Part shown: positions 1 through 35,073 of the stretch, in pieces
Numbering within the stretch: the first letter of the stretch is position 1
How the letters are laid out: every line of letters starts with the position of its first letter
DNA from: an uncultured Pelagibacteraceae bacterium
GTDB taxonomy: Bacteria > Pseudomonadota > Alphaproteobacteria > Pelagibacterales > Pelagibacteraceae
NCBI GenBank assembly: GCA_902528135.1
Contig: CABZRS010000002.1
Location: 79,409-114,481, forward strand
Length of the DNA stretch: 35,073 bases
Reading direction: 5' to 3'
Position numbers and translations under genes: made by a program
The notes under the pieces: model-generated
Databases searched by the model: none
Seen by the model: only the letters and a program-made list of their open reading frames with translations
Told to the model about the DNA's origin: nothing

Positions 1-1
1 A

Positions 2-1009
2 AAGCTAGGATATGGTGATCCAACTGCAAAAGCATTGGGTGTACCAATCGATTGGGTAGATTATTCTGGTGGATTATCAGAAATCAAAGCCCAAAAAGAA
101 GCAGGGGCGATTACATGGGATATTATAGATGTATTTGCTTATGACACTATTAATGGTTGTGACGAAGGTATTTTTGTTGAATTTGATTTTGATAAAGACT
201 TTCCACCAGCTCCTGATGGTACGCCTGCAAGTGAAGACTTCTTCACAGACATGCCAAGTAAATGTGCTGTAGGAAATATTTTATATTCTTGGAATTATGC
301 TTACAACAGCGACCTGTTAAAAAGTACTCCAAAAACTATTAAAGATTTCTTTAATACTCAAAGATTTCCTGGGAAAAGAGCAATATATAAAAGCGCTCTA
401 ACAAACCTAGAAATTGCATTAGCAGCTGACGGAGTAAAAATGGGTAAAGGTGGAGAATTTCTATACAAAAAATTAGAAGATCCAGCTTATGTAACAAGAG
501 CTATGAACAAAATCAAAGCGCTTTGTGAAGATCCAAATGGCGGATGCGTATTTTGGTCAGCAGGTGCTCAACCACCAGAATTATTAATGAGTGGTGAAGT
601 TGTAATGGCAACTGGTTGGAATGGTAGATTTTTCAATGCAGCAGTTGGAGAAGGTGCTCCAATAGTTCAGGTTTGGGACGGACAAGGTCTTGACTATGAA
701 TATTTTGCATTAGTTAAAGGTGGACCAAACGAAGCTGATGCTAAAAAAGCTTTAGCAATGATGACAAGTACCGAGATGTTAGCAGGAAGTGCAAAATATA
801 TTGCGTACGCTCCATGGAGAAAATCATCAATTGCAGTTATGGAAGCAGGAGAGCCTTGGTATAAAGATGGGAAAACTAATATGGTCCCTCATATGCCAAC
901 AGCACCAGCTAACCTTAAAAAATACTTCTTAGTGAATGCAGAGTACTGGGCTGATAATGGAACAGAACTTGGTGAGCAGTGGGAAGCTATGAAAGCTAGT
1001 ATTAAATAA
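2..1009 (+). CDS. potD: Polyamine-type ABC transporter substrate-binding protein (5' end cut off by window)
   Basis: Periplasmic binding protein that captures the substrate and delivers it to the two permeases downstream. The frame is open from base 2 (it reads KLGYGDPTAKALGVPIDWVD), so the gene starts before the window. The TTG at 35 is only an internal Leu codon. About 335 residues are visible; the signal peptide and probably the first few dozen residues are missing. The C-terminal lobe carries GWNGRFFNA and VWDGQGLDYEYFALVKG, in the style of family 1 (PotD/PotF-like) binding proteins, and the next two genes are PotB/PotC-type permeases. Substrate identity (putrescine, spermidine or another small cation) cannot be read from the sequence. 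The ATPase gene is not in the window and presumably lies upstream. The coding end is followed 35 bp later by a strong hairpin. Confidence 0.85.
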   Translation, partial: KLGYGDPTAKALGVPIDWVDYSGGLSEIKAQKEAGAITWDIIDVFAYDTINGCDEGIFVEFDFDKDFPPAPDGTPASEDFFTDMPSKCAVGNILYSWNYAYNSDLLKSTPKTIKDFFNTQRFPGKRAIYKSALTNLEIALAADGVKMGKGGEFLYKKLEDPAYVTRAMNKIKALCEDPNGGCVFWSAGAQPPELLMSGEVVMATGWNGRFFNAAVGEGAPIVQVWDGQGLDYEYFALVKGGPNEADAKKALAMMTSTEMLAGSAKYIAYAPWRKSSIAVMEAGEPWYKDGKTNMVPHMPTAPANLKKYFLVNAEYWADNGTELGEQWEAMKASIK

Positions 1010-1044
1010 TTAAAGTTTTAAACACTTTAATTTTATATTATATT

Positions 1045-1076
1045 AAGGGCGGTTTATAAAACCGCCCTTTTTTTTT
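1045..1076 (+). terminator. Intrinsic terminator or attenuator between binding protein and permease
   Basis: Perfect 11-bp stem AAGGGCGGTTT (1045-1055) / AAACCGCCCTT (1059-1069) with a three-base ATA loop, followed by an unbroken run of T to 1076 (nine T from 1068, two of them in the stem). This is a textbook rho-independent terminator. The ATG of the permease begins on the very next base, so there is no room for a Shine-Dalgarno sequence downstream of the stem. In its position inside a transporter operon it most likely ends a large share of transcripts, giving more binding protein than permease. Confidence 0.9.
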
Positions 1077-2330
1077 ATGAGTTCAGAAACAGGAAAAATA
1101 TTATCAACAGATGGAATTCCCCTAGAGGAAAGTCTTAAACAAGCAGAAAGAAAAAATAAAATAAAAGCCTTCCTTCTGGTTACCCCATTACTTTTATTTT
1201 TGATCATCACTTATATTGTTCCAATTGCAGATATGTTTTCTAGAAGTATTGATGACAAAATGGTTACAAACATGCTGCCAAAAACATATAAAGCAATGGA
1301 GCAGTGGGATGGAAAAGAACTCCCACCAGAAGAAGTATTTGAAGCTTTTTATTTGGATTACAAAATTTTAGTAAAAAATAAGACCGCTGGAAAATTACAA
1401 ACTCAATTAAACTACGAAAAAAACGGTTTTAAGAGTGTTTTGAAAAAATTAGCTAGAAAGCAAAAGAAATTTGAGGAGGGAAATTATAAAGAGCAGATTA
1501 TGAAAGTTCATAAAAGGTGGAGAAATGTTGAATATTGGAGAGCAATTAAAAGAAGAGCTCCAGCATACACTTACTCTAAATATTTAAAAGGTGTTGATAT
1601 GTACTCAAATGAAGATGGCAAAATTGTACAAGTAGCTGAAGATAGAAGAATTCATAGAATTTTATGGTCAAGAACTTTGGAGGTTGCATTTTTTGTAACT
1701 CTATTTTGTTTTTTAATGGCCTATCCAATTGCACATTTATTAGCAACTCTTCCAATGAAGTATAGCAACTTGTTAATGATTTGTGTGCTGTTGCCGTTTT
1801 GGACCTCATTACTTGTACGAACAGCCAGTTGGATGATTTTGTTACAGCAACAAGGAATTGTTAATGACTTTTTTGTTTGGATTGGCCTTGTGGCCGACGA
1901 TAATAGACCAGAGATGATGTATAACAAGACAGGGACTTATGTTGCAATGACACAAATACTTTTACCTTTTATGGTATTACCTTTGTACAGTGTTATGAAA
2001 ACAATTTCTCCAAGCCTTATGAGAGCAGGTAAGTCTTTAGGAGCTACTCCAGCAGTAGCTTTTTTTAAAGTTTATTTCCCGCTAACAATTCCAGGTATTG
2101 GGGCAGGTTGCTTATTAGTATTTATTCTTGCAATTGGGTATTACATAACTCCAGCTTTGGTAGGTGGAGCTTCTGGAACACTTATCAGTAATCAAATAGC
2201 TTATCACATGAAGAGTACTTTAGATTGGAGTTTTGCATCTGCGATGGGCTTAATGCTTTTGACAGGAGTACTTGTTATCTATTGGATTTATAACAAACTT
2301 GTAGGAGTTGATAATATTAAACTAGGATAA
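1077..2330 (+). CDS. potB: Polyamine-type ABC transporter permease, PotB-like, with large insertion after TM1
   Basis: Inner-membrane permease subunit of the importer whose binding protein lies upstream. Residues 30-52 form a first transmembrane helix. About 145 strongly charged, Lys/Arg-rich residues follow (roughly 55-197), then five further hydrophobic segments. The ABC-permease EAA loop is visible (SLMRAGKSLGATPAVAFFKV, about residues 313-332). At 417 aa it is clearly longer than the roughly 275-300 aa of enterobacterial PotB, and the insertion explains the excess. Topology would place the insertion in the periplasm. Start: ATG 1077 directly after a terminator T-tract; the next in-frame Met is residue 53, past TM1, so 1077 is the only sensible start. 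The stop is two bases before the next gene, implying co-translation. Substrate is not determined by sequence. Confidence 0.88.
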   Translation: MSSETGKILSTDGIPLEESLKQAERKNKIKAFLLVTPLLLFLIITYIVPIADMFSRSIDDKMVTNMLPKTYKAMEQWDGKELPPEEVFEAFYLDYKILVKNKTAGKLQTQLNYEKNGFKSVLKKLARKQKKFEEGNYKEQIMKVHKRWRNVEYWRAIKRRAPAYTYSKYLKGVDMYSNEDGKIVQVAEDRRIHRILWSRTLEVAFFVTLFCFLMAYPIAHLLATLPMKYSNLLMICVLLPFWTSLLVRTASWMILLQQQGIVNDFFVWIGLVADDNRPEMMYNKTGTYVAMTQILLPFMVLPLYSVMKTISPSLMRAGKSLGATPAVAFFKVYFPLTIPGIGAGCLLVFILAIGYYITPALVGGASGTLISNQIAYHMKSTLDWSFASAMGLMLLTGVLVIYWIYNKLVGVDNIKLG

Positions 2331-2332
2331 TT

Positions 2333-3187
2333 ATGGCTTTACCGAAATATACAGAACCTCATTACAGAATTTGGCATTATTTTTATCTTTTTGTTTGTGG
2401 ATGTGTTTTCTTCTTTTTAATTGCACCTTTATTCGTAATTTTTCCATTATCATTTAATGCGGAGGAATTTTTAGTCTTCACAGATGGAATGAAGAGACTT
2501 GATCCAGATGCTTTTTCTACAAGATGGTACAAAGATATGGTCTATGGTACAAAAAATCCGTGGGGATTAGCAGCAAAGAATAGTTTCATCATTGCTATAT
2601 TTGCAACGATAGGATCAATTATACTTGGTACGCTAGCAGCACTTGGTTTGAGTAGTAGACATATGCCATACAAGGGTCTGATTATGGCAACTTTAATATC
2701 TCCAATGATTGTTCCTCTAATTATTTCTGGAGTTGCAATTTTCTTTTTCATGGCAAAAGTAGGTTTAGCTGCAACGCATTTAGGGATAATTTTAGCACAT
2801 ATTATTTTAGGAACTCCATTTGTAGTTATAACAGTAACCGCAACGCTTTCTGGATTTGATCATAGTATTACTAGGGCTGCTTCTAGCTTAGGAAGCAATC
2901 CATTTAATACTTTTATGAAAATAACTTTACCGTTAATACTTCCTGGCGTTATTTCTGGAGGTTTGTTTGCTTTTGTAACATCATTTGATGAGGTTGTAGT
3001 CGTATTATTCTTAGCAGGCTTAGATAACACAACAATTCCAATTCAAATGTGGACAGGTCTTAGAGAGCAGCTTAGTCCTACAATTTTAGCCGTAGCAACT
3101 TGCTTAATAGTTTTATCAGTATTAATTTTAGTCACAGCAGAGCTTTTAAGAAGAAGATCTGAGAGATTAAGAGGAATAAATAGATAA
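2333..3187 (+). CDS. potC: Polyamine-type ABC transporter permease, PotC-like
   Basis: Second inner-membrane permease of the importer, 284 aa, the normal size for PotC. It shows an N-terminal membrane helix (about 14-38), a short extracellular stretch containing SFNAEEFLVF, then five more helices. The EAA loop AASSLGSNPFNTFMKITLPL contacts the ATPase. An AGGA sequence six bases before the ATG is a plausible ribosome-binding site and overlaps the end of the upstream gene. It ends the plus-strand transporter operon. Its stop codon is separated by a single base from the stop codon of the convergent thiolase gene, with no hairpin between. Substrate assignment to polyamines comes from family resemblance only. 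Confidence 0.88.
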   Translation: MALPKYTEPHYRIWHYFYLFVCGCVFFFLIAPLFVIFPLSFNAEEFLVFTDGMKRLDPDAFSTRWYKDMVYGTKNPWGLAAKNSFIIAIFATIGSIILGTLAALGLSSRHMPYKGLIMATLISPMIVPLIISGVAIFFFMAKVGLAATHLGIILAHIILGTPFVVITVTATLSGFDHSITRAASSLGSNPFNTFMKITLPLILPGVISGGLFAFVTSFDEVVVVLFLAGLDNTTIPIQMWTGLREQLSPTILAVATCLIVLSVLILVTAELLRRRSERLRGINR

Positions 3188-3188
3188 A

Positions 3189-4313
3189 TTAGTTTACAGA
3201 CTCAATCACTGTAGCAATTCCCATACCTAAACCAATACACTGAGTTGAAAGTGCATATTTTTTATTTTCTCTCTTAAGTAGTTCAGCAGCTTTGCCCGTA
3301 ATTCTTGCACCTGTTGCTCCAAGAGGATGTCCAAGGGCAAGCGCTCCGCCATCTAAATTAACTTTATCTTTATTAATACCTAAATCTTTAATACATGCTA
3401 AGGATTGCGACGCAAAAGCCTCATTCAATTCAACAATATCAATTTTATCTGCTGTCAATTTAGCTCTTTCCAAAGCTTTTTTTGATGCTCCAATTGGACC
3501 TAATCCCATATAGTCAGGGTCACACCCTTGCACTGCAGTAGATACAATTCTTCCCAAAATATTTAAATTATTTTCTTTTGCATAACTTTCTTCACAAATT
3601 AATGTTGCAGCTGCACCATCGGTTAAAGGTGATGAAGTGGCTGCTGTAACAGTACCATTTTCATCGAACGCGAGTTTTAATCCATCCAACTTTTCCATTG
3701 TGCTGCCTGGTCTAATATTTCCATCGGTATCACAATCTCCGATTGATACAATTTCATTTTTAAAATTACCTTTTGTTTGTGCTTCATGTGCTTTTTGATG
3801 ACTTGAGATTGCAAATTCCTGTTGTTCATTTCTTGAAATATTATATTTTTTGGCAACATTTTCAGCAGTAGTTCCCATTGAAAAATAAACGTGCGGATTA
3901 TCATTTTTATTTTCTGGATAAGGTATTGGATCAAAACCTGTATTAACTCTAGTCATACTTTCAACACCTCCACATATAAATACTTTTCCTGCTCCTAACG
4001 AAATTTTACCTGCAGCAATATGAATAGCTTCCATTGAGGAACCACACCATCTATCAACTGTCATTCCAGAAGTTTTAACATCCATATTAGTTAAAAATGT
4101 TGTTAACTTTCCAATATTAAATGACTGCTCTCCAGTTTGAAATGCACAACCAACAACAATATCTTCAATATCCTCTTTTTTAACATTGGATTTAGCAACT
4201 AAATTTTTAATCACTTCTGCTAATAAATTTACAGGCTTTGTATCTACGAGCGCACCTTTTCTCGCCATTGTGAAAGGCGATCTTGAGAAGCCAGCAATTA
4301 CAGGTTTAAACAT
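3189..4313 (-). CDS. Thiolase (acetyl-CoA acetyltransferase family)
   Basis: Cytoplasmic thiolase catalysing CoA-dependent cleavage of a 3-ketoacyl-CoA to acetyl-CoA, or the reverse condensation. All catalytic elements are visible: nucleophile Cys90 in DRWCGSSMEA, NEAFA, His329 in GGALALGHPLGATGAR, and Cys359 in TQCIGLGMG. At 374 aa it is slightly shorter than typical acetyl-CoA acetyltransferases (about 390 aa), with an intact core. It is the last gene of a seven-gene minus-strand operon, 16 bp after the DmdA-like gene. In that setting it may release acetyl-CoA or propionyl-CoA from the product of the upstream enzymes rather than serve beta-oxidation; that role is inferred. The other candidate beta-oxidation gene in the window (16926-19148) is on the opposite strand and far away. 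Confidence 0.92.
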   Translation of the reverse strand: MFKPVIAGFSRSPFTMARKGALVDTKPVNLLAEVIKNLVAKSNVKKEDIEDIVVGCAFQTGEQSFNIGKLTTFLTNMDVKTSGMTVDRWCGSSMEAIHIAAGKISLGAGKVFICGGVESMTRVNTGFDPIPYPENKNDNPHVYFSMGTTAENVAKKYNISRNEQQEFAISSHQKAHEAQTKGNFKNEIVSIGDCDTDGNIRPGSTMEKLDGLKLAFDENGTVTAATSSPLTDGAAATLICEESYAKENNLNILGRIVSTAVQGCDPDYMGLGPIGASKKALERAKLTADKIDIVELNEAFASQSLACIKDLGINKDKVNLDGGALALGHPLGATGARITGKAAELLKRENKKYALSTQCIGLGMGIATVIESVN

Positions 4314-4329
4314 ATTAATAAATATAAAG

Positions 4330-5496
4330 TTAATCTGGGAATGGTAAAGAAGTTATAATGCCTTTTCTATTTTCTCCATTGAAAGTATTTACAAAAACCT
4401 CATTTCCAATTTCCCAATAATCTTTTAAAATCATAGAAAGACCTATATTCTTTCGAAATCCTGGAGAATATATTCCAGATGCAATTTGCCCAATTTTTGC
4501 ATTATCTTTTGAGTATACTGGTAAAGGCACACCGGTTGGCTTACACGGATCTCCATCAAACAAAATTCCTCTCATTCTTTGTACAATTCCATCAGATTGG
4601 ATCTTTCTTAAAGCCTCTTTACCTATAAAATCATGATCATCCTCTTGTTTGCAGTATTTTTCAAGATTACACTCAAGTGGGTTATTTTCTCTTGTAAAGT
4701 CATTTCCATAAGACATTAACCCAGCCTCAATTCTATCAATTAAATTTGGACATCCTGGAGAAATATTAAATTTTTGTCCGCTCTCCCATATAGTATCCCA
4801 AAGTTTTTCTCCAAGTTCTATCTCATTAAAATGTTTTTCAAATCCTTTAAAGTATATTTCAAAACCATCTTGTTTACTGTAACCAGATCTTGCAATAATT
4901 TGTTTAGTTCCTAAAAAATCAAACACTTTAAAATTAAAAAATTTTAACTTTTTTATATCCTCACCAAAAATTGAAATTAGTAGGTCCTCAGATTTCGGAC
5001 CTTGAATAGCTAGTGGATATACATCTGGTTCGATAATTTCTACATTTAATTTTGATCCTAAAGCAATTCCTTTTGCCCAAAGTAAAATATCAGAATCTGC
5101 AATAGAAATCCAAAACATATCATCGTCTAGTTTTAATAAAACTGGATCATTAATCATCCCAGCTGTGTCGTCAATTATTGGAACATAAAAACATTTACCG
5201 GTCTCCATTTTTTTTATGGGTCGTGGTGTCATTTTTTGCACCAATTTTTCAGCATCTGGCCCTGAAATTTGCACTTGTCTCTGGCATGACACATCCCACA
5301 CTTGAACCTGTTCTCTTAAATGCCAGTAATCCTCTTCAATGGTATTTTTAAAACCTTTTGGTAGTAGCATGTGATTAACAACAGTAAAATCAGATACTCC
5401 ACATTCCTCTACTTTATTAGTAAATGGAGTTCGTCTTATACGTCTAGACATATTTAATTTTATATTTTTTTGTGGAATTAAATTTTCTTTACTCAT
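4330..5496 (-). CDS. DmdA-like tetrahydrofolate-dependent demethylase (DMSP demethylase / GcvT family)
   Basis: GcvT-fold enzyme, 388 aa, expected to move a methyl or one-carbon group from a substrate to tetrahydrofolate. The N-terminus RIRRTPFTNKVEECGV...NHMLLP, then VQVWDVSCQRQVQISGPDA, is the arrangement I recognise from marine DMSP demethylase DmdA, so it belongs to that branch rather than to glycine-cleavage T-protein. The folate-domain Asp117 (MINDPV), SGYSKQDGFEIYF (204-216) and RIEAGLMSYGNDF are present. An extra N-terminal tail of about 15 residues precedes the usual DmdA start, and Met16 is a possible alternative start. True DMSP activity is not certain: the active-site segment reads SGY where I recall SGW in characterised DmdA, and the operon has no DmdB/C/D genes. 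It could act on another sulfonium, betaine or O-methyl substrate. One base separates it from the upstream gene. Confidence 0.8.
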   Translation of the reverse strand: MSKENLIPQKNIKLNMSRRIRRTPFTNKVEECGVSDFTVVNHMLLPKGFKNTIEEDYWHLREQVQVWDVSCQRQVQISGPDAEKLVQKMTPRPIKKMETGKCFYVPIIDDTAGMINDPVLLKLDDDMFWISIADSDILLWAKGIALGSKLNVEIIEPDVYPLAIQGPKSEDLLISIFGEDIKKLKFFNFKVFDFLGTKQIIARSGYSKQDGFEIYFKGFEKHFNEIELGEKLWDTIWESGQKFNISPGCPNLIDRIEAGLMSYGNDFTRENNPLECNLEKYCKQEDDHDFIGKEALRKIQSDGIVQRMRGILFDGDPCKPTGVPLPVYSKDNAKIGQIASGIYSPGFRKNIGLSMILKDYWEIGNEVFVNTFNGENRKGIITSLPFPD

Positions 5497-5497
5497 T

Positions 5498-5833
5498 TTA
5501 TTTAGACCACCAAACTGTGTAGCTATTTTTAGAGATTATAATTGGAATATGATATTTTTTATTTTGATCTTCCATTTTAAATTTAATATTAATTTCTGAA
5601 ACTATTTTTTTTTCTGAAAAATAATTGCCAGTTTTACAAACCATTTCATACTCACAATTGCAGTCGTCTTTACTTAATTCAAATTCTTGCAGTATTCGTC
5701 CACCTTCATCAGATTTAGTTTCGCAGAAAACTTTCTTTTCTCGATTTTCATTAATTTGATAAATAATTACATCAACATTTGCAGCATGCGAGCCATTTGT
5801 TGCATCCAATAAGTGAGAAGAGAAAGTTGCCAC
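5498..5833 (-). CDS. Transthyretin-like protein (5-hydroxyisourate hydrolase fold)
   Basis: Small protein, 111 aa, of the transthyretin/HIUase family, whose known members hydrolyse 5-hydroxyisourate in urate breakdown. The N-terminal signature SSHLLDATNGSHAANV carries His7, DEGGRI carries Arg46, and YHIPIIIS carries His95, so the His-Arg-His set of the hydrolase is kept. The C-terminal YRGS tetrapeptide, which closes the active site in canonical enzymes, is missing: the protein ends in VWWSK. Start is GTG at 5833, two bases after the stop of the ThDP gene; this start gives the exact family N-terminus. No other urate or allantoin gene lies in the operon, so hydrolysis of a different cyclic amide or lactone is possible. 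Family assignment is firm, substrate is not. Confidence 0.8.
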   Translation of the reverse strand: MATFSSHLLDATNGSHAANVDVIIYQINENREKKVFCETKSDEGGRILQEFELSKDDCNCEYEMVCKTGNYFSEKKIVSEINIKFKMEDQNKKYHIPIIISKNSYTVWWSK

Positions 5834-5835
5834 GA

Positions 5836-7578
5836 TTATTCTATTGATGATTTCTCTCTTTTACTTGCAACTGCAGATACTATTGGGCTTAATACAGGTT
5901 TTGCTTTAACGTTCACGCACGCGGGTTTTCCGCTTTCCATAGCTCTTTTAAGTGCTGGACCTAGCTCTTCTCTTTTATTAACTAATTCTCCATGTCCTCC
6001 AAAACCTTCAAATATCTTGTGAAATGGTATATCGCGGAAGTCAGTTCCCACACTTTTCCCACTTTTAAATAACCTCTCTTGTTGCTGACCAATTGAAGCA
6101 AGACCCCCGTTATTATCAATTACAACAGTAATAGGTTTTTTCTCATAAAATACACTTTCAATAGACATACCTCCTGATAAAAAAGCACCATCACCACTTA
6201 TCAGAACTACATTTGAATCTGGATTATGATTTTTAGCAGATAGAGCAAATGAAACTCCAACACCTAACATACTAAAAGTTCCAGGATGCAATATTCCTTT
6301 TAATTTTTTTCCTTTGGCACCTGCGATGTTGATTGCAATTTCTGACCAAAAATGAGTATTTCCTCCATCGATAACAAGCCAATCATTTTCACTCATTGCA
6401 TTTTGAACATCCAATGAAAGTTGTAGAGGGTGAATTTTTCCTCCATTTTTTTTAGATGCTTCAGCTTCAATTTCTAATTCTTTCAAAGATTTATCTACCC
6501 ACTCTTTCTTCTTTTTTTTATTCTCTTGAAACCACTTTGTATCTAAAGACCATTTATTATTTTTTTTTAAGTTGGATAATGTATCTAAAAAAACACCAGG
6601 ATCACTTAGCAAACTTAAATCTGCAGCTCTATTAAGTCCTAATTCTTCATGTGAACCATTTACACAAACTAATTTTGTTGACTCTGGTATAAAAGGTGGA
6701 TTTCCAAAATTTAATTGATTATCTAATCTCGCTCCAACGACAAGAACGAGATCTGAATTGTGTAATGCAAATTCTGAAGGAGGGTATTGATGTATATCAG
6801 CTAACCCCATGTAAGCGTTAGCTTCCTCTCCTAATAATTTTTGATGATACGGAACATTAAAAATTGGTATATTTAAATTGTTACCAGCTGCTTCAAGATT
6901 TTTTTCTGAATGTGACCACCAAACACCATGTCCACCAATGATGACTGGTTTTTTCGAATTACAAGCAAGTTCTAAGACTTTAGAGAGTGAATTTGGATCT
7001 GGCCACGCTTTAGCTATAGGTTTTGCTTTTTGAGAATATGGTCTTTCTTCTAAACCAACTTCCTCAGCAAAAGATGAAAACATTATATCAACAGGAAGAC
7101 TAAGATGTACAGCACCAGGATACCCATTAGTTGCAATATGATATGCTTTGTCTACAAATTCTCTTATTCTAGTTCCATCAGTAATACTTGCACTATATTT
7201 GGTTAAAGGGGCTGCAATTGAAACATCGTCAATTTCTTTAAAACCACCTGAACCTTGTCTTTTAAGACTGCTAGATCCTGTAATGTAAATAATGGGACTT
7301 CTCTCGCCCCAAGCTTCCATCATTGAAGGGACAGCATTAGTAAATCCTTCAGGTCCAACTAAACAGACTGATGGTTTACGTGTAATCCTTGTATTGCCAT
7401 CTGCTAAATGACCTGCAATTTGCTCATGTGGAGTGTTTATAACCTCAATTTGGCATTCAGCAAAACCTTCAATTGCTGGATTACAAAAACCCCCCGAGAG
7501 AGTGAAAACTTTGCTAATTCCTTTATCTTTTAGAGCCCTTGCAAGTAATGCTCCACCTCTAATTTTATTTTCGCTCAT
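5836..7578 (-). CDS. Thiamine diphosphate-dependent enzyme (acetolactate synthase / benzoylformate decarboxylase superfamily)
   Basis: Cytoplasmic three-domain ThDP enzyme, 580 aa. The N-terminal pyrimidine-binding domain has the catalytic glutamate Glu52 in PHEQIAGHLADG. The C-terminal domain has the diphosphate/Mg motif from GDG (462-464) to NN (489-490). This makes it a decarboxylase, carboligase or lyase acting on a 2-oxoacid or 2-hydroxyacyl substrate. Glu52 argues against glyoxylate carboligase, which lacks that residue. I cannot separate acetolactate-synthase-like, benzoylformate-decarboxylase-like and 2-hydroxyacyl-CoA-lyase-like functions by eye. Its ATG directly follows the stop of the FMN 2-hydroxyacid dehydrogenase gene. 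That pairing resembles mandelate dehydrogenase plus benzoylformate decarboxylase, where one enzyme makes the 2-oxoacid that the other cleaves. It is probably not housekeeping acetolactate synthase, since no IlvN regulatory subunit or IlvC is nearby. Confidence 0.85.
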   Translation of the reverse strand: MSENKIRGGALLARALKDKGISKVFTLSGGFCNPAIEGFAECQIEVINTPHEQIAGHLADGNTRITRKPSVCLVGPEGFTNAVPSMMEAWGERSPIIYITGSSSLKRQGSGGFKEIDDVSIAAPLTKYSASITDGTRIREFVDKAYHIATNGYPGAVHLSLPVDIMFSSFAEEVGLEERPYSQKAKPIAKAWPDPNSLSKVLELACNSKKPVIIGGHGVWWSHSEKNLEAAGNNLNIPIFNVPYHQKLLGEEANAYMGLADIHQYPPSEFALHNSDLVLVVGARLDNQLNFGNPPFIPESTKLVCVNGSHEELGLNRAADLSLLSDPGVFLDTLSNLKKNNKWSLDTKWFQENKKKKKEWVDKSLKELEIEAEASKKNGGKIHPLQLSLDVQNAMSENDWLVIDGGNTHFWSEIAINIAGAKGKKLKGILHPGTFSMLGVGVSFALSAKNHNPDSNVVLISGDGAFLSGGMSIESVFYEKKPITVVIDNNGGLASIGQQQERLFKSGKSVGTDFRDIPFHKIFEGFGGHGELVNKREELGPALKRAMESGKPACVNVKAKPVLSPIVSAVASKREKSSIE

Positions 7579-8742
7579 TTAGTAATCTACCTTATTTACA
7601 GTACTATTTATTACTATATTAGAAGTTACATCATTAATATCATTTAACCCTACTAACCCCAGTGTCGTGCTGGCTTCTTCTTTTATTATTTCCACAATTC
7701 TCCTTAATCCTTTTCTTCCATCAGCACCCATTGCGTACATTACTGGTCTACCAATCATTGCATAATCCGCACCAAATGCAAGCGCTCTCACGATATCACT
7801 TCCACTTCTTATTCCACTATCAAAGATTAAAGGGAAATCGTTTCCTACTGATTTTCTGATTAGTGGAAGCATATTTATTGCTGCCGTAGCACTATCTAAT
7901 TGTCTGCCGCCATGATTTGAAACTTGAATTGCATCTGCACCAGCTTCTTTTATTTGTTTTGCATCATCAGGAGACATTACTCCTTTAATTATAAGTTTAC
8001 CCTTCCATTTATCTCTTACTCTTTTAAGTGTATCCCAATCTGTAGTACCTCTACTTTCTTTTCTTTTAAAAATACCATCTCCACTTTTAGATGTAACATA
8101 GTTCATTGGTCTAGGAATGCCACTCAGCAAAGTCGAAATAGACCAAGTTGGATGAATTGCAAAATCAAAAAATTGTTTTGGACCAATCTTGAAAGGGTAG
8201 GAGAAACCATTTTTATCATCTCTAGTTCTCCTGGATAGCACTGGAACATCCACAGTTAATATTGCAACTTCGTATCCAGTATTCTTAGCTCTACCTAAAA
8301 GTTCCATGACAAAATTTTCATCTTGAAATATATATAGTTGCATCCATGAATGACCTTCTGATAGTTCATACATTTTTTCTAAAGTTGTTGTAGAAGCCAT
8401 AGAAACACATGTAGGTATATTATTTCTTGCACTTTCTGCTGCTAACATAGAGTCCGCTCCAGGCCATGATAAATTAGTCATTCCCATTGGAGCAAAACCG
8501 AAGGGAAAATCAAATTCATAACCTAATATTTTTTTCTTAAGAGATCTCTTTTCAACATTTCTTAAAACTTTAGGTTCAAGTCTAATTTGATCTAAAGCTC
8601 TGCTATTTATTTCTGCTAATTTTTCATCTCCAGATGCACCATCAATAAAATCAAAAACTAATTTAGGTAGACGTTTACGTGACAGTTCCCTTGCGTCTTT
8701 AATGCTAAAAATTTTTTGACTTGGTAAAATATTATCACTCAT
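7579..8742 (-). CDS. FMN-dependent 2-hydroxyacid dehydrogenase (LldD / glycolate oxidase family)
   Basis: Flavoprotein of 387 aa that oxidises an L-2-hydroxyacid to a 2-oxoacid, passing electrons to the respiratory chain or to oxygen. Family residues are all present: Tyr137 (QLYIFQD), Asp165 (TVDVP), Lys253 (IIKGV), His277 and Arg280 in SNHGGRQLD, and the FMN phosphate-binding DSGIRSGSDIVRAL. Substrate could be lactate, glycolate, a mandelate-like acid or a longer hydroxyacid; the sequence does not decide. Its start overlaps the end of the S51 peptidase gene by eight bases (ATGAGTGA) and its stop touches the ATG of the ThDP enzyme, so three genes are translationally coupled. The likely role is to supply the 2-oxoacid used by the neighbouring ThDP enzyme (inference). 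Confidence 0.9.
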   Translation of the reverse strand: MSDNILPSQKIFSIKDARELSRKRLPKLVFDFIDGASGDEKLAEINSRALDQIRLEPKVLRNVEKRSLKKKILGYEFDFPFGFAPMGMTNLSWPGADSMLAAESARNNIPTCVSMASTTTLEKMYELSEGHSWMQLYIFQDENFVMELLGRAKNTGYEVAILTVDVPVLSRRTRDDKNGFSYPFKIGPKQFFDFAIHPTWSISTLLSGIPRPMNYVTSKSGDGIFKRKESRGTTDWDTLKRVRDKWKGKLIIKGVMSPDDAKQIKEAGADAIQVSNHGGRQLDSATAAINMLPLIRKSVGNDFPLIFDSGIRSGSDIVRALAFGADYAMIGRPVMYAMGADGRKGLRRIVEIIKEEASTTLGLVGLNDINDVTSNIVINSTVNKVDY

Positions 8743-9427
8743 TATTAACTTTAATATATTCTTTTAAATTAAGTTGTTTATATTGATCAACAAAATAAGC
8801 ATTATGACTTTCTCTAGAAGAATAAACCTCCGTTGGTTTTCCGTCAATAAAAAGTACCGCAACTCCATCATCTACAGCTATACCACTTGGTAAAATTTTA
8901 TTATTTATATTTTCTCTGTATTTATAAGCTCTTTTTGCATCTGAATAATGTGGGGTAAAACTTCCAGATATAAGTCCAATACCACTTAACGGTTTAAAGC
9001 CAGGTCCATCTGAGTCTGTGAGAAAATAATCAAACCAGCATGCAGCTCCAGCACTTACACCAGAAACAATTATTCCTGAATTATAAACTTCTCTAAAAAT
9101 ATTAATTAAATTATTTCTTTTCCATAAGTCGAGCATGAATTTAGTATTTCCTCCACCAATATAAATTGCATCTAAATTTGAAATCCAGTTTTCAAAACCT
9201 TTAACATTGGAGACAAGGTTGAAGTGAGAAACTTTAAAGTTAGTATTTTTAAATCTTTTATAGAATAGCTCAGTTTTTTTGGTATCATCATTACTAGCAG
9301 TTGGCAAAAATCCTATAGAGCAGTTTTTTTTACCTATTTGATCTAAAAAAAATTGATCTAAATCACCATCCTCATTATGAGTGAAACCACCACCTCCAAC
9401 CGCTATTATTTGTTTTTTAGCCTTCAC
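8735..9427 (-). CDS. Peptidase S51 family protein (dipeptidase E / cyanophycinase-like)
   Basis: Cytoplasmic serine hydrolase of 230 aa, the usual size for peptidase E, which removes Asp from the N-terminus of Asp-X dipeptides. YIGGGNT (89-95) and the nucleophile elbow GVSAGAACW with Ser125 are present, followed by PHYSD with His160; spacing matches PepE (Ser120, His157). Start is GTG at 9427; it gives the glycine-rich first strand (IIAVGGGGFTHNEDG) at the correct distance from the N-terminus. It lies between the GcvT-like gene and the FMN dehydrogenase in one operon, divergent from a peptide-type ABC importer. It might therefore release the real substrate from an imported peptide or isopeptide-like conjugate. 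Exact specificity is unknown. Confidence 0.85.
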   Translation of the reverse strand: MKAKKQIIAVGGGGFTHNEDGDLDQFFLDQIGKKNCSIGFLPTASNDDTKKTELFYKRFKNTNFKVSHFNLVSNVKGFENWISNLDAIYIGGGNTKFMLDLWKRNNLINIFREVYNSGIIVSGVSAGAACWFDYFLTDSDGPGFKPLSGIGLISGSFTPHYSDAKRAYKYRENINNKILPSGIAVDDGVAVLFIDGKPTEVYSSRESHNAYFVDQYKQLNLKEYIKVNNE

Positions 9428-9438
9428 TAAATATATTT

Positions 9439-10668
9439 TTAATTTGTGGTTTTAATACCAGGCCACGGATTAGGCACTTTAGGAATATTTCTATTTAGGC
9501 CTCTAACAATTTCTCCTTTGGAATCATACATTGGCAATTTACAGATTTCTCCTTTATGAACTTTTCCATCAGTGCATTTAACATCAACAACATCTCCTGG
9601 TCCATTTTCATTATTATTGAGGTGTACAATACCAACTCCACAAATTTGATATGGTGACCAAGTGCTAGAAGTTATTTTACCAATATTTTTTTCATTTATT
9701 TTAATACCTTCACCTTTAATAGCAGTCCCCTCCACAACTCTAATTCCCCATGTCTTACATTTTTTGTCTGACGTCATAAGAGCTTCTTTTCCGATAAAAT
9801 CCTTTTTATCAAAATTTATAAAACGCCCAAGACCAACTGAAAATGGATTTGTTTTTTTTGTAAAATCTTGTCCTGCAGATAGTAGACCTGCCTCAATTCG
9901 TCTACATCTAAAACCTGGTGTGGCGACTAAAATCATACCTAGTTTTTTTCCTTCCTCAAGAATGTAATCTCCTATTTTTTCAGTCTCATTTTCAGGTCGA
10001 AAATAAATTTCCCAACCTAGTTCGTTTGTAAAACCACTTCGGCTTATAATTACTTTTTGATCTAAGATTTGTAATTCTTTCCAATCAAAGTACTTCCAAT
10101 CATTCTCTGAAAAATCTTCAGCTATATTTTCAAGTAGTTTCATTGATAAAGGACCTTGGATTTGACTTACCCATACTTCTGGATCTTTTATTTCAACATC
10201 CATATTTTTAGAGTGAGCTTTATACCATGAAAAAAGATCTCCATCTGCTTGAGCAAACCAATATTTATCCTCTTCAATTTTTAATAGAACACCATCTGTA
10301 ATCATTCCTCCATCATGATAACAAGCAAACTGGTAAGAACATCTTCCTTTTGATATTTTTGATACATCTCTTGGAAATATTTTTTGTAATAATTTTAATG
10401 AATCCGGACCAGATATTTCAAATGGATGCTCACCCGTATGTCTAAATATTATCTCCTGCCTTCCTTTCCAATACATTTCTTCGGAACTAACATTTGATAA
10501 TTTCTCAAGCGTTAATCTTCCAGCATAATTAGAATATTCAGGGTCGTAGGGGAGCTCCTGGTATGTTAGTGGGTGAACTTGAATTGACCTAGCAAGCTCC
10601 AAAGTGTTTGAATTTTCAAGGCTAACAGGCTTAACTGTAAACCTATATTTATTGATTAAATCTTTCAT
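9439..10668 (-). CDS. GcvT-fold, tetrahydrofolate-dependent demethylase/aminomethyltransferase-like protein
   Basis: First gene of the seven-gene minus-strand operon, 409 aa. It has the GcvT/DmdA/LigM folate-binding architecture: FEISGPDSLKLLQ (83-95), the conserved folate-domain Asp125 in GMITDGVLLKI, VSQIQGPLSMKLL, SRSGFTNELGWEIYF (209-223), RIEAGLLSAGQDFT, then the barrel domain with FIGKEAL. The first 45 residues (HPLTYQELPYDPEYSNYAGR) differ from the other GcvT-fold protein of this operon and recall the O-demethylase branch. The two proteins are therefore distant paralogues rather than a recent duplication. Expected reaction is transfer of a methyl or one-carbon unit to tetrahydrofolate in the cytoplasm; substrate unknown. 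Glycine-cleavage T-protein is unlikely: there is no gcvH or gcvP here and the protein is longer than GcvT (about 365 aa). Confidence 0.82.
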   Translation of the reverse strand: MKDLINKYRFTVKPVSLENSNTLELARSIQVHPLTYQELPYDPEYSNYAGRLTLEKLSNVSSEEMYWKGRQEIIFRHTGEHPFEISGPDSLKLLQKIFPRDVSKISKGRCSYQFACYHDGGMITDGVLLKIEEDKYWFAQADGDLFSWYKAHSKNMDVEIKDPEVWVSQIQGPLSMKLLENIAEDFSENDWKYFDWKELQILDQKVIISRSGFTNELGWEIYFRPENETEKIGDYILEEGKKLGMILVATPGFRCRRIEAGLLSAGQDFTKKTNPFSVGLGRFINFDKKDFIGKEALMTSDKKCKTWGIRVVEGTAIKGEGIKINEKNIGKITSSTWSPYQICGVGIVHLNNNENGPGDVVDVKCTDGKVHKGEICKLPMYDSKGEIVRGLNRNIPKVPNPWPGIKTTN

Positions 10669-10782
10669 TACTTTTTTTTAAATAATCAAAATACATCAAT
10701 AAAACAAATAAAAAAGAACCATTTTCACTGTTGCTATATAAGTTGCTAATTGTTACCTTTTATTTTTTAAAGAGAGGAAATT
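10669..10782. promoter_or_regulatory. Divergent regulatory region between seven-gene operon and ABC importer
   Basis: This 114-bp gap is the longest non-coding stretch in the window and must hold the promoters for both the minus-strand operon and the plus-strand importer. It contains the heptamer GTTGCTA twice, at 10730-10736 and 10742-10748, spaced 12 bp apart, which could be half-sites for a regulator. I could not identify convincing -35/-10 boxes on either strand. No regulator gene lies alongside. Confidence 0.5.
10771..10778 (+). promoter_or_regulatory. Ribosome-binding site of the ABC importer binding-protein gene
   Basis: AGAGAGGA ends four bases before the ATG at 10783. It is the clearest Shine-Dalgarno sequence in the window, where most genes rely on overlaps or have only weak purine runs. 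It fits the high expression expected of a periplasmic binding protein and supports this start. Confidence 0.6.
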
Positions 10783-12270
10783 ATGAAAAACATTTTTAAA
10801 TTGATATCAGTTTCATTGGTATCACTATTTGTAACGTTTTCTTTTGCCAATGCATCAAGTGGAGTTTTTAAATTATCTCATGATGTTGGTTTTGGAAAAG
10901 ATACAAATTTAGACGCAATTACTAAAGGACGACTGTTTCAGGTAGTAATAATGACACAGAACCGTCTCGTAAGAAAAGATCTAAAAGGGGTTACATCTCC
11001 TGAGCTTGCAACCGACTGGTCAGGAAATGCAGATGCAACAGAATGGACTTTTAACTTAAGAAAAGGTGTAAAATTCCATGATGGATCTGAATTTGATGCA
11101 GAGGATGTAAAATATTCTTTGATGAGAGTTAAAGATCCAGAAATTGGTTCACCTGCAAAGAAAAGCATGAGTGCAGTAACTGATATTGAGATTGTAAACT
11201 CACATACAGTTAAAATGAAGTTGAATACATCTTTTGCAGATTTTCCACTTTTATTAACTGATTACAGATTAAGAATGATACCTAGTGGATCAGGAGATAC
11301 TATTGGAAAAACAGGTATTGGAACTGGACCTTTTATAGTAGAAAAGTTTGATGCTGAGGGAACAACAATTCTTAAAGCAAACCCAGATTATTGGGAAGGG
11401 GCTCCTAAACTTGCTGAAGTACATGTAATAGCTATCCCAGATGGTCAAGCTAGAATTCAAGCTCTACTTACAGGTCAGATTGATATGAATAGATATGTTC
11501 CATTCAATCAGAAAAAAATATTTGATGGTAATTCAAAGTTTAACGTTTCAGTTATACCTACAGGAAACTGGAGAGGTATGGTAATGAGAACTGACGTTGC
11601 ACCATTTGATGACGTGAGAGTAAGAAAGGCTGTCAGAATAGCTGTAGATAGACAAGAATTAGTTGATCTAGTTATGGCTGGAGCAGCAACAGTATCTTGT
11701 GATACTCCTGTTGCACCTTCCGACCAATACAGAATGAAGAAGAGTTGTCCACCTCAACCAGCAACTGCAAAAAAATTACTTGCTGAAGCAGGTTATCCAG
11801 ATGGAATTGATATGACAATTCACGTTTCTACAAAAGAACCAACATGGCCAACTATTGCTGAAGTTTTACAACAACAATTTGCAAAAGCTAACATAAGAGC
11901 AGATATCCAAATGACACCTTCAAAAAGTTATTGGAATGAAACTTGGATGAAAAAGGCTGTAGCAATGACACGTTGGAATGAGAGACCTGCAGACAGTATT
12001 TTGCATGAAGCTTATCATAGTGAAGCAAAATGGAACGAGTCTTTCTATAAAAGTGCTTCTTTTGACAAAAATTTAGCTGAAGCTAGAGGAGAGTTAAAAT
12101 TTAGCAAAAGAAAAGCAGCATACATCAATGCTCAGAAAACTCTATGGGAAGAATCTGGAACAATGATTCCTTATCACGTATCTAGACTGGTTGTCACATC
12201 TTCTAAAGTGAAAAATCTTGACGAAGTTGAGTATTTTTCAATTAGATGGCACACAGTTAGCGTTCAATAA
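10783..12270 (+). CDS. Peptide/solute ABC transporter substrate-binding protein (SBP family 5, DppA/OppA-like)
   Basis: Periplasmic binding protein, 495 aa. It has a clear Sec signal peptide: basic start MKNIFK, hydrophobic core to about residue 20, predicted cleavage ANA|S after residue 24. The mature part shows family 5 hallmarks: NRLVRKDLKG, PELATDWS, WTFNLRKGVKFHDGSEF (about 88-104), DAEDVKYSLMR, and later GTGPFIVEKF and NPDYWEG. Family members bind dipeptides, oligopeptides, nickel-histidine, glutathione, opines and other small molecules, so substrate is open. It heads a complete importer operon and is separated from the first permease by 82 bp containing a 12-bp-stem hairpin. Divergence from the seven-gene catabolic operon suggests it imports that operon's substrate (inference). 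Confidence 0.92.
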   Translation: MKNIFKLISVSLVSLFVTFSFANASSGVFKLSHDVGFGKDTNLDAITKGRLFQVVIMTQNRLVRKDLKGVTSPELATDWSGNADATEWTFNLRKGVKFHDGSEFDAEDVKYSLMRVKDPEIGSPAKKSMSAVTDIEIVNSHTVKMKLNTSFADFPLLLTDYRLRMIPSGSGDTIGKTGIGTGPFIVEKFDAEGTTILKANPDYWEGAPKLAEVHVIAIPDGQARIQALLTGQIDMNRYVPFNQKKIFDGNSKFNVSVIPTGNWRGMVMRTDVAPFDDVRVRKAVRIAVDRQELVDLVMAGAATVSCDTPVAPSDQYRMKKSCPPQPATAKKLLAEAGYPDGIDMTIHVSTKEPTWPTIAEVLQQQFAKANIRADIQMTPSKSYWNETWMKKAVAMTRWNERPADSILHEAYHSEAKWNESFYKSASFDKNLAEARGELKFSKRKAAYINAQKTLWEESGTMIPYHVSRLVVTSSKVKNLDEVEYFSIRWHTVSVQ

Positions 12271-12278
12271 TAATTTTG

Positions 12279-12308
12279 TTTTACAGGCCTTTAAGTAGGC
12301 CTGTAAAA
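12279..12308 (+). terminator. Intra-operon hairpin between binding protein and permease
   Basis: Perfect 12-bp stem TTTTACAGGCCT (12279-12290) / AGGCCTGTAAAA (12297-12308) with a six-base loop. The following bases CCTCTTTCATTT are only moderately T-rich, so it is a weaker terminator than the one at 1045. It sits 9 bp after the binding-protein stop and 44 bp before the permease start. It may terminate part of the transcripts or protect the 3' end of the binding-protein mRNA from decay. Confidence 0.75.
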
Positions 12309-12352
12309 CCTCTTTCATTTCTAAATAAATAATTTAAAATTTAAGTATTCTT

Positions 12353-13309
12353 ATGCTTTTTTTAATTATAAAAAGAATTCTATTAGGTTTAATAACTTTA
12401 TTTATTGTATCTTTAATTACTTTTGTTGGAACAGAAATTTTACCTGGTGATGCTTGTACAACGTATCTTGAAAGACAGGCATTTGGTGAGCAATTAGAGG
12501 CTTGTTATAGAAGATTAGGTTTGAACGTTCCTGCATACGAAAGATATGTCTCTTGGGCAGTAAATGCTATTCAAGGAGATTTTGGATACTCTTTAAGTGG
12601 AGAAATGCCAATTAAAGAGGTTCTAGGACCAAGAATTAAAAATTCTTTAGTTCTAGCATCAGCTGCTATTTTTATTGGTATACCAATCGCTTTAATACTC
12701 GGAATAGTAACAGCGCTTTGGAGAGATAAATTACCTGACGTAGCAATTTCAACAGTAACTATATTCGCTATGACTATTCCAGAGTTTATCAGTGCTACTT
12801 TATTAATCTTAATAATTGCAATTTGGTTAGAATGGTTACCAGGTATTGTAATTGTTCCAACTGATGTTTCATTCTTAGAACTATTACCAAATATTATTTT
12901 ACCAGTAATCGCTATTGCAATGATTATGACAGCTCATATGGCACGGATGGTGAGATCAAGCGTCATTCAAGTTATGGCAAGTGAATATGTTCAAATGGCA
13001 ATTTTAAAAGGTGTTCCGTATTGGAAAATGGTTTTTAAACATGTTTTACCAAATGCATTGTTACCTGCTATTAATGTTGTAGCTTTAACAATTGCATGGT
13101 TATTAGGAGGAGTTGTTGTAACTGAAGTTGTATTTAATTACCCAGGTCTTGGAAGATTGGTTATTGAGTCGATTTCAAATAGAGATTTACCTACAGTTCA
13201 AGCATTAGCAATAATTCTTGCATCTATATATGTTAGTATAAATTTATTGGCGGATCTAATGACACTTATGCTTAATCCAAGATTAAAGACGTTACAGATT
13301 AGAAAATAA
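12353..13309 (+). CDS. dppB: Peptide-type ABC transporter permease, DppB-like
   Basis: Inner-membrane permease, 318 aa, with the DppB/OppB layout. The first helix (about 5-27) is followed by the external segment with LPGDACTTYLERQAFGE and GDFGYSLSGEMPI. Five more helices follow, with the EAA loop SEYVQMAILKGVPYWKMVFK contacting the ATPase (about 206-225). The external Cys pair (CTTYLERQAFGEQLEAC) is a small distinguishing feature that could form a disulfide in the periplasm. One base separates its stop from the ATG of the second permease. Start at ATG 12353 places TM1 at the N-terminus as usual; no strong Shine-Dalgarno is present. Confidence 0.92.
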   Translation: MLFLIIKRILLGLITLFIVSLITFVGTEILPGDACTTYLERQAFGEQLEACYRRLGLNVPAYERYVSWAVNAIQGDFGYSLSGEMPIKEVLGPRIKNSLVLASAAIFIGIPIALILGIVTALWRDKLPDVAISTVTIFAMTIPEFISATLLILIIAIWLEWLPGIVIVPTDVSFLELLPNIILPVIAIAMIMTAHMARMVRSSVIQVMASEYVQMAILKGVPYWKMVFKHVLPNALLPAINVVALTIAWLLGGVVVTEVVFNYPGLGRLVIESISNRDLPTVQALAIILASIYVSINLLADLMTLMLNPRLKTLQIRK

Positions 13310-13310
13310 T

Positions 13311-14204
13311 ATGAAATTAGATAATATTTATCAGGAAGAAAAGAAAAGCAATTTAGCAAAGGTCTCTGAGATAATAATTACAATGGCCTCAAGACCGTCA
13401 GGATTTATTGGTTTAAGTATATTGATTTTCCACGTAATACTTGCATTTATTAGTCCTTATATTGCACCATATGATTTTAAAGCTATAAATCCAACTTTAA
13501 TGCTACAGGCTCCTTCGGCTGAGTATTGGTTTGGAACAGATGATCTTGGAAGAGATGTGTTTACTAGAACAATTTTAGGTGGAAGAACAGCATTAACAAT
13601 TACTTTCTTTGGATCTTTGATAGCACTACTTTGGGGCGGTCTATTAGGAATTTTTTGTGGACTAGTTGGTGGAAAAACTGACGATATTGTGATGAGAATT
13701 GTTGATGCATTTTTATCTATACCTTGGATATTAGCAATGTTGTTAATTGTGTCTTTGTTAGGCACATCAACTGAAGTGTTAATACCAGCTTTGGGTTTCT
13801 TTTATGGTAAAGGAATTGTGAGAGTAGCAAGAGCTGCAACTCATGATGTTATTGCGAAAGACTTTATTGTATCCGCTAGAGCAAGAGGTCACAGTAATTT
13901 TTCAATAATATGGAATGAAATAATTCCAAATGTAAGAGATGCAATTTTAGTGGAAGGTGCAATGAGATGGTCGTGGATGCTACTTGGCTTTAGTTCTTTG
14001 TCTTTCCTAGGTTTTGGTGTTAGTCCTCCAACTCCAGATTGGGGATTGATGATATCAAACGCAAGAGGTTTAATGTCTTTTGCTTATTGGTCTGTGATAG
14101 CTCCAATAGTTGGTTTAAGCAGTTTAATAATTGGCATCAATTTGACAGCTGATGCTTTTGCTAAAGCATTAGGTATAGATCGATCAACAAAAGCTCCAGT
14201 TTAA
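13311..14204 (+). CDS. dppC: Peptide-type ABC transporter permease, DppC-like
   Basis: Second inner-membrane permease, 297 aa. It shows the N-terminal OppC-type segment (helix about 27-48), then the characteristic WFGTDDLGRDVFTR motif, DAFLSIPWILAMLLIVSLLG, the EAA loop VSARARGHSNFSIIWNEIIP, and the C-terminal FLGFGVSPPTPDWGLMISNA. All are hallmarks of DppC/OppC subunits that pair with a DppB-type partner. It follows dppB by one base and precedes the ATPase gene by two bases, so the three are almost certainly one transcript with coupled translation. Nothing is missing relative to the family length. Confidence 0.93.
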   Translation: MKLDNIYQEEKKSNLAKVSEIIITMASRPSGFIGLSILIFHVILAFISPYIAPYDFKAINPTLMLQAPSAEYWFGTDDLGRDVFTRTILGGRTALTITFFGSLIALLWGGLLGIFCGLVGGKTDDIVMRIVDAFLSIPWILAMLLIVSLLGTSTEVLIPALGFFYGKGIVRVARAATHDVIAKDFIVSARARGHSNFSIIWNEIIPNVRDAILVEGAMRWSWMLLGFSSLSFLGFGVSPPTPDWGLMISNARGLMSFAYWSVIAPIVGLSSLIIGINLTADAFAKALGIDRSTKAPV

Positions 14205-14206
14205 AA

Positions 14207-16234
14207 ATGACTGAAATAATTCAAAAAGTAAAAAATTTATCTATTGGATTTAAAAGTAAAAAAGGTGAAGAGATTTTAATACTAAGAAACATAAGTACAA
14301 ATATAAAAAAAGGTGAAACCGTTGGTATTGTTGGAGAATCTGGATCTGGAAAAAGCACTCTCGCACTAGCAATGATGGGGTATGTTAAGCATGGTCTCTA
14401 TACTATTGGTGGAGAATGTGAATTCAATTCCTCAAATCTTTTAAAAATGAAAAATAGAGATTTGGAAAAAATCAGAGGTAGAAAAATTGCGATGATACCG
14501 CAAAATGCTGGACAGGCATTAACACCAAATTTAAAAATAGGTTATCAAATTGATGAAGCATTACAGTTGCATTCTGATTTAAAGGAGGAGGAAAGAGAAC
14601 AAAAAATTTCAGAATTGTTAAATAAAGTGAGACTTCCTTCACCAGAAACAATTGCTCTAAGATATCCTCATGAACTTTCAGGAGGACAACAACAGAGAGT
14701 TGCTGTTGCTATGGCATTAGCGGGAACTCCTGACCTTCTACTATTGGATGAGCCTACAACTGGCTTAGATGTAACAACTCAAGCTCACGTTTTAGAACTT
14801 CTTAACTTCATTGCGAAAGACACAGGAACATCAATGGTTTATGTAAGTCATGACTTAGGAGCAATAGCTCAAGTAAGTGACCGTATTATTGTAATGTACT
14901 CTGGTGAAATAGTTTTGGAGGGGCCCTCTCGAGATATTCTTAAAAAACCAATTCATCCGTATACCTATGGTTTGCTTAAATCTATACCAAAATTATCACT
15001 TGCAGGACTTCCACAATCAATGCCTGGTAGCCAACCTCAACCTGGAGCAATTCATAGAGGCTGTAGTTTCTTTGATAGGTGCGATTTTTCAGAAGAAAAA
15101 TGTAAAAGTAACTCTCCTCAACTTGAGTACTTAGAGCAATTAAATACTAGTGTTAGATGTTTTAATCATAAGAGTTTAATGAATGACAGTCAGGTTAATC
15201 AAACTGTTAATAAAATTAAGACGAGTTTGCAGGATAAAGAAATATTAAATATTTCAGAAGTTTCAATAAGTTACGCTAAGCAAAATCTTTTAGATCAAGT
15301 GTTAAATAGAATTTCTGATGATAACCCAACTGTTAAAGATATTAATATTAATATTAAGAAGGGTGAAACTATAGCTCTAGTTGGAGAATCAGGTAGTGGA
15401 AAATCAACAATTCTCAAATCTATTGCTGGGTTACTCAGAACCAAAGGTGGAATAATAAAATTTGATCAAAAAAGAAACTTATCATCTGACCTTAAAGAGA
15501 GAGATCCCAATGATTTAAGAATTATTCAATTAATTTTTCAAAATCCAGATGAGTCTTTAAACCCAAACCATACTGTTGAAGAAATAATAGCACAACCATT
15601 AAAGTTATATTTTGGTTTAAAGGGTGAAGAATTAAAAAAAAATATTATAGAGCTATTACAAAAAGTAAGACTGGGTGAATTTTATATGTCTAGGTACCCT
15701 AGACAATTATCTGGAGGTGAAAAACAGAGAGTTGCGGTTGCAAGAGCTTTTGCAGCTAAACCAGATATAATATTATGTGATGAGGTAACATCTGCGTTAG
15801 ACGTATCAGTTCAGGCGGCCGTATTAAATTTGTTACAACAACTTAAAGAAGATTTTGGGACTACATATATATTTGTTTCACATGATTTAGCTGTCGTAAG
15901 AGCTATAAGTGATAGAGTTGCTGTTCTTTATCAAGGAAGATTGTGTGAAGTGGGACCATCAAAAGATGTTTATCAATTTCCATCACACCCTTACACAGAG
16001 GTTTTATTAGGAGCAGTGTTAGAACCAGATCCAGATATCAAACCAAAATTAGTTGCTGAGGATATTGTAGAAGAAAAGCCACCTCAGAAAGGGTGTAGTT
16101 TCCAGGGGAGATGTTCAAGAATATTAGGTGATATTTGTAAAAATGAGATACCACCATGGCAAATAACTAACAGTGGAAACTCTATCAGATGCCACATACC
16201 ATTAAAAGAATTACAAAAAGACCAGATTAATTAA
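14207..16234 (+). CDS. Fused double ATP-binding protein of peptide-type ABC transporter (DppD-DppF fusion)
   Basis: Cytoplasmic ATPase, 675 aa, carrying both nucleotide-binding domains that are separate proteins in E. coli Dpp. Domain 1: Walker A GESGSGKS 43-50, signature LSGGQQQR, Walker B LLLLDEPTTGLD. Domain 2: Walker A GESGSGKS 393-400, signature LSGGEKQR, Walker B IILCDEVTSALD. Each domain ends in the oligopeptide-transporter C-terminal cysteine motif (GCSFFDRCDFSEEKC and GCSFQGRCSRILGDIC). In characterised DppD/OppD-type proteins that motif can hold an iron-sulfur cluster. In domain 2 the usual Pro after Glu in DEP is Val (DEVTSALD), a tolerated variant. Fusions of this kind (GsiA/YejF-like) are common. 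It completes the importer operon. Confidence 0.93.
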   Translation: MTEIIQKVKNLSIGFKSKKGEEILILRNISTNIKKGETVGIVGESGSGKSTLALAMMGYVKHGLYTIGGECEFNSSNLLKMKNRDLEKIRGRKIAMIPQNAGQALTPNLKIGYQIDEALQLHSDLKEEEREQKISELLNKVRLPSPETIALRYPHELSGGQQQRVAVAMALAGTPDLLLLDEPTTGLDVTTQAHVLELLNFIAKDTGTSMVYVSHDLGAIAQVSDRIIVMYSGEIVLEGPSRDILKKPIHPYTYGLLKSIPKLSLAGLPQSMPGSQPQPGAIHRGCSFFDRCDFSEEKCKSNSPQLEYLEQLNTSVRCFNHKSLMNDSQVNQTVNKIKTSLQDKEILNISEVSISYAKQNLLDQVLNRISDDNPTVKDININIKKGETIALVGESGSGKSTILKSIAGLLRTKGGIIKFDQKRNLSSDLKERDPNDLRIIQLIFQNPDESLNPNHTVEEIIAQPLKLYFGLKGEELKKNIIELLQKVRLGEFYMSRYPRQLSGGEKQRVAVARAFAAKPDIILCDEVTSALDVSVQAAVLNLLQQLKEDFGTTYIFVSHDLAVVRAISDRVAVLYQGRLCEVGPSKDVYQFPSHPYTEVLLGAVLEPDPDIKPKLVAEDIVEEKPPQKGCSFQGRCSRILGDICKNEIPPWQITNSGNSIRCHIPLKELQKDQIN

Positions 16235-16290
16235 AATTTTATATTTATTATTTTAACTTTATGTTCAATTATGTTTAAATAGTATTTAAG

Positions 16291-16854
16291 ATGAAAAATA
16301 ATTCGACTTTAATTAAAAATTTACTATCAGATTTTAGAATAAATACTTATTTTCAGAATATTTCTTTGATGATAATAGGTACACTTATCCTAGCTTTTTC
16401 GTCAAAAGTTCAAGTTCCATTTTGGCCAGTTCCAATGACAATGCAAACTTTTGCAGTTTTTATCATCGGAATGACATTCGGTTCAAAGTTAGCTTTTTTC
16501 ACACTTTTATTGTATCTCTTCGAAGGAGCTATTGGATTTCCAGTTTTTGCAAAAGGTGGTGGATTACTTTATTTAACAGGTCCAACGGCTGGCTATCTTT
16601 ATGGAATGACTATTGCAGCTGGTGTTGTAGGCTATTTAGCAGAAAGAAATTTTAACGACTCTTATATTAAAAGTTTATTTTCTCTTTTGATAGCAACTTC
16701 TATTATTTTTATTTTTGGGGTGGGTTATTTGGGCTCAGTTATCGGTTATGAAAAGGCTTTAGCTGGCGGTCTATATCCCTTTTTACCAAGTGAATTATTC
16801 AAAATTGCTCTAGCAGTGGCAATAATTCCATCAATTACAAAAATAATTAAATAA
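16291..16854 (+). CDS. bioY: Biotin transporter BioY
   Basis: Integral membrane substrate-binding (S) component for biotin uptake, 187 aa, with six hydrophobic segments. The BioY signature is clear: VPFWPVPMTMQTFAVFIIG (about 45-63), LYLFEGAIGFPVFAKGGG, and TGPTAGYLYG (about 98-107). Some BioY proteins work with the ECF ATPase/transmembrane module and some alone; no ecfA or ecfT is in the window. The 56-bp gap after the peptide importer shows neither a hairpin nor a clear promoter, so read-through is possible. A dedicated biotin importer fits a streamlined organism that cannot make biotin (inference from family knowledge). Confidence 0.92.
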   Translation: MKNNSTLIKNLLSDFRINTYFQNISLMIIGTLILAFSSKVQVPFWPVPMTMQTFAVFIIGMTFGSKLAFFTLLLYLFEGAIGFPVFAKGGGLLYLTGPTAGYLYGMTIAAGVVGYLAERNFNDSYIKSLFSLLIATSIIFIFGVGYLGSVIGYEKALAGGLYPFLPSELFKIALAVAIIPSITKIIK

Positions 16855-16882
16855 TAATATTAAAATATATAATGGCTTTAAG

Positions 16883-16911
16883 TTGCTCTTGAATAAGATA
16901 TTCATTATAAG
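16883..16911 (+). promoter_or_regulatory. Candidate sigma-70-type promoter for the beta-oxidation gene
   Basis: TTGCTC (16883-16888) and TATAAG (16906-16911) are separated by exactly 17 bp and lie 15 bp before the ATG at 16926. The -10 box matches five of six consensus bases; the -35 box matches three. In such AT-rich DNA chance matches are frequent, so this is only a candidate. Confidence 0.3.
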
Positions 16912-16925
16912 TTTTAATTCTCATT

Positions 16926-19148
16926 ATGAAAATTAATAAAGTAGTAGTTATAGGGTCAGGCACAATGGGTAGTGGAATAGCTGCTCAATTATGTAATGCA
17001 AATGTTCCAGTAACTTTGTTAGACTTAACCACTGAAATTTCTGAAAAAGCTAGAGAAAGAATTTTAAAGTCTAGACCTCCTTTATTAATAGATAAGTCAA
17101 AAATAAATAATATTAATATTGGAAATATAAATGATAATTTTAATGAAGTCGGTGGAGCAGACTGGATAGTTGAAGCTGTCGTTGAGAAAATTGATATTAA
17201 ACACAATATTTATGAAAAAATTTTTAAAGAAAGAAAAAAAGGATCAATAATATCTTCAAATACATCTTCTATTCCAATTAAAGTTCTTTCAGAAAAACTT
17301 TCAGATGAAGAAAAAAAAGACTTTTGTATAACTCACTTCTTTAATCCTGTTAGATATATGGATTTGTTAGAAATTGTAAAAAATGAAAATAATGATTTAG
17401 ATCAAATAAACTCACTTAAAAGTTTTTGTGAAAAAGATTTAGGAAAAGGTGCATTAATTTGTAATGATACGCCAGGATTTTTAGGAAATAGAATTGGTGT
17501 CTACGCTATGCAAGTGGCTATGACTGAAGCTTTTAAAATGAAATTAACAATTGAAGAAGCTGACGCTGTTTTTGGAAGACCAATGGGAATACCAAAAACT
17601 GGTGTTTTTGGTCTCTATGATTTAATTGGAATTGACTTGATGGCTGATGTTTTGAAAAGTTTTATAAAAGAACTCTCAGAAACTGATGACTTTCAAATTG
17701 TAGCTAAAGAAATACCATTAGTTAAAAAACTTATAGAAACTGGGTACACCGGAAGAAAAGGAAAAGGCGGTTTCTATAGAATGAATAAGTCTGATAATAA
17801 AAAAATTCTAGAAGGTATAAACTTAGAGACAGGTGAATATTCGCTATCTAAAAAGTTCAATTTAGGATCAGAAAAAATGGATATTGTTGGTCTTATAAAC
17901 AGAAAAGATAAATATGGTGAATACGCTTGGTCGGTAATTTCAAAAATTATCAAATATGCATCATCTTTAGTTCCAGGTATTACGGATAAATTTAATGATA
18001 TCGATGAAGCCATGAGACTAGGGTTTAACTGGTCTAAAGGACCCTTTGAGATATTAAAAGAAATTGGTGTTAAGGATTTTTTTGAAAGAATAGATACATT
18101 TGAAAATAATAAGTTTCTTGAAAACTTGTCTCAAAGTAAAGATGAAAATTTTTATGGTGAACGACAACAATATACCGATTTAGAAACTTTAGGAAAAATA
18201 AAACCAAAGGCAATTAAATTAGATAAAAATAACTCTGCTGAAACCTTTAGATTTGATGATTTTAATATTGTTGAATTCACAACTAAGGCTAATGCTTTAG
18301 ATTACGACTCGATGGATAGCTTAAAAAATGCAACTGATAAACCTTTAATAATAATAAATGAAGCAATGCAATTTTCAGCAGGTGTGAACTTGTCTTACAC
18401 AATGAATTTTGCGGACAAAGGAGATTTTACATCTATTGAAAAGTTTGTTAAATATTTTCAAGAGACCTGCAAACATTTAAAATACTCAAAATATCCAGTT
18501 GTATCAGCGCCATCAGGATTGGCATTGGGTGGTGGTTTTGAAGTTTTATGTCAAAGTAACTTTGTAGCATCCCATACCAATATCGTAGTTGGCTTAGTTG
18601 AGACTATGGTTGGATTAATCCCAGCAGGCGGAGGATGTAAAGAAATGCTTTGGAGATGGTCTCAAACAGAAGAAGCTAAAAATGATCCTGATTATGCTCC
18701 TTTAAAAGTATTTGACATAATTGGATATGCTAAAACCGCGACTTCACCCATTGAAGCTGAACCATTAAAATATTTAAGACCAGAGGACAAAAAAATAATG
18801 AGTAGAAATAGTTTATTACAGGTTTCTAAAGAGATAATTCAAAATAATAAAGATTTTTCTCCTCCAGAGGAATGTACATTTAAACTGTCAGGAAAAAGTG
18901 TTTATGACAAAATGGTAAAAATGTTAGAAAAATTATACAATGATAAAATAATTCTTGATCATGGAATGGAAGTTGGGAAAGAACTAGCAAAAGTTTTAAG
19001 TGGTGGAGATACTACTTTAGAAAAAAATTTATCAGAAGATGATCTATATAAATTAGAGTTAGATGCATTTATGAAGCTAATTGAGACAGAAAAAACTCAA
19101 GAAAGAATTAAACATACATTGAAAACTGGTAAACCTCTGGTAAACTAA
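16926..19148 (+). CDS. 3-hydroxyacyl-CoA dehydrogenase / enoyl-CoA hydratase fusion (FadN-type order)
   Basis: Bifunctional beta-oxidation enzyme, 740 aa. The NAD-binding 3-hydroxyacyl-CoA dehydrogenase comes first: the glycine motif VIGSGTMGSG at residues 8-17, catalytic His137 in THFFNPVRYMDLLEIV, then GFLGNRIG and the C-terminal dehydrogenase domains to about residue 420. The enoyl-CoA hydratase domain follows, with GGGFEVLC (Glu539) and GLVETMVGLIPAGGG (Glu559). These two glutamates are 20 apart, as in crotonase-family hydratases, so both activities look intact. This order, dehydrogenase before hydratase, is that of Bacillus FadN and the reverse of E. coli FadB. No thiolase or acyl-CoA dehydrogenase accompanies it, so partners must be encoded elsewhere. 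Substrate may be fatty acyl-CoA or short/branched acyl-CoA. Confidence 0.9.
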   Translation: MKINKVVVIGSGTMGSGIAAQLCNANVPVTLLDLTTEISEKARERILKSRPPLLIDKSKINNINIGNINDNFNEVGGADWIVEAVVEKIDIKHNIYEKIFKERKKGSIISSNTSSIPIKVLSEKLSDEEKKDFCITHFFNPVRYMDLLEIVKNENNDLDQINSLKSFCEKDLGKGALICNDTPGFLGNRIGVYAMQVAMTEAFKMKLTIEEADAVFGRPMGIPKTGVFGLYDLIGIDLMADVLKSFIKELSETDDFQIVAKEIPLVKKLIETGYTGRKGKGGFYRMNKSDNKKILEGINLETGEYSLSKKFNLGSEKMDIVGLINRKDKYGEYAWSVISKIIKYASSLVPGITDKFNDIDEAMRLGFNWSKGPFEILKEIGVKDFFERIDTFENNKFLENLSQSKDENFYGERQQYTDLETLGKIKPKAIKLDKNNSAETFRFDDFNIVEFTTKANALDYDSMDSLKNATDKPLIIINEAMQFSAGVNLSYTMNFADKGDFTSIEKFVKYFQETCKHLKYSKYPVVSAPSGLALGGGFEVLCQSNFVASHTNIVVGLVETMVGLIPAGGGCKEMLWRWSQTEEAKNDPDYAPLKVFDIIGYAKTATSPIEAEPLKYLRPEDKKIMSRNSLLQVSKEIIQNNKDFSPPEECTFKLSGKSVYDKMVKMLEKLYNDKIILDHGMEVGKELAKVLSGGDTTLEKNLSEDDLYKLELDAFMKLIETEKTQERIKHTLKTGKPLVN

Positions 19149-19152
19149 TATC

Positions 19153-19374
19153 ATGGCAAATAGACCAACAAAAAAACAAGTAGACAACGCAACAAAAATT
19201 CTAATTTCTTGGAAGAAAAAAATGCCTTTTTATTATGCTGCAGCTATTATAATTGCTTTAATAATCATTCTAGTTTCCTCAAATTCGAATAAAGAGCTTT
19301 CCATGTATCAAAAAAATATCAATGATTTTAAAAAAGCAGTTGAATTTATTCATAAAAATAGCTCTAAAAATTGA
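19153..19374 (+). CDS. Small single-pass membrane protein of unknown function
   Basis: A 73-residue protein I do not recognise. It has a basic N-terminal part (about 1-23, rich in Lys), one hydrophobic helix (about 25-42, YYAAAIIIALIIILVSS) and a charged C-terminal tail of about 30 residues predicted to be helical. By the positive-inside rule the N-terminus would be cytoplasmic and the tail periplasmic. It starts four bases after the upstream stop, and its TGA overlaps the TTG start of the ureohydrolase gene. This tight packing on both sides supports it as a real gene rather than a chance frame. No function can be assigned. Confidence 0.6.
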   Translation: MANRPTKKQVDNATKILISWKKKMPFYYAAAIIIALIIILVSSNSNKELSMYQKNINDFKKAVEFIHKNSSKN

Positions 19375-20327
19375 AAGATAAAAATAAAAAACCAATCCAA
19401 CCAGTAAGTGGAACAAAAGTACCAAGATATGCTGGACCATCAACTTTTGCTAGACTGCCAGAATTAAGAGATGTTGAAAGTTGTGATGTAGCAATTGTAG
19501 GAGTTCCTTTTGACACTGGAACTAGTTATAGACCTGGAGCACGATTTGGGCCTCAGAGTATAAGACAATCTTCAAGACATTTGAGAACAAATTATCATCC
19601 AAGTTACGACGTTGAACCGTTTAAAGTACAACAAGTTGCTGATGCAGGAGATATTGCCTGTAATCCATTTAATATTGATGAAGCTATAAAACAAATAGAA
19701 GTTGGTGCTACAGATCTTTTAAATAAAGTAGGTGGGATTATTAGTCTTGGCGGTGATCATACAATAGCCGTTCCATTGCTTAGAGCAATTAATAAAAAAA
19801 ATAAAGGCCCAGTTTCATTAGTCCATTTCGATGCTCACTTAGATACTTGGGATACTTATTTTGGAGCACCTTACACACACGGCACACCATTTAGGAGAGC
19901 CAGAGAGGAAAATTTATTTTTAGATGATGCATCAATGCATGTTGGAATTAGAGGTCCACTCTATAGCAGGGAAGATATTAAGAACGACGAAAGTTTTGGT
20001 TTTAAAATAATACATTGCGATGAATTTCAAACAGAAGGCATAGATAAAATAGTTGAAAGAATTAGAAACAGAGTAGGAGACAATGCTTTATATCTATCGA
20101 TAGATATTGATGTTCTAGACCCAGCTTTTGCTCCTGGAACTGGTACACCCGAGATAGCAGGTATGACTACAAGAGAAATTGTAAATGTTATAAGAGGATT
20201 GTCAGGACTAAACTTGGTTTCAGCAGATGTAGTTGAGGTAGCACCGGCATATGATCATGCAGAAGTAACTTCTTTAGCAGCTGCAACAATTGTTTATGAA
20301 TTAACAAATTTGTTTGCAAAAGTCTAA
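19371..20327 (+). CDS. Agmatinase / ureohydrolase family protein
   Basis: Cytoplasmic binuclear-manganese ureohydrolase of 318 aa that releases urea from a guanidino compound such as agmatine, guanidinobutyrate or guanidinopropionate. All metal ligands are visible: His130 (GGDHTI), Asp154, His156 and Asp158 (HFDAHLDTWD), Asp245 and Asp247 (SIDIDVLDPAFAPG). Start is TTG at 19371, sharing TTGA with the stop of the preceding small gene. No ATG gives a full N-terminus, and the family's long N-terminal segment (YAGPSTFARLPEL) is complete with this start. An aldehyde dehydrogenase follows 19 bp downstream, fitting a guanidino-amine or polyamine degradation pair. The exact substrate cannot be fixed from sequence; marine homologues are often annotated agmatinase (SpeB). 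Confidence 0.9.
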   Translation: MKDKNKKPIQPVSGTKVPRYAGPSTFARLPELRDVESCDVAIVGVPFDTGTSYRPGARFGPQSIRQSSRHLRTNYHPSYDVEPFKVQQVADAGDIACNPFNIDEAIKQIEVGATDLLNKVGGIISLGGDHTIAVPLLRAINKKNKGPVSLVHFDAHLDTWDTYFGAPYTHGTPFRRAREENLFLDDASMHVGIRGPLYSREDIKNDESFGFKIIHCDEFQTEGIDKIVERIRNRVGDNALYLSIDIDVLDPAFAPGTGTPEIAGMTTREIVNVIRGLSGLNLVSADVVEVAPAYDHAEVTSLAAATIVYELTNLFAKV

Positions 20328-20346
20328 AGAACAGATAGCTTAATAT

Positions 20347-21780
20347 ATGTTAGAAAAAAGAAATTTTTATATAAATGGTAAATGGGTAGAACCAAAAAAT
20401 TCTAAAGATATTCAAGTAATAAATCCTGCTACAGAAAAAAGTTGTGCGGTTATTTCACTGGGTGGAAAACAAGATGTTGATGATGCAGTATCAGCTGCAA
20501 AAACTGCTTTTCAAACTTGGGGTTTCACAAAAAAAGAAGAGAGGATTAAACTATTAGAAAAGTTTTATGAGTTATATAAAAAAAGATGGAATGACACTAC
20601 AGAAGCAATAATGATGGAAATGGGTGCTCCAAAAGATTTTGCATCTAAACTACAAACTGGTACAGGAGCAAGTCATACGAAATCATTTATAAAGTATCTT
20701 AAAGCTTTTGATTTTGAAAAACCTTTAGGAGATCATGCGCAAGATCAGAGAATTATTTATGAACCCAAAGGAATTTGTGTATTAATTACACCATGGAATT
20801 GGCCAATGAATCAAGTTTGTTTAAAAGTAATCCCAGCTTTAGCAGCAGGATGTACTATGATCTTAAAACCTTCAGAATTAGCACCTTTATCATCAATGAT
20901 ACTTGCAGAACTTATTGATGAGGCAGGTTTTCCAAAAGGTGTATTTAATTTAGTAAATGGAGATGGGGAAACTACAGGTAATGCACTGACCAGTCATAAA
21001 GATGTGAATATGATATCTTTTACAGGTTCAACAAGAGCAGGAGCTCTAATTTCTCAAAATGCAGCAAAAGACTTTAAAAGAGTAAGTCTTGAATTAGGTG
21101 GAAAAGGAGCAAATATTATTTTTAAAGATGCAGATTCTGAGGCAATTGAAAGAGGAGCTGCACGATGTTTTAGAAATTCAGGCCAATCATGTAATGCACC
21201 TACAAGAATGCTCGTAGAAAAATCAATCTATCATGATGCAGTTAATAGATTAAAAAAATTTGCTAATGAATATAAAGTTGATATTCCCCAAAAAGAAGGA
21301 GATCACATTGGTCCGGTAATATCAGAGACACAATATAATAAAATTCAAGGTTTAATTAAAAAGGGTATAGATGAAGGTGCTAATTTAATAGCTGGGGGAC
21401 CTGGAAAACCTGATGGTTTGAAAGATGGTTATTACGTAAAGCCAACTATTTTTACTGATGTAAATAATAATATGGAAATCGCTAGAACTGAGATTTTTGG
21501 CCCAGTATTATCAGTAATTCCATTTGAAACAGAAGAGGAGGCAATAGAAATTGCAAATGATACTCCATATGGTCTGACAAACTATATTCAAACTGAAGAT
21601 CAAGAAAAAGTTAAAAGAGTTGCAAGAAAACTTAGATCTGGGATGATAGTTGCTAATACAGCTTCACTAGCTGTAGATGCTCCATTTGGAGGATTTAAAC
21701 ACTCTGGAATAGGAAGAGAAGGTGGAAAAGAAGGTTTATTAGAATTTTTAGAGGTAAAATCTATTGGTGGTTGGAATTAA
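20347..21780 (+). CDS. NAD(P)-dependent aldehyde dehydrogenase
   Basis: Cytoplasmic aldehyde dehydrogenase, 477 aa, oxidising an aldehyde to its acid. The cofactor fold carries TPWNWPMNQ, LKPSELAPLSS and FTGSTRAG. General base Glu249 lies in SLELGGKGAN and nucleophile Cys282 in NSGQSCNAPTR. EIFGPVLSVIPF and the C-terminal FGGFKHSGIGREGG complete the set. Family membership is certain; substrate is not. Position right after the ureohydrolase suggests an amino- or guanidino-aldehyde from polyamine breakdown such as 4-aminobutyraldehyde, as inference. Its stop codon lies in the palindrome TTAA, which also holds the stop of the convergent ArgE-like gene. Confidence 0.92.
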   Translation: MLEKRNFYINGKWVEPKNSKDIQVINPATEKSCAVISLGGKQDVDDAVSAAKTAFQTWGFTKKEERIKLLEKFYELYKKRWNDTTEAIMMEMGAPKDFASKLQTGTGASHTKSFIKYLKAFDFEKPLGDHAQDQRIIYEPKGICVLITPWNWPMNQVCLKVIPALAAGCTMILKPSELAPLSSMILAELIDEAGFPKGVFNLVNGDGETTGNALTSHKDVNMISFTGSTRAGALISQNAAKDFKRVSLELGGKGANIIFKDADSEAIERGAARCFRNSGQSCNAPTRMLVEKSIYHDAVNRLKKFANEYKVDIPQKEGDHIGPVISETQYNKIQGLIKKGIDEGANLIAGGPGKPDGLKDGYYVKPTIFTDVNNNMEIARTEIFGPVLSVIPFETEEEAIEIANDTPYGLTNYIQTEDQEKVKRVARKLRSGMIVANTASLAVDAPFGGFKHSGIGREGGKEGLLEFLEVKSIGGWN

Positions 21781-22964
21781 TTTATAGATTTATTTTTAAT
21801 ACCATCTAAAAAACTAATACATTTTTTAATTTCAGATAGTTTTATAAATTCATCAATCTTATGAGCTTGCTTTATAGATCCTGGTCCACATACAACTGTA
21901 CTAATTCCAATCTCCTGAAATAGTCCTGCTTCGGTTCCGAAAGAAACTACATCTCTAGAATTATCTCCAGTTATACTCGAAACAAACTCGCATGCTTCTG
22001 AGTTAGGGACTCTATCGAAACCAGTAATTTCACCAATTATAGTTTTTTTTATGGAAGATTTTGGATAAATTTTTTGCATTTCTGGTAAAAGAATTTCATA
22101 TGTAAATTTATCTATTTCGCTATTTAAGAAAATTCCATCTTCTTTAACTACAGGTCTTGTCTCCCAGTTTACATGGCATTTATCAGCAATGACGTTGTGT
22201 GCTATGCCACCAAAAATTCCACCAATTTGTAAAGTTGAATAAGGTGGTTCAAAGATCGAATCTTTTAATTGTCTAGATTTAAGATTTTCTTTTAATTCTA
22301 ATAGTTTATTCACATATTTTGCAGCAAATTCAACTGCACTCACACCTTTTTCTGGTTGTGAACTATGTCCTGCAAGACCTTCAAAATATGTTGTATATTC
22401 ATAACATCCTTTGTGTGCATCTATTATTTTCATATTGGTTGGTTCACCCACTATGCAAATACAATCATGAATTTCTCTTTTTTTTAATTCTTTAATTAAT
22501 ATAGGGGCACCTATGCAAGCAGTTTCCTCGTCAAAAGTAAATGAAAAATGAATATCTCTGTCTAAATTTGAAGAAGAGAAAATAGGTGCATATGCTAATG
22601 TACATGCTATAAATCCTTTCATATCACATGAGCCTCTACCAAATAATTTGTCATCTTTGATTGTTGCATCAAAAGGATCTGTTGCCCATCCTTTAGAAAC
22701 TGGAACCACATCGGTATGTCCAGATAAAATTATTGGTTTTTTTTTACTCTTTTTTTTTGCTTTTATAGTTGAAAATAGATTTACTCTTTTTTCTTCTTCA
22801 TCATATGTTCTAAAGGATACCGCACCCAATGAATTTAAAATATTATCGCAATAGTCAATTAATTGAGTATTGTTTTCACCAGAAACAGTTTTAAAAGCAA
22901 TTAAATCTTTTAGTATCTTAATAGAATTACTATATATTTCTTCTAAATTATTTCCTGTACTCAT
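21777..22964 (-). CDS. argE: M20 family deacylase, acetylornithine deacetylase type
   Basis: Cytoplasmic zinc amidohydrolase of 395 aa, most like acetylornithine deacetylase, which removes the acetyl group from N-acetylornithine or related N-acyl amino acids. Zinc site and catalysis: His83 and Asp85 (LSGHTDVVPVS), Asp114 (GRGSCDMKG), Glu146/Glu147 (TFDEETACIGA), GEPTN, and His368 near the C-terminus (CGPGSIKQAHKIDEF). Alternative M20 activities (DapE, other N-acyl amino acid hydrolases) cannot be excluded. It is the only minus-strand gene between two plus-strand blocks. It overlaps the aldehyde dehydrogenase stop by four bases and is separated from the divergent csaA by only 25 bp. Confidence 0.85.
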   Translation of the reverse strand: MSTGNNLEEIYSNSIKILKDLIAFKTVSGENNTQLIDYCDNILNSLGAVSFRTYDEEEKRVNLFSTIKAKKKSKKKPIILSGHTDVVPVSKGWATDPFDATIKDDKLFGRGSCDMKGFIACTLAYAPIFSSSNLDRDIHFSFTFDEETACIGAPILIKELKKREIHDCICIVGEPTNMKIIDAHKGCYEYTTYFEGLAGHSSQPEKGVSAVEFAAKYVNKLLELKENLKSRQLKDSIFEPPYSTLQIGGIFGGIAHNVIADKCHVNWETRPVVKEDGIFLNSEIDKFTYEILLPEMQKIYPKSSIKKTIIGEITGFDRVPNSEACEFVSSITGDNSRDVVSFGTEAGLFQEIGISTVVCGPGSIKQAHKIDEFIKLSEIKKCISFLDGIKNKSIN

Positions 22965-22989
22965 TTATTTTTAATTATATATTAAATTT

Positions 22990-23331
22990 ATGAAAGAACA
23001 AATAACCTACGACATTTATGACAAAGTAGATATCAGAGTAGGAACAGTAATATCGGTAAAAAAAAATGAAAAAGCAAGGAAACCATCTCTTGTTGTTGAG
23101 GTTGACTTTGGGAAAGATATAGGAATTAAGCATTCATCAGCACAGATAACTCATTATTATAATGAGGAAAATCTAGTCGGAAAACAAGTCATTGGCATAT
23201 GTAACTTTCCTGAAAAAAATATAGCAGGTATTGTCTCTCAGGTTTTAATACTTGGTTCTATAGATGAGGAAGGCAAAGTTATTCTTGTTCACCCATCCCA
23301 AAAAGTAGAAAATGGTTTGCCTGTAGCATAA
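22990..23331 (+). CDS. csaA: CsaA-type tRNA-binding-domain protein
   Basis: Small cytoplasmic OB-fold protein, 113 aa, matching CsaA in length and in motifs: DKVDIRVGTVISV, KARKPSLVVEVDFG, IKHSSAQITHYY, GKQVIGICNFPEKNIAGIVSQVLILG. CsaA homologues bind tRNA and have been linked to protein export or chaperone activity in Bacillus; the role in proteobacteria is not well settled. It begins 25 bp from the divergent argE and ends two bases before the LysE-type gene, with which it is probably co-transcribed. No strong ribosome-binding site is visible. Confidence 0.9.
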   Translation: MKEQITYDIYDKVDIRVGTVISVKKNEKARKPSLVVEVDFGKDIGIKHSSAQITHYYNEENLVGKQVIGICNFPEKNIAGIVSQVLILGSIDEEGKVILVHPSQKVENGLPVA

Positions 23332-23333
23332 AC

Positions 23334-23924
23334 ATGCACCCAGAATTATTGTCTCTATGCTTGTTTATGTTTGTCACAAGCTGTTCTCCAGGACCAAATA
23401 ATATTGTTGCCTCTCACTCTGGATTTAATCACGGTTTTAAAAAAACTATTCCTTTAATGTTGGGAGTAATTTTTGGATTTACATTTATGTTAGCAGTAAT
23501 TAACTTTGGTTTAATAAATATATTTAAGCTTTATCCAATTCTCCAAAAAGGTTTAATAATTACGGGTACAATCTTTTTAATATATTTGTCTTATAAAATA
23601 TCATTTTCAAAATCATCAAGTGAAAGTGATAATTTAAAACCAGTAAATTTTGTTGAAACATTTCTATATCAATTTCTAAACCCTAAAGGAGTAATTGTTG
23701 CTATAATTGCAGTTTCTACTTATGTAGAATCTGGTGGTAACTTTATTTCATATTCAATTTGGTTATTAAGCATTGCCTTTTTGTTTGCAATTATTAGTAT
23801 TATTTTTTGGACTGTAATTGGAAAATTTATGAGGAAATTCGCGACAAATGAGAAATTTATTAAATGGTTTAATTATGTTATGTCGGCACTCTTATTAAGC
23901 TGTATAGCAACATTTTATTACTAA
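23334..23924 (+). CDS. LysE/RhtB family amino-acid exporter
   Basis: Inner-membrane protein, 196 aa, with five to six hydrophobic helices and the family motif near the N-terminus, SCSPGPNNIVASHSG (about 16-30; family form PGPN). LysE/RhtB proteins export amino acids such as lysine, homoserine or threonine. The C-terminal half has FLYQFLNPKGVIVAI, another conserved family element. Length is slightly below the usual 205 aa. It starts two bases after csaA and ends five bases before acnA, so the three may share a transcript. Exported substrate cannot be deduced. Confidence 0.88.
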   Translation: MHPELLSLCLFMFVTSCSPGPNNIVASHSGFNHGFKKTIPLMLGVIFGFTFMLAVINFGLINIFKLYPILQKGLIITGTIFLIYLSYKISFSKSSSESDNLKPVNFVETFLYQFLNPKGVIVAIIAVSTYVESGGNFISYSIWLLSIAFLFAIISIIFWTVIGKFMRKFATNEKFIKWFNYVMSALLLSCIATFYY

Positions 23925-23929
23925 AAAAT

Positions 23930-26605
23930 ATGAAACCAGGAAATCAAAATTCATTTAAATGTCTAAAAGAAATATCAGTAAATGGAAAAAATTATTCATA
24001 TTATTCACTAAATGAAGCAGAGAAAAATGGTTTGGAAGGCATAAATAAATTACCAAAATCAATAAAAGTCTTACTTGAAAATCTTCTTAGATATGAAGAC
24101 AATGTGACAGTAAATAAAGAACAAATTTTGGCGATTAAAGAGTGGTTAAAATCAAAAAAATCCAAAACAGAAATTGCATATAGACCTGCTAGAGTACTTT
24201 TACAAGATTATACAGGTATACCAGCTGTTGCTGATCTTGCTGCAATGAGGGATACAGTTAAGGAAAAGAATAAAGACCCAAATACAATTAATCCTCTTTC
24301 CTCAGTTGACCTTGTGATTGACCATTCTGTTCAAGTGGATAAGTTTGCAACAAAGAATTCGTTAAAAGAAAATGTTGATATTGAATTTGATAGAAACTTT
24401 GAGAGATATTCTTTTTTAAAATGGGGACAACAGGCATTTAATAATTTTAGAATTGTTCCTCCAGGTACAGGAATTTGCCATCAAGTAAATTTAGAATATC
24501 TATCAAAAGTGGTTTGGAGCGAAAAGTTTAAAGATAAAGAGTACTTATTTCCAGACACATTAGTTGGAACTGATAGCCATACTACAATGGTCAATGGTTT
24601 ATCAGTATTAGGTTGGGGAGTAGGAGGAATTGAAGCAGAAGCAGGTATGCTGGGACAACCTATATCAATGTTGATACCAGAAGTGGTTGGATTTGAAATG
24701 AAAAATAAGCTACCTGAAGGTACAACTGCTACTGATCTAGTTTTAACAGTAGTAAAAATGTTAAGAGACAAAGGTGTTGTAGGTAAATTTGTAGAATTTT
24801 ATGGAGAAGGACTAAAAAATTTAACACTTGCTGATAGAGCAACTATTGCAAACATGGCACCAGAGTATGGTGCTACTTGTGGATTTTTTCCAATTGATGA
24901 AGAAACATTAAAATATTTAGAATTTTCAGGAAGATCAAAAGAGAATATTCAAATCGTAGAAAAATACGCAAAAGAACAAAATTTGTGGGCAAGTGAAGAC
25001 ATTGTTTTTACTGATTCATTGTCTCTAGATATGTCTACAGTGGTTCCAACAATTTCTGGACCAAAAAGACCACAAGACAAAGTTCTTTTAACAGAGGCAT
25101 CAAAAAATTTTATAAAAGTTTTTGAAGATGTATGTAAAAAAACTGATCCAACAGTAGTAAAAGTTAAAGACACAGATTTTGAGATAAAAGATGGAGATAT
25201 ATTAATCGCAGCTATTACATCATGCACGAATACATCCAATCCAAATGTATTAATTGGTGCAGGATTGTTAGCCAAAAATGCAATCGAAAAAGGCTTAACA
25301 GTTAAGCCTTGGGTTAAAACATCGTTAGCACCTGGATCACAAGTTGTTACTGACTATTTAGATAAAGCTGGTTTAAGTAAATACTTAGACGAATTAGGTT
25401 TTAATTTAGTAGGTTATGGTTGTACTACTTGTATTGGTAATTCTGGACCCTTGCCAGATAATATTACTGAAGCTGTTAAAGAAAATAATTTATACGCAGT
25501 CTCAGTTTTGTCTGGAAATAGAAACTTTGAAGGAAGGATCTCTCCTTTAGTAAAAGCAAACTATTTAGCTTCACCTCCTCTTGTAGTAGCCTATGCAATT
25601 GCAGGATCTATGAGAATGGATTTGTATAAAGATCCATTAGGTAAAGATAACAAAGGACAAAATGTTTACCTAAAAGACATTTGGCCTAGCAACAAAGAAA
25701 TTGAGGACACTCTTAAACAATCTTTAAACCCAGAGATGTTTGTGAACAGATATTCAAATGTCTCCGAAGGACCAGAGCAATGGCAAAAAATTAAAGTGGA
25801 TAAAGGAAGTATTTACAATTGGGAAGAAAATTCTACCTATGTAAAAAAACCACCATTTTTTGAAAATTTACCAGATGAACCGGAGGGATTTAAAGAAATA
25901 AAAGATGCAAGACCGTTACTAATTTTAGGGGATATGGTAACAACAGACCATATATCTCCTGCTGGAAGTATTCAAAAAGAAAGCCCAACAGGAAATTATT
26001 TTATGAAGCATCAAATTTTGCCAAAAGATTATAACTCCTATGGTGCAAGAAGAGGGAATCATGAAGTAATGATGAGAGGTACATTTGCTAATATTAGAAT
26101 TAAAAATGAAATGGCCCCAGGTACAGAGGGAGGTTTCACTAAATTATATCCTGAAGAAAAAGTAATGCCTATTTATGATGCTGTTGTTAAATACAAAAAA
26201 AGAGGAACTGATTTAGTAGTATTTGGTGGAAAAGATTATGGAACTGGTTCTTCAAGAGATTGGGCAGCAAAGGGAACAAAACTATTAGGTGTGAAAGCTG
26301 TAATCGCAGAAAGCTTTGAAAGAATACACAGATCTAATCTTATAGGCATGGGAGTTTTACCTTTGCAGTTTGTAGAAAATATGAATAGACAGAATTTAAA
26401 CCTAAAAGGGTCAGAATTAATTTCAGTATTAGGTCTTGAGAAAGGAATTAAACCTGGCGATCATTTAGAAGTTGAAATTAAATATGCAACAGGGGACATT
26501 AAAAAAATCAAAATGTTGTGCAGAATAGACACTAAAAATGAATTAGAATACTACAAGAACGGTGGTATTCTACAATATGTTCTAAGGAATATGATTAATG
26601 GATGA
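23930..26605 (+). CDS. acnA: Aconitate hydratase (AcnA/IRP type)
   Basis: TCA-cycle enzyme converting citrate to isocitrate in the cytoplasm, 891 aa, the normal AcnA length. The 4Fe-4S ligands are Cys432 (SCTNTSNP), Cys498 and Cys501 (GYGCTTCIGNSG). Substrate-binding DSHTTMVNGL and the C-terminal swivel-domain FGGKDYGTGSSRDWAAKGT are intact. As an AcnA-type protein it may also bind RNA when the cluster is lost, as known for bacterial and animal homologues; this is not shown here. Its last eight bases overlap the start of the YfgM-like gene (ATGGATGA), coupling a core metabolic gene to an envelope-biogenesis pair. Confidence 0.97.
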   Translation: MKPGNQNSFKCLKEISVNGKNYSYYSLNEAEKNGLEGINKLPKSIKVLLENLLRYEDNVTVNKEQILAIKEWLKSKKSKTEIAYRPARVLLQDYTGIPAVADLAAMRDTVKEKNKDPNTINPLSSVDLVIDHSVQVDKFATKNSLKENVDIEFDRNFERYSFLKWGQQAFNNFRIVPPGTGICHQVNLEYLSKVVWSEKFKDKEYLFPDTLVGTDSHTTMVNGLSVLGWGVGGIEAEAGMLGQPISMLIPEVVGFEMKNKLPEGTTATDLVLTVVKMLRDKGVVGKFVEFYGEGLKNLTLADRATIANMAPEYGATCGFFPIDEETLKYLEFSGRSKENIQIVEKYAKEQNLWASEDIVFTDSLSLDMSTVVPTISGPKRPQDKVLLTEASKNFIKVFEDVCKKTDPTVVKVKDTDFEIKDGDILIAAITSCTNTSNPNVLIGAGLLAKNAIEKGLTVKPWVKTSLAPGSQVVTDYLDKAGLSKYLDELGFNLVGYGCTTCIGNSGPLPDNITEAVKENNLYAVSVLSGNRNFEGRISPLVKANYLASPPLVVAYAIAGSMRMDLYKDPLGKDNKGQNVYLKDIWPSNKEIEDTLKQSLNPEMFVNRYSNVSEGPEQWQKIKVDKGSIYNWEENSTYVKKPPFFENLPDEPEGFKEIKDARPLLILGDMVTTDHISPAGSIQKESPTGNYFMKHQILPKDYNSYGARRGNHEVMMRGTFANIRIKNEMAPGTEGGFTKLYPEEKVMPIYDAVVKYKKRGTDLVVFGGKDYGTGSSRDWAAKGTKLLGVKAVIAESFERIHRSNLIGMGVLPLQFVENMNRQNLNLKGSELISVLGLEKGIKPGDHLEVEIKYATGDIKKIKMLCRIDTKNELEYYKNGGILQYVLRNMING

Positions 26606-27242
26606 AGAAATAGAAATTATTAATACAAATACAAGAGTTGAAAAATTAAAAAACTTTTTAATATTAAAAAGAAAACAATTAATAAGTTTGTTAATATTAA
26701 TTATTTTGATATTGATCACTTTTTTTGGCTATCAAGAGTTCAAGTCTAGCAGTAAAGAAAAGTTAGCAAATAAATTCAATTCAATTGTTACAAATTTTGA
26801 GACGGGCAAAAAAGATAATATAAATAATAATTTGCTAGAAATCATAAATGCTAAAGATAAAACCTATTCTCCATTAGCTTTCTTTTTCTTATTAGATAAT
26901 GATTTAATAACGTCTAGTGATGAAATAAATTCATATTTTGATCTTCTTATAAATGATGTATCTCTTGAGAAAGAAATTAAAAACTTAACCATATACAAAA
27001 AAGGTCTATTTAATTCAGACTTTGCAAAAGAAAATGAATTATTAGATATACTTAATCCAGTAATAAAATCAGACAGTCTCTGGAAACCACAAGCATTATA
27101 TCTTATGGCTGAGTTTTATTTATCAAAAAACCAAAAGCAGAAATCAAAAGAATTCTTTAATCAAATAGCAGAAATAGAAAATGTTAGTCCAAAAGTTAAA
27201 TTAGAAGTCCAAAGAAGGTTACGATCAGATTTCAGTGAATAA
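26598..27242 (+). CDS. YfgM-like membrane-anchored protein upstream of bamB
   Basis: A 214-residue protein with a short cytoplasmic N-terminus, one transmembrane helix (about 31-47, LISLLILIILILITFFGY) and a Lys/Asn-rich helical periplasmic part suggestive of tetratricopeptide-like repeats (ALYLMAEFYLSKNQKQKSKEF at about 175-195 looks like one repeat). In E. coli the gene directly before bamB is yfgM, an ancillary SecYEG-associated protein of the same size and layout. The same gene order here supports the call although sequence similarity is weak. It overlaps acnA by eight bases at its start and bamB by eight at its end. Confidence 0.65.
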   Translation: MDEEIEIINTNTRVEKLKNFLILKRKQLISLLILIILILITFFGYQEFKSSSKEKLANKFNSIVTNFETGKKDNINNNLLEIINAKDKTYSPLAFFFLLDNDLITSSDEINSYFDLLINDVSLEKEIKNLTIYKKGLFNSDFAKENELLDILNPVIKSDSLWKPQALYLMAEFYLSKNQKQKSKEFFNQIAEIENVSPKVKLEVQRRLRSDFSE

Positions 27243-28506
27243 AGCTATTAAATATATAATTATTTTAATATTTTTATCAAATTGTAGTTTCTCAAAAAAG
27301 GACACAGTCGATAATGATAAATTAATAGATATTTTTAAAAAAAATGAACCAATTGAAAAAGAATTCAATCAACAATTAAAGATTAAGAAGTTAAATACTT
27401 TTAAAATAAAACCTTTTCAAAAAAATAACAGCAATAGTAATGGAAATATTAATTTTGACTCTAATTTTGATAAATTTTTAACATACAAAATAAATAAAAT
27501 TAAAAAATTTGATTCAAATCAACCTGAATTATTTTTTACAGAAAATGAAAATGTTATTTTTTTCAATGGAAAAGGTTCAGTTATCAAGTTAAGCAAAGAC
27601 CTTAAGAAAATATGGGAGATTAATAATTATAATAAAAAAGAAAAGAAACTTAATCCTATTTTATATTTTGCTCAAGCTGGCAAAAGTTTGATTGTAAATG
27701 ATAATTTGTCAAAAATGTATTCAATCGATTTAAATGATGGAAAAGTTATTTGGTCAAAATATAGTTCGTCATCTTTTAATTCCGATATAAAAGTTTATAA
27801 AGATAAATTCTTAACAATAGACTTTGATAATGTTATGAGAGCTATATCTATTGCAGATGGCAAGGAATTGTGGAGTTTCCAAGCAGATAATTCGTTTATC
27901 AAATCACAAAAAAAACTCTCAATAATTTTAAAAGATGAAATTGTTTTTTTTATAAATAACCTGGGCGATGTAACTGCGCTAGATGTCAACACTGGAAGTT
28001 TAGTTTGGCAAACACCAACACAAAGTAGTTTAATATACCAAGACGCATTTAGCTTAGAAAATTCAGACCTAGTTTTTGAAAATAATTCAATTTATTTTTC
28101 TAATAATAAAAATGAGTTTTTTGCAATAGATGCAAGAACAGGAATAATTAAATGGACGCAATCGATAAATTCAAGTTTAAGACCAACTATAATTGAAAGT
28201 TTAATTTTTACAGTTTCTAACGAAGGATACCTTTTTGTAATAGATGACAGAACTGGCAATATTTTAAGAATTACAGATATCTTGACAAATATTAAAAATA
28301 GGAAGGATATAAAACCAACAGGATTTATACATGGAAAACACAAGATATTTGTCTCATTAAATAATGGACGATTATTAACAATTAATTCAGCAACGGGCTT
28401 ACAAGAAAAGATTACAAAAATACATGGATCAAAAATCTCAAGACCCTATGTATTTAATAACAGAATGTACTTGATCAAAGACAATGCTATAGCCAGGACA
28501 AAATAA
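27235..28506 (+). CDS. bamB: Outer-membrane assembly lipoprotein BamB
   Basis: PQQ-type beta-propeller lipoprotein of the BAM complex that inserts beta-barrel proteins into the outer membrane. Signal sequence NKAIKYIIILIFLSNC with lipobox LSNC, lipidated Cys17. The mature part contains repeated propeller blades with Asp-Gly and Trp signatures (IDLNDGKVIWSKY, ISIADGKELWSFQ, LDVNTGSLVWQT, IDARTGIIKWTQ, IDDRTGNILRI). Start is GTG at 27235, eight bases inside the end of the upstream gene; the signal peptide begins correctly only from here. At 423 aa it is a little longer than E. coli BamB (392 aa). The extra length is mostly an Asn/Lys-rich linker after the lipobox. Confidence 0.88.
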   Translation: MNKAIKYIIILIFLSNCSFSKKDTVDNDKLIDIFKKNEPIEKEFNQQLKIKKLNTFKIKPFQKNNSNSNGNINFDSNFDKFLTYKINKIKKFDSNQPELFFTENENVIFFNGKGSVIKLSKDLKKIWEINNYNKKEKKLNPILYFAQAGKSLIVNDNLSKMYSIDLNDGKVIWSKYSSSSFNSDIKVYKDKFLTIDFDNVMRAISIADGKELWSFQADNSFIKSQKKLSIILKDEIVFFINNLGDVTALDVNTGSLVWQTPTQSSLIYQDAFSLENSDLVFENNSIYFSNNKNEFFAIDARTGIIKWTQSINSSLRPTIIESLIFTVSNEGYLFVIDDRTGNILRITDILTNIKNRKDIKPTGFIHGKHKIFVSLNNGRLLTINSATGLQEKITKIHGSKISRPYVFNNRMYLIKDNAIARTK

Positions 28507-28934
28507 TGTTTTTAAAGATTTTAGAAAAACTTGGTAGAAAAAAAGTAGTATTTGACCGAGGTCCATCACACCCAGAATTCGAAAATGCAAAACCTTGGAT
28601 GAATAGGTATTATGTTCTATTCAGACATAGACCAAAGTGGTTTCCATTTAACATACTAATCCATGAAATGTTAGACGATGATCATGGTGATGGTGTCCAT
28701 AATCATTTATTTCCTTACATCACAATCATTTTAAGAGGAGGGTATTGGGAAACATTAAAAACAGGAAAAGTGTGGCGGGCACCAGGATATATAGGGTTTA
28801 GATCTGCTAATAATTTTCACAGAGTAGACTTAGAGCCAGGAACTAAACCAATGACAATTTTTTTAGCAGGACCATATGGATTGAGAAAAGGACCAAGATC
28901 GGAATATGGAAAAGATTTTAAAACAAAAAAATGA
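28506..28934 (+). CDS. Cupin-like protein of unknown function
   Basis: A 142-residue soluble protein I cannot name. Its core looks like a small cupin barrel. HNH at 65-67 in GDGVHNHLFPYITIILRGGY resembles the first metal motif, and FRSANNFHRVDL with His105 resembles the second; these three histidines could bind one metal. The N-terminal segment is basic with aromatic residues (WMNRYYVLFRHRPKWFPF). The usual cupin glutamate after the His pair is not evident. It overlaps bamB by one base (TAATG) and the ZapE gene by four (ATGA), so it is translated as part of this operon. No enzymatic role can be assigned. Confidence 0.65.
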   Translation: MFLKILEKLGRKKVVFDRGPSHPEFENAKPWMNRYYVLFRHRPKWFPFNILIHEMLDDDHGDGVHNHLFPYITIILRGGYWETLKTGKVWRAPGYIGFRSANNFHRVDLEPGTKPMTIFLAGPYGLRKGPRSEYGKDFKTKK

Positions 28935-29983
28935 GTTTGAAAAAATCTTATCTTAAACACTGCAAAGATAAGGACTTAGAAATCAACGAAAATCAAATAG
29001 AAATAGTCCAAAAATTAAATGAATATTACAATCTTAACTTTGGTCAGTCATTTATTAAAAAACTATTCAAAGATAAAAAAAATAAATTAGGCTTTTATTT
29101 AGTTGGTGATGTAGGTGTAGGCAAAACTATGATTTTAAATTTTTTTTTTGAAAGTTTAAAAGAAAAAAAATCAAGATTACACTTTAATGAGTTTATGGTT
29201 GAATTTCATGATTTTATATTTGAAAATAAAAAAAAAGGAAATGACAAAGGGTTAGAAAAATTTGTTAAAAATTTAAGTAACAAAACAAAAATATTATATT
29301 TTGATGAATTTCAAGTAACAAATATTGTTGATGCTATGATCCTGGGTAAATTATTTGAAAGAATATTTAATGAAAATATAAAAGTTATTTTTTCCTCAAA
29401 TACAAATATTAAAGATTTATATAAAAATGGATTACAGAGAGATCAATTCATCCCTTTTTTAAAAATTTTAAAAAATAATTGCTCTGAATTAGAACTTAAT
29501 ATTGAGGAAGATTATAGAGCTACAAAAAATTCAAATTTAAGTCGATTTTTATCACCAATAGATAACTCATCTAATTTTAAGTTTAATAAATCTTTTAGAA
29601 AAGCTACAAAGAATAAAAAACAAACTATTAAGATATTAGATGTGAAGGGTCGTAAATTAAAATTTGATAACTTTCATGAAGGAGTTCTTAAGGTTTCTTT
29701 TGACGAAATTTGTAATAGAAATCTTGGATCCGAGGACTATATTAAAATTGCTAACGAAAGCGACTTTATTTTTATTGAAAATCTACCTAATTTTAATGAA
29801 AGTAATTCTAACCAGCAACAAAGGTTTATTACTTTTATCGATATTATTTATGAAAAAAAAATACCATTGATGATCAAATCAGAAGTTGAATTAAATTCAC
29901 TTGAACCTGCTAATAAAATTAAAAATCCTTTCAAAAGAACAGTTAGTCGATTGTATGAACTAACATCACAAAACTTTAATTAA
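28931..29983 (+). CDS. zapE: AFG1/ZapE family P-loop ATPase
   Basis: Cytoplasmic AAA-like ATPase, 350 aa. Walker A GDVGVGKT (59-66) and Walker B ILYFDEFQVTNIVDAMIL with Asp125/Glu126 are exactly the AFG1/ZapE family pattern, and FSSNTNIKDLYKNGLQRDQF matches the family's sensor region. In E. coli ZapE acts at the division ring late in constriction; eukaryotic AFG1/LACE1 handles mitochondrial protein quality. Length is close to the bacterial norm (about 375 aa). It starts within ATGA at the end of the cupin-like gene and ends three bases before the YjbQ gene. Confidence 0.9.
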   Translation: MSLKKSYLKHCKDKDLEINENQIEIVQKLNEYYNLNFGQSFIKKLFKDKKNKLGFYLVGDVGVGKTMILNFFFESLKEKKSRLHFNEFMVEFHDFIFENKKKGNDKGLEKFVKNLSNKTKILYFDEFQVTNIVDAMILGKLFERIFNENIKVIFSSNTNIKDLYKNGLQRDQFIPFLKILKNNCSELELNIEEDYRATKNSNLSRFLSPIDNSSNFKFNKSFRKATKNKKQTIKILDVKGRKLKFDNFHEGVLKVSFDEICNRNLGSEDYIKIANESDFIFIENLPNFNESNSNQQQRFITFIDIIYEKKIPLMIKSEVELNSLEPANKIKNPFKRTVSRLYELTSQNFN

Positions 29984-29986
29984 TGT

Positions 29987-30406
29987 ATGAAACAAGAATT
30001 TTACAATCTAGAAATTAATACAAATGGTCAAAAACTGTATGAGTTTACTGATGAAACAATTGAATGGATTAATAATAATAACTTTAAAAATGGAATTATT
30101 AATCTCAGCATCCAACACACTAGTGCCTCACTAATTATTCAAGAAAATGCTGACCCAGATGTACAAAAAGATTTAATTAATTATTTTGATAAATTGGTAC
30201 CCATGGACAACAAGTTGTATGTCCATACAACTGAGGGAAAAGATGATATGCCAGCCCATATCAAATCTACATTAACCAATAATCAAATCTCTTTAAGTAT
30301 AAAAGATAGTGAATTACTACTAGGAACTTGGCAGGGTATATATTTGTTCGAACACAGGTTAGATGCAACAACAAGAACTGTAATTCATCATTATATTGGA
30401 GACTAA
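29987..30406 (+). CDS. YjbQ family protein (UPF0047, secondary thiamine-phosphate synthase-like)
   Basis: Small soluble protein, 139 aa, the full family length. Conserved elements are visible: LSIQHTSASLIIQENADPDV (about 42-61), DDMPAHIKSTL (about 85-95) and LLLGTWQGIYLFEHR (about 110-124). E. coli YjbQ has weak thiamine-phosphate synthase activity, and the family is often named on that basis; the physiological role is unclear. It is the last gene of the plus-strand block. Its TAA shares four bases (CTAA) with the stop of the convergent photolyase gene. Confidence 0.9.
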   Translation: MKQEFYNLEINTNGQKLYEFTDETIEWINNNNFKNGIINLSIQHTSASLIIQENADPDVQKDLINYFDKLVPMDNKLYVHTTEGKDDMPAHIKSTLTNNQISLSIKDSELLLGTWQGIYLFEHRLDATTRTVIHHYIGD

Positions 30407-31827
30407 TTGTTTTTCTTAATTGATTGAAAAGCGCTCAAAGCATCAGCCCTAGCTTTCTCATGAATAACAATTGGCATTGGATAGTTCGAGCCTATGACAG
30501 TATTAATTGCTTCTTGATATTTTTTTTCCATTTCCCATGGTTTATGAATAAATTTTGGTGGAACTTTTGATAATTCAGGAACCCATTTTTTTACATAATC
30601 TCCTTGTTTATCAAATTTTTCACCTTGTAAAATAGGGTTGAAAATTCTAAAATATGGTGCTGCATCTGCACCACATCCAGCCACCCATTGCCATTGTGCA
30701 ACATTGTTTGCTTCATTGAAATCAAGTAGACAATTTCTGAAATATTTTTCTCCTTCTTTCCAGTTAATTCTTAAATGCTTCACTAGAAAAGATCCAACGA
30801 CCATTCTAATTCTATTATGCATCCAACCTGTTTCGTACAATTCTCTCATTCCAGCATCAACAATAGGATAACCTGTCATTCCTTTTTTCCATGCATTTAA
30901 AAATTTAGAATTATTTACCCATGGAAACTTATCAAATTCTTTTCTTAAGTTTCCTTTAAGCATTTGTGGAAAGTAATTTATAAGACTATGTGAAAACTCT
31001 CTCCAACCAATTTCATTGGTATATTTTTTTACACTCACATTATTTGATTTTAGTTTTTTGCATTTTCGCCAAATATCTCCAACATTTATTTGTCCATTTC
31101 TAATATACGGAGAAAGTAATGAAGTACCTTTTATTGATGGAAAGTCACGATCAAAACCATAATTAAGTATGCTATTGTTGACAAAATTATCTAAATTTTC
31201 ATGGGCTTTTTGCTCTGAAGGCTCCCAATATTTTTCAAATTTCTTATACCAATCAGATTTAGGTAAAATATCTTCAGATTTTATTTGATTTTTGAACAAT
31301 GTGTTTATCTTTTTACACTTCTTAACTTTGATTATTTTATCAGGCAGTCTTTCTAAATAAAATTGCTCTGCATTTCTCCAAAAAGGACTGTAGACTTTAA
31401 AAGGTGTGCCATCATTTTTCGTAATTTTATTATATTCATTAAGTACATTTCCTTTAAAAAATTTAAAATCAATATTCTTTTTTGAAAAATCAGTACCAAT
31501 TTTTTTATCTTTTTCTAATTCATTAGGTTCATAAACTTTATTCCAATAAACAGATATTTTACTACTAGATTTTATTTTAGAAAAAAAATTTATTTCATCA
31601 TCTTTAATTATTTCCAACCCGATATTTAATTTTTTTAAATCAGATTTAAAGTTTTCTAAAGATTTACTTACCCACCATTTTTGAGCTTCTCTTTTATGAT
31701 CGAAAATATTACTATTAAAAATAAATACTGCTGTAACAGTATCATGTTGATTTGTAGCATAAGTAAGTGCATCATTATTTTGTATTCGAAAATCATCTCT
31801 TATCCAAACGAGTGCTGTATTAGCCAT
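30403..31827 (-). CDS. phrB: Deoxyribodipyrimidine photolyase (class I type)
   Basis: Light-driven DNA repair flavoprotein, 474 aa. The N-terminal Rossmann-like antenna domain begins ALVWIRDDFRIQNNDAL. The C-terminal FAD domain carries TGYPIVDAGMRELYETGWMH, NRIRMVVGSFLVKHLRINW, NEANNVAQWQWVAGCGADA and PYFRIFNP, the standard FAD- and lesion-binding block of class I CPD photolyases. Cryptochrome-type photoreceptors share the fold, but the conserved repair-type sequence and lack of a C-terminal extension favour repair. The presence of such a gene fits a sunlit surface-water habitat. It follows the PLP-enzyme gene with an eight-base overlap (ATGGCTAA). Confidence 0.93.
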   Translation of the reverse strand: MANTALVWIRDDFRIQNNDALTYATNQHDTVTAVFIFNSNIFDHKREAQKWWVSKSLENFKSDLKKLNIGLEIIKDDEINFFSKIKSSSKISVYWNKVYEPNELEKDKKIGTDFSKKNIDFKFFKGNVLNEYNKITKNDGTPFKVYSPFWRNAEQFYLERLPDKIIKVKKCKKINTLFKNQIKSEDILPKSDWYKKFEKYWEPSEQKAHENLDNFVNNSILNYGFDRDFPSIKGTSLLSPYIRNGQINVGDIWRKCKKLKSNNVSVKKYTNEIGWREFSHSLINYFPQMLKGNLRKEFDKFPWVNNSKFLNAWKKGMTGYPIVDAGMRELYETGWMHNRIRMVVGSFLVKHLRINWKEGEKYFRNCLLDFNEANNVAQWQWVAGCGADAAPYFRIFNPILQGEKFDKQGDYVKKWVPELSKVPPKFIHKPWEMEKKYQEAINTVIGSNYPMPIVIHEKARADALSAFQSIKKNN

Positions 31828-32965
31828 TTGATAACTGCTCTGATCCTTTAGAAAGAAGTTCTTTATAAAGTTTTATATCTGTATCACCTTCACATCCAAT
31901 TAATAAAACGTTCGAATTCATATCTAATTCAAGATCCTTTTTAATTTGTTTATTATTACAACTAACATTTATACTTATTAGAGCAGGTGCTGAACATTCT
32001 CCTGCAACAATGTTATCATCACCAAAGTATCCCTTAGCTAACATCGCAACTGATAATGGTATGTCATCATCTGGAATACTCATGCAATTATTTACTGAGT
32101 TTTTAAGAATTTGCCATGGGACTAATGATACATCTCCACATGACATTCCTCCCATAATACTCTCTTTTTCTATTTCAACTCTAGTAAGTTTACCAGCATC
32201 AATGCTTTTTAAGACACAGTCTGCATTTTTTGGCTCAATAATAATAATTTTTGGAATTCTTTTAAAATATCTGGCAACTCCTGCAATTACACCAGAGGCC
32301 ATTCCTCCTACACCTGCCTGTAAAAATATATGAGTAATATAATGATTAGTTTGTTTGGAGATTTCTTCTATCATGACTGAATATCCAGCCATGGTTAGTT
32401 TTGGTACTTTTTGATAACCTTCCCAGGCAACATCTTGTACAATTTCCCAGCCATTTTCCTTAGATTGCTTTATGCATTCATCTAAAGAATTTTCGTAATT
32501 TCCCTTTACTCTTGTCACCTCTGCTCCAAGTTTTCGCATCTCGTCAGCTCTTGTTTCACTAACAAATTCACTTATAAAAATTTTACATGAAATACCTAGT
32601 CTTTTTGCTCCCCAGGCAACTGATTTTCCATGATTTCCTGCTGTTGCTGTAGCAACTACCACATCTTTTCTTCCAGCTGAAACTTCCGCTACTGCATAAG
32701 CACCACCAAGAGCTTTAAAAGATTTAAGTCCAAATCTTTTTGATTCATCCTTGTAAAAAATATTTTTAAGGCCAAGATCTTTTGAAAGTTTATTTAAATT
32801 AAGTAGGGGAGCAGGTTCATAATTCTCCCAACTAGAAACAGTATTAAAGGCCTTATCAATAGTTTCTTTATTTAATACACTTAATATTTCTTCTCTACTA
32901 AATGAATAATTTTTATTTTTAATAAATGATGAAAATTTATTAATATGACTATAATCAATAGACAT
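31820..32965 (-). CDS. Diaminopropionate ammonia-lyase-like PLP enzyme
   Basis: Fold-type II PLP enzyme, 381 aa, closest in pattern to 2,3-diaminopropionate ammonia-lyase, which makes pyruvate and ammonia. PLP lysine Lys84 lies in KSFKALGGAYAV, the phosphate-binding region is GVGGMASGV, and VQDVAWEGYQKVP contains Asp178. The block before the asparagine loop reads ATATAGNHGKSVAWGA with Ala109 where E. coli DpaL, as I recall, has the catalytic Asp of ATDGNHG. This could mean altered stereospecificity or another beta-eliminating substrate such as a hydroxyamino acid. It lies in an operon between the glutamine-synthetase-like gene and the photolyase, consistent with ammonia release for nitrogen scavenging. 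Confidence 0.8.
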   Translation of the reverse strand: MSIDYSHINKFSSFIKNKNYSFSREEILSVLNKETIDKAFNTVSSWENYEPAPLLNLNKLSKDLGLKNIFYKDESKRFGLKSFKALGGAYAVAEVSAGRKDVVVATATAGNHGKSVAWGAKRLGISCKIFISEFVSETRADEMRKLGAEVTRVKGNYENSLDECIKQSKENGWEIVQDVAWEGYQKVPKLTMAGYSVMIEEISKQTNHYITHIFLQAGVGGMASGVIAGVARYFKRIPKIIIIEPKNADCVLKSIDAGKLTRVEIEKESIMGGMSCGDVSLVPWQILKNSVNNCMSIPDDDIPLSVAMLAKGYFGDDNIVAGECSAPALISINVSCNNKQIKKDLELDMNSNVLLIGCEGDTDIKLYKELLSKGSEQLSNG

Positions 32966-32968
32966 ATT

Positions 32969-34294
32969 TTAACAATCCAAAGTATTAGATCTTTCCCACT
33001 TTGTAATAGGTTTCAATTTATCAAATTTTTCTTTTAACTTGAAACTTTCTATTTCAGATTTTTTTAATTTGATGTAACTGTTTAAGACATTTTTACCAAA
33101 TGCATTTTTCATAACTGTATTAGAACTTAACATTTCTAAGGAATCTTCTAATGTATTTGGTAATTTTGGCAGGTTGGGATATTTTTCGTGATCAGTATAC
33201 ATATTACAGAATAATGGTTTTCCAGGATTAACTTTTTTTGTAATCCCATTTATACCCGCTGCTAAAACTCCTGCTTGTAGCAAATATGGATTTGCTGATC
33301 CATCCATTAATCTTAGTTCAAACCTTCCTGGATCTGGAATTCTAATCATGTGTGTTCGATTATTTCCTGTGTACGAAATACTACTTGGCGACCATGTTGC
33401 GCCAGATTTTGTCGGCGGTGCATTAATTCTTCTATAACTATTTAATGTTGGATTAAAAAAAGCTGATAATGAACCTGCATACTTAATTACTCCACCTAAA
33501 AAATTATATGCTAATTTACTAAGCCCAAGTTTATCATTTTTATCTAAAAATTTATTTTTTTTCTTATCCCATAGAGAAATATGTGCATGACATCCATTAC
33601 CTGTCAGTTGTTCAAATGGTTTAGGCATAAATGTTGCTCTCAATCCATGCTTTTCTGCTATAGACTTAACCATAAATTTAAAAAATGTATGTCTGTCTGC
33701 TGTAGTTAAGCAGTCAGTGTAGTCCCAATTCATTTCAAATTGGCCATTAGCATCTTCATGATCATTTTGATATGGGTTCCATCCCAATGTAATCATGCAA
33801 TCGCATATCTCTTTTATTAAATCATATTGCCTCATTAAAGCTGATTGGTCATAACAAGGTTTAGATTGAGTATCCCTTGAGTCTGCAATAGTGCTACCAT
33901 CAGGTGATATAAGAAAATATTCACACTCAACACCCGATTTCATCGTGTAACCTTGATTTGATAGTGATTTTATTTGGTTTTTTAACATCACTCTTGGTGA
34001 TGCCTCAACAGGTTTGCCATTCATCCATAGGTCTGAAGCAAGCCAACCTACTTCTTTATTCCAAGGTAATTGAATCAAGCTATTTGGATCCGGAATAGCA
34101 AACATATCAGAATCTGCTGGTGACATATCAAGCCACGCTGCAAATCCAGCAAATCCTGCACCATTTTTTTGCATCTCTTTTATTGCTTGTGCAGGTACTA
34201 ATTTTGATCTTAATACACCAAACAAATCAACGAAACTTATTAAAAAATATTTAATTTTTTTAGATTTAGCAATATTAGATAAATTTTTGGGCAT
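32969..34294 (-). CDS. glnT: Glutamine synthetase family protein, GlnT / gamma-glutamylmethylamide synthetase type
   Basis: ATP-dependent ligase of 441 aa joining ammonia or an amine to glutamate. Metal and substrate residues are recognisable: GVECEYFLIS (Glu123, Glu125), EDANGQFEMNW, GNGCHAHISLW, NSYRRI, and RIPDPGRFELRLMDGSANPY. The length and the N-terminal segment fit the GlnT/GmaS branch, not GlnA (about 470 aa with an adenylylation Tyr). The branch includes GlnT-type glutamine synthetases and GmaS, which forms gamma-glutamylmethylamide from methylamine. The upstream neighbour is a GlxD/MgsC-type glutamate-synthase-like gene, 39 bp away, an arrangement known for both glx-glnT and mgs-gmaS operons. 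I cannot decide between ammonia and methylamine by eye. Confidence 0.87.
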   Translation of the reverse strand: MPKNLSNIAKSKKIKYFLISFVDLFGVLRSKLVPAQAIKEMQKNGAGFAGFAAWLDMSPADSDMFAIPDPNSLIQLPWNKEVGWLASDLWMNGKPVEASPRVMLKNQIKSLSNQGYTMKSGVECEYFLISPDGSTIADSRDTQSKPCYDQSALMRQYDLIKEICDCMITLGWNPYQNDHEDANGQFEMNWDYTDCLTTADRHTFFKFMVKSIAEKHGLRATFMPKPFEQLTGNGCHAHISLWDKKKNKFLDKNDKLGLSKLAYNFLGGVIKYAGSLSAFFNPTLNSYRRINAPPTKSGATWSPSSISYTGNNRTHMIRIPDPGRFELRLMDGSANPYLLQAGVLAAGINGITKKVNPGKPLFCNMYTDHEKYPNLPKLPNTLEDSLEMLSSNTVMKNAFGKNVLNSYIKLKKSEIESFKLKEKFDKLKPITKWERSNTLDC

Positions 34295-34333
34295 TAATAA
34301 TTATACTACGAATTATTTATTAACTATCAATAA

Positions 34334-35073
34334 CTATTTCTTTTTTATACCTGGTATCCAGCTGGTTCCTGCCAAAGGTACTCTAGCCATTGCTGCAGCC
34401 TCAACGGTTAATGCACATAAATCCTCTGGTTCTAAGTTATGAAGACTGTTTTTACCACACGCTCGTGCAATAGTTTGTGCTTCTAAAGACATGACCTTTA
34501 AATAATTTGATAATTTTCTACCAGCTATTTTTGGATCTAATCTTTTCATTAGCTCTGGTTTCTGAGTTGAAATTCCTGCAGGATCATTTCCCTCATGCCA
34601 GTCATCGTACGCTCCAGCTTTACTTCCAAGTTTTTCATATTCTTTTTCCCATTTAGGATCATTATCACCAATTGCAATCATAGCTGCACTCCCAATGGAT
34701 ACTGCATCTGCTCCTAACGCAAGAGCTTTAGCTACATCCGCACCATTTCTAATTCCACCTGAAATTATAAGCTGAACTTCTCTATGAGAATTTAAATCTT
34801 GCAAAGCATCTACGGCAGGTCTTATACAGGCTAAAGTTGGTTGACCAACATTTTCAATAAATACTTCTTGTGTTGCTGCAGTTCCACCTTGCATACCATC
34901 TAGGACAACAACATCTGCTCCAGCTTTTACAGCTAATGCTGTATCATAATATGGTCTTGCTCCAGCAATTTTAATAAAAATAGGAACTTTCCATTTAGTA
35001 ATTTCTCTTAATTCTAAAATTTTTATTTTTAAATCATCAGGACCGGTCCAATCAGGGTGACGACATGCAGATC
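34334..35073 (-). CDS. Glutamate synthase large-subunit-like protein (GlxD / MgsC type), C-terminal part
   Basis: FMN-binding (beta/alpha)8 domain related to the synthase domain of glutamate synthase. The frame is open to the window edge; the first visible residues read CRHPDWTGPDDLKIKI, so the gene continues beyond 35073 and the Met at 34894 is internal. Visible elements: GARPYYDTALAVKAGADVVV, DGMQGGTAATQEVF, SGGIRNGADVAKALALGADA (FMN phosphate site), DPAGISTQKPEL and ARACGKNSLHNLEPEDL. These are typical of stand-alone GlxD/MgsC proteins, which work with separate GlxB/GlxC (MgsA/MgsB) subunits. The partners should lie just outside the window on the minus strand. Product would be glutamate or N-methylglutamate, depending on the amine donor. 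Confidence 0.9.
   Translation of the reverse strand, partial: SACRHPDWTGPDDLKIKILELREITKWKVPIFIKIAGARPYYDTALAVKAGADVVVLDGMQGGTAATQEVFIENVGQPTLACIRPAVDALQDLNSHREVQLIISGGIRNGADVAKALALGADAVSIGSAAMIAIGDNDPKWEKEYEKLGSKAGAYDDWHEGNDPAGISTQKPELMKRLDPKIAGRKLSNYLKVMSLEAQTIARACGKNSLHNLEPEDLCALTVEAAAMARVPLAGTSWIPGIKKK

Follow-up and report, generated by a model that had tools for sequence, protein, structure and literature searches.

A discrete island of SAR11 genomes with a DmdA paralog, a ThDP-dependent enzyme and a divergent importer, and its possible role in the catabolism of a methylated acid

A stretch of 35,073 nucleotides from an uncultured Pelagibacteraceae bacterium (the window) contains a block of enzyme genes and a divergent importer. 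In Pelagibacteraceae (SAR11) the block is one discrete island, inserted at a site that is found empty and intact in relatives. Its core consists of four genes, which encode an FMN-dependent L-2-hydroxyacid dehydrogenase (FMNdh), a ThDP-dependent enzyme, a transthyretin-like protein (TTR), and a paralog of the DMSP demethylase DmdA. The enzyme families are known; their combination is new, and a literature search limited to open-licence PMC papers gave no description of this gene set. With slightly less than even confidence, we suggest that the island serves to take up a multiply methylated onium carboxylate and to degrade it via a 2-oxoacid, including a B12-free step of a second GcvT-fold protein (GcvT2).

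Results

Layout of the island

The original prediction described seven packed minus-strand genes and a Dpp/Opp-type importer diverging across a gap of 114 bp. The ORF coordinates agree with this description (Table 1), and Pfam confirmed all of the families that had been named. The minus-strand block (3189-10668) includes seven ORFs with successive gaps of 16, 1, 2, 0, -8, and 11 bp; the importer (10783-16234, plus strand) includes four. The Rfam scan of the window gave no family at gathering score.

Table 1. Features of the island and its flank in the window
Feature	Positions	Strand	Evidence	Remark
Thiolase, acetyl-CoA C-acyltransferase subfamily	3189..4313	-	PF00108/PF02803; TIGR01930 417.6 vs cut-off 240.55	Accessory
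DmdA paralog, GcvT fold	4330..5496	-	PF01571; NF009133 529.5 vs 410	Core
Transthyretin-like putative hydrolase (TTR)	5498..5833	-	PF00576	Core
ThDP-dependent enzyme	5836..7578	-	PF02776/PF00205/PF02775	Core, most conserved member
FMN-dependent L-2-hydroxyacid dehydrogenase (FMNdh)	7579..8742	-	PF01070	Core
S51-family hydrolase, PepE/cyanophycinase family	8735..9427	-	PF03575	Accompanies importer
Second GcvT-fold protein (GcvT2)	9439..10668	-	PF01571/PF08669	SAR11 and f142 loci only
Divergent intergenic region, 114 bp	10669..10782	.	ORF coordinates	
Family 5 (Dpp/Opp) solute-binding protein	10783..12270	+	PF00496 (SBP_bac_5)	
Importer permease B	12353..13309	+	PF00528 (BPD_transp_1)	
Importer permease C	13311..14204	+	PF00528 (BPD_transp_1)	
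Importer ATPase, two fused ABC domains, DppD-DppF type	14207..16234	+	PF00005 (two stretches), PF08352 (two stretches)	
BioY-family gene	16291..16854	+	PF02632	Within insertion in part of SAR11 only

Insertion site and conservation within SAR11

The flanking core genes are only 3-56 bp apart in eight island-less genomes. The complete seven-gene set was found in 66 of the 80 named SAR11 loci, and the remaining 14 loci lack genes only at contig ends. Because the whole block sits between genes that are otherwise so close, and because so many loci are complete, the grouping of the genes is more than chance. Thus the genes and the importer form one unit, as had been predicted, and a check of relatives found the seven genes conserved together.

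The BioY gene is present in some SAR11 loci and absent from others. The 3HCDH/ECH gene (16926-19148) was considered as a member of the island and rejected, since 92 of 111 genomes of the genus carry it, including 17 of 17 good-quality ones, which marks it as a core gene. A plasmid search with the ThDP protein gave 11 records, all below 60% identity.

The four-gene core in other families

Of 60 loci read in five families, i.e., SAR11 and four other families of the same class, which we take to be Alphaproteobacteria, 52 have the complete core. Two of the four, designated f110 and f24, are presumably SAR116 and Rhodobacteraceae (393 genera sampled), respectively. Four of the eight exceptions are cut by contig ends. 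Loci L047 and L222 keep only the ThDP enzyme and the TTR of the core, plus an asparaginase; L219 is without FMNdh, and L244 is without both FMNdh and the DmdA paralog. Every locus with the ThDP gene also has a TTR gene (57 of 57), and the ThDP enzyme shows 61-79% identity in loci outside SAR11.

Lineages differ in their importer, which is of either of two Dpp types or of the TRAP type, and the enzyme core is constant. A TRAP importer of the DctP type was found at 10 loci from four families; two of these loci belong to SAR11, and their TRAP_M proteins are 77-78% identical to the f110 protein. Such an exchange of importers, together with the variable presence of the thiolase and BioY, would be expected if the island scavenged peptides or amides and its enzymes served several substrates instead of one pathway. 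However, the shared four-gene core in five families and the constant pairing of the TTR with the ThDP enzyme make this improbable.

The S51 hydrolase is present in 32 of 32 loci with the Dpp/Opp importer of the type shown in Table 1 vs 0 of 7 loci with the other Dpp type, which supports the predicted place of this peptidase on the uptake side. It scores well above the Pfam threshold (130.9 vs 23.9), and its Ser125 and His160 are kept in 28 of 28 rows. Its scores are below the cut-offs for PepE (PRK05282, 38.9 vs 156) and cyanophycinase (TIGR02069, 35.3 vs 126.6).

The thiolase is separable and does not belong to the core. Its close homologs at the cluster are restricted to SAR11; only 4 of 46 non-SAR11 loci have a thiolase, a distant one (35-36% identity). 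In genome G1029 the thiolase is present alone at the same site, without the island. Therefore, we rejected the thiolase as the end of the pathway, a role that the original prediction had assigned to it.

Several other neighbours were also rejected as pathway members, each being found in too few lineages: SBP56, agmatinase-like, proline racemase, BKACE/carnitine-dehydrogenase-like, and PhyH proteins. An assignment of the ECH and ACAD genes beside some cores to DmdD and DmdC is unsupported: the ECH is nearest to ECHDC3, with no DmdD among the structures listed for it, and the ACAD resembles long-chain enzymes. The loci also hold Ldh2-type 2-hydroxyacid dehydrogenases in addition to FMNdh, class IV aminotransferases (two SAR11 islands), and PanE-like genes (three f24 loci). 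The occurrence of all these genes and of the TRAP importer points to a 2-oxoacid as the hub of the pathway.

The DmdA paralog

The DmdA paralog is similar to DmdA of P. ubique (3TFH) in fold and length, and the two are 47% identical. Its score is below the cut-off for the glycine cleavage T-protein (TIGR00528, 142.8 vs 235.85 bits) and above the NCBIfam cut-off for DMSP demethylase (Table 1). The paralog could accordingly be regarded as an ordinary DMSP demethylase, to which the island adds unrelated enzymes. The tree places the cluster proteins in a clade of their own (support 100/95) outside the DmdA clade; the fork that links the two is weak (89/51). In DmdA, Trp W171 is described as key for the interaction with DMSP in the accessible part of PMC7487153; we mapped this residue to position 197 of 3TFH. 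All cluster rows (53 of 53) have Tyr there, and both paralogs in the bacterium's own genome keep Trp. The same Tyr is also found on the DmdA side, in 3 of the 6 f24 rows there, which favours the ordinary function. Against it stand the substitution throughout the cluster, the separate clade, the repetition of the four-gene set in five families, and a closer DmdA elsewhere in the same genome (L002/L245, with 77% identity to that of P. ubique); we consider an ordinary DMSP demethylase hardly probable. The Glu and Tyr that the accessible part of PMC7487153 gives as folate-binding, at positions mapped by us, are kept in 53 of 53 and 52 of 53 rows, respectively.

The neighbourhood of this clade to DMSP demethylases, albeit through a weak fork, also suits a sulfonium substrate. 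Specifically, it would be a dimethylsulfonio 2-hydroxyacid from the series of DMSP biosynthesis, either DMSHB or, via transamination, S-methylmethionine: the DmdA paralog would produce a methylthio acid, FMNdh would oxidize it to the 2-oxoacid, the ThDP enzyme would decarboxylate the latter, and methanethiol would follow. Genes for handling hydroxy-, oxo-, and amino acids are all present among the loci, loci L221, L234, L236, and L237 have SBP56 (presumably the methanethiol oxidase family) close to the core, and L216 has a Cys/Met PLP enzyme following the core. However, SBP56 is found in no more than two families, and in a scan of many gene families such a recurrence may arise by chance; an assignment of the ECH and ACAD to DMSP degradation is, as described above, unsupported. 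Besides, a sulfonium leaves MttB and the second GcvT-fold enzyme unexplained. Such a substrate is thus unlikely, although less so than the ordinary demethylase.

The transthyretin-like protein, the ThDP enzyme and FMNdh

The predicted model of the TTR (pLDDT 91.3) has the HIUase/transthyretin fold, with 2igl as the best Foldseek match (TMq 0.83), and three active-site positions (His, Arg, His) are kept in 54 of 54 rows, as in HiuH/UraH. Unlike HiuH/UraH, it has lost YRGS, which we take to be the C-terminal motif of 5-hydroxyisourate hydrolase (0 of 54 rows). It is also below the cut-off for this enzyme (TIGR02962, 73.1 vs 87.45 bits), and neither its score nor its C-terminus is that of a 5-hydroxyisourate hydrolase. 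Of 23 genomes, 10 have a second homolog, which scores 112-123 bits on PF00576, compared with 54-73 for the island TTRs. In 10 genomes, whose assemblies are mostly incomplete, no TTR other than that of the island was found, and 3 of 3 island-less SAR11 genomes gave no homolog.

ThDP enzyme rows all retain the catalytic Glu52 (57 of 57). No NCBIfam equivalog cut-off for acetolactate synthase, 2-hydroxyacyl-CoA lyase or oxalyl-CoA decarboxylase was reached (NF004516, the best, 278.4 vs 587; NF058623, 244.5 vs 600; NF006721, 211.8 vs 557 bits). FMNdh (PF01070, 396.6 bits) keeps catalytic His277, Arg280, and Lys253 in 48 of 48 rows and the substrate-side Arg174 in only 43 of 48; it is below the cut-off for the L-lactate dehydrogenase LldD (NF033901, 231.4 vs 550 bits).

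In the mandelate pathway, the MdlB-MdlC pair combines an FMN 2-hydroxyacid dehydrogenase with a ThDP enzyme acting on a 2-oxoacid. FMNdh of the island likewise adjoins the ThDP enzyme, and (S)-mandelate dehydrogenase is second only to L-lactate oxidases among its matches to solved structures. In contrast to the mandelate pair, the ThDP enzyme of the island is, by comparison with solved structures, similar to oxalyl-CoA decarboxylase/2-hydroxyacyl-CoA lyase, and genes of methyl transfer are added.

The family and fold of the TTR could suggest purine or ureide catabolism, with the TTR as 5-hydroxyisourate hydrolase, FMNdh as glycolate oxidase, and the ThDP enzyme as glyoxylate carboligase. We rejected this as extremely improbable given the low family scores, the changed C-terminus and the distribution of the TTR, and also because the ThDP enzyme keeps its catalytic Glu and matches glyoxylate carboligase weakly. 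Moreover, a 2025 paper set aside a second hydroxyisourate-lyase homolog of SAR11 and SAR116 as differing in function and outside purine catabolism (PMC11698098).

GcvT2 and MttB

GcvT2 is encoded in 18 of 18 SAR11 and f142 loci and in 0 of 42 others. A corrinoid-type MttB gene is near the core in 16 of these 42 loci (12 of 19 in f110, 4 of 20 in f24) and in none of the 18; the stretch read has no MttB in the other 26. No MttB-family gene was found beside the island in 14 SAR11 loci, or at E 1e-20 in 94 SAR11 loci. The accessible part of PMC12478193 reports Pelagibacteraceae without the corrinoid partner MtgC and SAR116 with it. GcvT2 is below the cut-offs of all eight NCBIfam models matched, including NF009133 (196 vs 410 bits) and TIGR00528 (118.3 vs 235.85 bits), and its predicted structure has a pLDDT of only 39.7. 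The reported folate-binding Glu and Tyr, mapped by us from the accessible part of PMC7487153, are kept in 15 of 15 rows.

The complementarity of GcvT2 and MttB tracks lineage and therefore does not represent many independent events. The f142 loci hold GcvT2 together with a homocysteine S-methyltransferase-like gene that scores below every cut-off, so GcvT2 need not replace MttB.

Discussion

The original prediction of a pathway stands in part: the unit and the peptidase on the uptake side hold, methyl transfer and the 2-hydroxyacid/2-oxoacid step are likely, and the thiolase ending is unsupported. From this evidence we infer the substrate, the reactions and the sequence in which they proceed, and the replacement of the B12-dependent step, as follows. 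The substrate would be a quaternary ammonium or sulfonium acid that enters the cell, at least in part, in the form of an amide-like conjugate. This conjugate would be taken up by the Dpp/Opp importer, and the S51 hydrolase would release the methylated acid. GcvT2 would then move the first methyl group to tetrahydrofolate without B12, where related families would use an MttB-type corrinoid methyltransferase, and the DmdA paralog would remove another one. FMNdh would convert the 2-hydroxyacid to the 2-oxoacid, which the ThDP enzyme would decarboxylate or cleave; the TTR may hydrolyse a ring or amide linked to this step. The product may pass to the thiolase and to general beta-oxidation in SAR11. 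Tertiary amines and thioethers donate methyl groups poorly, and therefore the second folate demethylation is uneasy.

The proposed route resembles the MtgB/MttB system of glycine betaine demethylation in marine bacteria, as far as the accessible part of PMC12478193 describes it: onium methyl groups pass to tetrahydrofolate, and MttB-family genes are near the core in f110 and f24. However, that system is corrinoid-dependent and acts on glycine betaine, while Pelagibacteraceae reportedly lack MtgC and have GcvT2 and other downstream enzymes in the island. In the accessible part of PMC12636525, no aminomethyltransferase, GcvT or demethylase is named among SAR11 habitat genes.

A broader scheme, which we hold with considerable doubt, would unite these loci in one undescribed pathway of Alphaproteobacteria that acts on a methylated acid abundant in the sea. 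It would exist in a B12-dependent version with MttB (f110, f24) and, in SAR11, a B12-free version that uses folate alone, the corrinoid step having passed to a GcvT-fold enzyme, and would include a new class of transthyretin-fold hydrolases coupled to a ThDP enzyme.

The island is a likely context of the unexplained second hydroxyisourate-lyase homolog of SAR11 and SAR116 (PMC11698098). The paralog differs from DmdA in its clade, its Trp-to-Tyr substitution and its linkage to FMNdh, the ThDP enzyme, and the TTR; some genes counted as dmdA may not demethylate DMSP. In some relatives this core is accompanied by an enzyme of the vitamin-B12 type, in place of which SAR11 have a folate-type one; we propose a testable B12-free substitute for a corrinoid demethylase. 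SAR11, among the most abundant bacteria of the ocean, carry an insertable block that resembles a complete, previously undescribed route for import and breakdown of a methylated organic acid.

Island layout and gene order in SAR11

The window lies on contig 2 of an assembly of 1.06 Mb that is 79% complete. The original prediction of a seven-gene minus-strand row with a divergent importer was borne out by ORF calls and Pfam domains. The row consists of gcvT2 (the second GcvT-fold gene), an S51 hydrolase, an FMN 2-hydroxyacid dehydrogenase (FMNdh), a ThDP enzyme, a transthyretin-like protein (TTR), a DmdA paralog and a thiolase, with intergenic gaps of at most 16 bp. Named loci carrying this gene set are Pelagibacteraceae or Pelagibacterales records, for the most part single-cell isolates, which places the window in SAR11.

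We scanned named genomes, taking the best 80 of at least 523 ThDP relatives of any kind. Among these best 80 loci, all seven genes were present in 66, and the remaining 14 lack genes solely at a contig end. The string from gcvT2 to the DmdA paralog is uninterrupted in 69 of the 80; with the thiolase included it is uninterrupted in 63 (hits are split in three loci), and no alternative gene order was seen. A binding-protein gene adjoins gcvT2 in 69 of the 80. In two SAR11 genomes a family 3 solute-binding protein gene on the opposite strand splits the operon between gcvT2 and S51. SAR11 islands differ in whether the insertion includes the BioY-family gene present in the window.

Coordinates of the island and of related features
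Locus	Position	Feature
Window	3189-10668	Seven-gene row, minus strand
Window	10783-16234	Divergent Dpp/Opp importer
Window	16291-16854	BioY-family gene
Window	16926-19148	3HCDH/ECH gene (3HCDH)
L028	8918-9646	Family 3 solute-binding protein gene
L029	9651-10205	Family 3 solute-binding protein gene
L193	11143 onward	ORF downstream of 3HCDH
L196	4913 onward	ORF downstream of 3HCDH
L047	9440-12629	ThDP and TTR pair and neighbour
L003 (G000 contig 7)	1183-2325	Third DmdA-like gene
L035	7064-10059	Distant GcvT2 relative and neighbour
L036	6718-10016	Distant GcvT2 relative and neighbour

Insertion site

GcvT2 was found in 15 of 73 genomes of the genus (G000-G072, among 121 genomes searched), which is a lower bound because many assemblies are incomplete. 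We compared 12 further 3HCDH surroundings from genomes hand-picked from the genus. The island occupies this site in three of them (L191, L197, L198); in eight (L188, L190, L192-L196, L199) a polyamine-type permease and 3HCDH are adjacent, 3-56 bp apart, and in G1029 (L189) the thiolase alone stands between them. This places the island between two core genes that are otherwise neighbours. 3HCDH was ruled out as evidence for the pathway, since it is itself a core gene of the genus (92/111 genomes; 17/17 of good quality). Two SAR11 genomes that lack the island have ORFs of about 2000-2100 aa on the downstream side of 3HCDH.

The conserved core in other families

Orthologs of the ThDP enzyme, counted per draw with the own or query genome included, occur in 6/385 genomes of the class and 2/398 of the phylum, both of the latter belonging to the class of the window. 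In four other alphaproteobacterial families the counts are 62/100 (f142), 22/61 (f110, which we take to be SAR116), 5/14 (f82) and 20/394, or 9/198 in a smaller draw (f24, presumably Rhodobacteraceae). Outside SAR11 the protein is 61-79% identical to the window copy.

A subset of 60 loci was examined (SAR11 14, f142 4, f110 19, f82 3, f24 20). The complete core of FMNdh, ThDP enzyme, TTR and DmdA paralog is present in 52, and contig ends cut four of the eight incomplete loci (L023, L024, L032, L183). L219 is without FMNdh, and L244 is without FMNdh and the DmdA paralog, as are L047 and L222 of one f82 genus, where an asparaginase gene lies upstream of the ThDP and TTR pair. TTR accompanies the ThDP enzyme in 57/57 ThDP-bearing loci. 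Counts are per locus; because the lineages are few, the associations, including those of the accessory genes below, have about five families' worth of support and do not represent 60 independent events.

Conserved residues and related proteins

The catalytic His, Arg and Lys of FMNdh are kept in 48/48 aligned rows, and Arg174 in just 43/48. Glu52 of the ThDP enzyme is kept in 57/57 rows (260 of 580 alignment columns are at least 95% identical), as are Ser125 and His160 of S51 in 28/28.

TTR keeps the His, Arg and His of 5-hydroxyisourate hydrolase (HIUase) in 54/54 rows, the C-terminal YRGS occurs in 0/54, and the predicted structure (pLDDT 91) matches YedX/HIUase. PF00576 scores are 54-73 bits for island TTR versus 112-123 bits for a second homolog present in 10/23 genomes. 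Island TTR is the sole such gene found in 10 of 20 genomes having any, several of these assemblies being incomplete. No PF00576-type gene was found in three island-less SAR11 genomes. In G004 island TTR and gcvT2 lie on different contigs, the latter at a contig end. PMC11698098 describes a second hydroxyisourate-lyase homolog of different function in many SAR11 and SAR116 genomes; compared by description rather than sequence, it fits island TTR in taxa and in occurrence without purine genes.

Identity to P. ubique DmdA is 47% for the island DmdA paralog and 77% for a closer homolog in the same genome (L002/L245). The cluster paralogs form a single clade (support 100/95), and the fork uniting it with DmdA is weak (89/51). 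The genome has a third DmdA-like gene, at 39% identity to the P. ubique protein, which falls outside both clades. The Trp described in PMC7487153 as key for DMSP is replaced by Tyr in 53/53 cluster rows and by Phe in 15/15 GcvT2 rows. Of the six f24 proteins that group with DmdA in the tree, three carry Tyr too, so this residue is compatible with DMSP. For cultured SAR11 Ia, PMC3160333 lists four aminomethyltransferases and gives no known substrate for two of them; PMC8547437 confines dmdA in SAR116 to one subgroup.

Accessory genes

S51 accompanies the island-type binding protein (at least 42% identity) in 32/32 of the 60 loci that carry it, and a different Dpp binding protein (27-29%) in 0/7; of 21 loci with neither type, one (L177) has S51. 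GcvT2 is found in 14/14 SAR11 and 4/4 f142 loci and in 0/42 others. In two genomes of another family, distant GcvT2 relatives (35-38%) outside an island-type cluster each follow a gamma-glutamyltranspeptidase gene, so that here too a GcvT-fold protein has an amide hydrolase as its neighbour.

A TRAP importer adjoins the core in eight loci of f110, f24 and f82, six with an Ldh2-type dehydrogenase. It also occurs in two SAR11 genomes (L026, L028; TRAP_M 77-78% identical to an f110 protein) and in none of the other 92 SAR11 loci within the stretch covered. In L028 and L029 the thiolase is followed by a class IV aminotransferase. These three neighbours agree with a 2-oxoacid as the hub.

Proposed pathway

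We propose a reading that employs every conserved part. The importer would take the substrate in, and after import it would be released from an amide; one or two methyl groups would pass to tetrahydrofolate, and oxidation would yield a 2-oxoacid, to undergo ThDP-type cleavage and TTR-type hydrolysis. The reading is weakest on the substrate and on a second demethylation to folate.

According to PMC12478193, glycine betaine demethylation in marine bacteria is MttB-type and B12-dependent, mtgC occurs in SAR116 and not in Pelagibacteraceae, and up to seven genes of the MttB (corrinoid-type methyltransferase) family per genome suggest further substrates. MttB-family genes lie near the core in 12/19 f110, 4/20 f24, 0/3 f82, 0/14 SAR11 and 0/4 f142 loci. 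From this complementarity of lineages we infer, rather than demonstrate, that the island may provide a B12-free replacement of an MttB-type step, which is an attractive possibility.
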